A stretch of DNA of 64,000 bases from Calliopum simillimum. Lineage: Eukaryota; Arthropoda; Insecta; Diptera; Lauxaniidae. The notes under the pieces were generated by a model. The model had not been told where the DNA came from. It saw only the letters and a program-made list of their open reading frames with translations, and made no database searches. Each line of letters begins with the position of its first letter. Positions within the stretch are counted from its first letter, which is position 1. Shown here piece by piece: positions 1-64,000 of this stretch. Both the position numbers and the translations under genes were made by a program. Location of the stretch: the NCBI GenBank assembly GCA_951812925.1, contig OX638370.1, forward strand, positions 92,642,897-92,706,896, written 5' to 3'.

Positions 1-32
1 CGTACGCGGGTCGCCCCGTATAGACAGACTCT

Positions 33-214
33 ATTTTTAATATTAAATTCAGTGTTTGGTTGTCGCCATAAATAAGCTTTACCATTAAAAAAAAAGGAAT
101 AATTACAAGAATATGTGTTATAGTTCTTATTTAGCGACCAAAGAAATGTTTTTTGTGTGATTCCAATGACAGCTTGTTTGGGGAAAACCAAACACTCAAT
201 TTAATATTAAAAAT
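33..214. repeat. short TIR element (MITE-like)
   Basis: An inverted repeat of about 29 bp (33-61 against 186-214, one mismatch) starting ATTTTTAATATTAAATT brackets about 120 bp of non-coding DNA. No transposase is present. This is the structure of a small non-autonomous DNA element or hairpin repeat. I could not recognise a target-site duplication. Confidence 0.5.
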
Positions 215-1286
215 TTTCGTTCTACAGTGAACGTTTTGTAGTGCTTTGGGGCTATAATTCCATTGCAGGAGTCGCGATTTTAGTGTTCATCGAAGGTAAA
301 ATGGATGAGTTTGGTTACCTCAACATTTCGAAAGATAATGTTTAGCAAAACGCTTTACAAAATTTCTATAAATAAAAAATAAAGTTTTACGGGTAAAATA
401 AAGTTTTTTTTAACATAATATTTTACGTTTCACAAAATTTCAAACAACGGTAAACACAAACAGCTGATTTCCTTTTGGCTGTGTTTAAATAACACTTTGA
501 AGAGCTGCCAGCTTATTTTAAATATTAAATTTTGGGCAACAAATTTATGTTGAAATTGAAATTTATGTTGTCAATTTAAAAATAGCTGTGTCTTAGACGG
601 CAGCGTGTTAACATGTAGTTATCACTGTTCTTCTAAAACGAGTTTGTGATATCTCCTTCTTCTTATTTATTCTGCTTTTCGTTTCCGCACCACTTCCCTC
701 CGCGTGCCAAGACAATCGTTAAAATGTGGTTCCACTATGTAAAAATCGTATTAAACACAGCTAATATTTAGCTTATATTCAGTGTAGTACGGTTTAATAA
801 TTAAACGCGCAAATTTATCTGTGTTAAATTAACCACTTTAGTTGTTGCTTTCCCATACGTTTCTCAGAAAGTGCTTGGCTTAACACTGAAAACTGTCGTC
901 TAAAACACGGCTAATAGCGGTATCTTAAAAGTTGTAATGCCTTTATAGCCTGTTTCCACCGCCTGCTTGTTGTTTATTTTGAAATTAGTCAAAATATTCA
1001 ACCAAATGGCCGAAATGAATTCGTGCACAACTCCACAAAACCGTTCGTCAGAAGAATTTGAAGTTGCGAAGATGCGGAATGACTAGGTGCCACGCATTCT
1101 GATTTTTTCGATTTCATTTTCGAATCGGATTTGTTATCGTTAAATAGGATGGATTACAAATGACTCCTCGATTTTTAACGTTATAACATAGAACGAGAGA
1201 AAGTTTCTTTAAATGACAAAATATATTTTACATTATTGTATAACCAATAACTTTTTTTACAGCTTTTTATACATATTGGCTTAGCA
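215..1286. other. intergenic, nothing recognised
   Basis: AT-rich DNA with no open frame that looks coding, no RNA gene and no clear repeat boundary. Only scattered ATTTTAATATTAAATT-like words recall the repeat to its left. Confidence 0.4.
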
Positions 1287-1530
1287 ATGAACTCAAACCA
1301 AAAAAAAAGAAGAAAATTACCTAACGTTGAAACAGAAATGTCGAAATTCTATTTTTATGTAGGAAAAAGCATTGATTATTTGAAGATATATCACAAAAAA
1401 GATGATAAAGAGACTGCGGCTGAAGGAAATCTAGAAAATAAAAAAACTGACGAAATAAGTGATGATAAATTGTGCGACGCCAATCTTGTTTAAAATGATA
1501 AACTGTACGATTACTCTCCCGAAAACTGGG
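1287..1530 (+). pseudogene. short lysine-rich ORF, possibly a transposase N-terminus remnant
   Basis: A 68-codon frame begins with a basic stretch and ends at a stop. The same frame then continues for some twenty codons (a Tyr-Ser-Pro-Glu-Asn-Trp stretch is visible) before more stops. Basic N-termini followed by an xP-x-x-W motif occur before TTF-type zinc fingers of hAT-derived ZMYM1-like proteins, which is why I flag it. The similarity is weak, and a chance ORF in AT-rich DNA is about as likely. Confidence 0.18.
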
Positions 1531-1717
1531 ATAACGTCTGATGCATAAAAACGTTTTATTTCAGAAAAAGAGCCTCTTGTTAATTATGACTTTGCCAAAA
1601 TTTTGTATTAAGAATCGATTAACGGATATTTCCAAATCTATATTGAATGTATGGTACACAATTCTGGATCCAGAAAGATTGATAAACTGCGTTTATTTGA
1701 AACCATTCCAGTCTTTT

Positions 1718-1960
1718 GCAATAATCCATATTCCCTGGATTAAAATTTGTTGATCCGATTCTGAATCCAAATCTAAACGAGAAATCTGGTCAGAAATTTG
1801 GATCAGAATATGGATTCAGATAAATAAATAGATTGCGTCTTTTTTCATCCATTTCAATCCTTCGTAACAATCCATATTCCCTGGATTTAAATCTATTTAT
1901 CCGATTTTTAATCCATATCTATCCGAGAAATCTGCTTCACAAATCTGGATCAGAATGGAT
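1718..1960. repeat. two diverged direct repeats of about 95 bp
   Basis: The unit starting near AATCCATATTCCCTGGATT at about 1722 recurs at about 1869. Both continue through a GATCCGATT...GAGAAATCTG...GGATCAGAAT pattern. The blocks are non-coding and look like an old tandem duplication inside a repeat. Confidence 0.5.
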
Positions 1961-2261
1961 TGTTAAAATTTAAACCATTTTAATCCAGACGCGGCACAAG
2001 GGTTGAGTCTTTGGAGTTTAAGCTCTTCCAGCTGTCTTGTTTCTCAAAACAAATATATAGGGGCTTTATCAAATATAGAGGCTAATAACCAGAACAACTT
2101 CTCCAAGACATATTACAGCCAAGACAAAATCCTTATAAACTGTAAGGGTGGTGTCTTGGGCACTATAAGTTTGACTCGCATTGATAAATTGGAACAGCGA
2201 AGGTGCGTGAATTAGCTAGGAAGTAGTGCTAAACGAAGGGCATGAGTGTTTATAAGTGCAG

Positions 2262-2394
2262 TGTCACACGAAGGGCACGGACACGTAGGGCTCTACGAGT
2301 TTGTAGGCAAACGGAAGGAAATTAAAAGCACCACATCCCTCCGCTTGCCTACAAATTTGAAGTGCGCTACGTGCCCGTGCTCTTCGTGTGACTT
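2262..2394. repeat. long imperfect hairpin
   Basis: The left arm (GTGTCACACGAAGGGCACGG, then ACGTAG and TTGTAGGCAAACGGAGG-like sequence) is complementary to the right arm ending near 2394 (CCTCCGCTTGCCTACAAA ... CGTGCCCGTGCTCTTCGTG). The fold covers about 130 bp. It looks like a MITE or foldback remnant. The right arm is copied again near 3121-3179. Confidence 0.6.
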
Positions 2395-2600
2395 CATTTC
2401 ATTTCATTTATTTAATAAAAAAACGGTTTGTTAAAGAAAAATTGTTTGATATGTTTTTTAATTTTCGAATTATTTTATTTGAACATTCAGTGCAATAAGC
2501 TTACGTAACAGAAACGGTAGCCCTGGGATTATGGAAAAAATTGATATTGAAACCTGCCTGCACAAATATCGTAAATTTATATCGCCAACATTAAAATATA
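2308..2600. repeat. direct repeat, copy 1 of 2
   Basis: A block of about 290 bp starting CAAACGGAAGGAAATTAAAA recurs at 3095-3384 with few differences: a small indel after TTCGAATTAT and a C/T change near the end. The copies are about 790 bp apart in the same orientation. They are non-coding and contain the right arm of the adjacent hairpin. Confidence 0.75.
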
Positions 2601-3094
2601 AAAAAAAAATTTATCGTAAATATCGTAGGTAAAAAGAAACGTCAAAATTAGAGAAAATCAAATCAGAAGAAAGAAAAAATTTACCATTTATTGCTGCTGA
2701 AATTGACTTGAATTAAAATGGATAAAAATAAAATCAAATAAACGAAAAGTAAATAATTTTTGCACAACATAAATAAACAAAATAGAAACACAAACAGACA
2801 AAGGAAATAATATTTATCGAAAGTGTTCTGTGCGAGAGAGTTACGTGTGCGAAAAAATAATTTAATTGTGTTGGTGATGACGAAAGAATTAAATAGAATA
2901 CGACGAAAAATGTGAAGGTGAAGAAGTTGAGAAAAATCGACGAATTAAAATTGCAAAATCCTAAGAAAAAATTTTCAGCAAAAAAAAGTACATAAAATAT
3001 TAGGAAAATTTCAAATAAGTAGAAGAAAATTGGCAAATTACTAGCATTTTCTATGTTGTACGTGTGGTTGTGTTTTTATTATTTGCCACACAAA

Positions 3095-3384
3095 CAAACG
3101 GAAGGAAATTAAAAGCACCACATCCCTCCGCTTGCCTACAAATTTGAAGTGCGCTACGTGCCCGTGCTCTTCGTGTGACTTCATTTCATTTCATTTATTT
3201 AATAAAAAAACGGTTTGTTAAAGAAAAATTGTTTGATATGTTTTTTAATTTTCGAATTATATTTGAACATTCAGTGCAATAAGCTTACGTAACAGAAACG
3301 GTAGCCCTGGGATTATGGAAAAAATTGATATTGAAACCTGCCTGCACAAATATCGTAAATTTATATTGCCAACATTAAAATATA
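3095..3384. repeat. direct repeat, copy 2 of 2
   Basis: This is the second copy of the block at 2308-2600 and is nearly identical over its whole length. The high identity suggests a fairly recent local duplication or two insertions of one element. Confidence 0.75.
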
Positions 3385-3428
3385 CGAAAATGTCAATTTG
3401 AGTAACGAGTAACGATATTAACGAGTAC

Positions 3429-3468
3429 AAAACATACCGTGATGTTGATCAACATCACGGTATGTTTT
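3429..3468. repeat. perfect 40-bp palindrome
   Basis: AAAACATACCGTGATGTTGA is followed immediately by its exact reverse complement, centred on TTGATCAA at 3445-3452. The right arm is the start of two direct repeats of about 33 bp (TATGTTTTCTA...ACGAAAATCAC) that run to about 3530. It could extrude as a cruciform. No protein site is recognised. Confidence 0.85.
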
Positions 3469-3530
3469 CTACTTTTTAACGAAAATCACCATATGTTTTC
3501 TAATTTTTAACGAAAATCACGATATGTTGA

Positions 3531-5409
3531 AGAAGTTGAAGTTGGCGGCAGTTGCGAAGTTTTAGCACGTATCAGCTGTTTGGTTATTTGTTATTTGGAC
3601 TTTGTTTTACTTGAGAAATTCGTATTTCATTGATTTCATTATTACGCGTTGTTGTTGTTCGAAGTGGTAAACTTTTTTCGCCAAAGTGTGATGTCAGATG
3701 AATTTCGCTCGGTATGACAAAAGGGTGGTTTACGGTCTAAATAAAAAAAAAATCACATTTGTGTAGAAAAAAAAAAAAAAAAAAAAACAAAATTAATTGC
3801 AATTATCTACGTAATCAACTTGCAAATTCGTCAATTTGTTAGTAAAATCTATTGTTATTTTCGCTTAGACAGAGCAATTCAAAGTGAACGTGGTGGTTTA
3901 AAAACAGCAACGCATTAAGTGGACACAAACATCGCTGTGCTTCGTACACGGAGCACCCTGAATTCGCGGAACGTTGCTGGAATATGATGAGAACGAAGAC
4001 GTCACAGAATATAATGTAAAATTGGAAATTGGCTAAAATCAATTAGATCTGCAAAAACAAATTAGAAACAGGCGAAGTAGAAGCAGCAAAACAGAGAAAA
4101 AAAGTATAAAAAGAAACTTTAATTTAATTTATGCAAATTTATTTTATTTTATTTGACTTTATTTATACTTTAGATTAGTGTGAGTTAAATGTCACACGAG
4201 TTGAGCAAAATTACAAAAACAACAAACTAAACTATAATTAATGTCCATTCATCCATCCATTCATTCCGTAAGGAAGCAAAAATGGGTAACTACGTATCAG
4301 TCGCTGTCAGCTGCTGAAGCAACTGTCTATGTTCCTCCCCCTTCCACTGTGTGTACAAACAATATACAAATTTCTGGCGCCTTAGTGTCTATTTTTATAT
4401 ATGCTGGAATAAAGCAAAAAATCACTGACACCGTGGCAGGAGCAGCCGCTACTGTGCCATCACATTAAAAGGCAAAATACTTCTGCCAGTTTTCTTTGTT
4501 GGCGCGAGTGTGGCGGTTGTTTTCTATTGAGATTTTTCATTAATTTTTTCTCAAATTGATATTACCTCATATTTTTAGCTGAATTTTTTTATTTTTACAG
4601 AAACACTTAAACGATAATTTATTGCATTTTACGAAAAATACGTTTTTTAGGCTTCAAATAAATGCTAAATTGTTAAGATTTTTCTTTTTTCTTAAAGTGA
4701 TGTTTTTTTTTTTTGTATTCAAAAATATCGCCAAGTCTCATACTTTCGATGCAATGCTGGATAGTACTTTGAAATAGAAATTACGTAATAAAATCACACT
4801 CTAAACCCCCCAAAAAATTGAAGTTGATCACCACACAAAGTCAAAAGTACAAAAGCATCATGGACAAAAGGACAAAAGCATCATATTTCTTAGTAAACAT
4901 ATTTACCATATTGGTACAGACAATTAGCACAGTAGGAAAGAACAAAACTGTCGTCGCTCGTGCAGCAAATGAGCATGGCGTGGCTTACTGAATAATTAAG
5001 GGCCAGTAATTTGTAGCTAACGAGATGAAAACAATAGAACGAGACAATGAAAGTTCCCAATATGCTGCCGTTCATACTTCCAATTATCTCATCATTGAAA
5101 GTCAAATATTATGACGTACAAAATTTTGTGTGTACATAAGTAGTTTAAAAAAGGAGTTAAGTGAACTACTGTCAAACTGAGATATGTATGTTCGGGTATA
5201 AAGATGCTGGTGTCGACAAACACGAACCCACCAAAAATCTAAGTTTCTACAGTGATTCCTATCGAAGATATAAAATAAAAGAGCATGAGTAGTCAAAGCA
5301 TGGAATAATGTAATTGGGACATATTCACATTTACACAGTAAAAAGTAGCTGATGTAATAAGCAAAAAACCTTTCATTCCAAAAGATTGATTGACCCAAGT
5401 TTTTAAAAA
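3531..5409. other. 5'-flanking DNA of the dopey gene, unassigned
   Basis: No convincing coding frame was seen. The stretch lies upstream of the first recognised dopey coding exon and could hold its promoter and untranslated first exon (for example around 3.5-4.1 kb, which is less AT-rich), but I could not place a transcription start or a splice donor. A homopolymer A run lies at about 3770-3787. Confidence 0.3.
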
Positions 5410-5884
5410 GGCTTCCACTTACTGTTCTCAGTGACTGACAGACATTTTTTTGAAGCTTTTGCTTATATGGGAGGTGCCACGCCATCTTGTCCGAGGTCGC
5501 ATAGTTTTTGCTCAGTGCTTGCGCTTGCCGTCCTTAGTTTTTATGTGTATTTTGCATTGTCGATAAAAATACTCCTGAAATTGCATTTTGAATATATTTT
5601 TTGTATGGGCGGTAGGCGTGTCCGTTGACCGATTTCGCTCATTTTCAATAAGTCGAGCTAACTTTGACGACGGAGGCAGTGTACCAAATTTCATCCAATT
5701 ATCTTTCTCTCAAAAAATACTAAAATTATTTCAACGGACAGACAGATAAAAAGACAGACATGTCTTTTTCGACTCAAGAGGTGACGCTGATCAAGAATAT
5801 ATTTACTTTTCCATGCCTGCCACGTGTCATTCTCCGCGTTACAAACGGTAGGACAAAGTGAATATGCCCTGGGTGTAAGGTATA
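5410..5884 (-). mobile_element. INE-1/DINE-1 Helentron-type element (HINE), truncated
   Basis: Read on the minus strand, this copy starts at 5884 with a variant of the family 5' terminus. It continues through the TATATTCTTGATCAGCGTCA block and a degenerate GTCTGTC microsatellite, then the body word GCGTGGCACCTCCCATAT near 5460. The 3' hairpin and CTAG end are missing, so the copy is truncated at its left edge, and the left limit given is approximate. It is more diverged than the copies further right. It is non-coding. Confidence 0.75.
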
Positions 5885-7571
5885 CAAAAATGTCTACTAT
5901 ATCCAGTGGATACTTTTTAAAAAGGAGTTTCTTCCAATGCCAACAATGCTTAGCTCCTATTTAGCTTAACTTAAAGGTAACTTTAAATTTCCAAATAAAT
6001 CAACAGTAAATATACAGAAAATAAATCGCCCAATCGATCAATAAAAATAGACTACACTCTGATGCCTAGCAATACAATATCGTCCCCAATGGCGAATATC
6101 CGCACAAAGCAGAAGTTGAATGAGACAGCTGCCGAGAGGTTTAATGTGCATTCTGCATTCTCACTCAGCTTACAAAATAATTAACGAGGAGGACGCAAAT
6201 GAATGCATTTCAACAAACTCCGAATGTGACGCGCCTTGACAAAAGACACCTTATCAGTGTTAAAATTTGAGATACCCTTAAATAAATAATAATACCTAGA
6301 AGAGAACGCAGTAAAAATCGCTCAAACATGTCTTAAATTGGCGCTGTTATGGCATTTTTTATTCTGTAGCTAAAAAAAAAAATAACTCAGTTTAAAGTTC
6401 GGAATTGTTCGGGTTTTGACCTTAACTTATGTTTTGTCCAGTACTGAAAAATTTTACTCTGACAACACGATCCATCACATATGATGTTACAATATCTTCC
6501 CAATTGTCTAGCCTATTCGGTAGACTAATCTAACAGATTTCGATTGAACTGTGGAAAAAAAAGCAAAACTAAGTCATCTGCCTAGTTCGTAGATTCAAGC
6601 TAAGGATTTAACTCAATGGTAACATATATTGCATTGATCAAGTACTATAGAAAATGTTAAACATTTAAGCGGAATCATTGAAATCTCCGAATTAATTTCC
6701 TCTTATGGAAATTATACAAAAGTTGTGATTTTGGTACCCACCCCCAGAATTTTTGTGAAATTTTTCATTGAAGGAGCTCGATCGAGTCAAAAAGATATGA
6801 TGTGGCTTAAATTAAAACTTTTGCCCATATAACAATTCAACGTGAAAATTAACATTCTAAAGCCGGTAGACGTGGAGTATACATAAAAAAGTTAATTAAG
6901 TTGTGATTTTAACGCCAATATTTAGACAAATTTAGATGAAAAATATCTAGATAGCGTGCTGAATGAGAGGCCTTCCGCGACTGTGAATTCTTGCACTTGA
7001 TGTATTAAATAGGGCCATTACAAGAACAAATATAACTTTTTATAGAAATCAGAACAGTAGACATGAAAAGAGACTAGTTAGTCGCACTTACATTTTAAAG
7101 GAATAATGTCTTTGTCTTTTCTGTAAACTATATTAACATTTTTTTGTTTTTGTTCAGCTAATATTAATTTTTCCATAAAACAACACATCGCTTTAAACAA
7201 TAACGAAAAAAAGAAAAGAAAAAAAAACGTGATTCAAATGGCTCACGGCAGCAGCGTCTCGATTCAATGACAATAGATTTTAAATTGTATTTAAATTTAA
7301 ATTGGTTTTTGTGTTTTGCACAGGGCCAACAGTTCATTGAATGACTGACTATAAACACACAAAAATACAAGACTAACGCGCAGACGACACTTTGTCTGCA
7401 TGTCTTTTCACCTTCCCACATGTTTCACTACTCTTGGGCCACAATTACGTACGTTTGTTGTTAAAATAGAAATATTCAATATTTTTATTATTAATTTTTA
7501 TCTTTAAATAGAAAATAATTAGAATACAAATTATTTCAAATTATTTAATGTTGGTTTTCTTTCTCTTGCAG
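5885..7571. other. intergenic or 5' intron of dopey, nothing recognised
   Basis: AT-rich sequence without a credible coding frame. It ends in a pyrimidine-rich tract and TTGCAG acceptor at 7566-7571, so at least its right part should be intron if the first coding exon is spliced to an upstream leader. Confidence 0.35.
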
Positions 7572-7828
7572 GTGCGCTCAAAACTGCACTTATAAAACAT
7601 ACATCTTCCGAAGACAATACATACTCCACACTCGGCGAAAGCGACAGAGAAAGAGAAAGGGAAAAGGACGACAGCATGGAGTCTGCGGATGCTTTAATGG
7701 AGGAAAAAAAGCTAATGTCAGAGGCGAAATATCGCAACTACATGTCCAATATTGATAAGGCATTGCGTAACTTTGAATATTCAAGCGAATGGGCGGATTT
7801 AATATCAGCATTGGGTAAACTAAGCAAG
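7572..7828 (+). CDS. dopey: dopey exon 1 (first recognised coding exon)
   Basis: Acceptor TTGCAG ends at 7571 and donor GT is at 7829. The frame is open from the acceptor onwards, so the exon contributes 104 nt upstream of the chosen ATG at 7676. That part reads as a Glu/Arg/Asp-rich stretch of low complexity. Residues 1-51 from ATG 7676 hold the most conserved N-terminal helix of the family. An upstream exon must exist; whether it is coding is open. Confidence 0.88.
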
Positions 7829-10800
7829 GTACAATATATATAATAATACAATAACTACATTCATTCACTTTATATAACCCACTTTTCGGTGCCATTTTCA
7901 AGTTTTAATTTTTAACAAATTAACATCAATCAAAAATGGTTATTTTTTATTTTTAAGCTGTTGTTCTTTTCGTTTGTTATCTTCTCTTATTTTGCTTACT
8001 TTACTCGCATTACCTTACGATATTGTTATGCTATAAAGCGTAAATGAAGTTTCCTCCATTGTATTGGCTTATGGTGACTGGCATTGATGTTTTTTGTTTT
8101 TTTCCTATACTGTTGTTTTCAGTGATGATGACTAACCTTAGCACTCTTGAGCTTTAGATTGTTGTATTTTTTCTGCACATACTTCTTTGTTAAATGTTAT
8201 CAGAAAATATTGAACAAATATTTGACATTCATGTTTCATTCGCTCTTTTTAAGCGTTTTATTTGGGATCTTTTCATACATTCCATTTTGTCGGTTGGCTT
8301 TTGCTGACTAATTTGCAAAATTTCTGTAGCCCTTTTTTTGCAATAAAATTTATCGTGTTTGCTGTAGTTCATACAAAGTTGATTGTTGTTCGTTGATTAA
8401 CTGTTACTCGGCTATGGATAGTTTTTTTTCACTCCCACTTTATTTATGAAATAATGTGCGCTTTTATTTATAATAAATTTGAGATAAGAAAATACAAAAA
8501 AAGAAAATACGCAGATTTTCTATTGTAAAAACGACAAAAAATCCCCAAGAACTTAATTTTTTTTATTCATAATTATTTGTCTTATGAATATGAGAATTTC
8601 CTCGTGTACGTATTATCTGGGATTTTTAATTTCATTGGAATGAAGTCTAGGGGAAAAACAAGCAGACTTCTGATTGCCTTTATCAATGTATAAATAAGTA
8701 TTTATCAACGGCAATATCTGACTACATACCTACTTACATATGTTTGCATGTAATACGAAATTTTATGCGTCGATTCTTATAACCATATAAAAATGCAGTC
8801 AAATTCGTCACAATTTCTTACACTCTATTTTAACGTATTAGTGCCGGTTTTAGACACTAGAACATGAGATACAAATTGCTATATATAAATTATTTGCTTA
8901 TAATATTGTTTCCAATTCTAAATGTTGCGATTAAATTTTATTCGTTCCTATACATATTTTGTTACATTTTTTTCTTTTTTCTAAGAAAATCGTTTCTGAG
9001 ATAGAAATGAATTGTTTCTAGTTAATCTCATTATAATATTCACAGTTCTATTATAAATCGATCAACAGTCAAAGTAGGTACCAGCAATGAATTGTTCGTA
9101 CTAACTAAAATCAGAAAAAATCAAAACGCAAAAATCGGCGAAGGCTGAAGACACCGCTTTCTTCAACTTTAAGCAATGGTATCTTAAAGGGTACATTTGT
9201 CTTATCAAAAGTTCATTCCTATTTTGTTTTTGTATGCCTATTTAATCAGCGCCTAAAAACATATATAGAATGCTTGGTAGCAGTTTAAGCTTAAAGAAGG
9301 TTCGTGTAGTGACTAAGCACTGAAGTTAAAAGACACAGCGCCATCTCAGTGTTTAATAAAAACTACTAAAATCATCGTCATTGGCCCTATGCTCCTCCTA
9401 GGAGTTAAAGGAGAATACATACATACATACTAAAATCATCGACAAACGTTCAAACAAACAGGGTTGTCAACTTTAAAATTTGAAAAAAACACTTTTTTCC
9501 AAAAAAAAGCACTTAATTGTGTTTTACTAGCATGATGCACCAGAAAAAAGCACTAGGCTAAAAATTGTATTGGTAATTATTTCAAAAAAGCACCAGATCT
9601 AGTGCGAAAACCACTAAGTTGACAACACTGCACATAAACATGAGCTCTACGTCCAAGTCTAATCAGTTTTTAAGTGCAGGGAAATAAGGCAAAATTATGT
9701 AATTTTGTTGAACAAGTACTGATTCTGATCCGACATGGCTCGTTTGTTAGTAATTGAACTTAGAAAAAAACCTGAAATTTAGATTTATGCAGTTTTTTTT
9801 TAAGTAAAAACAATTCTAAACAAAAATAGTAGTTTTTGATGTACTTGACAACGATGGATCCGAATCTGGCATCAAAATCACTATATTTTGTATGGTTTCC
9901 GAGATATCTTACCCCAAAAACACAATTTTTGAGGTTGTACAGAAGACGCAAGCAATTGTTTTGCTCTTTTCTACTAAATGCATCGCTTAGTACTATTCTT
10001 CGTCTTCAAAATAAGCTATAAATCGGTCTTGTATAATTTTGTCTTAAAAAGTTATGACCACTTTAAAATGATACATGAAAGTTAAAAATCGTATGTAGAC
10101 TCTCATATGATTTTCTCTCCAAAGTCTATTAATTTACTGCCAAAAATAATGTATTTTCCTTCCTTTGTGAGTAGAATCATCGATATAAGAAATCCATTTA
10201 TTAACTTCCATAAATTTTAGCTTTTTCTGTGGATTTCTTAAAGTAAACTTGGATATCTAATGTTTCGATCGTCTTTGAAATTAAATGTCTTATTGCGATT
10301 GGAACGACTTTTATATCGTGTTTGACATTGAGAAAAAGCACTACAAACGCATTGATTACTAAACCAGTTTTTTCGCTTTTAAAAACACACATCTAGTGTC
10401 AAAGTCAAATGGAAAATTGGAGAAATATCGGAAGAAAAAACCATTCCTGCTGGAAATTAAAATATCATTCATAAAATATTCACGATTGCAAATGCTCCCC
10501 CTCGAAAAGGAATTTCCCTATGCAATAAGTTAGGGTAATATTTGGCCACGAAACTTGATATGGTTATTAAAATTAATAGTCTGTATCTTTAAAAACCTTT
10601 TTGAATTATATTTTCTCCGAAATATTCTAACCTATAAAATTGAAAAAGTGCAAAACCACTGTTTTTCATTCGTTCAGTTTACGATTTTCAGTTTGATTGC
10701 ACTGAAAAAAAAGTTAGATATTATTTGACTAGATTGCTGATAAGCAGGGCTCGGATTTTGATGCCCTTAAAAACATCGAAAAATGACCGAAAAAAAAAAT

Positions 10801-13800
10801 GACAAAATGCCCTTAAAAACCAAAAAAAATTACATATAAAAATGAAAAAATGCCCTAAAAAAATAAAATCAGTGCATATTTTTAGTCTTTTTTGATAAAA
10901 AGAAGTTATTTTTAACGTTCCAATAAATTACAACGTAAATTTTCAAAATTACACGACCTTCTATTCTAAGTCAAAATGTTGCTGTACAGTGTACACCGAA
11001 AAACTTCTTTCTACTTTTGCGTTGACGGGATGGGTATATTTAAAAAAAAGAATTTGATTTTGGTTGGCTAATTTCTACAAACGTTAATAACGATATGAAA
11101 ATTTATATTTGAGGGGTATAGAAACAAAAGCGACAATCTCCACTTTATCAATTTTGTGAAAACTAACAAAAACGTGTATCTCTGAAGATACACGAATTTA
11201 GTATACTGTATGTTTTGCAATTCTTTAGAATAGAGTTTGATGAGAATGTAAACCAAGTTTGAATCAAATCCTCAAAGGATAAATTCGATAAGAAATTTGG
11301 AGATTGTCGTGTTTGTTTCAGTCAAGTGGAAATTGCTAGGTTTGTAATAATCGAACTGTCACACCCTTCTCCGTTTTCGCTGAAATTAGGTGCATGACTT
11401 TATTAGTTGCTAAAACCAATAAAAATGGTGAAAAAGTAATATTATTTTTTGGCGTAGCTCTAATAAGTTTTGCTTAAGAAGTTTAGTAATCAAAGCAAAT
11501 CTCCATTGGAGATTGCTGCCTTTGCTTTGATTCGCAGTTTTCAACGTTAGATATATATTGGATAGAGACGTATTTGGTATTGCAAATTTCACTGACCACA
11601 AGCTTAGATCAAATGCAACTAGATGGCATTCTCAGATGCATTCATGAAAAAATGGAGATTGTCGCCTTTGCTTCTATACCCCTCATTTATTCATACACAC
11701 TTATATTTTGGAAATCTACTACTATCTTAACCGGAAACCGGGCAAATCAAAAATAAAAAAAAATAAATAAAATCCGCTCGGAAAAAAAGTAAGTACAAAT
11801 TTGATGAATGTTCTGTTTTTCATTTTTTTTATGTAGTTGCGTTTGCATGCTTCTTATTATTTAGCTTTCTAGATACCGATTTAAAAGTAATAAATATAAA
11901 TACTATTTCTTTCACCTAAAAAGTTCCGAAAGGTTATATATTTTAATTTGTTTTATAATTGTTCTTCCATTATTGCAGGCTATTTCCAGCAATACACAGT
12001 ACCAGGTTATTCCTAGACGCATTAAAATCTCTAAACGTTTGGCACAATGCATGCATCCAGCACTACCGTCTGGTGTGCATTTAAAAGCTTTGGAAACCTA
12101 TGCTGTAATCTTCAGCAAAACGGGGTCAGAACGCTTGGCCACAGAACTGTTCATATACAGGTAGGTGGTCTTCACTTAAAAACTTAAACGTGCACATTAA
12201 TAATTGCATCAACTATAATGTCCTACAGCGCGGGCCTTTTTCCACTGCTCGGTTATGCTGCCATGAATGTACGTCCAGCATTGCTCGGAATTTATGAAAC
12301 ATATTTTGTTCCATTGGGTGAAAAATTACGCCCTGCTTTAAGTGGCTTTCTAAGCGGTGTTTTTCCTGGATACGAAAATGGTTTAGATCATTTTGATCGT
12401 ACGAATTCCTTGTTAACTCAAGTATGCACTGCTGTAAATCCTATGCATTTCTATACAGTCCTTTGGGAATGTGTAGCTACCAACGCCTCAATACGTTTAC
12501 CTGCTGTCACTTATTTACTGGAACATTTTAATAAACGTCTGGGTATGCAAGAGCAAGTATACATTATGGGACATAATCGTGATATAATGATGTCTGGTCT
12601 CTGCGCTTGTCTAAATGATTCGGTTATACTTGTCCAGCGTAACACTTTGGAGTTTTTACTATTGGGTTTCCCTATGCACACAATATACTTGTCTGAGCAG
12701 GACTTAATCAAGCTTGTAACGAATGGTTTGAACACAATACTGCGACGTGATATGTCATTGAATCGTCGCTTATATTCCTGGTTATTGGGTAGTGAGGTTG
12801 CTAAAACAACGCCCAACTATGAAACAGTATCAATCGATGGTGGCGCACCCGAGGAGACAGAGTCCTACTTTGAGCGTCACTCGAAACATATTTTAATACA
12901 ATCGCTTATATGCACGCTAAAATTTAGCTTGGAAAGCACTCCAGTGGACTTGAAACCTTATAGAATAATGGTATCACTGTTGGATAAGGCAGAAATAGGA
13001 AGTGCAGTCCTAGATTATGTGCTTTGCGATATAATACGCACAATGTCACTTTCTAGTGGAAATGTTGAAGTTGTTAAGTCAGCTAATTTGCTCTTTGCAA
13101 CTTTTGATCCAGCTTACATTTGGAGTTTTATGACTAGCATGTATGAGAAATCATGCAAAAAGGTAAATTTTCTAAATTTTCATGCCCTAAAACTTTTAAC
13201 TTCTTTTCTTCGTGTTTTTTAGAACAATAAAAGCACAACAACGCTCACATCGGGACTATCACGTAACATCTCCTCTCAGAGCACTGATTCTAAATTTCAA
13301 TGTGAGGTCGGTTCAGGTGATCCTGGACTAATAGAAATTTGTTATCTTACTGAATTTCTTTTGGAAACAATATCACTGGAAATGTATAATGAGACAACGC
13401 GCATATACTTACCAAAAGTATTTTTGGCGATAACTCAAATGTTGACAGTTCACTTGGACAACATCAAAAGTGATGAAGTCACAGCATCGCTTAAACTTTG
13501 TATGAAAATTGTGTCCAGAGTGCAACCAATGATAACGTAAGTTAAATGTAAAAAAAAAATAAATTGATAGCATACTGAGTATTAAATAAATTGTAGAAGC
13601 CCCATTAAACTTATGCCGCGTACTCAGCAAGGATATTCTTCATCAGAGGAAAAGGGTATTAAAGGTACAGCAAAAAATGCCGCAGTTGCTGGCATTTACG
13701 GCGCAACAAATACACTTGAAAAGAGTAAATCCGACTCTAAACTAAATCAGTTTAACAATGGCACAAATGCACTTGGCTTGGACGCTAAAGATACAATTAG

Positions 13801-16800
13801 TTGTACTAGTAATGAGGACCCTGTTCGTCGTTCAACTTATAGCATGTACGCGGAACGAAAGAGTCCGAAAAAGAAGAAAGCCAAATCTTATTCAAAATTA
13901 TCAGAGTTAGATAAAGAGGTACATTGTACATCAACTCTTAGATTATTATTATTTATATTGCTTTTAATTGTTTCTTACTTAGATCTGTCCTGATACTGGC
14001 CAACTAATTGACCCACAGCAATCATCATCGGATCTTGATACGCCACTTAGTATTAAAAAATTGAAATCAAAAGCAAAGTCACCCTATATACGCATACGCA
14101 CCAGTCCTAAGAAAACACGACCTAAAGACATACCTTTACTTGAACCAAAATCATTGGATCCAACTATACTTAAATCGCGCGAAGATGAAACTGATGAGCC
14201 AAAAAGTGCTCCAGCTACCGAGAAAATACAAAACGAGTACTCCAATGATTTAATCTTCGATTATCAGGATTTCAATACAAGCAGTGATGATGAATTTTCA
14301 ATTCTCGAAAAGTGTATACGTCAGTATGAGATTTTCTTTGAAGTTTATTTATCACGCAAAGTGCTGCAGATTAATCGTAACTCATCAGTTGATATTAAAA
14401 AATGTTCCATTAAAGTGCAAGTTGAGAAGGATACCATGCTCAATGTTGAAAATATATTTAAGAATGAACAAGTCTATGAAGATATTTGTCCAGAGCGTTT
14501 GTTGGAAATAGAAAAGTTATTCGAAACGCTGCGAGTTAATGTCGTCAGTCGTTCAAAACAATTGCACAGTTTACTAAGTCGTTCGCTGATAACAACTGCT
14601 TCTGGGGAATTTGCACCCATTGAGTCTGTCAGTGATTTCAGCGAATCTGAGTATATTGATTCTATTAATAACGTTGAAAAATTGGAAAACAATGCCAAAA
14701 ATCCGACATTGGATGAACACATTGAAAAAAGCGTAAATGCATTAATTAAATTGCGATTAAGCAACTCACTGCGCAATGCCGTTAAGCTGGCATCAAATCT
14801 TTTGGTAGAAATGTCCACTTTTCCGAATTGTAACAAAAATATTATATTAGATAGAAGTGGTAAGTATTATTTTCTATATATGGCTCAAAATCACCAAGGT
14901 GAGAATTTTGCTTCGGAAGCAAATAAATTACTAAAGCCATAATTTTATTGAGTTAATGAATATGACAAAACATTATAATTGTTTTGTTTTAATGGTACAT
15001 TGCATTATATATGCTAAAACTCAATTATATTCGATATTATTTGATAATATATACACGAAAAATCATTCCGGGAACGCGTCCCAAAGTGTAAAATTCAAAA
15101 TCAAATTTAAAAAAATCATATAGAGTAGAACGGGGCAATGTCGTGCACTCAACTTTGACATGCTCGTAAAGCCGTACATCTCAAGCGAATGCGACGAGTA
15201 AGCATCCGATCGAAAGATAATTTCGTTGGTTACATCCATGTGTAACAACATTTGTGTAGCGAGAAATTGTGTTTGTGTAAGTGAAGAAAAAAAAAAAAAA
15301 ATGTGCACGACGTTACCCCCCTCAAAATTTGTGGGGTAATGTCGTGCATTGTTTTCCGAGTATAGTAAAGGTACCAAAATGTGTGAGAAACGATAGGTAG
15401 TGGTTCTATTAGAGGAGATTTAGCATTATCATGTATTTATTCATTATTATACAAGTGTGAAGTACATAATATGTTGTGTAGAGTAGAACGGGGCAATGTC
15501 GTGCACTCAACTTTGACATGCTCGTAAAGCCATACATCTCAAGCGAATGCAACGAGTAAGCATCCGATCGAAAGATAATTTCATTGGTTACACCCATGTG
15601 TAACAACATTTGTGTAGCGAGAAATTGTGTTTGTGTAAGTGAATGTGCACGACATTACCCCAATGGTCGTTTTAAAGGTCAACTTCGATAACTCGGTGAA
15701 GCCCAAAATTTTTTTCCAAAACCAAATACTTCTTTTCTTTGGCAGGATATTTCGTTTCAGAAAACACTTACCTGGTATATTTTCCCGCAAGGAAAATTAT
15801 TTTTCTGACCCGATGAAAAAACACTTTTATCGTCCCGAAAGCGTGCGTTTTGAAAAAAAGGTTACTCTGTAGACACGAACTGGTGAAAATTGCTAGTATT
15901 ATATGCATAAGCTCAGTAGGTCAGCAGGGGCCTACCTTACGAACAGTTGGTAAATCATTCAATTCTTTGGGATAAAACAGCCAGTGCACGACATTACCCT
16001 CTGCATGACATTACCCCGTTCTACTCTAAATTTACCAATATTAAATAGATCAAGTAACCAATTAAGAGCAGTTTTTATCAAAGAATTATATTTTGGGAAA
16101 TATGCTAAAATATGTTGTCCGAGGGTTTGTGCATCAATTCAGGGAACGCAGTTGTAACTGGCGAAAAACTATTTAAAGTGAACGCATCCGCTATGCGCTA
16201 TTGCTCAGTCGAAAGAATAAAGGTAATTTAACCCACTGCCAAAGTGCTATTTGGCCAATAAGCTATTTTTCATTGGAAATTACTATTTTAATTCATAATT
16301 TATAGAGCGTACATCAATAGGGCGTCATTCCGGTAACGCATATATTTTTTTGAAATGGTGAAAAAGTACCTTTAAAAATATAAAGTTAATGTAGTACCAT
16401 AAAATATTTTACATTTATCACGTCAAACCACGACTCAAATTATAACTGTAAGAATAAAGCGCGCTTTTAGTTGAAATCGTCATTCCGGGAACGCTTATAT
16501 GATATGATGAAACGTTCCCGAAATGACGATGTCGTTCCCGAAATGACGGCTTACAGTTTTTCAATAACTAACTATGTGCTTCTTTGCTCAAATGCACCTC
16601 AAGAAAAAATAATTTGCATAATAAAGCAAATCAATTAAATAATTTCATTTAAGAACTTATACCTGATATTAATATTACATTTACATTAGGAAATTGATGT
16701 AACAAAATAAGAAACACCCTAGGTTTTTGCCAAAAATACGCTGCAAGAATCAACGTCAACCTAGTTTTCGTGCAAGGCATCGAAACGTCCTAGTTTTCGT

Positions 16801-19800
16801 GCAAGGCATCGAAACGTCCTAGTTTTCGTCCAAGAATTTTTGAAAACCTACTTTTCGTAGTAGAATTGAATCATCCTACTTTTCGTATCAAGCGTCGATA
16901 TGGAGGTCAAAATGTGTCGTTTAGTGATAAATTCGCTAAAATTCTGAATCTAATTTTTAATCATTGAGCTCTTAAGTCTTAAAAAGAATATGTGAGCAAA
17001 AAGAGTATATCGGACCTAGTTTCGGAGATATAGCCATCGAAAGATGCTATAAGTTGGGAACCCCTGAATGGATTTGGAAAATATTGGTGTCATATGAAAG
17101 GTATTTTGTTGTTATTGTAGCAACTTCAACTCCAGGGCTGTAAATTGAAAAAGATTAATCCTTTTACCTACTAGTAATTTGGGATGTGGGAAATAGAAAA
17201 CATGTCGGGCCTAGTCCAGAAGGCCCAGAAATTGGGCTACCTCTACTGGGCGGGACCATAGGTCAATCGTAGACAGGTTGGTGGGACGGAACGGACAGTT
17301 GAAAAGGTGGGAACTGTCGTGCGGACTTCCACTACATGATGGGCACCGATCCACGGTGCCCTCAACGATCCGGGCTCTGTAGCTCATCAAGATAAGTGAA
17401 TATCCTGAGCGGAGTTGAGCCAGTATGCACCTTGCCTCCCTCGAAAGTGATTTTTCACTAGGATTGATTTGTGGAGGGCGGCTATTGAGCACTTTATTAA
17501 GTGAAAGTGATTTAATGCCGTAGTAGCAAGATGCATATGCAGATCATTGAGGGCCTCGCGGACAGGCCCGGGCTCCCAAGAGTCAGGCAGGAAGTCTGCT
17601 ATGGCTTCCCTGTAGCACCTAAAATCCACCCTAATACACAAAATTTCAAAAAAGGTCATATCTCGAAAACTATGAATACAATTGAAAATATTCTCAAAAC
17701 ATTATAGGCTGTCAAAATACCTTTCATATGACACCAATATTTTACAAATCCATCCAGGGGTTCCCAACTTATAGCGGTTTTCATAGAAGATATATCCGGA
17801 TCTTCCGATGGCTATACCTCCGAAACTAGGTTCGAGATACCCTTTTTGATCACATATTCTTTTTAACGACTAAGGACTCAATGATAAAAAATTAGCTTCA
17901 GAATTTTAGCGAATTTATCACTAAACGACACATAACCTCCCTATGACCTTGAAAAATGTTTCTCAGGCGTTCTGAAAAAAAAAACGGACCTGGGATTCGG
18001 ATTCAGGACGTCAAAGTCCCTAGTAAACACATAGCCTGGTCAAAACGCCATGACATTTTTTATTTGTAAACCTGTGTAATTGAAATTGGGTACATCTATA
18101 AAGTGCGTCAGGATAAATAATTTTCAGTGAAAATGTGGGCGGTGCCACGCCCCCAAAGAAATTAATTCATCATATCTCTAAAAATATTTAACAGATATGG
18201 ATGAGATTTGGTATACCATATGTATTAAAAGTACCAAGACAAATAATGTCCATTAAAAAATTGGGCGGTACCACGCCCTTAAAAAATTTCGTCATATTTT
18301 TTAAAGTATTCAACGCATAAAGATGAAATTTGGGACATATATAAATTGCATCGGAACAATTTACATCCCTTAAAAAATTGTTGATGCCTCGCCCCCAGTA
18401 CAAGACGCTCACCGGGAAATGTTAGTTTTCATATAATAATTATGGAGCTGGAGAAAAAGTTAAGATAAGATCGTTCGGCAAAAGATGATTAATGCAGAGA
18501 GTATAGATATATAGAGTGCGTTTCACTCGAGTAGTTGCACTCGCTCGAAATTATCGTTACTATGGTCTCAAGTCGGTGAAAAATAGTACCTCTTGCGGCC
18601 AACGATAAAACTAAATCCTGTGCAGAATTTAGTGCAAAGATATGCGAGGATATTGTATAATGGTATATCCTACTTTCAGTTGCTCCTGCAACTGTTTGTT
18701 TTGACTATTTTCCTTTGTTGTTTAATATTTTTCGTTTTTAATTCCTTTCGCGTTTTCACGCAAGTGCAAGGATATACGAAGATATTGACTAATTGTATAT
18801 CTTCGTTTCATTTGCTCTTGCATTTTCATTTGTAACGGATTCGTAATGATTTCGGTACCGAAATCGAAAACATTTTCCGAATCTTCGTGTCGAATTCGTT
18901 ACGAATTCGGAACCTTTGGCTTGCTGGGAACCGACAAAAAATAAATTTTACAGTAGAAGCTTTTTCTGAATTTTCATTGCATAGTACAAAAGTCAAAATT
19001 GCTTTCCGTATAACTTCGTAATGCTAATTTTTACAGTTATGAAATTTGAAGGGAAGATGCGTATGCTCGCAAATTATCGATTTCTATCAAAAAACGAAAA
19101 TCTGAAATCGTGTCGGTTAAGTCTTTTTGGCGGTTAGGGCTCGATATGTTAAAATTGTGGGAGTTATTTAGTTGTTTTTTGTGCGTTATTTCCTACCGCC
19201 ATTTATTAATTAAATTATTTTGACAAATCAAAATAAATCTTTTATTTCAGAAAACGATATTCCAAGTTGGCTGAAAGTACTCTGTCTGGTTGCTTCTTAT
19301 ACTGAAAGTGATAAGGAATTGCAGTTGGCAACTATCGCGACACTTTTTGATTTAATAAGGTTAGTAAAGCATAACTAAATCATTGAATTTGTAACTACTT
19401 AAAAATGTTTTCAATTTTAGCTTGTTAAAATCTCAAATAGAACATACCACAAGCCCTGGCGTCACATTCGTTGTTATGTTGCCACTTTTAAAGTTTGGCC
19501 ATGTAAGTTTTATTGAAAATAAAACACGAGTTTTTCAGTTGGTGGCTTCGGTTTTATGGAACTATTTGGGTGAACCGTCAGTAGACCCGGTTCAGATAAC
19601 TTCATTGCTATATCAGCTACACAATTGCTTAGAAAGCGGTTTAGTTGAAACGGTAATTGGCAATCGGATGTATTCACGCACAATGCAACAACAGTTCGCT
19701 GCAGTCGATGCCTTGGCTAATAGCGAACATACTGCACAAGCTGCGCTCTGCAACTATCGTTACGATCGTGCAGCTGATATAAAATTGATTTGTGTCTCGC

Positions 19801-22800
19801 CATCTCATCCGGTTGAACGCAACGTTATAAATAACCTAAAAGAAAGTGAATCAAAAAGTTTCAAAAAATTCGAATTACTTTGGCACTTGGGTCGTGATAA
19901 ACAGCCTTCTAAAGGCTTTGAAAAAACCTTGCTTAAAGTGTTGGATACGCTCGGATTGCCGTACTACATGTCGTCACGTACTTTTGTGACCAAATGGTTG
20001 CAATCATCTTTGCTGCGTGGCGATCTTTCGCGGCTGATAAAGCCCCTATACAAAATTTTACTTTCGCCCAATTCATGCCGCATCGGTATTGTACATCTAC
20101 ATTTGGTACTTCAAAAAGAAGGAAATGGCGGTGATGCAACTGGCGCTTCTGTTGCTGGTGATGCAGCTGATAATGCAATTGCGGTGGCGGAAGAAGCTTT
20201 GGATCGTGATGTTTACGCTATTAGCTCGGAATATGGGAACATAAAATATCACATGGATGTTTCCAGCAATAAGAAACGCTCACCAATACGTTCATTTCAA
20301 AAGAAAATTTTCGGTGTAACGCTTAGTAGTAAAAATAAAACATCAAACTTTGTTAGTGACAAGACACCAATGCCAACAAGCGTTGTCGAAACGACACAAG
20401 ATGTGACATCTATTGGCTTAATTGTCAATCCTCTAGACAACTCACCGGATTTTGATGATGAGCCCGAAGTGGCAGAAAATGAGGTAGAATTAAGACAAGA
20501 CATTGAGGAAAAGCCAGCTCTTTATACTGAAGATGATCAAGGCTATGAGCATGATTATACAGATGATTCAGATAGCAGCGTTTTTGATTCAGAGTCTGAA
20601 AACCGTGAGACCAGTGTGGAAAAGGATGACAGTTTAACGATAAGCTCAAGTGCAGGTATGGACTTTGCAAAATATTTTTTAAGAATTAAACTAAACTTAA
20701 TCTAATTAATTACTAGGTGCATCGGTTAACTTAAAACGTTTTGTTGGCAATTGTGAGAGTGTCACTGAAATGCTTTCACAACATGAGCGCGCGAAAAATC
20801 GTAAAACCTACCGTTTGACTCGTGAAAAAACACCCGGCGAATCAAGTCTAACTTCGGCTACAGATGAGTCCTCTGTGCCACAAACAGCTGCTGTTGCAGC
20901 TGCTGCCAGTGAAGAAGAAGCTGCACATCCTGCGGATGAATATTTTAGTGGGAGTGCCAAAGCAGATACTAATTCCGTGGAAACTTTTGTTAAAGATTTG
21001 ATGGAACAAGTATCAACAACAAATGAGCCGCAGTCGCAACCACAACAAGAAGAAAAATCAACAAAAAAGAAACATCGTCGTCTACATACAACTTCAAAAC
21101 ACAAAAAATCGTCAAAGAAAACCCTATCATCATCCGATAAAAAACGCATGAGTTGCATCTCAAAAACATCAACTGATAGTAACAATAGCTATGGTGGTAT
21201 TGGCGGACCCGCTACGGAGAATAGTTTACATGAAGAACAACACATCAGTGATTCTGTTCATAGTGATGAGGATATATACGATGTTAAGTCTCAAACGGAA
21301 TCTGTTAAAACAACATCTGCTTCACATTCTGTATCGACAATAAATGTTGAAGAAAAACGGCGTTGCCTCAGTCTGGAAACAAGCAAGCCAAAATTAGAAT
21401 GGGAACTAACACAAGAAGCGCTAGAAAAGGGTAAACAAAATGTACAAATATTGCGGCAAAACGTTGCACAAACCAGTGGTGTTGAAAGTAAACGTTCATC
21501 TACAAAGAGCGGCAACTCAAGTGATTCGCGTAAATCTCGTTTGGATAAGGTAGGTTGGGTTAGATGTGCATGTCCAGTAAACAAAGGTTTATGGACTTAT
21601 CTTTCGAATACTTTTATTTCATTTATTCATTCCATCACTATGATTTTCTGTTTCGTTTCAGCAGAACTTTTTCCACACTCATATGCTGATTTACTTTGGT
21701 GTTTATGACACTAAACAAACTCTTTACGCATTTCAAACGTTGCGCAACATTATCGCCTGCGATACGCGCACTTTTCTGTGCCTCTCCATCACCACCTCAC
21801 TCTCCAGTGGTTCCATGAAGCAGCTGTTGATTCGCCATCGTAAAAGTATTTCTGGCAAAGGTTTTGCCGGCAGCATTACCAACACAGAATTTGCGCAAAG
21901 TTATCGAGGTTGCATGCATTTAGAGGTACTGGTTACTATTTGTTTGTACTATGCACGTGGGTACTTTCATCGTGAATCCAATGAAGGTTCTACAAGTGAG
22001 AAGCCAGTTAAGGATGACGTTGTCGGCAATTGTCGTGTACAACTGGAAAGCATTGAATTGCTAACACTGATCTGCAGTGAACTGATTGACATTGTAAAGG
22101 GCATGGGAAAAGGTTTAGCCTGCTATATTGCAGACTTAATGGCACGTTGTAAGCTGCAAAAAGTCATACTACACTGCTTGAATTCATCTGTAACTGCATA
22201 TGATCAAAAATTCGAAGGCGAGAACTTGGCAGAGCAAGTTTTAAATTTTAACAATCCGAACGATGAAAATCTTCATACTGAGTCGACACAAATACAACTC
22301 CTTAGACTTTTAATGGCAGTCATTAAGCTTGAATATGAAGTGGTTATATTGAAAAACGATGCCCCAACCAGTCAACAAACTAAAACTGATGTTGATGCTG
22401 GAAACATTTCACCTACGCGTCTTTCAAATATGTCCGTGGACACCGCTGCCGCTTATGTTAAATATCTGCCAAATTGCTTGATCAGCCAACAACCAATGTT
22501 CTTGGCTGCAGTGCTAAATGCGCTACAGGATGAGCGCTTGCGACATCTGCATCGCAACTGGACTGACTTAGTGACAGCGTCGCTTAATTGTTTTACATTA
22601 GGTTCGCTTACAAATATTGTAATAAGTGTTGTGCATCAGTTGTGTAACAACATTGATAAAATTGCCAAACTTCCATTGAAGGAACAATGTGGTTTCCCAC
22701 CAGACTATGTAGTATCACAATTGGAAGCCATTACAATACTATGTCACTACTGTCTGCTAGATAATACGCAACAAACAACGTTATCACATCTCTTTAATCA

Positions 22801-25800
22801 AGCGTATCCACAAACGAGCGTGTCCGTACAAAATTCTAACACTGGACAATTGTTGAACAATATCGTGCACTCGTTTCTTTCGACAGCTGCTGCATCAGCG
22901 CAAACAGAAGCACAGTCTCCACGTAATCCACAACTAATGGCCGCACGCAATGCCGTGCTCTCGCATTTGTCGCGCATTGTGGCTAGTGTTGCTGCCGTTT
23001 GGGACAGTGAATTAGGTCAAGTGCGTCAAGTAAAACAACAGTTAATGGAATTTCTATCACCAGTATCGCTACATCATGGTGCAAATTTCCTAGCAGCCGT
23101 TGCTGTAACATGGCAGGAACGTGGCGAACAACATCGCAAACGTTTAGCTTTTGAATTAAAGTTTTCGAAACTAAGTATTGCCGAACAATATCAACGTAAC
23201 TCAATGCCACAAGCTTGTGCCGAACAATTGAGTCTCGTGACTTTAGTTTCAAGTATACGCGTCATGCCAATGGATTCATTTGTGCAAACGCTACATCAAG
23301 TTGTGAAAACACCACCACCTATACATCGACCACCTGCTTACCTTACCATTGAGGTAAGCGCATTAGAGCTGTTTTACTTTTATATGAAGTCGGCACCAGC
23401 ACCACAACTGGGCGATTCTTGGAGTTCGCTCTTGGCATTGTTGAGAGATGGCTTAAATTTGTCACCGCCTGCACAGTTTGCACTCTTGATGCTGTTAAAT
23501 GAGTTTGTGCAGCGATGCCCACAGATGCCGTTCCAGGTATGTAAAATAATTTTAAAACAACGCATTGAACATAATGGGCCTTATGAACTTATCGAGCAAT
23601 TTCCTCTCAAGAATATATTCCCTTCTCGAGCGGGAGCATTTGCAATCGTAAATATTTCGAGAATGAAATCCAAGCAAGGATACTTTTTTCTTCCAATTTT
23701 CGCTAAAAAAAACTACTATGCAGCCCTGGTATTTTTCATTTGATTTTGACAGCTAAGCTTAAAAAAAAAGATAAACATCTCAACTTTATTAAAAACAATC
23801 CAAACAAAGTATGGTGGCGGTTAAACTCGAGGTCAACTAAAGTAATCTCCAAACCGGTATAAATTGGAAACCCTTGGATGGATTTCAAAAAAAGTAGTGC
23901 CATATGTAATGCATTTTAATAAGGTTAAAAATTAACGGTCAAAAGTTTTTAATATTTCATACATAATTTATTTAGGCATCGAATTCCCTGTTAAAAAATT
24001 GGAGAATAAATCCGTACAACAAATGTTAATATTCACTCCCATATTATTGCCGATAACCTTATTTTTCAATGAACTTTTTCCTTCCACAAAAAATTTTTTT
24101 TTTTGCGATTGCATACCAGGGTGTCCGAGAAAAAATGCTCAAGAATGTTTATTTATAATAAGCCCAATATTGTCATTTTGCGATTTTTTTAGTTCAGTTT
24201 TAACGATTATTATATTAAAAAAAATTTAATGTATTAACTTTGATTTTATTTCACACAGGATAAAAAAGATATACGTGACTTACATGATGTTACCTCACGT
24301 TTAGTCGACTCGCTATCGAATGTCGCTGGCTCTTGTCTGGAACAAACGACCTGGCTACGTCGCAATCTTGCCGTTAAAGAAGATTATTCCCCTGTCACAC
24401 CTGATGGCAGCATTAGAGACAGCAACATTACCGGACACCAGCAGTATTCAGTGCAGGCACAAAGCGTTATCGCTGCTATTTTAGCAAATCTACTTGATGT
24501 TGCCTATGGATCGCAAGAAAAAGATAAAGTTGTCACGATTATCACAACTTTACTCTATAATATTACACCGTATCTGAAAAATCATACTGCGCGGAATATA
24601 CCCTCATTTTATGCATGTTCCAGTCTATTAGCTAGTTTAAGCGGCTACCAGTATACGCGCAAGGCATGGCGTAAAGATATGTTAGATCTACTATTGGATA
24701 ATTCTTTCTTTCAAATGGATATATCTTGTTTACCTTTCTGGAAGCAAATTATGGACAGTTTAATGACTTATGACAATACAACATTCCGTGAGCTAATGAG
24801 TAGAGTTTCATTGACACAAACTGGTAGCTTAAACATTTTTACTTCACGTGAACAAGAATACGAACAGCGTGCAATGTTATTGAAACGTCTTGCATTTGTT
24901 ATATACTGCAGTGAATTTGATCAGTTTCACAAATATATGCCTGAAATTCAAGGTAAATATTGTAATATTTAATAAGATTTAATATTATTTATTAAAATAT
25001 TTTATCAAATAACATAGAACAATTGGCAAATAGTTTGCGTTTACTATCAATGGTACCATCTGTACAGGCTGCCGTCTTTCTTTGCTTTCGTGTGCTATTG
25101 CTGCGTATGTCACCAGACCATGTCACATCAATGTGGCCAATTATTATTGCTGAAATGGTGCAAGTATTCTTAGCGATGGAACAAGAACTCAAATCTGATT
25201 GTGAAGACTTGAGGTAAGTTTGCTATTATCTATTTGTACCGAAAAAAAAACAATAGTGTTTGTTTGTAAACATGCCATAAATTGCATTTTGTTTAAATCA
25301 TTAGGAATGCAACAGCTCACAGTAGGCAAGTTGAAAGATATTTCATTGCTCTTGAGTTTTCGTATAAGAAAATAGAAAAAACAAAACAAAAAAAATAAAA
25401 TTTAATAAATTTCGTTTTCTATTCACAGTCAACAGATGCGTCTACTCTCCGGCATGGATGTTTCATGGTCATCAAATTCATCAAGCAATGGTTTTACCTC
25501 TCAAAATCACTTGGTATACTGGCGTTCGGTGCAGCTTGAAGCTTCGAAACTTTTAGAATTGGGCTGTGTGCTGCCTGCTACAAATTTGCCGCATTTTCAA
25601 ATGTATCGTTGGGCTTTTGTAGGCACAGAATTTGATGTTCACGAAGAGGTACCAATTTCGAATGGAACAAGTGCTGATGATCAAACAGTTGCATCATTGC
25701 CATCAACACTTTATGTACCGCATATACGTCGTATTGCACGTCTAATGGATATGAAATATGCAGTGCATTCTCCTGTAAGTTACTGAATATGTATTGAATT

Positions 25801-26128
25801 TTCTAAACTTTCTAAGTCTAAGTCTTTGAAATTCTATTTCTCATATTAATTTTATTCAAATTTGCGGCAAACTAATATAATTGCATTAATAATATCTTTA
25901 TTATAGACAAGCAACTTGAAGCGTGGCACACATTTGGCACTAACATGCCAGCAGATTAACACACTACAAGATTTATACGGTTTCTTCTCTACGCTTAGTG
26001 TAACATGTCCCAATCCGCGTAATTTTGCCGACACTGGCAAAGAAGTTGCCAGCTGCTTAGCCGAAATTGAGGAGGTACTTTCTAAAGATTTTCTTGAAAA
26101 GATGCCAACAAGCACCACACCCAGATGA
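7676..26128 (+). CDS. dopey: Dopey/DOP1 family protein, complete coding region over 14 exons
   Basis: Exons: 7676-7828 (exon opens at 7572), 11979-12160, 12229-13162, 13223-13536, 13597-13918, 13983-14859, 19251-19359, 19421-20655, 20717-21549, 21662-23536, 24259-24952, 25018-25213, 25429-25774, 25907-26128. All introns are GT-AG. Spliced, they give 2763 codons and one stop. The Dopey_N region is obvious: residues about 19-43 carry KYRNY and the [18 protein letters not shown] block, followed by [28 protein letters not shown] and [16 protein letters not shown], all very like human DOP1A and DOP1B. The middle (about 530-950 and 1250-1650) is Ser-, Lys- and acid-rich. The C-terminal part is helical and conserved in character. 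Family members act with MON2 and with Neo1-type flippases on Golgi and endosomal membranes, and human DOPEY1 links cargo to kinesin-1; I infer the same here. ATG 7676 is chosen because the family usually starts shortly before KYRNY, but the frame is open to 7572. Confidence 0.95.
9385..9431 (+). mobile_element. LINE 3'-end fragment with CATA-type tail
   Basis: The stretch ATGCTCCTCCTAGGAGTTA...GGAGAATAC is nearly the same as the 3' end of the LINE remnant at 52758-52790. Here it is followed by a short CATACATACATAC tail. Matching 3' ends with a simple-repeat tail are what a 5'-truncated LINE insertion leaves behind. Confidence 0.55.
9459..9630. mobile_element. hAT-like MITE, 172 bp
   Basis: The termini CAGGGTTGTCAACTT and AAGTTGACAACACTG form about 15-bp inverted repeats beginning with CAG. 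The flanking octamers CAAACAAA and CACATAAA match at 6 of 8 positions, compatible with a worn 8-bp target duplication. The core is non-coding and made of repeated AAAAAGCACTA-like words. It lies in dopey intron 1. Confidence 0.65.
9740..10720. repeat. diverged fragment of the palindromic CAC-terminus family
   Basis: The segment shares ordered words with the arms of the palindromes at 31710-33763 and 47151-49058: a block near GAGATATCTTACCCC, a TCTTCAAAATAAGCTA block, AAAAAGTTATGACCA, and a CTCCGAAATATTC...GAAAAAGTGCAAAA block. It is not itself palindromic, so it is a partial or decayed copy. Short ORFs in it are not conserved genes. Confidence 0.5.
11111..11684. mobile_element. TIR element with GAGGGGTATAGAA ends, copy 1
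   Basis: The terminal inverted repeats read GAGGGGTATAGAA(A/G)CAAA and extend about 30 bp. The 574-bp interior has no transposase. A second, clearly homologous copy lies at 40199-40801. It sits inside dopey intron 1 near the splice acceptor of exon 2. Confidence 0.75.
11979..12160 (+). CDS. dopey: dopey exon 2
   Basis: Runs from acceptor TTGCAG (11973-11978) to donor GTAGGT. It encodes residues about 52-112, with the Dopey_N motif KRLAQCMHP and the [13 protein letters not shown] helix. The last two bases join the next exon to make a Ser codon. Confidence 0.93.
12229..13162 (+). CDS. dopey: dopey exon 3
   Basis: Encodes residues about 112-423 and carries most of the Dopey_N domain: [12 protein letters not shown], the RTNSLL and RLPAVTYLL segments, and [14 protein letters not shown] near the middle. 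It ends in phase 0 at AAAAAG before GTAAAT. Confidence 0.94.
13223..13536 (+). CDS. dopey: dopey exon 4
   Basis: Encodes residues about 424-527. It is preceded by a short 60-nt intron ending TTTTTTAG and ends in phase 2 at ATAAC before GTAAGT. Confidence 0.92.
13597..13918 (+). CDS. dopey: dopey exon 5
   Basis: Encodes residues about 528-635. It turns Lys- and Ser-rich, the start of a probably unstructured linker. It ends at GATAAAGAG before GTACAT. Confidence 0.9.
13983..14859 (+). CDS. dopey: dopey exon 6
   Basis: Encodes residues about 636-927. A basic and proline-containing linker is followed by a helical segment rich in Leu and Glu. The donor GTAAGT at 14860 opens the largest transposon-filled intron (14860-19250). 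Confidence 0.92.
15060..16553. mobile_element. TIR element with repeated TCATTCCGGGAACG ends, host of a nested element
   Basis: ATCATTCCGGGAACGC at about 15062 is mirrored by GTTCCCGAAATGAC at the right edge. The same word recurs internally near 16324, 16480, 16512 and 16530 in both orientations. The element is interrupted by the one at 15121-16028. It has no coding capacity. The exact ends are uncertain. Confidence 0.5.
15121..16028. mobile_element. TIR element with GAGTAGAACGGGG ends, containing a second copy of its own end
   Basis: The left end TAGAGTAGAACGGGGCAATG is complementary to the right end ATTACCCCGTTCTACTCTA. Flanking TA dinucleotides are compatible with a TA target. The left 160-180 bp are repeated at 15479-15640 almost unchanged, so either a second copy inserted into the first or the end was duplicated. 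The word GGGGTAATGTCGTGCA recurs in both orientations through the element. It is non-autonomous. Confidence 0.65.
16735..16890. repeat. short tandem repeat built on CCTAGTTTTCGTGCAAG
   Basis: The word CCTAGTTTTCGTGCAAGGCA occurs twice, followed by ATCGAAACGT. Degenerate copies (CCTACTTTTCGTAG and CCTACTTTTCGTATCAAG) follow. The period is about 29-35 bp. Confidence 0.65.
16896..17945. repeat. foldback repeat enclosing a LINE 3' end
   Basis: The arms at about 16896-17107 and 17711-17945 are reverse complements over roughly 210 bp with some mismatches (for example GGTGTCATATGAAAGGTATT against AATACCTTTCATATGACACC). The central 600 bp hold the LINE fragment described separately. A partial copy of one arm lies at about 23855-23935 in dopey intron 10. 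Confidence 0.7.
17180..17660 (-). pseudogene. non-LTR retrotransposon (Jockey-like) 3' fragment
   Basis: On the minus strand two overlapping frames give the end of a LINE polyprotein: [17 protein letters not shown] followed by a CPSC...H...LFNC zinc-binding-like motif and a terminal [16 protein letters not shown]. These are the hallmarks of the C-terminal region of Jockey-type ORF2. Upstream the frame shifts and the domains are lost. There is no reverse transcriptase here, so it is a dead 5'-truncated copy. Confidence 0.8.
18130..18410. repeat. degenerate tandem repeat, period about 125 bp
   Basis: GGGCGGTGCCACGCCC at about 18138 recurs as GGGCGGTACCACGCCC at about 18263 and again degenerated near 18385. 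A conserved GATGARATTTGG word and an AAAAATT spacer lie between. The GGGCGTGGC core resembles the body of the DINE-1 copies, so this may be a relic of such a body. Confidence 0.5.
18847..18864. repeat. 18-bp perfect palindrome
   Basis: GATTTCGGTACCGAAATC is a perfect palindrome. A second near-palindromic word built on GAATTCG follows within 50 bp. No function is recognised. Confidence 0.6.
19251..19359 (+). CDS. dopey: dopey exon 7
   Basis: A small exon (residues about 928-963) encoding [19 protein letters not shown], a recognisable family block. It runs from acceptor ATTTCAG to donor GTTAGT. It is too short to stand out on its own and is found by phase and homology. Confidence 0.88.
19421..20655 (+). 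CDS. dopey: dopey exon 8
   Basis: Encodes residues about 964-1375. The first half is ordered and helical. The last third is acidic and Ser-rich (long Asp/Glu runs near 20450-20640), typical of the disordered middle of the family. Confidence 0.93.
20717..21549 (+). CDS. dopey: dopey exon 9
   Basis: Encodes residues about 1376-1653. It is mostly low complexity: Ala-rich, then a Lys/Arg/Ser-rich stretch around 21050-21150, then Ser/Thr-rich. It ends at TTGGATAAG before GTAGGT. Confidence 0.9.
21662..23536 (+). CDS. dopey: dopey exon 10
   Basis: The largest exon, encoding residues about 1654-2278 of the conserved C-terminal half, beginning [16 protein letters not shown]. The acceptor is a CAGCAG tandem (NAGNAG), so splicing one codon further in (21665) is equally in frame and would drop one Gln. 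Confidence 0.93.
23537..24258 (+). other. dopey intron 10
   Basis: A 722-nt intron from GTATGT to CACACAG. At about 23855-23935 it holds a partial copy of the arm of the 17-kb foldback family (GGAAACCCTTGGATGGATTT). The rest is featureless. Confidence 0.8.
24259..24952 (+). CDS. dopey: dopey exon 11
   Basis: Encodes residues about 2279-2509 and includes the family-like [17 protein letters not shown] block. It runs from acceptor CACACAG to a phase-1 donor GTAAAT. Confidence 0.92.
25018..25213 (+). CDS. dopey: dopey exon 12
   Basis: Encodes residues about 2510-2574, including [18 protein letters not shown], a well-conserved C-terminal block. The intron before it is only 65 nt. Confidence 0.93.
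25429..25774 (+). CDS. dopey: dopey exon 13
   Basis: Encodes residues about 2575-2690, including the [20 protein letters not shown] block. It ends in phase 0 at TCTCCT before GTAAGT. Confidence 0.92.
25907..26128 (+). CDS. dopey: dopey exon 14 (last)
   Basis: Encodes residues about 2691-2763 and the TGA at 26126-26128. It contains the [17 protein letters not shown] block and an [11 protein letters not shown] tail. Confidence 0.92.
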   Translation, partial: TSNLKRGTHLALTCQQINTLQDLYGFFSTLSVTCPNPRNFADTGKEVASCLAEIEEVLSKDFLEKMPTSTTPR

Positions 26129-26630
26129 AAGCAATTGCAACCACAAACTTTGCAACTGACAGCAACGCTGAATGCTGATGCATGTACGACGATAAGTGGA
26201 AATATAGTGGATGGCAGAGTGACAGCTGCTTATCACTTTAAAGTATTTAATACAACAAATCATGCGCTGACCACAACCACAACTACTACTACAACTGCTG
26301 CTACAACTAAGAAAATAAATTTTCCATTTTATGTTTAACTTTGTACTAAATTTGTTTGTTATACTAGTGAATGTACTAAATGATTAAAAATTATCCCTTA
26401 TTAAAAAAATATCGATTATTATTATTACTTTCTTATTATTAATATTAATGCATTGCATTCTATTATTGCTATTATAAAAATTATTACTCTAAATATTGCT
26501 GCAAACAGTAAATTTATTATAAATTAGAGAAAAAAACATATTTAAATTATGCTAATATATATTATATGTATGTAAAAAAAATAAAATTATATATTTTGTG
26601 GACCTGAAAGAGAAAAGTAAATAAATATTT
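26129..26630 (+). other. dopey 3' UTR and likely poly(A) region
   Basis: A stretch of ACN-type triplet repeat follows the stop (26276-26307). AATAAA occurs at 26580-26585 and again near 26620 in an AT-rich context. The end of the transcript is probably close to one of these. Confidence 0.55.
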
Positions 26631-26639
26631 AAATGGCAA

Positions 26640-27342
26640 ATTATGTTTTTTGGCTTTATTTATGTAACATAAACAATGGGCTGACGTTCGCCATTTCATT
26701 GCAAAGGGATTGAATGTAAAACAACCGCCTTATCTGACTCCATTCCATTACAGCTTATAACAAACATCAACACAATTACTTACCAATTACAAAAACTTTT
26801 TTCATTGTTAAGAGACGGATATAACTAGTGCGCTTGGTTATACTAAAAATATAATCACCTTTATCATGTATACATTAGCGTGGGCCAATTTTCAATCGAT
26901 AATGTGCCGAACTAAAGTTGAACGAAGAGGTACGGTTTCTTTGGTATTTATCCTTAGAATTGAATGAATGAAGTAGCAAGCGCGATCATATGTTTATCAT
27001 CGGGCTCTGTGAAAACTCTAATTGTTGTTGTTCTGAACAATAATGATACTAATTTACTGTACTAGCTACCATCAAAGCACGTGTCAAGTGGCCTTTCTGG
27101 TGTGAGCTTACTGTTCCATGTTTTTGAGTAAAAATTTGTATTTAAATAAATTATATCACATAATATTCTTCTAACTTCATAGTATTGATGGCACTATTGC
27201 GAAATATTCAAATCGGAACAAAATTGCAATGAAATCGGAATTCAATTTTCTACCCTTTCCAGTCATTTTATCTGAAGCGAAATTAGTAAGTTTCAGCAGC
27301 TGTAGCATGTAATTGTATTTTGTAAAAATGCACTTAGATGCA
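26640..27342. other. intergenic; contains a fragment shared with the hAT-like element at 58850-61420
   Basis: About 75 bp at 27060-27135 (ACGTGTCAAGTGG...GGTGTGAGCTTACTGTTC...TTTTTGAGTAAAAA) match 60568-60645, which lies inside the hAT-like element described below. This suggests a decayed relative here. No boundaries were identified and nothing else was seen. Confidence 0.45.
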
Positions 27343-27350
27343 CTATATAC

Positions 27351-27806
27351 CAGGCATTGAAATAAGCTGTAGTAATACCCTATTTCTGCAGTAATAACTT
27401 CAAATTTGCAGTAATAACTTCAGAATATTGAAAAAAATTGTAATAATAATTTTCTCCCAAATTCATATTACATTGTTTTGCGTTAATCGCTGAAACTAAA
27501 TACTCATTTTATTTCGCTTATAACCGTTGTTTTAGTTGTCTAACCTCACCAATTTGGGCTAAAATGTAGCAACCACAATAAGTACTCGGCAACTCTACTT
27601 TAAACATATTTTTATAAATGCATTCGAAGAAAATTTCGCTAGAAATTTTCAATTTTAAATTGAACCATTGCCATGATATCTGTTATTTAATATTAATATT
27701 TAATGTTAATCACTTGAATAAGACATTAAAAAATTTTTGCTAAAAATTGCAAATAAAAGCAAAAAAAAAATTCTGCAGTAGTAACTTTTTCTTATTTAAA
27801 CCCCTG
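27351..27806. mobile_element. hAT-like MITE, 456 bp, with perfect 8-bp target duplication
   Basis: The termini CAGGCATTGAAATAAG and CTTATTTAAACCCCTG form imperfect inverted repeats beginning CAGG. The element is flanked on both sides by CTATATAC (27343-27350 and 27807-27814), a perfect 8-bp duplication as made by hAT transposases. It is non-coding; CTGCAGTA(A/G)TAACTT words recur near both ends. Confidence 0.8.
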
Positions 27807-28115
27807 CTATATACATAGTCTAGTTTTTAGTCCCGGTGGTTTTTATCTCATATTTCAATTTCAAAAATTGAATTTATCCCAGCTTTGCATACCTGCTGCC
27901 TCTGTGTGCGACATAAACTTCCGCTTGTTTAAAACAGTACTTTGATTATATGGCATGACCTTCACGTTATCAAATTATGTGCGCCGGAACTCCCAAAGCT
28001 GTGCAAATACACAAATCTGTCGTTTTATTAATGTAAAGGGTGTTTTTTTTAAGCCCAATAGAACTTGAAATTGCAAGAAACAACACAAAAAATTAAATTT
28101 TGATGAAATTTTTTT

Positions 28116-28249
28116 TATACCCTACACCCAGGGTATATTCACTTTGTCCTTCCGTTTATAACGCAGAGAGGAGGCGTGGCAGATATAGAAAAGTATATAT
28201 ATTCTTGATCAGCGTCACCTCCTGAGTCGATATAGCCATGTCCCTCTGT

Positions 28250-28280
<31 letters not shown>

Positions 28281-28976
28281 TGCGTGGAAATACATTTTTT
28301 GTTAAAACTGAGCAAGATAATTCAATGAAATTTGGTACACTGCCTCCGCCATCAAAGTTAGCTCGTGGGATTGAGCAAAATCGGTCAACGGACACGCCTA
28401 CCGCCTATACATAAAATATATTCAAAATGCATCATAAGGAGTATTTTTCACGACAATGCAACAAAAATACACATAAATACTACGAACTGCAAGTGCAAGC
28501 TCTGAGAAAAAACTGGACAAATTTGGACAAGAGAAAGCGAAAAGAGATAATTCAACCAAATTTGACTCAGACACTAAGAATTATAAATGCAAGCTCTCAA
28601 CAAAAATTGGATGAAATTGGACAAGGGAGCGGAGCACCTCCCATACTAGCAAAAGTTTCAGAATGCTATACTGAAAGAGTTTTTTGAGATAATCCAACTA
28701 AAATTCACTCAAACACTAAGGACTTTAAATGCACGCTTTGCGCTAAAACTGGGTGAACTCGAACAAGAGCGCGTGGCACTGAACGCTATACTGAAAACGT
28801 TTTTTGAGATAATCCAACCAAATTTCACTCAAATTCTTACTAAGTGGAAGTCCTTAGCAAAAACTGGGTGAACTCGGACAAGAGGGCGTGGCAAATTCCA
28901 TATAAGTAAAATTTTCAAAATACTGCAGTGTACGGTATTTTATGTTTGGCCAGGCCAAAGGTTACACCCTTACTAG
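28116..28976 (+). mobile_element. INE-1/DINE-1 Helentron-type element (HINE)
   Basis: The 5' end carries the short palindrome ATACCCTACACCCAGGGTAT. Next come the GCAGAGAGGAGGCGTGGCAG and TATATTCTTGATCAGCGTCA blocks, a GTCTGGCTGGCTGGCTGG microsatellite, and a body of about 130-150-bp units each with an AGGGCGTGGCA-like word. The 3' end has the hairpin TTTGGCCAGGCCAAA 13 nt before CTAG. Element order, microsatellite and insertion between T residues are those of DINE-1/HINE elements. It is non-coding and depends on Helentron proteins encoded elsewhere. Confidence 0.88.
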
Positions 28977-29364
28977 TTTTTTATTTCTTTCAGTGTCCAT
29001 ACCCTGGCTACGAAACGCTACGAAATTATCCAAATTTCCTTTGAAAATCAGTCGTCGATTCGCGCTTATAAAATTCAATGTGAACAATCTCTCTTTAATG
29101 GCCTTTTCATAAAGCGCCTGAAACTTTTCCCATACATACTGACATATACAGTTAAACTTTGATAACTTGAATCGACAAAAAAAAACCTAGACTTAAACTT
29201 CAAGTTTTCAAATTAACATCAAAACTAAGTTTGTCTTATGCCTGTCGATTTGGTAAGAGTACGTTCATATCATGAATCACCTTATGACATAATATCAGAG
29301 GGTAGGTGCTATTTTAAACATGCAATTCAAAAAAAATTTTTTTTTTTGTTTTTATTTTTTATAA

Positions 29365-29541
29365 ATCCTTAGCACATTTATTAAGTCATCGTGGCAATAT
29401 CAAATTAATTTTAATTTGTACTTATATTAAATGCATTCAAAACATTGATTCTGTCATGAATTATTCGATATAAAAACAATTTCTCTTAAGAAACGTAACA
29501 ATATAAAACTAAGATATGATATTTATGGTTTAACCAGACTA
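29365..29541 (-). other. 3' UTR of the four-TM gene A, start of the duplicated segment
   Basis: Sequence just downstream of the stop (minus strand) matches 49555-49689 downstream of the paralogue: AGCACATTTATTAA, then TTTCTCTTAAGAAACGTAA against TTTTCTTAAGAAACATAA. This marks the approximate left limit of the segmental duplication. Confidence 0.55.
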
Positions 29542-32500
29542 TTAAACTACGACATTATGTATCATCTGGGAATCCTTATTTTTCAATTGATTGAAGTATG
29601 ACCAGACAACGTGAGTGCAATAAGCGAACAATGCTGTAAAAATTGAAATAAAACAATTAAAATTGCAACTGTAGATATGTATGATATATAGCACTTACCT
29701 AATATACATATATATTCCACTAAAATGAGGAAAGTATTGTCAAAATTGGACGAAGCACGGTAGCCTCCATAGTTAAAGATAACACCAAAAAAGGCAATGG
29801 GCCAACCGATAAAAAATAATACGGCAGTTACAAGCCAAGCACAAACAAACCATTTACTTTCCTGAAATTTAAAAAAAAAAAAAACATTTAAAAATTTAAT
29901 CTGAACATAATATATGTACGTATTTTAATTCTAATATAAATATATATATGAATAAAAACCAAGCTGAAAGAGAACTACACAAGCACTTATATTGTTTACC
30001 CCTGGGATCACATTCGTAAGAATGAAATACCTCAACGGGAATTAATGAAGCTGCTTCCAATAAGAGCACAATAGAGGCACATCTCTGGTAGCATACAAAA
30101 TTTTTCAAATTCTATTTTTTTTTTATTGCTTATAAAAGTTATAAAAATAAAATTCAAAAATCTGCCAAAAGTTTCAGAAAAAAAGTAATTTTTGTGAAAT
30201 GGAACTTTAAATTTTGAAAAACTTCCACGGAAGCGTATTTCATATGCTTCCAAATGTGTGCTTCCACGGAAGCGCCTTTGAAGCGTATTTCATGTGCTTC
30301 TGAAGATGTGCATCTCCGCTAGGACATGCTGTGTAAAAAAAGATAAGCAGTGAGAACAGCACTGGTAGCAGCTTTTTGCTTCCCTAGAAGCGCAACTGAA
30401 GTCGTTTCAATGCGCTTCCGTTTCCCGTTGGGACGCCCGAAATAACATTGTTTACACTTTTAAATAAAAATAACCCGAATTTTTGACAGAGAATATAGGA
30501 AAAAACTAAAGATGAGAAAATGTTATTCGTATTATTGGCAGTGGCGGCTATAGCCAAGCCAGCGGAGACAGTAATTTGAATGAAATTATGTATATTCTAA
30601 AACTAAAGGGAATGTTGGTTTATTAACTTTGAAATTTATTGGAAATTTGTAAAAAAAAAATTTTAACGGAAACCTACAAATGGTAGGGTAAGGGAGGGAA
30701 ATATGGACTACGTGGGTAATATGGACCACACGGTTATTTTCCACTGCGTACATAGGATTAACCGTTATTCATGTTCAAACTTAACGCTAATACCTAGAGC
30801 TTATAGTAGCGCGATTTTAGCGTTCGGTGAAGTCGCATGTTCCTGTAAAGTTGATTTTTCTAAAAAAAAGATCAGTGATAATTTTTTTCTAGTGAGTATA
30901 TTTCATTATTTCACTTTAAAGACATCGCGTTTTTAAATAAATGGTTAATTATATAAAATCAGTGAATACTATTTATTATTTATGAGCATAAATTAGTTCA
31001 TTAACCACAAGACTTTTTGATAAAAAACCACATATTTCACCAACACGTGCTGTGGGTAATATGGACCACCAAAGAAAAAAGCCTCAAAAACAAATGTATT
31101 TATCATCTTTTTCAGATGGGGAATCTAGCTGCAGATTTCATGACGATTCTGATGGTCATTATTTATGATTCGTTAACTACAAAGGAAAAAAATGATAAAA
31201 AATGCATATAATGAAATACCCTTTACTCAGAAGATCGACGTGGCGAATTTTGGGTTGAATGTGTAATCTGACGTTCTTGGAGTCATGAAATGTGACGGAT
31301 GTGGAAGTGACATTTTTATATGCAACTTCTGTACCAAATAAACGTGTGGGGCAATATGGACTATATAGTTCATATAACACTACACTTTTTTTTATCGTCA
31401 TTTTGAGAATTTTCAGTTTTTTAATTTTTTTTCTTTATCCCGATGAGATATTTATCTAAAAATTAATCAGAATAAAGGTAAATTGTTTCCTTTAATGAAT
31501 GGCATAAAATTAATTGTTTTATTTTATGTTTTTTGAGTTTTATTTAAAAAAGAAAGATTGGTGGTCCATATTTCCCTCCCTTACCCTAGTTAATATTTTG
31601 TATCATTTCGGAACACAACCTAAAACGTTGTTTGGTATCGCAGAATTATGACACGGTGCATCTGAAGCTTTCCTAACCGAGAAAAAGCTGTCAGTAGCAT
31701 ATAAGTACACACGGTGGTTTTTAAAAAATTTTAGCTTTTTGAAATACCACCCGCGATTTTTTTCAGGGATAATGTTGGGGGACCCTTCTAGTATCTAAAT
31801 CCGCAAACCGCGAAATCGAGCGTCCAGCCGTTTTTTTTTTTCGACATTTTAGTTTTTTTACCGATTTTTGTGTATGTCTCGGTGTTTATATACATATTAT
31901 GTACGCATATATATGTATATACGTACATATATATACTTGTATATGTATATATATGTAATATATATATATGGAATACATACATACATACATATAAAAGGTA
32001 TCCTTTCCGCACCATTTATTTTTAAAAAAAATTGGTTTTTTCGTATTTAAGAAAAACACAAACAAAAACCGGAAACAGAAATAGTCATTTCAGATGTGAT
32101 TTTTGATGCCTAATCCGATTCCGGTCTTAGAATTTCTCTATTACGTCTGAACTTTGAGATATCCTTACATATATGTTTAAAGGACACCATTTTTTTTCCT
32201 ATTTTTGAAGTTATATAACAAGATAAGGTAATATTATGCCGTAAAATCTGGTATGACAGTTAATAGCCCTAGTTTTTTCCTTGAAAACTCAATCAAACCG
32301 ATAACCATATCTTTTATTTTGTCGGAGATATCTTTACCTAAAAAGTTAAAAAAGTGCAAAAACACGATTTTTGGCTATATTGGATGTTATATGCAGGACA
32401 CACAAAATTTTTTTGGGAATTTCTATTACCAGAAACATTTGGTACTTTCTTTTGGCTTTAAATTGAGCTATCAAATGTTTATCTGCAATATTTCTCTGCA

Positions 32501-35018
32501 AAGTTATGTTAACTTTAAAATCACACCATGAAACTCAAAGCGAAAAATCTCGGTTTTCGGCTATATTTGAGGTTGTATACATTACGGACAAAATTCGTCT
32601 GCTCTTTTTTACTAACCGACACATTTCACACCATTCTTTATCTTCAAAATGAGCTAACAAGTGGTCTCTTGTAATTGTTTTCTAAAAAGTTATGACTATT
32701 TTAAGACGACATGTTGCAGCAATATAAGGAATACTCGTACACTGTGAGTTTGCACTCCATAATGTAATTTTTAAATGGTCATAACTTTGTGGAAAATAAT
32801 CACAAGAGACCTCTTGATAGCTCATTTTGAAGATAAAGAATGGTGTTAAATGTGTCGGTTAGTAAAAAAGAGCAGACGAATTTCGTCCGTACTGTATACA
32901 ACCTCAAATATAGCCGAAAACTGAGATTTTTCGCTTTGAGTTTCATGGTGTGATTTTAAAGTTAACATAACTTTGCAGAGAAATATTGCAGATAAACATT
33001 TGATAGCTCAATTTAAAGCCAAAAGAAAGTACCAAATGTTTCTGGTAATAGAAATTCCCAAAAAAATTTTGTGTGTCCTGCATATAACATCCAATATAGC
33101 CAAAAATCGTATTTTTAAACTTTTTTAACTTTTTAGGTAAAGATATCTCCGACAAAATAAAAGATATCGTTATGAGTTTGATTGAGTTTTCAAGGAAAAA
33201 ACTAGGGCTATTAACTGTCATACCAGATTTTACGGCATAATATTACCTTATCTTGTTATATAACTTCAAAAATAGGAAAAAAAATGGTGTCCTTTAAACA
33301 TATATGTAAGCATATCTCAAAGTCCAGACGTAATAGAGCAATTCTAATACCGGAATCGGATTAAGCAACAAAAATCACATCTGGAATGACTATTTTTGTT
33401 TCCGGTTTTTGTTTGTGTTTTTCTTAAATACGATAAAACCGATTTTTTTTAAAAATAAATGGTGCGGAAACGATACCTTTTATATGTATGTATGTATGTA
33501 GTCCATATGTATATATTACATATATATACATATACAAGTATATATATGTACGTATATACATATATATGTGTACATAATATGTATATAAGCACCGAGACAT
33601 ACTCAAAAATCGGTAAAAAAACTAAAATGTCGAAAAAAAAACGGCTGGACGTTCGATTTCGCGGTTTGCGGATTTAGATACTAGAAAGGTCCCCCAACAT
33701 TATCTCTGAAAAAAATCGCGGGTGGTATTTCGAAAAGTTAAAATTTTTTTTAAAACCACCGTGTACATAATTTAAATAGCAAACAGTATATGGCCCATCC
33801 TTTACATAATCTTAAGTCAAGGTTCATTTTTTTTTTTCTTTGTTTCATATCAGTCCTAAACAGTTTATGTTACAACTAAAGCTGGGCAATTATGATGGGA
33901 ATAATTATGATGCTTAAATCGACCCGGTCTAATTTTTATTATGTAAATTAATTTTTAATTAAACTGATATACTTTGATTGAACAATTAAAAATTAATTAT
34001 AAAAAATTATCTGCAGAAATTTGGTTCTACTTTTGAAATATTTCATCAACAACGTATAGCAATAAGATGAATAGCTCGCTGTTTGATTTTCGGTAGATCA
34101 AGGCTATTCAGATTAGCACTACGATAAGACGATAAGTTAGTTGGTGCTTATTATTTTTAATTCAGGAGCTATTTAATGCATACTTATCATAAAACTTCAA
34201 AACATTAAGCGCAAAAAGGCATAGCAACATTTCATTGTGCATCAACTTAGAAAGTAGCCATTTCATTGATTGATCACCTTTTCCACATACTCGTAATGTA
34301 ATCAAATGTTCAAGTAAACTTTCCATTAAAACAGAGCGCAGCCAATTCACATTATGACATTACTTTTGCCACATCTGGCTTCCCATTTTGACAAATTAAT
34401 TTTATTACAATACAACTCTGGTAAAAATTTTGAACTCACTCTTAAGGCGCCAAACAGAAGTGCTGCATTTCCGCAGACAACAATGATGAAACTCACAATA
34501 CTGGTGCTGTGAGTAAGATCTGCAAAATATTCACAATAATTAATAGACAAAATTAAACGAATAACTTAAAATCTTCAGTCTTTTGGGGTCTTGCTATCGC
34601 GTCACGAATGATGAAATCGGTAAAAATATCAAGAATATTTAAATGCTTGAACAATGCTACAAATATGGCATGCATGTATTCAAAAATCAAGTTATTTGTT
34701 AATGGATTTGTTGTGGATATCAAAATTTGTTTTAGTGACATCATCCACTGATGATTTTTAAGCCATATGCACGCGGTTCTAGCACTCATCTATAAAAAGA
34801 TTTGATGTACAAAAATTAACTGCAAGAAATAATGCGTCTTTTTTAATGGTCCACTTGTATGTATGTTTGTATTATTGCGTTGCGTTCTTTTACTTACAAC
34901 TTGGCCGAATTATTACATTCAAAGCAATAGAGATCAGATAAAATGCGGCAATAGAAATGCAGGCATTCCTAAGGGTAATACAACCACATGCCTTGTCGGC
35001 GATCAAACTAATTGCCAT
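29542..35018 (-). CDS. small four-transmembrane protein, paralogue A
   Basis: Four minus-strand exons: 34898-35018, 34440-34519, 29699-29861, 29542-29633, with GT-AG introns of 378, 4578 and 65 nt and phases 1, 0, 1. Joined they give 151 residues starting MAISLIADKACGC and ending at TAA 29542. Hydropathy shows four membrane segments: about 20-37, 47-66, 71-96 (with FFIGWPIAFFGVIFNYG) and 110-132. The short cytosol-like tail is polar. A Cys-rich N-terminus (residues 11, 13, 20) could be lipid-modified. I do not recognise the family with certainty; insect DUF4728-like or MARVEL-like tetraspanners are the nearest in layout. About 97 of 152 aligned positions equal paralogue B, with all splice phases conserved, so both should be functional. 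The large intron 2 holds two transposons. Confidence 0.85.
30684..31588. mobile_element. TIR element with GGGTAAGGGAGGG ends
   Basis: The ends TAGGGTAAGGGAGGGAAATA and its complement (TATTTCCCTCCCTTACCCTA) define 905 bp, with TA at both edges. The end-associated word GTGGGTAATATGGACCAC recurs internally at about 30711 and 31049, and as a variant near 31346. No transposase is present. It lies in intron 2 of the four-TM gene A. Confidence 0.72.
31710..33763. mobile_element. 2-kb near-perfect palindromic (foldback) element, CAC termini
   Basis: The two halves are reverse complements of each other over about 1 kb each, with a small unpaired centre near 32705-32770. The termini are CACGGTGGTTTTTA and its complement. 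Both flanks are TACA (31706-31709 and 33764-33767), a 4-bp target duplication. CAC ends with a 4-bp duplication fit the Chapaev group of CMC transposons; Transib (5 bp) fits less well. ORFs in the arms are mirror images and not conserved proteins. It sits in intron 2 of gene A and would fold in its pre-mRNA. Confidence 0.85.
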
Positions 35019-35436
35019 TGCACAGCTGCTGATGCTTGTATTGGTGACTGTAAGTAACTCTTTTGTTCACGGTCTGAGCGTCTGATTCTTGAATTAAGCC
35101 ACGTCCGTAACGTACAATGTTCAAAGCAATACTGACAAAGAGCAAAGGTGCTCAGAGCATAGACTGACTGCGAACGGAATACACCCAAATGAAGTCACTC
35201 ACTACACAAGTGGGAATAGAATATCCCAGTAAAAAATGTATGCCACACGAAATTGTTTTATTGTGTGAATCGCATAGGCGATGCGCCTATTTAGCGGCAT
35301 AAAGTACGCGTAACTTTTTTATTAATGAAAATAACTAAAATTTTTCAAGAAAAGATTGTGCAGATTTCGGAGAACAATTCTGTGTAAAAGTTTAGTTTTT
35401 ATTTATGGATAGGTATTGCTTTAACATCTATTTGTT
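35019..35436 (-). promoter_or_regulatory. 5' flank of four-TM gene A
   Basis: Conserved words are shared with the flank of paralogue B (GTACAATGTT(C/T)AAAG near 35112 against 55134; ATATCCCAGT(A/T)AAAAAT near 35220 against 55260). The conservation across diverged duplicates hints at a transcribed leader and promoter. I could not place a TATA box. Confidence 0.35.
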
Positions 35437-36070
35437 GGCGTTAGGAAATAACGCCCAAGGAAATAACGCCAAAAAAAAACGAAATAACGCCCAAAAAATA
35501 ATATGACGTAATAACGCCCAAAATAAAAAACGAAATAACGCCCAAAAAATATGAAATAACGGCCAAAACAAAAACGAAATAACGCCCAAATTATTTTCAT
35601 ATAAATTTGGGCGATAATCAATTTGGAAATAACGCCCAAAAATTTGGCCTTTATTTCGGTTTTTTTGGGCGTTATTTCGTTTTAATTTAAAAAAACGAAA
35701 TAACGCGCAAAAACGAAATAACGCCCAAATTATTTTCATACAAATAAATTTTGGGCGTTATTTCCAAAATGATTATCGCCCAAATTTATATGAAAATAGT
35801 TTGGGCGTTACTTCGTTTTTGATTTTGGGCGTTATTTCATATTTTTGGGCGTTATTTCGTTTTTTTATTTTGGGCGTTATTACGTCATATTATTAAAAAA
35901 CGAAATAACGCCCGAAAAAAAACGAAATAATGCCCAAATTATTTTCATACAAATAAATTTTGGGCGTTATTTCCAAAATGATTATCGCCCAAATTTATAT
36001 GAAAATAATTTGGGCGTTATTTCGTTTTTTTTTCGGGCGATATTTCCTTGGGCGTTATTTCCTAGCGCCC
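35437..36070. repeat. foldback array of the word GGGCGTTATTTCG
   Basis: The outer ends GGCGTTAGGAAATAACGCCC and GGGCGTTATTTCCTAGCGCC are near-perfect inverted repeats. Inside, GGGCGTT or AACGCCC occurs about 17 times exactly, with several one-base variants, in both orientations and separated by A- or T-rich spacers. Longer arms (about 35595-35640 and 35960-36020) include CAAATTATTTTCATA. It is non-coding. Confidence 0.75.
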
Positions 36071-36161
36071 TATTTGTTTATTTAAAATTGCATTTTATTT
36101 TAAAAGTTTTTATAAAAAGTTTATTTCATCTTAATTTTTAATTATTTGTGACCTACCACAA

Positions 36162-36780
36162 TCTATTATATAAAAATGAAATGGTGTCCGTATGTAGCTT
36201 ATGAACGCGGAAACTACAAGGCCGATTTACATAATTTTTTTTTTAAATTGTTTGTTATGGTCTGTAGAAGGTTCTTAAGGGGGTGGGATGCTACTGAGGG
36301 GAACGGGGGTTGCACCCCCCATACGAAAAAAATACAAAAAATGCTATATCTCTACAGTTATACAAGTTATGATTATGAAAGTTGATGAACTTATGCATAA
36401 TGTACATATCTACCATTTACCATGCAAAACTTGGGGGATATTGGGTGTAGAATTGCATCCAATTTTCAAAAATACACAAAATGCTATATTTCTTCACATA
36501 TCGCAGATATTGTTATAAAACTTGGTACATACATGAATATTCTATCTACCATTTACTATGAAAATCTTGGGCGGGGGGTGAGAAGAGGGAGTTGCACCCT
36601 TCATACAAAAAATATAGAAAATGCTATATCTCTGTACCTATGGGAGCTATGATTACAAAAGTTGATACATGGATCTTTAAAAACCTTGGTGATTGGAAGA
36701 GAGGGACGATGGAGATGGATGGGACTTCGTACGTATAGGCATCGGGAATGGGCGAACGAAGTCGCAACCAGGCCAGCTAG
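36162..36780 (+). mobile_element. non-autonomous Helitron, copy 1 of a tandem pair
   Basis: Starts TCTATTATATAAAAATGAAA directly after an A and ends GGCCAGCTAG. A stem GACTTCGT (36723-36730) / ACGAAGTC (36756-36763) stands 17 nt before the end. TC start, CTAG end, 3' hairpin and A/T insertion are the Helitron hallmarks. There is no Rep/helicase, so it depends on an autonomous Helitron. The next copy begins at the very next base. Confidence 0.87.
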
Positions 36781-37398
36781 TCTATTATATAAAAATGAAA
36801 TGGTGTCCGTATGTAGCTTATGAACGCGGAAACTACAAGGCCGATTTACATAATTTTTTTTTTAAATTGTTTGTTATGGTCTGTAGAAGGTTCTTAAGGG
36901 GGTGGGATGCTACTGAGGGGAACGGGGGTTGCACCCCCCATACGAAAAAATTACAAAAAATGCTATATCTCTACAGTTATACAAATTATGATTATGAAAG
37001 TTGATGAACTTATGCATAATGTACATATCTACCATTCACTATGCAAAACTTGGGGGGTATTGATGTAGAATTGCATCCAATTTTCAAAAATACACAAAAT
37101 GCTATATTTCTTCACATATCGCAGATATCGTTATAAAACTTGGTACATACATGAATATTCTATCTACCATTTACTATGAAAATCTTGGGCGGGGGGTGAG
37201 AAGGGGGAGTTGCACCCTTCATACAAAAAATATAGAAAATGCTATATCTCTGTACCTATGGGAGCTATGATTACAAAAGTTGATACATGGATCTTTAAAA
37301 ACCTTGGTGATTGGAAGAGAGGGACGATGGAGATGGATGGGACTTCGTACGTATAGGCATCGGGAATGGGTGAACGAAGTCGCAACCAGGCCAGCTAG
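36781..37398 (+). mobile_element. non-autonomous Helitron, copy 2 of a tandem pair
   Basis: Almost identical to copy 1 (618 against 619 bp, few substitutions and a small indel), with the same 3' hairpin and CTAG end, followed by T. The head-to-tail junction CTAG|TCTATT without spacer fits a rolling-circle or read-through product. Confidence 0.87.
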
Positions 37399-37889
37399 TA
37401 ATTTCATAAAATTTTCGCTCAATATTTACGAAGAAATCGCAATTTAAAAAAAAAGCGTACATACAAATTTACAATGTGAGCATGTCATGCTCGTAACTTT
37501 TAAAAAAATTAAAATTTTTGAAAAAAAATATGAGGCAATAATCCTGATCAAAAACTCTTCAAAGAATCACCACAAAAATTTTGAGTTGTGCAAGTTAGTT
37601 TTTACTGTGTTCGTTTCAAAAAAATTAACTCGGTTGGTTTATTAGTAACATTTTTATGTTATCTTCTCATTCTAATCCAGGAAAATTAGACGAAAAAAGA
37701 GCTACTGTGCGAAATAATAATAAGTGAATTTTTTTCACCAGAATTATCTTTCATTATGCATAATAAATATAGTGTAAAAAGTCCATTTCAGTCCATTGGG
37801 CACATAAAAAGTTATTCAGGCTCAAAGGTCGCTAAAATCAGTTTTTTTTTTCAAATATCTCGCTAACGCTTACTTTAACAAATTTTGTA

Positions 37890-39970
37890 GACCAGGAAAC
37901 TTCTACAAAAAAACGTAAAAATACTTTTTAAATTGCAATAACTTTTCAACGAGGAGCCGTAGAAAAACCACAAAATAGCGTTTTAAAGATAATTGGATTC
38001 TATATACTTATAAAGCAAAACACGCCAAATGTACCAGCTGAAAATTTTGTTTGTCCCCAATTTTGCTCAAATTTGGTAATATGATAGATCCTGTGTACAA
38101 AAAAAAAATAATCCGGGAGGATTTGGTACTAGTACCATTTGTTGTTAAAATACAGGGTGTTGAAGTTGGCGTTTTTAGTCATTTTCATGAAAAGGGTGCT
38201 TTTTCAAAAATTTATAACTTACACCACAGTTTGTAAATTGATAAACATAAGTTTATTTATTGTTAAGTGATCTTTTTATAAAAAAATATTACTTGGTGAA
38301 AAAAATTTTATTTCACCAAAATTTTTTAAGCTTAAAAATACTTTTGAATTTTTTTTTAAAAAACCCTTCTTAAAATTTTTTTTAAAGCATAATTTATAAG
38401 CTATAAAAATTATGTATGACTCAAAATGAGAGTTTTTGGCTTTTGAACGCCCGCGGCAGGCAAATCTCTTTGTTTACTTTTTATACCCTACACCCAGGGT
38501 GTATTCACTTTGTCCTTCCGTTTGTATCGCAGAGAAGGAGGCGTGGCAGATATGGAAAAGTATATATATATTCTTGATCAGCGTCACCTCCTGAGTCGAT
38601 ACAGCCATGTCCGTCTGTCTGGCTGGCTGGCTGGGTGGCTGGGTGGCTGGGTGGCTGGCTGGGTGGCTGGCTGGCTGGGTAACGGCTGTGTGTGGAAATA
38701 CATTTTTTGGGAAAACTAAGCAAGATAATTCAATGAAATTTGGTACACAGACTTCGTCGTCAAAGTTAGCTCGGGGGATTGAAAATGAGCAAAATCGGTC
38801 AACGGACACGCCTACCGCCCATACAAAAAATATCTTCAAAATGCAAATATTGGAGTATATTTTACAACAATGAAACCAAAATACACATAAATACTACGAA
38901 TTGTCAGCGCAAGCTATGAAAAAAAGCTGGTCGAATTCGGACAAGAGGGCGTGGCACCTCTCATATAAGCAAAAGCTTCAAAACGCTGTACTGAAAGCGT
39001 TTTTTGAGATAATCAAACTAGATTTGACTCGGACACTAAAAACTATAAATGCAAGCTTTAAGCAAAAACTGGATAAAATCGGACAAGAGGGCGTGGCTCC
39101 TCCCATATAAGCAAAAGCTTCAAAACGCTATTCTGAAAATATTTTTTCAGATAATCCAACCAAATTTCACTTAAATACTAAGAACTATAAATGCAAACTC
39201 TGAGAAAAAACTGGGTGAATTTGGAGGGCGTGACACCTCCCATATTAGCAAAATTTTCAAAATACTGTTGTGTAGGGTATTTAATGTTTGGCCAGGCCAA
39301 AGGTAACACCCTTACTAGTTTTTTTTTTTCATTCCGAGAAAAACCAATGGAACACTTTTTATTCTACTGAAGACCTATTTTGCCAAAAAAAAAAAAAAAC
39401 ATATTTTTTGGTCATAACTTTTTGTTTATTACCAAATAGATACCCAAGGGTGCTTTAGGAATGAAAACAATATTCTTACAAAAATTTAGGCGTTAAAAAA
39501 TTATGCATTTTTTTTTGAGGATATACGAAGTATTCTCATCCCGAAACCGATTTTTTTCGTTTTTCAATTACGCGGTCGAAAAAACGATTTTTTACTGAAA
39601 AGCAAGGCATCTAATGAAAAAAATGTGCAGAATTGTTCAAAAAATATGTGTGAAGGAAGTTTTTTAAGATATTTTATAGTTTACGAATATTGCTTATTTT
39701 TTATGGATCTTGTAAATCTCTAAAAAATTGGTATTATTTCACTTACGCGTATCACGCACCATTCCACAGATATCTTTCAAAAACCATTATTTTCGAAACC
39801 TTATCGATTTGCAATGAATATCTTTTAGACAATGAGTCGCTCAAAAAAGAAAATGCAATACGGTGTATATCGATTCCAATTGTCTTTTAAACAGCCTTTA
39901 ATTTTTTTTGTACGACTTCTCGTTGAAGAGTATTCGCAATTTAAAAAGTAATAAATTTTAATAAGGTTGC
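37890..39970. repeat. diverged foldback interrupted by a DINE-1 copy
   Basis: The segment from ACTTTTTAAATTGCAATAAC (about 37922) through TTTTAAAGATAATTGGATTC (about 37980-38010) is inverted at about 39855-39962 (GAATACTC, CTTCTCGTTGAAGAG, GACAATTGGAATCGATATAC on the minus strand). DINE-1 sits between the arms. The surrounding 37400-41150 is probably one larger decayed element also broken by the TIR element at 40199-40801. Its outer ends were not found. Confidence 0.5.
38482..39318 (+). mobile_element. INE-1/DINE-1 Helentron-type element (HINE)
   Basis: Complete copy: 5' palindrome TACCCTACACCCAGGGTGTA with minor change, TTCTTGATCAGCGTCACCTC block, a long GGCTGGCTGGGTG microsatellite at about 38618-38680, body units, and hairpin TTTGGCCAGGCCAAA before CTTACTAG. 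It is very like the copy at 62597-63410, including the GGGTAACGGCTGTGTGTGG stretch after the microsatellite, so these two form a subfamily. Confidence 0.88.
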
Positions 39971-40198
39971 AAAAATTTATAACAAAACATTTACAAGAAA
40001 TGCCACTATTTTCTTCCGATGCACTTTGGTCTCCTCAACTCAAAAATAAAATTTTTTTCATAGATTAGTTTCCGAAATATGAGTTTTGAAAATTTTTTTC
40101 GGTTTTTTTCGAAAGTGCTTTCATATTTGAAGTCATATCTCAAGTTTTATATGACTTATTTGATTACTCCGATACTTATCCATAGATTTTCATCATGT

Positions 40199-40801
40199 GA
40201 GGGGTATAGAAGCAAAGGCGACAATCTCCACTTTTTTCAATTTTCTGAAAACTAACAAAATCGTGTATCTCTGAAGATACACGAGTTTAGTATACTGTAT
40301 GTTTTGCAATTCTGTAGAATAGAGTTAGATGACGATGTAAACCAAGTATAAACCAAATCCTCAAAGGGGTTTATAGACAAATTCGATAAGAAATTTGGAG
40401 ATTGTAGTGTTAGTTTTAATCAAGTGGAAATTGCTAAGTTTGTAATAATCAAACTGCCACACCCTTCTTTGATTTCGCTGAAATTAGGTACATGACTTCA
40501 TTGGTTGCTAAAACCAATAAAAATGGTGAAAAATTAATATTATTTTTTGGCGGAGCTCTAAGAAGTTTTGCTTAAGAAGTTTAGTAATCAAAGCAAAGGC
40601 AGCAATCTACAATGGAGACAATGGAGATTGCTGCCTTTGCTTTGATTGGCAGTTTTCAACCTTAGATATATATTGGATAGAGACGAATTGGGTATTGCAA
40701 ATTTCACTGATCACAAGCTTAGATCAAATGCAACTAGATGGCATTCTCAGATGCATTCATGAAAAAAATGGAGATTGTCGCCTTTGCTTCTATACCCTTC
40801 A
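40199..40801. mobile_element. TIR element with GAGGGGTATAGAA ends, copy 2
   Basis: Homologous along its length to 11111-11684, with ends GAGGGGTATAGAAGCAAAGG and CCTTTGCTTCTATACCC. Compared with copy 1 it carries a local duplication around 40590-40640 (CAAAGGCAGCAATCTACAAT). There is no transposase. Confidence 0.75.
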
Positions 40802-41329
40802 TATACATCTTAATATCTGCTCAAAGATAGAATTTATGTATACCAAATAAGAAATAATTTTTAATTGATTTTTTCTATGTTTGCGTTTTTGAGTCGCCCA
40901 GAAGCCAATGCGGATAAGTCCTTGTTTTATATTCTCTGATTTTTGAAACAATATTTTTCTCGGTTTTTAACGGATCTGCTCAATTCTTCATACGTATACT
41001 TTTTAGGTCCAAAAGCCCTTTTTCTTATAGTTTCTGAGTATTTTGTAATATAATTTCTGAAGAATTTTAAAAATAAGCAAAATTAAAAACAGAAATTTTC
41101 TCAATTTCAGTTGTTACAGAGAGCATTAATGACTACTTAACTAGAGCAGTGTTCCCAGAAGTTGCATCTATGTAAATAAAAATATTACAACTGCGACTTA
41201 CGCAGCATTGCACTTCCGAAAACACCTATTTTTACACCAAAACTGTTAATTTTTGTAATTGCAACGATTTAATCTGTTTGAAAAAAAAAAAATAAAAATA
41301 TCAGTCATCTTGTTAAATAAGATGTAGTA

Positions 41330-41470
41330 CCAGGGTAGCAAAAAATTTGCAAATTTTCTACTGGGATTGACGATAAAAGAGCGCGCACATTTGTAGATAC
41401 AGCAACAATATGAGTACGTATCTATCTTAAAGTAGATGTAACGAATATGTACTTTAAAGATCATTTTTCG
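41330..41470. repeat. paralogous segment, duplicated at 58195-58305
   Basis: TACTGGGATTGACGATAAAAG, a GCACA word, ACAGCAACAATATGAGTA and ATGTAACGA(A/G)TA recur in the same order at 58205-58290. Both lie upstream of the four-TM genes, so this is part of the old segmental duplication. Confidence 0.55.
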
Positions 41471-42503
41471 TTGTAAAAAAATTCTAAGATATTGTGGAAA
41501 ATTGAAACAAATGGGCTTGTAAATACGACACGTATGATTTCAAATTAACTTTTGGCTTTTAAAATATTTAAGTTCTAAAGTTAAAATTAGTTACTCTATA
41601 TGGAGAATTTGGTTCAGATTTGGTTCTTATTTGTTGTGCAATTGTATGCAATTCTTATTTTGTTTCTTTAACCGTAACTAAAACTTGATTTAATCATAGA
41701 ATTTGAAAGAATATCTTTAAATATCATTGTATTGGAATAAAATTAAATATTTTCATGTCATTATTATAATCTTTTGTATGGGATCATCAAATGAGTTCAT
41801 TCGTAATCAAAAATTTCTTGTTAGCCAACACATCAGAATGAGGACCATCTGGGATCGTTAAATGGCGAAAATGTTTATTACAATTTTTTTAATTCCAATC
41901 GCCAAATGATCTATTATATCTATATAATAATACGCAAGATAAAAATTTGTCCTACTTTCTTTAGTATGTTAGAAATGGAGCACGACTTTGAATTATACAC
42001 CATTAGAAAAGTATTTGTGTGTAAATGTGCACAAAGTTAAAATTATTTTAATATTTTGCCATTAAGTCAGGTAAAATTAAATGCAAATTTTTCAATACTA
42101 ACAACGACAAAATACGCGGTCACACAGAGCTGAAAAAAGGATACAGCACAAAGAGAAAGACAAAAAGCTGACTGACACTGACTTCATGTTTTTTTTTTCG
42201 TTTCACATTTGTCATTGTACCAGAAATGATAAATGAGGTTTTCTATTTTGTACCAAATAGCAAAAAAGTACTAAAACTGTCCAAAAAGTACCAAAATTAT
42301 TTTATTATATTTGTGGTCAAATTTTGACCATTGGCCGATTCTTGTTTTTATAAATCGCTCAGAATGATGGAGTTGATATTTTTTCAATGTCAAGTTCGAA
42401 TTTCTGAAATGAATTAAAAAATTTTTCCCTTAATATTAAAAAATCAATTCCAAATTCAATTCTTCGGACTAGAAATTAAATTTTTCGAATCAAATCAACA
42501 ATT

Positions 42504-42713
42504 GAGGAGTGGCCGTACCAAAGGGCCTAAGTACCATTTCGAGGCGAAAGTAATGTCATTATATGAAACGGTCGACATTTTGTTACAAATCAATAAAACT
42601 GTTTTCTGTTTTCACTAAAAATTTACTTGATAGTTTGAAATTCATGGTATTATGTTGAAAAAATTACTTTTGCCTCGAAATGGTACTTAGGCCCTTTGGT
42701 ACGGCCACTCCTC
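42504..42713. mobile_element. MITE with about 50-bp terminal inverted repeats
   Basis: GAGGAGTGGCCGTACCAAAG, followed by GGCCTAAGTACCATTTCGAG, is repeated inverted at the right edge, with one mismatch over about 50 bp. The pair is flanked by AATT-type sequence on both sides. The 210-bp element is non-coding. Confidence 0.75.
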
Positions 42714-42934
42714 AATTGATTTTTTATTACAATATCTGGGAATGGAATCAATATTTTCTGAAGAATTTAGCCAAGTTCTGTTTTTATGAACTTAGTTTAT
42801 GTTAAGTTTGTAGTGTCAATTTTTTCGTCACGATTAGACATTTTGGCAAAATAACACATAATAATATCTCTTTGTTCAACTCCTCGGACATAAAACAGTG
42901 GAGTTTGAGGCCAGTCCCAGGGTAGAACCTGCGA

Positions 42935-43156
42935 CGCAATAAGGGACACGATAAACCAAATATCACCTGCAAAATGCTATTGGAGAAGGAAATCCTGTTT
43001 GAAGGCAAACGAAGTTTTAAATGGTAGATACAAATATTCTGATTATTAATATGCGATTTTTCTGTGCAGGCTCTATTTATTTCTCTATTAACTTCTGTTG
43101 AGAATAAAAAATTCAGAACAAATAATATCTCATTTATTTTCTAGTTTCTGCTGTGA
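42935..43156. repeat. paralogous segment, duplicated at 58685-58848
   Basis: GTTTGAAGGCAAACG, GCAGGCTCTATTTATTTCTC, TCAACTTCTGTT-like and CTCATTTATTTTCT words occur in the same order in both places. This is part of the segmental duplication. The hAT-like insertions lie immediately to the right in both copies. Confidence 0.6.
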
Positions 43157-43164
43157 GTCATGTG

Positions 43165-43729
43165 CAGTGGCGGATCCAAGGGGGGGTGATGAGGGCGATC
43201 GGCCCCCTTCTCAAACTAAGTGATTACATTTTTTTTTTAAATTATATGTAAAGATTTTAAAACATTTTGTTATTATCTAGAACAAGTGTGTCAGCGTTTT
43301 CAAATCACTGAGCCAAGCGCAGTCAGCGCAAAATTTTCGCTTTTACAACAACTTCTACTACAACAATAGCAAAACCTATTTTTTTTTATTTTTTTGGTGG
43401 CTAGTTTGCAACAACAACAATATTTCAATAATTTTTTAAATTTCTGAGAACTACAACACACACGAAAAATGTTTGTTGTTTTTTTTTTCAAGCGAAACAA
43501 CAAAAACAATTTTTCATAAATATTTTAATTCCGGGAATTTTGACGAGCTCAAAAAAAACAACAAACATTTTTCGTGTGTGTTGTAGTTCTCAGAAATTTA
43601 AAAATTATTGAAATATTCCTGTTTTTGTAGGCGAGCCAAAATTGGCTCACTTTTGTTCTACGCTGACACCCTTGATCTAGAAATGTAGCCAATCGGCTCC
43701 CCCTCTTGACAATGCTGGATCCGCCACTG
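43165..43729. mobile_element. hAT-like element, 565 bp, perfect 8-bp target duplication
   Basis: The ends CAGTGGCGGATCCA and TGGATCCGCCACTG are exact 14-bp inverted repeats. The octamer GTCATGTG flanks both sides (43157-43164, 43730-43737). The interior has a second long inverted repeat (about 43416-43510 against 43552-43617, built on CAACAAACATTTTTCGTGTG). No transposase is present. Confidence 0.88.
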
Positions 43730-43737
43730 GTCATGTG

Positions 43738-44050
43738 CTGCAAGTAAATTGAATGGATTCTGTAATATGGAATGCTCACACGCCATAATTAAATGCTATT
43801 GTTGGGCTGTACATGTGGTGTACCTACACAGCTTTACATCTTATAAACTGTGTCTAATAATACTCTTTGCTATTATGGAATGAGTAAATCTAAATAATAT
43901 GAGCACGTAAAATGTAAGAGAGGTATTCTAGTCTATAGAGAGAGAAATATTTCCTGATCTGCATTTAAATGGGATATTTTTCCTTTTTCGAGCATTTTTT
44001 TTTTTATATGCTAATTTAGTATTTAGTCCATCTTTAGAAAAAGGAACTAC
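43738..44050. repeat. paralogous segment, duplicated at 61429-61700
   Basis: TGGAATGAGTAAATC(T/A)AA, a GATCTGCAT(T/G)TAAAT word and a run of TTTTTCC followed by GAGCATT recur in the same order at 61515-61645. This is the right-hand part of the segmental duplication. Confidence 0.55.
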
Positions 44051-44065
44051 TTAAACTGCAAATTA

Positions 44066-45222
44066 CACCGTTCGACACAAAAAAAACACATGAAAAATCC
44101 AAAAAATTCTTAAAGTAGACGTTAAAAAATAATACCCGTGTCTCGTGGTTTTTCTCCAGCACGTCACATTTTTTTTTAATCGATTTTTGAAGATTTTTCC
44201 CCACTTTAAATGAAAAAAACAAAAATATCGCATTCTTGTGTTAAATCGATGAATTTAACTATATGATCCTTACATTTGAGGTGTATCATGTATTCAGCAA
44301 ACTTATGCAGGATATTGTGGGAAATATTTTTGTAGAAAATTTTAACCCTACACAACCTCCACTACTAGTTGCTGAACACTAAAAAAGAAAAATTTTATCC
44401 CCAAAGCAAAAAAATCTTTAAAACCGGTAAGCAGTTCTAACAATAAATATTTGCCAAATTTAACCCCACTGTAAAACTCTAAAACAACATTTTGGACAAA
44501 AAATCGTTCTCACAAGATCATAACGAAATCACACAAGGATCATTTTCCTAGAATACAGTAACCTATTATATCCTGTTTTTATGGGTCTTTTTGACCCAAA
44601 ACTGAGCCACAATGGGTTGAAAAGTTTTGCAAAAATATCCTACAAAAAATTTCACTAAATGTTGCCAAAGACGAAAAATTCTTAAAACTTAAGGTAAGCG
44701 CGTCAGGGATGTAGTTAATATGCAATGTGAAAAGTCCTTATTGATTTTAATGATTTTTTTGGTTTCGGGCTCAAATTTCGACCTTTACGTGTTTAAAAAC
44801 TAGTAATGAAATTTTATAGCAAATATTTCCGTAGTACATACTGACTCAATATTTCCCTGTTTTGAGTGTCATTTTTATACCTTTTTAAGAAAAGGGAAAA
44901 AATGACCCACGTGTGGGGGTCAAACAGGGTTAATACTTCATACAAAAATATTTCCCGCAATATCCTGCATAAGTTTGCTGAATACATGATACACCTCAGA
45001 TGTAAGGATCATATAGTTAAATTCATCGATTTAACACAAGAATGCGGTATTTTTGTTTTTTTCATATACAGTGGAAAAAAAAACTTCAAAAATCGATTAA
45101 AAAAAACTGTGACGTGCTGGAGAAAAACCACGAGACATGGGTATTTTTTTTTAACGTCTACTTTAAGAATTTTTTGGATTTTCTAATGTGTTCTAAAAAA
45201 AGTTCAAAATTGTTCCACAGTG
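44066..45222. mobile_element. foldback element with CAC termini
   Basis: Arms of about 250 bp (44090-44335 and 44935-45190) are inverted copies; words such as CCAAAAAATTCTTAAAGTAG and GCAAACTTATGCAGGATATT are mirrored. The ends read CACCGTTCGACAC and CACTGTGGAACAA on opposite strands. Flanks ATTA and TTAT do not give a clean duplication. The ORFs in the arms are mirror artefacts. Confidence 0.7.
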
Positions 45223-45495
45223 TTATATACGTAGCTGATGAGCATTGGCGTAGTTAAGGAGTTTTCTTGGAGGGTGGAAGTTGCGGCTGATCAGCCACCG
45301 TAAGTTTTCAATTTGGTAAAGAGTGTATTGTTGATGTATTTAGGGTATTTAGACTGTTTCGAATTAAGAAAAGAATTTTTAGTTTTACCAGGCAAATTTC
45401 GCATTTGTTTTTAGCTTTAAATTTTAAAGTTTTTCTCATACGTACTGTAATAACTTAATTGGAAGTGATAACAAATCTGAAAATAAATTTATACA

Positions 45496-45815
45496 GAGTG
45501 TGTCGAAAAAAACTTGTACACGCTTAAAGTTAAATAAAACTGAAACCGTTCAATTTAAAAATTCTTAAAAATATTTGACTTTGTTAATATATTATAGAAA
45601 TGCATTAAACATTAAAATATTGGAACATTAATCGGAATTTATAAATCTATACACCTTTCCGGGAATCCTGCCATCAAAGATTTTATAGTTGTTTCCGTTA
45701 TCTTTTTGGAGAAGCCGGTCCATTTAATCTTGAAGACAGACATGTCCTCGGATAACTTTCCTGTGTTCTTCAATTCCATTTTCACGAAAATTGCATAAAT
45801 ATTCCACCAAATTCA
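45496..45815 (-). pseudogene. Tc1-like transposon remnant
   Basis: GTGTGTCGAAAAAAACTTGT at about 45498 resembles a Tc1-type end. On the minus strand, frames with shifts give a fragment with SLMAGFPERCIDL, which resembles the C-terminal end of Tc1-like transposases. No catalytic region is left. The assignment rests on this short match. Confidence 0.35.
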
Positions 45816-47150
45816 ACAAAAAAATTTACTCGGGGGTTTTTGGGGTCACTCATTACGAATCTGATGTTAGATTTTTAAAAAACAAATTGGCGTATTCGAA
45901 AAGGCAAAAAATAACACTTGCACAATTTTTATATCTAATATAAAAATTTATTTCAAAACTTTAACTTTGATAGAGTTGTGTGCAACGGTAAATTAATCTA
46001 CATAAAAATGGGTTTTAGTTTGCGTTATCACGGAGTATAATCTGTATAATAATATAAAAAATTTTCCATTTCAGGCGAGCAACACATATTAACACTTGGT
46101 AAGCAATATGAGTTAAATTTTCCTATGGGTTCTTCAGAAAACATTGCGTCAAAGAAAAAGGGCAAAAAAAGGCACCTCAATTTTTTTATATGTGTTAGAA
46201 AAGATTTCAATCTTCATAAATCCAAAAAATTCTGGTGGCATGACGTGGTATAAATTAGTTCTGGGCTTTTTTCACAACCATTGCATACTGATTTTGTGAA
46301 ATAATTTGATTTTAAGTTAATCATAATTACCGTTAATGTGTAAATTATTGCAAGTTTTGAATATAGAGGTTCGACAGTATTTCCTTTTACGAAGAGATTC
46401 CATATTCAAACATTAAATTCGGTTCAGTTTTACAGTAACCGCAAAATTTTTACAGTGAACACTTAATTTTTACTTTTAACTCACAGAATTTTGTGTCTGA
46501 GAAGCGTACTTTTGGAGAGATCCCAAGGGCATTGTAGGAATACCTGGATCTTTCTTACAAATTTTTTGAGGTCTATGAATATCTGTCAGACAATATGGTT
46601 CATAAAAAGTTAATTTAAAAAAACTTTTTTTTGACTTTTGGCCAGCTTTTAAGGATTTTGAACCAGTGTGGGGAGTGGCACCACTAAAAATAATAATTAT
46701 ATTTGATCATTCCATAGTATTAACCCTATCTCCACACCAAATTGCGTAAAAAAAATTCTATGAACTGCTCCTCCTCACAACCCTTCCAACAAAAAAAAAA
46801 AAAATAAAGCAAATCGGTTGAGATTTAGGTATAGAAACAGGGATTGAACCGATTTTGCTTGCCTATTTATATAAAGATATATAGTACCAAAAAATATTCA
46901 AAATAGTATTTTTGTTTTCATATCTCAAAATATTTACTTTTTTACAGCTTTTCCGACTTAGATCAGAATTAAAAAAATGGGCTAAGAGATCTTCAGGTTG
47001 TGGACAATTTTCTAAAGCAAAATCGATTTATTGTTTGCTTTAAAATTATAACTCCCAAACCGTGTTAGATACAACCTTAAGTTTGCATTCATATTATAGG
47101 TAATTTTGCGTTCTTTCTACGAAAAATATTAAAGATGATTGAAAGGTAGA
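45816..47150. other. intergenic, nothing recognised
   Basis: AT-rich non-coding sequence between a Tc1-like remnant and the CAC palindrome. No gene, RNA or bounded repeat was identified. Confidence 0.4.
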
Positions 47151-49058
47151 CACGGTGCTCTTGAACAGTCGATAGGTTTTTTGAATATGTGGAGAAAATC
47201 TGTAAATGGGGTTTCATTTGTATTAGTTTAGTGGTCTGAAAAATGCAAACCCCGAAATCGTAGCTGATCATCCCCGCGAAATATCGCAAAAAAACATATC
47301 CCATATAAAATAAAACTAGTAAGGGTTGTATCTTTGGCCTGGCCAAAAACTAAATACCCTACACTGCATTTCAAGTATATTATTAGGAGAGTATAAGAAA
47401 AAATTGCTTATATGGGAAGTGCCACGCCCTCACATCGGAGCTTACCTTGATTTTGCGTAGAGCTTGCATTTACTGTTCTGATTGTTTGAGTAAAATTCGG
47501 TTAGGTTTTCTTTAAAAAATCTTATCAGTATAGCATTTTGAAACTTTCGCTTATATGGGAGGTGCCACGCCCTCTAATCCTACTTCGCCTATTTAAGCTC
47601 AGAGTTTACAATTAATGTTCTTCGTGTTTGAGTGAAATTTGGTTGGACTATCTCAAAAAACACTTTCATTATATAATTTTGAAACATTTGCTTATATGGG
47701 AGGTGCCACGCCCTCTTGTCCAAGTTTACTTAGATTTTGCGTATAGCATGCATTTATAGATCCGAGTGTTAGAGTGTAATTTGGTTGGGTTATCTCAAAA
47801 AACGCTTTCCGCATAACATTTTGAAACTTTTGTTTATATGGGAGGTGCCACGCCCTCCAGTCCGAATTCGCCTAGTTTTTGCTCAAAGCTTATGTTTACT
47901 TTCCCTAGTATTTATGTGTATTTTGCTTCTGTTATTGCGAATAATGCTGTTATTATTGCATTTTGAATATATTTTTTGTATGGGCGGTAGGCGTATCCGT
48001 TGACCGATTTCGTTCATTTTCAATCCCCCGAGCTAACTTTTACGACGGAGGCTGTGCACCAAATTTCATTGAATTATGTTGCTCAGTTTTCCCAAAAAAT
48101 GTATTTCCACACACACCCAGCCACCCAGCCAGCCAGCCAGCCAGAAGGACGGACATGGCTATATCGACTCAGGAGGTGATGCTGATTAAGAATATATATA
48201 CTTTTCCATACCTGCCACGCCTCCTTCTCTGCGTGACAAAGTGAATATACCCTGGATGTAGGGTATAAAAATTCAGAAAAAAACGCAACAAACAAATATA
48301 AAAATAGTTATTTTAATGTATTTTGCAATGCTAAATCCGAATCCGGCCTTAAAATTGCTGTATCTCATACGGTTTTTGAGATATCGTAGCCTAAACAAGG
48401 AAAAAAAGCCGATGCTATGTTTTATTGCTGTGTTTTGGAGCTATATAACAGGACGTATATCCGTAAATTCTGATGCAGAAATGGAAAGCTTTAATCAATC
48501 TTCTAAACCTAATTCAAATAATGTCGATATCTTTATTTTTTCGGAGATATCCTAACCCAAAAAGTTAAAAAAGTGCAAAAAACGTGTTTTGTCATTATTT
48601 CAGTCTACGATATTTCGGAGAAAAATTAAGCTTTTGACGTAATTTAAATGCGGTTCTAAAGCAAAAGATTGGATTTTTCAGATAATGTATCGAATTCTGC
48701 GTATGAATGTTCTATATTATAGTTATATAGCTTCAAATATAACAAAAACGGTATTTTTTCCTTGATTATGCTAAGATATCTCAAAAACCGTATGAGATAT
48801 AGCAATTTTAAGGCCGGATGCAAATTGAGCATTGCAAAATACATTACATATAACTATTTTTATATTTGTTTGTTGCGTTTTTTTTTCTGAATTTTTTATT
48901 TTATATGGGATATGCATTTTTGCGATATTTCGCGAGGATGATCAGCTACTTTTTCGGGGTTTGCATTTTTCACACCACTAAACTAATACAAATCAAACCC
49001 CATTCACAGATGTTCTCCACATACTCAAAAAACCTATCGACTGTTCAAGAGCACCGTG
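47151..49058. mobile_element. palindromic (foldback) element, CAC termini, split by a DINE-1
   Basis: The termini are CACGGTGCTCTTGAACAGTC and its complement. TAGA flanks both sides (47147-47150 and 49059-49062), a 4-bp duplication. Removing the DINE-1 at 47316-48267 leaves a palindrome of about 956 bp centred near 48.6 kb. The inner arm words (GAGATATC, AAAAAGTTAAAAAAGTGCAA) match the element at 31710-33763, so they are one family with different ends. Confidence 0.85.
47316..48267 (-). mobile_element. INE-1/DINE-1 Helentron-type element (HINE), nested
   Basis: Minus-strand copy. The left edge is CTAGTAAGGG; the family hairpin is near 47338 but partly decayed (TGGCCTGGCCA). Body units carry GGAGGTGCCACGCCCTC at four positions with a period of about 130-160 bp. 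Then come the CAGCCAGCCAGCCAG microsatellite, the TGATCAGC-like block and the 5' palindrome ending at 48267. It is inserted in the left arm of the palindrome and is younger than it. Confidence 0.85.
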
Positions 49059-49554
49059 TAGAACCATGGAACATTTTTATTAATCTTAGTATTTCAAATA
49101 ATAATTTTGCTCAACTGGCAGAAAACTTACTTTTTAGTTATAGGCCGATTAACTACCTGTACAAAAAAGATCAGAACGTGAAAAACTGCTTGGAAATAAG
49201 CATCGGTCGATTTTCGAAGAAATAGTAAGGATTTTCCGAAATTATGTCTACGAAAATTTATTTTAAAATACATATATTGCATGAGAATAAAAGTATGCAT
49301 TTCGTATGTGTTATTTTAAAAAAGTTTTCCATACAAATGTTGTGTTTTTGGCAGAAAAAAAAATTAAAAAGTTTTCATCAGAGTCAAAATATTTTGTTGG
49401 AAGACTTACAATAAGCCAAGGAACATAATTCAATGGGTACCAAAAAACAAATTTTTTTTTTGTATGGTGATCGACCCACCTTAATGTAAATATGTATCTT
49501 TTGTTTGTGTGAAAAATAGGTATAAATGGTAATTAAATTTTTTTTTTTTTTTAT

Positions 49555-49689
49555 AACTACATTCATGCTAAGCACATTTATTAATGCACTTAAAATATTA
49601 ATTCTCTAGAAATTTACAATATGGAAGCAATTTTTCTTAAGAAACATAATACGAGCAATATAAAATAAAAATACAACAAATGTAAACGG
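49555..49689 (-). other. 3' UTR of the four-TM gene B, start of duplicated segment
   Basis: Matches 29365-29541 downstream of paralogue A. It marks the left edge of the second copy of the segmental duplication. Confidence 0.55.
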
Positions 49690-52600
49690 TTAAACTACGT
49701 CACCGCGTTGTGGCTGGGAAGGATCTTTATTTTTCAATTGATTAAAGTATGACCAGACAATGGAAGTGCAATAAGAGTACAATCCTGTAAATAAAATAAT
49801 ACTATTAACAACATGGTCTTTGTATTAATATAACATATAGCACTTACCTAGTACAAATATATACGACACTAACATGAAGAAAACATTGTCGGAACCGGAC
49901 AAAGCACGGTAGTCTCCATAATTAAAGATAACACCAAGAACGGCAATGGGCCAACCAATAAAAAAGAATATGGCAGCTACAAACCAAATACATAGGAACC
50001 ATTTTTTCTCCTGAAATTTGGGAAAAAAATTTTTTAATATTATTTTAACATGAAAAATATCTGTGGCCCCAAGGAATAAAAGCACAAGTGTGGAGTTCAG
50101 GAGAGCAATTTTAAACTTTGAATTAATATGGGAAAAAAGTGTTTGAACATGAAGCAGAAATTTTTTACAAATAGGAACATTTTCCTTTTGTAAATATAGG
50201 TTTTACTTTGGTCCTGCTTTTCATGTCTAGATTTTGACTTATAGAATAAATATTCTGTCAGGCTCACACAACTGGAGTTATGCAACAGAAACATTTTGAG
50301 AAGAAAGGCATATCTCTAGTTATGGTTCCGAAAATAGCTAAATATGGAATAACAGCACAAGTTCAGATATGCAATCAATTTAACAGCTTTGAAGGGAATC
50401 ACAGCAAAAAGAAAAATACGGCACATGTGATTCTCCTCAAAAATATGCTAAAAGTTAAATATAGTATGCTTGAAAAGTTCTTTTGAATGTCGGAAAGTGC
50501 GTCCGATGAGAATTGGCATATGGTAGGTCCCGAAACTAGTAACGCAAATCTGCTTTTCAATAAATTTTTTTTATACTTTTTGCCTTTTTTTGCGCATAAC
50601 TTTTCAGTAATTCATCAAAAACTGATTTTTGGGAGGGTTAAACCTCGCGTTGAGCGGTAGATTTTTTCTTTTTTTGGCGATATTTTAATAAATTTTACTA
50701 TACTATCTAGCAATACAAAAGAGATTTTTTTTTTTATAAAAGCGCTCAAAATAATTTAGCTAGATATTCAGATGAAAAGTTGTTGATATATTTCAATCCA
50801 CACAGTGGATTGTATAAATTTTAAGCACACTGAAAAAAAAAAGTTTTTAACAAATTAATTTTATTGCAACTCTGTGTTAAAATGACAAAAACGGAAATCT
50901 TTTAACATATGGGGATGATTAACTAAAGCGATGGAAAGAGTATTTTTGTTATATACTGAATCCCACGTCTACCACATTCCCTCAACCAGAATCACCTACT
51001 ACTACTGCCCCATTGACTCGCAGTAGTAGTCGAATACAAACACAACCGCCTACAATCGACGAAATAGTGAAAGCTATCCAAAGCATGAAAATTCAAGGCC
51101 GCCGGTATAAATCAAATAACAGCTGAACTGCTAAAATTAGTGATGAGCAAACCAAGACCAAGACCGAGACCATAGCAGTCTTGGTCTTGGTCTTGTTCTT
51201 GCACATTGAGTCTTGGTCTTGGTCTTGGTCTTGGTCTTGGTCTTGGTCTTGGTCTTGGTCTTGGTCTTGGTCTTGGTCTTGGTCTTGGTCTTGGTCTTGG
51301 TTTTGGTCTTGGTTTTGATATTGAGTCTTGGTCTTGGTCTTGCTCATTAAGTCTTGGTCTTGGTCTTGAAAAATTTTTCAGAGATATTGAGTATTCAAAA
51401 TTCAAATCGAGAGATGATTTCATCTTCAAAACGGGCGTGAAACAACTTTTAACTATAAATTAGCAAGACTGAAAAACAGTCTTGGTCTTGAGAATTATCG
51501 TGAGCAAGACCAAGACCATAGCAGTCTTGGTCTTGGTCTTGCAAAAATATCAGCATCTTGGTCTTGGTCTTGGTCTTGCAAAATTAGCAAGACCAAGAAC
51601 AAGACGCAAGACTCCAGGCATGCTAGTCAAATTGCCAAAAAAGGTGATCTTAGCAAGTGCCGAAATTATAAAGGTATAACTTTGCCCTCAGTACCATCAA
51701 AAGTACTGACAAAAGTGCTTCTAATCAGGGTAAGTGAAAAACTTGATTCGACCATCCGAAAACCACAAGCAGGATTCCGGCCAAACCGATCATGCGTGCA
51801 TTATGTAGATAAACATTTTTGTAGACTATAGCACTGCCTTCGACACTCTCTCCCGAGAAAACATTTGTGTTTCACTGTAGTGAAGAGGTATTGCCGCAAA
51901 GGCCATTAGAACGGGCACAATATGAACGTTTTAATCGGAGTGTGTTATGTGTTACACAACGGGTGTTGCCACTGATATTCACCACTAACTCTGGCGTCCG
52001 GCATGGCTGTTTGATATCACCATCTCTCTTTAGCGTTCTTGACGATATCCTAGATACAGCTCTTAATAAGGATTAATGAGATATTAGATGCAACTTTACC
52101 GAACGTCTAGAAGTTGTTGACTACGCTGACGACATTTGCCTTCTACCGTCCAAACACTCAGTTATGCAAAACAAGATTGAAAACCTTGTCTTGGAATCAC
52201 AAAATGCCTGTCTAAAAATCAACGCATCCAGAAATGACATTTCTTTTAAAGCTGGCAATGATGGCATTGAAAACGTCGACAGCTTTATGTAATGAGGCAT
52301 CATTATCACCACCATAGATGGTGAGGCAAAAGAGGATATGAACTCAAAAATATCAAAAGCGAAAAGCGCGTTTGCTCAACTGAACAAAATATGGTCATCT
52401 TCAGTTATCTCGCCAAAATGAAAATGCACATATTTGATTCAAATGTGAAATCGGTTTTGTTATATGGGTGGCTTGTTATCGAACAATTAATAAGAAGCTG
52501 CAAGTATTCGTCAACAAGTGCTTAAGGTGCATACTAAAAATTTGGTGGCTTCGCACTATCTCAAACGCCGAACTACACAAAAAATGCAATCAGAGGTAAA

Positions 52601-55020
52601 TAGCAAACGAGGTCAAGCTACGCAAGTGGTGATAGATTGGTCATACTCTCCGGAAACCACACAGCGAAGTCTGAAATCCGAAAATCAGAAAAATCGTGGC
52701 AAGAGATAAAAGTTATCGCAAAGATTCGTGATAAATGGAGACGTTTCGTTTTAGTCTTATGCTCCTCCTAACAGTTATAGGAGAATACACCATACGTACT
52801 GTGTTAAAATTTTGTACTCACCCGTAAGGCGCCAAACAGAAGTCCTGCATTTCCGCATAGAATGATGATGAAACCCGCAATATAGGTGGCATGAGAAAGA
52901 TCTGCAACATGCAAAATTTAAATCCATTAATAATGAACTTAATACTTCCAAATTGATTAACTTAAATAAAATGAGTAACAAAAAGAGAGAATATTTTCTC
53001 TTTTCCATTTCGCCAATTTTTCAGATAAATAAAGCAATATTTTAAAAGAAAAACTTTTGTCCACATACGTTGCATATTAAACCCAAAGAGGTTAAACCAT
53101 ATTATCATTTAATCACTCTTGGTACCAAGAATCAATTTATTTGTAAACAACTAGTTATGGGGTTGCTTTAATGACATCATCCAACATCCACTAAACTACA
53201 TGAACACGTGGTTTCTTATCTCATATAAAAAAAGATGTGATGTACAGACACTATTAAATTTACAGAAATTAATTGCAAAAAAAAATGCGTTTTCCTTCTC
53301 ATGGTCCTTAGTATGTTTTTTTTTTAGTTTAAGAAGGTACTTTCCTTGGAAAGAAATCAAATTGCCTTTCATATTGGAGCATATCCGAAAATAATCTCCT
53401 CTTATATGACCCAGGTTTTAAGAAATTTTTTTTTTTTTTTTTCATTCCCAATAGGTTAAATAAAAAAATGTCTACCCGAGAGGGTGTCAGGAGGTCGTTT
53501 TATCTAAAAATTTTGGGAAAAATCGAGATTTTAGATAATATAAGGGAGAGCACATATTTCAGAAGTAGTAGATATGTTACGGGGCACATTTCCAAATATT
53601 CTGGAGTAAAATTTAGAAAAATCGTATGTGGGATACATAACGCAAGATAGCGGATATCTAGCAAATATTCCGGAGTAAAATTCAGAAAAATCGTATGTGG
53701 GTCGTGGCGACAGAATGGGCCACAAAAGTCTAAATCGCTCATTACGGGCACATTACAGGTCCTAAAATTCTGAAGAAATTCAAGTAAGTTCCATAATTAA
53801 AAATAAATCGATTTTGCTTATGATATTTTTTCAATTTAAGCGCCCCTTCCGAGTCAAAATAGGAACTGATTTCGATGGTTACTAGAAAATTTTTTGTGTC
53901 GATTGAAAAACTTCAGACTCAGGAGTTTTGTCGAAAAACTCGACTTTATCGAATATTTCCGAAACAGGTTCTTTTTTGTAAATTGAACCTGTTATTCTCT
54001 ACAAAAAAGATTCCAATACTTTTTATCGTGTGACTAATCATTTTCATCAAAATGGCTCCTTAGTGAAAAGAAATTGAAACCACGCGGATTACGGAACAGA
54101 TCTGACTACGTAGTAAAAACAGAAAGCCACTAGTTAGTTAATGGTTAGCACAAAAAATTATACGTAGGCTAGAAAAATTTCTATGGCGGGTTCTGAATTC
54201 CTTCGACTTTGAGGAGTTCCTCACATTTTGGCCACACTATCTTTTAAAATAATTTTTGTAAAAAGAAGGCAAAGCTATCTTTCATATGAATCCCGTACCA
54301 AGATGGTACTTTAAACGTTTAAGAGTTATACATTTTTTTTTAATTTCAAAATATACACCACTTTTAGTCAAAGTACAACAAATAAAACTTCTAAGCCACA
54401 GTATCAGGCCTGTTCTGAAATCCGTGTGATTTCAATTACTTTTCATTTAGAAGGCTTTTTGATGAAAACGAAGAGTCCAACGATAAAAATTATCAGAATC
54501 TCTTTTGTGGAGAATCACGAGTTCTACAAATAACATTGATTTGCGTTAACGAAAAAATAACCGTTAAGGAAATACTCTTAAAATACCACAAAAAGTCAAA
54601 AATTCGATTTTATCGAATATTTCCGAAACGGTTACATTTTCTCCGCAAAAGAAATTCTAATGCTTTTTATCGTGTGACTGACCATTTTCATAAAAAAGCT
54701 TCCGAAATGAAAAGTAATTGAATCCACACGGATTACGGAACAGGCCTGTATTTGTCAATATTTTTTTAATTTTTTCCATTCCCCAAAACTTTACCATGTA
54801 CTTAATTTCAATGAAATCCGAGATGGTCAAGCCAAATCTTGTTACGCTAGGCATGGAAACATGACTGTTTTATACATATACATTTTTTGTTTTACTTACA
54901 TCTTGGCTTAAGTATCACAGTTAGAACTGTTGAGACCAGGTAAAATCCAGCAATGCAGACGCAGGCAGTTCTAAGGGGTATACAACAGCATGCCCTTTCG
55001 GTGATCAAACTAATTGCCAT
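49690..55020 (-). CDS. small four-transmembrane protein, paralogue B
   Basis: Four minus-strand exons: 54900-55020, 52822-52901, 49848-50010, 49690-49784, with introns of 1998, 2811 and 63 nt. The exon lengths are 121, 80, 163 and 95 nt, against 121, 80, 163 and 92 in paralogue A. The product has 152 residues, starts MAISLITERACCC and ends at TAA 49690. Four hydrophobic segments lie at about 18-37, 46-66, 72-96 (FFFIGWPIAVLGVIFNYG) and 110-133, with a polar tail. Cysteines cluster at 11-13, 20 and 22. No signal peptide separate from the first segment is evident. I do not know its function; the layout recalls insect DUF4728-like or MARVEL-like membrane proteins. Intron 2 carries a LINE remnant and intron 1 a MITE and a foldback fragment. 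Confidence 0.85.
50990..52795 (+). pseudogene. LINE (non-LTR retrotransposon) reverse transcriptase remnant
   Basis: Plus-strand frames interrupted by stops and shifts spell reverse transcriptase blocks in order: TIDEIVKAIQSMK (about 51050), LPKKGDLSKCRNYKG (about 51630), QAGFRPNRSCVHY (about 51765), GVRHGCLISPSLFSVLDDIL (about 51990) and the catalytic box VVDYADDICLLPS (about 52110). The ATGCTCCTCCTAA...GGAGAATAC 3' end matches a fragment at 9385. The RT is also split by a microsatellite foldback (51150-51615). The clade is uncertain (RTE-like wording). It lies in intron 2 of gene B, in the opposite orientation, and is inactive. Confidence 0.85.
51150..51615. repeat. TCTTGG/CCAAGA hexamer array with inverted blocks
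   Basis: A CCAAGA block in the first 30 bases is followed by a TCTTGG array, almost pure over 51205-51305. Further TCTTGG runs lie near 51340, 51480, 51520 and 51560, with CCAAGA words again at about 51510 and 51590. The whole interrupts the LINE RT reading frame, so it arrived as, or grew from, an insertion. Confidence 0.85.
53385..53765. repeat. partial copy of the 55.4-57.2 kb foldback element
   Basis: TCCGAAAATAATCTCCTCTT, GAGAGGGTGTCAGGAGGTCG, GTAGTAGATATGTTACGGGG and AAATCGTATGTGGG occur in the same order as at 55461-55810. An internal GATAGCGGATATCTA... stretch is shared with the repeated units. It lies in intron 1 of four-TM gene B. Confidence 0.75.
54405..54748. mobile_element. MITE with CAGGCCTGTTC ends
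   Basis: Left CAGGCCTGTTCTGAAATCCG and right CGGATTACGGAACAGGCCTG are inverted repeats that extend through TCAATTACTTTTCATTT. No clean target duplication was seen. The right part is also directly repeated at about 53990-54105 (ATCGTGTGACTAATCATTTT), so a second decayed copy precedes it. Confidence 0.6.
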
Positions 55021-55099
55021 CGCAGCTGATGCAGTTGCTTGTATTGGTGGTGCAGTATAATAAAAATATCAGTAAACTACTCTTTTGTACACAGTTTGA

Positions 55100-55240
55100 G
55101 CACAAAATTCTTGCAAAAGGACTCGTCCCTAACGTACAATGTTTAAAGATATACTGACAACTGTTGTGCTGATAACTGGCAGCGAGTGAATTACAATACA
55201 GCCATATAAAATCATTTACACAAGAATTCATTGGAGTGAG
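55100..55240 (-). promoter_or_regulatory. possible promoter of four-TM gene B
   Basis: On the minus strand a TTTTATATGG word (about 55198-55208) is followed some 35-50 nt downstream by TTATCAGCAC and TGTCAGTAT, either of which could serve as an insect initiator. The TATA word is not conserved at paralogue A, so this is tentative. Confidence 0.3.
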
Positions 55241-55418
55241 TGGCTTTTACAGACATGACAATATCCCAGTTAAAAATCTATACCACAGGAAATTGAATAC
55301 TGACAACTTTCTTTGTGGCTGAAAGTAATAAACTCTCACTTGCTTTTCTAAGGTTTGCTCGCGAAACACATTGAAATATTGAAAATTTAAAACGATAATT
55401 ATTTTTTTCGAACATAAT

Positions 55419-57226
55419 AGCCGTGTTTTTTTTTTTTTTTTTGACGCGTATATGGGCAAATCCGAAAATAATCTCCTCTTATATGACCCAGTTTTTAAAA
55501 AAAAAAAATTTTCATGTACAATAACCAAATGTGGTGGAATTTATTCGTAGACGTATGAGCTGCAATTTCCAATAGGCGAACAAAAAATTTTCGACCTGAG
55601 AGGGTGTCAGGAGGTCGTTTTATCTGAAAATTTTGGGAAAATCGAGATTTTCGGTACTATACGGGAGAGCACATACTTCAGAAGTAGTAGATATGTTACG
55701 GGGCACCTTTCCAAATATTCTGAAGTAAAATTCAAAAAAATCGTATGTGGGTCGCGGCGACAAAATGGGTTAAAAAGTCTAAATCACTCATTACGGCCAC
55801 ATAACAGGTCCTAAAATTCTGAAAAAATTCAAGCAAGATCCTTGATAAAAAATAAATCGACTTTGCTTATAATATTTTTTGATCTAAGCGCCCCCTGCCG
55901 AGTAAAAAGTTAAAAACGCTAGTTTTTGGGTAAAAAATGCGATTATTGGCGATATGCGATCGAGCACACCATAGCGACACATAGGGTAAGATAGCGGGAT
56001 ATCTAACAAATATTCTGGAGTAATATTCAGAAAAATCGTATGTGGGTCGTGGCGACAAAATGGGTTAAAAAGTCTAAATCACTCATTACGGCCACGTAAC
56101 AGGTCCTAAAATTCTGAAAAAAATCAAGCTAATTCCTTGATAGAAAATAAAACGAATTTGTTCAAGATGTTTTTTTAATTTGAGCGCCCCCTGCCGAGTA
56201 AAAAATTAAAAAACCTAATTTTTGGGTAAAAAATGCGATTATTGGCGATATGCGATCGAGCACACCATAGCTACACATAGCAAGATAGCGGGATATCTAA
56301 CAAACATTCTGGAGTAAAACTCAAAAAAATCCTATGTGGGTTGTGGCGCCAGAATGGGTTAAAAAGTTTAAATCGCTCATTACGGCCAAGTAACAGGTCC
56401 TAAAATTCTGAAAAAAATCAAGCAAATTCCTTGAGAAAAAATAAATCGACTTTTTTTATGATGTTTCTTTAATTTGAGCCCCTCATTTGGAGCAAAAAAT
56501 GAAAAAAACTCAAAATTTCGCATTTCGCCAAAAATCACGTTTTTTACCCAAAAATTAGCGTTTTTAATTTTTTACTCGGCAGGGGGCGCTTAAATTAAAA
56601 AAACATCATAAACAAATTCGCTTTACTTTATATCAAGGAATTTGCTTGATTTTTTTCAGAATTTTAGGACCTGTTATGTGGCCGTAATGAGTGATTTAAA
56701 CTTTTTAACCCATTTTGTCGCCACGACCCACATACGATTTTTCTGAATTTTACTCCAGAATATTTGTTAGATATCCCGCTATCTTACCCTATGTGTCGCT
56801 ATGGTGTGCTCGATCGCATATCGCCAATAATCGCATTTTTTACCAAAAATTTAGCGTTTTTAATTTTTTACTCGGCAGGGGGCGCTTAGATTATAAAATA
56901 TTATAAGCAAAGTCGATTTATTTTTTATCAAGAAATTTGCTTGATTTTTTTCAGAATTTTAGGACCTGTTATGTGGCCGTAATGAGTGATTTAGACTTTT
57001 TAACCCATTTTGTCGCCGCGACCCACATACGATTTTTTTGAATTTTACTTCAGAATATTTGGAAAGGTGCCCCGTAACATATCTACTACTTCTGAAGTAT
57101 GTGCTCTCCCGTATAGTACCGAAAATCTCGATTTTCCCAAAATTTTCAGATAAAACGACCTCCTGACACCCCCTCAGGTCGAAAATTACCACAATTGTAT
57201 ATACGCGTCAAAAGAAACACGGCTAA
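55419..57226. mobile_element. 1.8-kb foldback element with tandem units in its arms
   Basis: The outer inverted ends carry TAGCCGTGTTT and TGACGCGTATA. The inner arms start TTTTCGACCTGAG(A/G)GGGTGTC on both sides. The left arm holds three direct units of about 295 bp (CACTCATTACGGCCA ending near 55800, 56095 and 56390), each with AAGATAGCGGGATATCTAAC or a variant. The right arm holds inverted counterparts. The centre is near 56.5 kb. It is non-coding. Confidence 0.8.
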
Positions 57227-57524
57227 TAATTCGGAGTGATGATAACTATTTTCATATACATACGAAGAGTATCTGTGATAAAACTGTTGAATTTGTGGCT
57301 CCTAAAATTCGAGAGAAACAACGGAACATTCAATCCATCAAGAACGAGTGACAGATTGGTCCAGTTTTTTGTCCAGAAATTAATGCTATTAATTAAGACT
57401 ATTTTCAGCGGTGAAAAAATGTTCCTTATTTTAAAAAAACAACCCCTTATATCCTTAATTACAAAGATTGTAGGGAAATATTAAAATCGGATACTTTTTT
57501 CTATGAAAAGTATGTTGTACATTA

Positions 57525-57635
57525 GTAGATACTTTTTTTAAGAATTTTTAAGTGCGTTACTTAATGACATTTTATATATAGAAAATTGTAACATAGTATA
57601 TAAGTAACACACTTAAAAATTCTTAAAAAAAGTTA
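57525..57635. repeat. hairpin repeat of about 110 bp
   Basis: TTTTTTAAGAATTTTTAAGT at about 57532 is complementary to ACTTAAAAATTCTTAAAAAA at about 57613. The stem extends through GTTACT and AGTAAC around an AT-rich loop. It is a MITE-like hairpin. Confidence 0.6.
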
Positions 57636-57799
57636 TTTGGGAGAACACGCCCTGATAAGGTGGAAACACCTGCAATCGGTATTGAATTTGTTCCAAAGGA
57701 ACAACTATACCAAATATCAATAAATAACACAAACAACAATTATGATATATCAATACGTATTAACACACAAACAAAACTGGCAAAAGTCGGCTTCGCAGC

Positions 57800-57900
57800 A
57801 GGGCAAGGCTGGTGTAGTGGTAACGACTGCTGCTACCAACCTGGAGATCCTTGGTTCGACTCCCGCCCAGACCAAAAACCACAAAAAGTTTTCAAACTTG
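57800..57900 (+). ncRNA. tRNA-like SINE head with pol III A and B boxes
   Basis: TGGTGTAGTGGTAACG (57810-57825) fits the tRNA A box with D-loop. GGTTCGACTCC (57853-57863) fits the B box with T-loop, at a normal spacing of about 30 nt. The surrounding sequence (CCTGGAGATCC, then CCGCCCAGACCA) does not form a convincing acceptor stem or anticodon arm, so I call it a tRNA-derived SINE head rather than a working tRNA gene. An A-rich stretch follows. A hammerhead ribozyme motif lies about 100 bp downstream in the same orientation. Confidence 0.6.
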
Positions 57901-57957
57901 CAATTTTTCAATTATAATTAATTTAGTAAAATAAATATAATTATAATTACAACAAAA

Positions 57958-58004
57958 ATAGTCTGATGAGTCTTTGTGGCGAAAGACGAAACATATGTCA
58001 CTAT
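57958..58004 (+). ncRNA. type I hammerhead self-cleaving ribozyme
   Basis: All conserved parts are present in order: stem I strand ATAGT (57958-57962), core CTGATGA (57963-57969), stem II GTCTTT with loop GTGGCG and AAAGAC (57970-57987), core GAAA (57988-57991), a self-complementary stem III ACATATGT (57991-57998), cleavage-site C at 57999, and stem I strand ACTAT (58000-58004) pairing exactly with the first. Cleavage is expected after C57999. A stem III without a real loop is typical of type I hammerheads in SINE-like, Penelope-like and retrozyme elements, which often act as dimers. The tRNA-like head upstream suggests pol III transcription. Activity is inferred, not shown. Confidence 0.85.
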
Positions 58005-58194
58005 AGCCGTGTTTTTAATCCGTTCCTTGATTTGTCATAATTATGTGTTAGAAAAATGCATAGATAGATTTATATGTAAATCGATCTTTGCAAATATATG
58101 ACTAAAAGTTCAATTAAAAAATCAATTTTTTAGTAGATACTTTCATTTTAAAACACAACTCAAGCTAATATTTAAGTCATTTAAAAAAATAATA

Positions 58195-58305
58195 GACTTT
58201 GTAAATTTTTTACTGGGATTGACGATTAAAGATTCTGCACACTCGTAGCAACAGCAACAATGTGAGTATCTTAAAGTAATTGTAACGAGTACTTTCAAAA
58301 TACTC
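58195..58305. repeat. paralogous segment, duplicated at 41330-41470
   Basis: Shares TACTGGGATTGACGATTAAA, the GCACAC word and CAGCAACAATGTGAGTA with 41345-41420. It is part of the second copy of the segmental duplication, upstream of four-TM gene B. Confidence 0.55.
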
Positions 58306-58684
58306 AGCGTAATTCCTGTTTTGCTTCCTTAAATGTAATCGACAATGAGTTAGTCCTTGTTTGACATGGAATTAGAAAAACGTCCTTTTAAATCTATTTT
58401 TACGGAAATTTTAACCAAATAACTTATGATTTCTTAAACCGATTCGGTTAATGAGTTTGTTCCTTTAACAATGAAATTAAAAAATAAAAAGTTTTTAATT
58501 TCAGTTTTCGTATTCCTTAAATATAATCAAATAATGAACCAAATCCTTTTTTGTTATAGATTTTGGCAGTGACGTGAACTAAAAAACATAAAATACATAA
58601 AGCCCAAACCTCCTCCCCTCGGAGCATCGCGAGATTTATGAAAAGTCCTTTTTGAATGTAACTGTACAAAGGGCGTTTGTTAAG

Positions 58685-58849
58685 TAATCGTGTTTGAAGG
58701 CAAATGTTGTTAGATGATAAATGCAAATTATCTGATTTTTACGATAATACCTACACCGGTTTTCTTTGCAGAATCTATTTATCTCTCTATCAACTTCTGT
58801 TAAGATTTAAACATCATCTCATTTATTTTCTGGATACTACTGCTATGAG
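58685..58849. repeat. paralogous segment, duplicated at 42935-43156
   Basis: GTTTGAAGGCAAATG, GCAGAATCTATTTATCTCTC, TCAACTTCTGTTAAGA and CTCATTTATTTTCT follow the order seen at 42995-43150. It ends at the target site of the hAT-like element. Confidence 0.6.
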
Positions 58850-58993
58850 CATGGCTGCCACACCAACATTTTTTTTGGGACCAAAATGAAAAAAAATTAC
58901 CAAATTTTTTTTTTTTATTGTCTGTTTTAATAATAGATATTAGCAGGTACACATACATACATATTAAAATAAACAAAGTGTTAAATTCATATA

Positions 58994-60235
58994 CTAGGTT
59001 GATCAATAAGTTTTGCGGTTCGATAAGAAAAACACAATTTTATGGTTTGAAATACACTTTATTATTTAGTATAGTCTCCTTGAACATCAATACACTTGTT
59101 CCAACGAGATTCCAATTTATAAATTCCATCCCTGAAGTGAGAATCTGGAAGGGCTGCAAAATACGCTTCCACAGCTGTTATGACCTCATCATTTGATGAA
59201 AAACGCTTTCCACACATGAATTTGTTTAGGTCTGGAAACGGTGGATGTTCCAACAATTCGAACTTTAATTCATGGATTTCAGCCATTGTCAAAATGCACT
59301 TGTGACATGGTGCATTGTCCTGATGAATAATAATTTTTTTCTTCTGCAAACTGCGCCTTTTTTCACGAATTTTTTCCTTCAGCTGGTCTAAAAGGTTGCA
59401 ATAATACTCAGAATTTATTATTTTAGTAGTTTGCAAGTAATCCACAATCAAAATTCCTTTCGCATCCCAAAAAAACTGATGCTAACACCTTCTTGGCTGA
59501 TTTCAAAGCCAAAGAACCAGGTTCACACCACTCTTTCGCCTATTGTTTTAATTCTGGAACATGATGATAGACCCAAGTCTCATCCATAGTGATGAATCGA
59601 CGCACAAAATCCTCTTTATCCTTTCGAAAACGCTCTAAATGTTGCTGAGAAAGTCGCATTCGAATGTGTTTTTGTTCCATTGTTAGCGAATGTGGCACCC
59701 ATTGTGCACACAGCTTTCTGAAACCCAATACTTCAGTCAAAATACTGTTTACACTTCCCAATGAGATGCCTAGAGCTTCTACTAAATCTCTTTCACTCAT
59801 TCGATGATTTTCCAAATCGATATCCTGTATTTTTTCTACGATTTCTGGTGTTGTTGCTGTTTTTGGACGTCCTTGATGTGGATCGTCTTCAAGGCTTGTA
59901 CGACCACGTTTAAATTTAGCATACCATCTTTCTACTGTACTAATTAAAGGCAAAGGGTTCTTATACACTTTCAACATTCGTTCATAAATTTCCTTTGCTT
60001 TAATACCTTCCAAAAATAAAAATTCAATCACTGCATGATACTTGATTTTTTGCATTGACAAAAAAATACTGTGATACGTCGATACTAAGTGGATTGTAAA
60101 CAAAGAATGAATTGACACATTGAAACAAGACATCACATACGTTCATATGAGAGTGTACCAAAATAAAAAAAAAAAAATTTAGACTATTAGCAACGCCCTC
60201 TCCTATCGAACCGCAAAACTTATTGAACAATTTAG
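58994..60235 (-). mobile_element. mariner transposon, 1242 bp, nested
   Basis: The inverted ends share CAATAAGTTTTGCGGTTCGA and are flanked by TA (58992-58993 and 60236-60237), the mariner target. The length is normal for the family. It encodes a broken transposase on the minus strand and is inserted in the hAT-like element. Confidence 0.93.
59062..60055 (-). pseudogene. mariner transposase, inactivated
   Basis: Read from 60055 downwards, the N-terminal half has the paired helix-turn-helix region (STVERWYAKFKRGRTSLED, then GRPKTATTPE) and the first catalytic Asp in TMDETW. A TAG stop in the following Gln-rich stretch (about 59537) and a frameshift near 59470, in a run of T (minus strand), break the frame. 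The C-terminal half resumes with the second catalytic Asp in HQDNAPCH. Directly after EHPPF the text jumps to PDLNKFMCGKRF: the segment that normally carries the third catalytic Asp of the DD34D triad and the residues after it is missing. Three independent lesions make it non-functional. The family catalyses cut-and-paste transposition. Confidence 0.92.
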
Positions 60236-61420
60236 TATGTAAGTATCACATAAAAAGAACTACGGCGAAGGTATTTTATTTAAACTTGAGTTCCCCTTGT
60301 GGCTGAAATTCGACCACTTCAATTTGGCTACAAGCAGAATACGCAACTGTAAACTTAAGAAAACTAACTCTCATAAATAACTGTGTCTGCATATATCCTT
60401 TTTAGGAGTGGCATTGCTGACTGTAATGCAAATTATTTTAATATCCTTCCTTGAGGGTGTAATAAAACACAAAAAAATTTTTAATTTCCTTTCTTGGATT
60501 AAGCCTATCTCGTTTTCGTTTCCCTCTTTATACATAAATAATGAAAAAAAAAAAAAAATCATTAACTAGCTACCAACAAACCACGTGTCAAGTGGTTTTT
60601 TGGTGTGAGCTTACTGTTCTATGTATGTTTTTGAGTAAAAACACCAACATTACAAAAACAAGGCGAAATGCAATATCTGTTCAAAACAACACAAAAAAAT
60701 CATTCAATTCTTATGAATTTTGTACATACTATGATGCTAATTAACTTGAATTTATTACTAAGCTTAAGTAGTCTTCATTAAGGATAAAATAAAAAATACG
60801 CGTTCATCAGGTGCTGAACTATGACGAAGACACATTACACTATGTACAAAATCAGTTAACTTCTTAAAGCATTTTTCTTCCATTCCATTTCTTATGTAAC
60901 TAACCTTTTCCCAAAAAAGGGCCACTCCATATCACTTCTGAAATCACAACTTGAGAGGTTCCATTGTGTTATTATTATATGAACATCATATTGAATTAAA
61001 TAAGAAAAGTTTTGTATCAAAGGCATTATTGATATTTTAGTCTCAGACTATAATAAGGCATAAATATTTTAAGTCTTTCCTTCGGAATCAATCCTTTTTT
61101 TTTTTTTTTTTTTTTTGATTTAAAACTTCAAAATAAAAATTTCTAATATATTTTTTAATTTTAGTTCGCTGCGGATCTGATAATTTACCAGTTCTCAAAA
61201 ATATTTTTGCTTTGGTTCCTTTAAAAATTTTTTTTTATGGGTAAATACTTCTTTTCGTCATTAATATTAAAGTTTTTTAAAGTTGTGATGTTTTTGACAA
61301 AATCGCTTAAATTTTTTATAAATTTTCCAAACAGGATCAAAAGATAAAAAAAAGACCAGCGGATCAACAAGAAAAAAAAAATACCATTTTTGGTCTTAAA
61401 AGACCAAAGTGGCAACCTTG

Positions 61421-61700
61421 GCTATGAGTCATATGCTACGCTTTAATTCTATCTTTGGGATACACACGGGCTATACAGCGCTGTGCATGTCTACACATAA
61501 ACTTGGTAACTTGGAATGAGTAAATCAAAAATTATATGAGCAAATTAAGTGAATAATAACTCATGAAGGAAAATTCTTGTGAATTCAGAGTAAACAATCT
61601 CTTGATCTGCATGTAAATTTGTTATTTTTTCCTTGTAAAGAGCATTAATTTTAATTAACTGTAATTCAGTATTTTACAAATAAAAAAAAAACTCAAGCTG
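61421..61700. repeat. paralogous segment, duplicated at 43738-44050
   Basis: After the target duplication, TGGAATGAGTAAATCAAAA, GATCTGCATGTAAATTTG and TTTTTTCCTTGTAAAGAGCA follow the same order as at 43877-44000. This is the right end of the second segmental copy. Confidence 0.55.
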
Positions 61701-61772
61701 TAAACTATATGTAGCTTGTTAGACTATTTCAAATTTTTTTTGCCGAGAAGTCATTTGTTTTTCGTATGTTTT

Positions 61773-62583
61773 TATACCCTACACCCAGGGTATATTCACT
61801 TTGTCCTTCCGTTTGTAACGCAGAGAAGGAGGCGTGGCAGATATAGAAAAGTATATATATTCTTGATCAGCGTCACTTCCTGAGTCGATATAGCCATGTC
61901 CGTCTGTCTGGCTGGCTGGCTGGCTGGGTGGCTGGCTGGCTGGCTGGCTGTGTGTTGAAATACACTTTTTGGGAAAACTGAGCAAGATAATTCAATGAAA
62001 CTTGGTACACTGCCTTCGTCACCAAAGTTAGCTCGGGGGATTGAAAATGAGCGAAATCGGTCAACGGACACGCCTACCACCCATACAAAAAATATATTCA
62101 AAATGCAATTTTAGGAGTTTTTTTCACGACAATGCAACCAAAATACGCATTAATATTAAAAATTGTAAGCGCAAGCTCTGAGGAAAAACTAAGCGAATTC
62201 GGACAAGAGGGCGTGGCACCTCCCATATAAGCAAATGCTTAAAAACGCTATACTGAAAGCGTTTTTTGAAATATTCGAATCAAATTTGACTCAGACACTA
62301 AGAATCATAAATGAAAGCTCTCAACAAAAATTGGGTGAAATCGGACAAGGGGGCGTGGTACCTCCCACATAAGCAAAAGTTTCAAAATGCTATACTGAAA
62401 CAGTTTCTTGAGATAATCCAACTAAATTTCACTCTGACTAAAAACTATAAATGCAAGCTCTGAACAAAAACTGGGTGTACTCGGACAAGAGGGCGTGGCA
62501 CCTCCCATATAAGCAAACTTTTCAAAATACTGCAGTGTAGGGTATTTATTTTTTGGCCAGGCCAAAATTTACACCCTTACTAG
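61773..62583 (+). mobile_element. INE-1/DINE-1 Helentron-type element (HINE), first of a close pair
   Basis: Complete: 5' palindrome ATACCCTACACCCAGGGTAT, AACGCAGAGAAGGAGGCGTG, TTCTTGATCAGCGTCACTTC, CTGGCTGGCTGGCTGG microsatellite, four body units with GAGGGCGTGGCACCTCCC, hairpin TTTGGCCAGGCCAAA and CTTACTAG end. The next copy starts 13 nt later in the same orientation. Confidence 0.9.
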
Positions 62584-62596
62584 TTTGTATTATTTT

Positions 62597-63410
62597 TATA
62601 CCCTACACCCAGGGTATATTCACTTTGTCCTTCCGTTTGTAACGCAGAGAAGGAGGCGTGGCAGATATGGAAAAGTAAATATATTCTTGATCAGCGTCAC
62701 CACCTGAGTCGATATAGCCATGTCCGTCTGTCTGGCTGGCTGGCTGGCTGGCTGGCTGGGTGGCTGGCTGGGTAACGGCTGTGTGTGGAAATACATTTTT
62801 TGGGAAAACTAAGCAAGATAATTCAATGAAATTTGGTACACAGCCTTCGTCGTCAAAGTTAGCACGGGGGATTGAAAATGAGCGAAATCGGTCAACGGAC
62901 ACGCCTACCGCCCATACAAAAATATCTTTAAAATGCAAATTTTGGAGTATATTTCACAACAATGCAACCAAAATACACATAAATACTACGAATTGTCAGC
63001 GCAAGCTCTGAGAAAAAGCTGGTCGAATTCGGACAACAGGGCGTGGCACCTCTCATATAAGCAAAAGCTTCAAAACGCTGTACTGAAAGTGTTTTTTGAG
63101 ATAATCAAACTAGATTTGACTCGGACACTAAAAACTATTAATGCAAGCTTTAAGCAAAAACTGGATAAAATCGGACAAGAGGGCGTGGCTCCTCCCATAT
63201 AAGCAAAAGCGTCAAAACGCTATTCTGAAAATATTTTTTCAGATAATCCAACCAAATTTTACTTAAATACTAAGAACTATAAATGCAAACTCTGAAAAAA
63301 ATCTGGGTGAATTTGGAAGGCGTGGCACCTCCTACATTAGCAAAATTTTCAAAATACTGCTGTGTAGGGTATTTAATGTTTGGCCAGGCCAAAGGTAACA
63401 CCCTTACTAG
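62597..63410 (+). mobile_element. INE-1/DINE-1 Helentron-type element (HINE), second of a close pair
   Basis: Complete copy with the same parts as its neighbour, but the body is closest to the element at 38482-39318 (GGGTAACGGCTGTGTGTGG after the microsatellite; GCTGGTCGAATTCGGACAA in the body). The pair therefore came from two insertions of different subfamilies and not from a tandem duplication. Confidence 0.9.
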
Positions 63411-64000
63411 TTTTTTTTTGTATTTTCTTTGACATCCTAAATTCACAAAAAAAAAAACTATACTAAACCTAACTAATTACTCTCACTAAGCGAAAGTTGT
63501 TCGTTCCCTTATCATAAATAACCTAACCTAAAAAAACGAATGTGAAACTGCACAACAGTTTTCCTATCATTCAACCAAAGGCCGTTCTTAGTTCAACAAA
63601 ATGTCGCACAACCTTATAAAACACAACTTAACCTCCAAAATTCTACCATTACCACAAGAAAAAATCGTAAAAACCCCTATTTTAAGCCATCTACATATCC
63701 ATACATTTTGTGTCCCCCAATTTTTTATAGACATTGGCCCGGCACTATAGACAAATTCAGACAAATTAAAACCAGCTCAAACCCCTAAAATCCTCTACTT
63801 AAGCCTCTTGGAAATTACCCAATATACGAACACATGGCGATAATTGCGTAGGCAAAAAACCTCACATAGACTAGCGTTACCTCAAACTCCCTTCTAGGAG
63901 AATAGTAATGTTCTGGCTGCATGATTTTCATCCATATCGTTAGTTTCGATAATGCTATTCCAGCTAACTCATTTATAGAACCGAACATAGCCTGCCCAAG
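63411..64000. other. intergenic, nothing recognised
   Basis: A poly-T stretch after the DINE-1 end, then AT-rich DNA with no coding frame or bounded repeat. Confidence 0.4.

What the first reader, a model, noticed from the sequence alone, without database searches (positions are those of the whole stretch)
57958..58004. Complete type I hammerhead ribozyme motif in fly intergenic DNA
Seen directly: core CTGATGA and GAAA, a perfectly paired 6-bp stem II (GTCTTT/AAAGAC, loop GTGGCG), a 4-bp self-complementary stem III (ACATATGT), cleavage-site C57999, and a 5-bp stem I (ATAGT/ACTAT). Family knowledge: type I hammerheads with short palindromic stem III occur in Schistosoma Sm-alpha SINE-like repeats, Penelope-like elements and animal retrozymes and often cleave as dimers. 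Inference: this marks a ribozyme-bearing retroelement or circular-RNA-producing repeat in this fly.
Basis: partly seen in the sequence, partly recalled or inferred. Interest (0 to 1): 0.92.

Follow-up and report, generated by a model that had tools for sequence, protein, structure and literature searches.

The report
Self-cutting RNA in jumping DNA
The spot holds a hammerhead (a short RNA motif that can cut itself, judged here by sequence only) inside one of well over a thousand copies of a small protein-less jumping element whose insertion scars look like those of Penelope-like retroelements, which bears on the open question of what moves such elements in animals.

Summary
The motif is real. 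57958-58004 is a complete type I hammerhead layout; the exact 47-mer occurs 1350 times in this 690 Mb genome, reversed control 0. It sits in a non-coding, AT-rich repeat of about 545 bp. The window copy is a 594-bp insertion (57536-58129) between perfect 14-bp target-site duplications: a short inverted arm plus one full forward unit.

The insertion anatomy matches that published for Penelope-like elements (PLEs). In 16 of 22 mapped insertions two arms meet head to head; in 15 of these one arm runs to about unit position 573, past an AC-rich hairpin (the PLE 'tail'), and the other stops at or before 538, typically about 529. GIY-YIG matches (51) exist in the genome, and one group of them has a reduced hammerhead 435-500 bp downstream at 6 of 7 loci.

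Best reading: a non-autonomous, retrozyme-like element moved in trans by PLE machinery. PLE mobilisation of animal retrozymes is already proposed in print (PMC7229834); here it gains junction-level evidence. Cleavage, circular RNA and the identity of the helper were not shown. A tRNA-like segment (57796-57875) is present; its role is unclear.

The parts
57522..57535 (.). left target-site duplication TTAGTAGATACTTT
   Evidence: perfect 14-bp direct repeat with 58130-58143, flush with both insertion edges
57536..57600 (-). short inverted arm: 3' end of a unit plus the 'tail' of the next unit, in reverse; 57589-57600 is an unassigned junction
   Evidence: tandem-reference positions 523-578 map reversed to 57531-57588, the last ~5 nt being shared with the duplication; inverted repeat 57531-57563 / 57601-57633, 97%
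57548..57564 (-). hairpin of the tail (UUAAGU-loop-ACUUAA), read on the minus strand; loop AACGC here, AACAC in most fetched copies
   Evidence: fold; both hairpin arms intact in 20 of 22 element matches printed there (my count)
57601..58129 (+). full forward repeat unit (529 bp; tandem period about 545 bp because of a spacer of about 16 bp absent from this copy's 3' end)
57796..57875 (+). tRNA-like segment, A-box-like 57810-57820 and B-box-like 57853-57863
   Evidence: sequence; GC 58.8% against 32.3% for the unit; not called by ARAGORN nor by Rfam up to E 10
57958..58004 (+). type I hammerhead ribozyme motif, predicted cleavage between C57999 and A58000
57976..57981 (+). loop II GUGGCG, can pair UGGC with GCCG in 58005-58011
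   Evidence: duplex -5.5 kcal/mol
57991..57998 (+). palindromic stem III ACATATGT: 2 bp plus loop in a monomer, 8 bp between two copies
   Evidence: duplex -7.0 kcal/mol
58005..58011 (+). AGCCGTG, candidate loop/bulge I facing loop II; 1 change in 220 letters among fetched copies
58130..58143 (.). right target-site duplication TTAGTAGATACTTT

Best explanation
The window carries one copy of an abundant non-autonomous retroelement: a non-coding unit of about 545 nt with a canonical-core type I hammerhead, partly arranged in head-to-tail multimers, and inserted by Penelope-like (RT plus GIY-YIG endonuclease) machinery in trans. Shown by sequence: copy number, insertion anatomy in 22 insertions, GIY-YIG matches and a PLE-type hammerhead in the same genome. 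Inferred: tandem transcripts self-cleave after C57999, probably helped by two neighbouring hammerheads sharing an 8-bp stem III or by a loop I-loop II contact; unit-length RNA is released and may be circularised by a host ligase; the PLE protein binds the RNA 3' of the hammerhead and starts reverse transcription at two internal sites either side of the AC-rich hairpin, one from each nicked target strand; the two cDNAs are joined head to head and the staggered cut yields the 11-16 bp duplication. Copying more than one unit in a row requires uncleaved multimer or circular RNA.
For: Copies: 1807 core matches and 1350 perfect 47-mers, controls 0.

Duplications: 16 of 21 insertions tested have a repeat >= 11 nt near both edges, against 9 of 420 mismatched flank pairs, the longest of which is 16 nt. 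Two of the 16 (L022, L044) are A-rich and weak; the L037/L038 pair was left out; L026 shows only 10 nt here though a wider look finds 14.

Two arms: 16 of 22 insertions (window included; L037/L038, identical neighbours, counted once) have two head-to-head arms. In 15 of 16 one arm ends at 568-583 (tail) and the other at 475-538; the 16th (L031) ends at 559 and 525 (chance of >= 15 of 16 under 0.5 is 0.00026). [quoted passage not shown] Here the hairpin lies between the two usual end points, which lie about 130 and 174 nt after the cleavage site.

Helper candidates: 51 GIY-YIG matches. In a group that I picked by score and profile range (7 loci), 6 have a CUGAUGAG...GAAACGUC hammerhead starting 435-500 bp downstream on the same strand; that hammerhead also occurs in head-to-head pairs.

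Common template: pieces within one insertion differ at 58 of 3516 letters against 3.9% between insertions (0 of 5000 label shuffles as low); L034 has three identical pieces. Of seven arrays of >= 3 units that I picked out of the listings, five have one exact period, yet periods differ between arrays, 543-568.
Against: No PLE gene was found joined to this unit. Of 5 GIY-YIG places on C1 below 62.15 Mb none lies within 10 kb of a listed hammerhead of this family (nearest 10.9 kb; the listings are partial above 49.3 Mb). By the listing one further GIY-YIG (C1:72463139, minus) lies 3.2 kb from a six-unit array on the other strand, which I could not look into. 800 bp downstream of two other GIY-YIG loci show no significant similarity to the unit. 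I did not check that the GIY-YIG frames also encode an RT. The ribozyme's own fold is not the energy minimum, and the Rfam score is below cut-off. No arm ends at the cleavage site (unit 399/400) among the ends mapped, so self-cleaved linear RNA leaves no visible trace. In the anole PLE the ribozyme is dispensable for insertion in vitro (PMC11167929). The sample is small, 21 regions of one chromosome plus the window, and chosen for an intact hammerhead.
Confidence: 0.78

Rival explanations
1. The unit is the pseudo-LTR of an autonomous Penelope-like element, and the copies seen are solo or tandem pLTRs left by truncation and ORF loss rather than an independent non-autonomous family.
For: In the anole PLE the hammerhead lies at the pLTR-ORF junction (PMC11167929); an ATG inside the core (57966) opens a 24-codon frame; the distance from cleavage site to cDNA ends is of the same order as in that PLE; one GIY-YIG match lies 3.2 kb from an array, on the other strand.
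Against: In the 5 of 22 insertions with more than one forward unit the units are separated by about 16-19 bp, with no room for a frame; arrays of 3-6 units run at periods of 543-568 bp; none of 5 GIY-YIG places on C1 below 62.15 Mb has a listed copy within 10 kb; the two GIY-YIG loci sampled have unrelated downstream sequence. The flanks of the copies were not searched for RT frames.
Confidence: 0.12
2. A tRNA-derived SINE (pol III transcribed, LINE-mobilised) that happens to contain a hammerhead, like Sm-alpha of schistosomes.
For: A- and B-box-like sequences at 57810 and 57853; an older relative, L015, keeps a tRNA-like segment upstream of the hammerhead.
Against: The tRNA-like part is the least conserved block (6.7% changes); runs of T4 and T5 at 57889 and 57904 would be expected to stop pol III before the hammerhead; the window copy ends at its duplication without an A-rich or microsatellite tail; regular two-armed insertions with one tail are not a LINE/SINE habit as far as I know (recalled).
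Confidence: 0.06
3. A MITE or foldback DNA transposon that carries the motif by chance.
For: Inverted repeats at the 5' end and target duplications.
Against: Inner breakpoints vary from copy to copy while the outer ends cluster at two places and are asymmetric; head-to-tail units; duplication length varies 11-16.
Confidence: 0.02
4. The motif is a decayed or inactive ribozyme, kept only because the family expanded recently.
For: MFE fold is not the hammerhead; one fetched copy (L023) lacks stem III; stem III (4.8%, mostly gaps of one or two copies) and the 3' strand of stem I (2.6%) change as much as or more than neighbours; blocks 34-120 and 412-440 are as conserved as the ribozyme (0.55%, 0.75%); 405-451 has nearly as many exact 47-mers (1313 against 1350).
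Against: No change in the seven core letters, but the fetching pattern forced most of those columns; unforced columns of the stem I 5' strand (0.67%) and loop I (0.45%) are among the least changed. Exact 47-mers fall to 976 at 452-498 although that part is nearer the fixed 3' end; subfamily variants may explain part of it.
Confidence: 0.25

Closest known systems
Metazoan non-LTR retrozymes (PMC7229834; passages, one section)
   Same: Non-coding, AT-rich tandem repeats with a type I hammerhead, many dispersed copies, duplications longer than 4 bp, coexisting with PLEs; weak stem III as in the amphibian ones
   Different: Unit about 545 nt rather than 170-400; tRNA-like segment; mapped junctions show PLE-type two-armed insertion with a tail; circular RNA not shown here
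Penelope-like elements (PMC3846280 passages; PMC11167929 main-text section)
   Same: Head-to-head inverted arms, tail on one arm, AT-rich duplications (84% AT in 15 that I selected; the window is 66% AT), AC-rich hairpin between the two cDNA ends, hammerhead upstream of them
   Different: No RT/GIY-YIG frame; canonical CUGAUGA core and an 8-nt palindromic stem III instead of the ACGU stem of the PLE-type hammerhead found here
Sm-alpha SINE-like repeats of Schistosoma (PMC8490949, passages)
   Same: Short repeat with a type I hammerhead; called SINE-like
   Different: Different host; I did not compare sequences; a pol III promoter in Sm-alpha is recalled, not from a call

Membership tests
Type I hammerhead ribozyme | CUGANGA and GAAA core with an NUH cleavage triplet | tested here: met
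   GUC at 57997-57999
Type I hammerhead ribozyme | three helices, open end in stem I | tested here: met
   stem III only as a palindrome; the hammerhead is not the MFE fold of 57945-58020
Type I hammerhead ribozyme | loop I-loop II tertiary contact | tested here: inconclusive
   possible 4-bp UGGC/GCCG pairing; no independent covariation
Type I hammerhead ribozyme | Rfam gathering score (a detection rule, not a defining property) | tested here: not met
   one search had no working positive control
Type I hammerhead ribozyme | RNA self-cleavage | not testable with these tools
   needs bench work
Metazoan non-LTR retrozyme | non-coding, low-GC units with type I hammerhead, in tandem, with duplications longer than 4 bp | tested here: met
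   GC 32.3%, longest ATG frame 59 aa; duplications; more than one forward unit in 5 of 22 insertions and arrays
Metazoan non-LTR retrozyme | unit about 170-400 nt (a description of known cases) | tested here: not met
   about 545 nt
Metazoan non-LTR retrozyme | circular RNA in tissues | not testable with these tools
   no RNA data
Penelope-like insertion (mobilised by PLE machinery) | head-to-head arms with a tail on one arm and a target duplication | tested here: met
   16 of 22 two-armed, 15 of 16 with one clear tail; duplications at 16 of 21
Penelope-like insertion (mobilised by PLE machinery) | 3' RNA segment shared with an autonomous PLE of the same genome | tested here: inconclusive
   two GIY-YIG loci compared, no similarity; the others could not be fetched
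Autonomous Penelope-like element | RT plus GIY-YIG frame | tested here: not met
   no such frame in the unit; GIY-YIG elsewhere in the genome
tRNA-derived SINE | pol III A and B boxes, tRNA-related head | tested here: inconclusive
   box-like sequences, no ARAGORN or Rfam call, poorly conserved

The most novel reading that the evidence does not exclude
Animal retrozymes are Penelope parasites. The hammerhead turns tandem transcripts into unit circles, the PLE protein reverse-transcribes those circles around more than one lap from two internal start sites flanking an AC-rich hairpin, and the two cDNAs are welded head to head. This family would record all of these steps in its junctions.
Probability: 0.45. 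Interest if true: 0.78.

Novelty: new variant of a known kind. Interest (0 to 1): 0.63.

Why it matters
A 2020 review says that the repeats of metazoan retrozymes show no conserved motif from which the mobilising retrotransposon could be deduced, and that they seem to lack promoters (PMC7761336 section 9); the research paper of the same year names PLEs as a strong candidate on the ground of shared type I hammerheads, tandem copies and coexistence (PMC7229834, passage). Here the junctions of individual insertions carry the PLE signature, including two end points like the two reverse-transcription start sites of the anole PLE. With over a thousand exact copies of the ribozyme in one chromosome-scale assembly, template topology (linear or circular) and the role of the ribozyme become directly testable.

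Tried and rejected
Chance motif: rejected. Rfam as the arbiter: insensitive here. DNA search of 57940-58030 returned 0 candidates, not even the window itself (the tool says it skips common words), so it says nothing. Single-sequence folding: uninformative or against. Pol III SINE as the mobilisation route: not favoured. Cleaved linear RNA as template: no arm ends at 399/400. L046 has a further 68.8% match that the 86% filter dropped; I counted L046 as one-armed. Within the family, changes in stem I were unpaired, not compensatory. Literature: searches pairing hammerheads or retrozymes with insect, Diptera, fly or Calliphora listed no paper that I recognised as describing a dipteran case; they cover only the held open-access library, and PMC4209133 and PMC5785218, the key papers on PLE hammerheads, are not held.

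Full report
OBSERVATION. The hammerhead described at 57958-58004 is present letter by letter. A 150 Mb simulation with the window's dinucleotides gave 6 loose hammerheads and none as well paired as this one; a still looser scan gave 1 with both stems >= 5 bp in 60 simulated windows. In the window's own assembly (690 Mb, 334 contigs) the core pattern CTGATGAGTC-N12-GACGAAAC occurs 1807 times and the exact 47-mer 1350 times; reversed patterns occur 0 times. Rfam does not reach its gathering score for any family in the window; the best match near by is Hammerhead_3, 22.7 of 48.5 bits. The genome-wide Rfam search rang nowhere, controls included, so it shows nothing.

THE ELEMENT. Comparing 30 fetched copies (21 merged regions of chromosome C1) with the window shows a unit of 529 bp (57601-58129), repeated in some insertions head to tail with a spacer of about 16-19 bp, hence a period of about 545. 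The window copy is a 594-bp insertion between perfect 14-bp duplications TTAGTAGATACTTT (57522-57535, 58130-58143). Its left part, 57536-57588, is the end of a unit plus the start of the next, in reverse; then comes one full forward unit. Unit GC is 32.3%, the longest ATG frame 59 codons. A GC-rich tRNA-like stretch (57796-57875) has A- and B-box-like sequences but is not called as a tRNA and is the fastest changing block (6.7%).

INSERTION ANATOMY. I took the first 30 places listed plus the window; L037 and L038 are identical neighbours and count once, giving 22 insertions. Sixteen have two arms joined head to head, six have one arm (L046 among them; a 68.8% match beside it was dropped by the identity filter). 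In 15 of the 16 one arm ends at tandem position 568-583 and the other at 475-538, 8 of these 15 at 526-530 (11 of 15 by the alignment); in L031 the ends are 559 and 525. Of the six one-armed copies one ends in a tail (L022, 572) and five at 529-540. The stretch between the two usual ends holds a hairpin UUAAGU-AACAC-ACUUAA, both arms intact in 20 of 22 element matches printed. Duplications of >= 11 nt are found at 16 of 21 insertions tested (L037/L038 left out) against 9 of 420 mismatched flank pairs. Inner joints differ from copy to copy. [quoted passage not shown] In the anole PLE both target strands are cut and extended, reverse transcription starts inside the RNA at an AC-rich stem-loop 111-118 nt into the ORF, and the tail is the stretch between the two observed start sites (PMC11167929).

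HELPER CANDIDATES. GIY-YIG (PF01541) matches 51 places (150 of 209 candidates were scored; some frames are 550-841 codons long; an RT domain was not looked for, and the strongest hit may be a cellular gene). A second hammerhead family, CUGAUGAG-GUCAAC-GAUUU-GUUGAC-GAAACGUC, starts 435-500 bp downstream on the same strand at 6 of 7 loci of one GIY-YIG group that I picked by score and profile range (for two loci the start is reckoned). Its stem III is only ACGU in 24 of 25 matches; reduced hammerheads without a proper helix III are what is reported for PLEs (PMC6155905 and PMC7761336, passages). Downstream of two further GIY-YIG loci there is a CUGAUGAU...CGAAAU motif and no significant similarity to our unit. 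A third family, CUGAUGAG-GUGUAU...AUAUAC-GAAAC with a G-U / A-U variant, also occurs in head-to-head pairs, and a fourth, CUGAUGA-GGAUAUGUCC-GAAAC, makes up 39 of the 100 listed places by my count (257 matches in all, some of them variants of the main family, against 20 in the control). Stem II is thus kept paired with different letters in different families. No GIY-YIG gene was found joined to our unit: of 5 GIY-YIG places on C1 below 62.15 Mb none has a listed copy within 10 kb, the nearest being 10.9 kb away (above 49.3 Mb only exact 47-mers are listed). One GIY-YIG further on (C1:72463139, minus) lies 3.2 kb from a six-unit array on the plus strand; I could not fetch it.

TEMPLATE. Pieces within one insertion differ at 58 of 3516 aligned letters, pieces of different insertions at 3.9%; none of 5000 label shuffles is as low. 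Seven arrays of three or more units that I picked out of the listings have equal periods within five of the seven (for example 547 five times), while periods differ between arrays, 543-568. A forward arm such as L048 covers nearly two units. The templates were therefore multimers or circles. Circles would explain uniform periods, but unequal exchange could too.

RIBOZYME. Stem III is an 8-nt palindrome, 2 bp plus loop in a monomer and 8 bp (-7.0 kcal/mol) between two copies, and loop II can pair with AGCCGUG after stem I (-5.5 kcal/mol). The free-energy minimum is another fold. Exact 47-mers number 1350 for the ribozyme, 1313 for 405-451 and 976 for 452-498 in the form seen in L035, although parts nearer the 3' end should be present in more copies; subfamily variants may lower the last figure. 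Among fetched copies loop I and the 5' strand of stem I change little (0.45%, 0.67%), but stem III (4.8%) and the 3' strand of stem I (2.6%) do not stand out, and blocks 34-120 and 412-440 are as conserved as the ribozyme. The pattern used to fetch loci forced most core columns, so conservation of the core itself is not tested. No mapped arm ends at the cleavage site.

VERDICT. A real, abundant, non-autonomous hammerhead retroelement with the insertion signature of Penelope-like machinery. Retrozymes and the idea that PLEs move them are in print (PMC7229834); the junction evidence, the unit size and the tRNA-like segment are the new parts as far as the searches go, and those cover only the held library.

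Noticed in passing
window 12188-23740 (+): Exons of a DOP1 (Dopey) gene: PF04118, PF24597 and PF24601 match strongly.
   Followed up: partly
window 59062-60142 (-): A mariner-type transposase in two separate frames (PF17906, PF01359), about 0.9 kb downstream of the insertion.
   Followed up: partly
G000, many places: A further hammerhead-like family CTGATGA-GGATATGTCC-GAAAC with a 3-bp stem II makes up 39 of 100 listed places (my count); its host element is unknown.
   Followed up: no
G000 C1:72457168-72463396: A six-unit array of the element (plus strand) lies 3.2 kb from a GIY-YIG match on the minus strand.
   Followed up: no
L052 278-308, L053 136-165: Downstream of two GIY-YIG loci the hammerhead-like core has one extra nucleotide before stem II (CUGAUGAU); the family also has one (CUGAUGAG), unlike the window's motif.
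   Followed up: partly
window 57963-58040: The ATG inside the hammerhead core opens a 24-codon frame ending at 58040; in the anole PLE the ORF also starts at the hammerhead. Possibly a relic of a PLE start.
   Followed up: partly
window 5426-63424: A repeat family with copies spaced by 142 bp recurs in several clusters and both orientations.
   Followed up: no
window 31833-33641 and 55586-57187: Two long inverted repeats, 887-nt arms at 95% and 670-nt arms at 96%.
   Followed up: no
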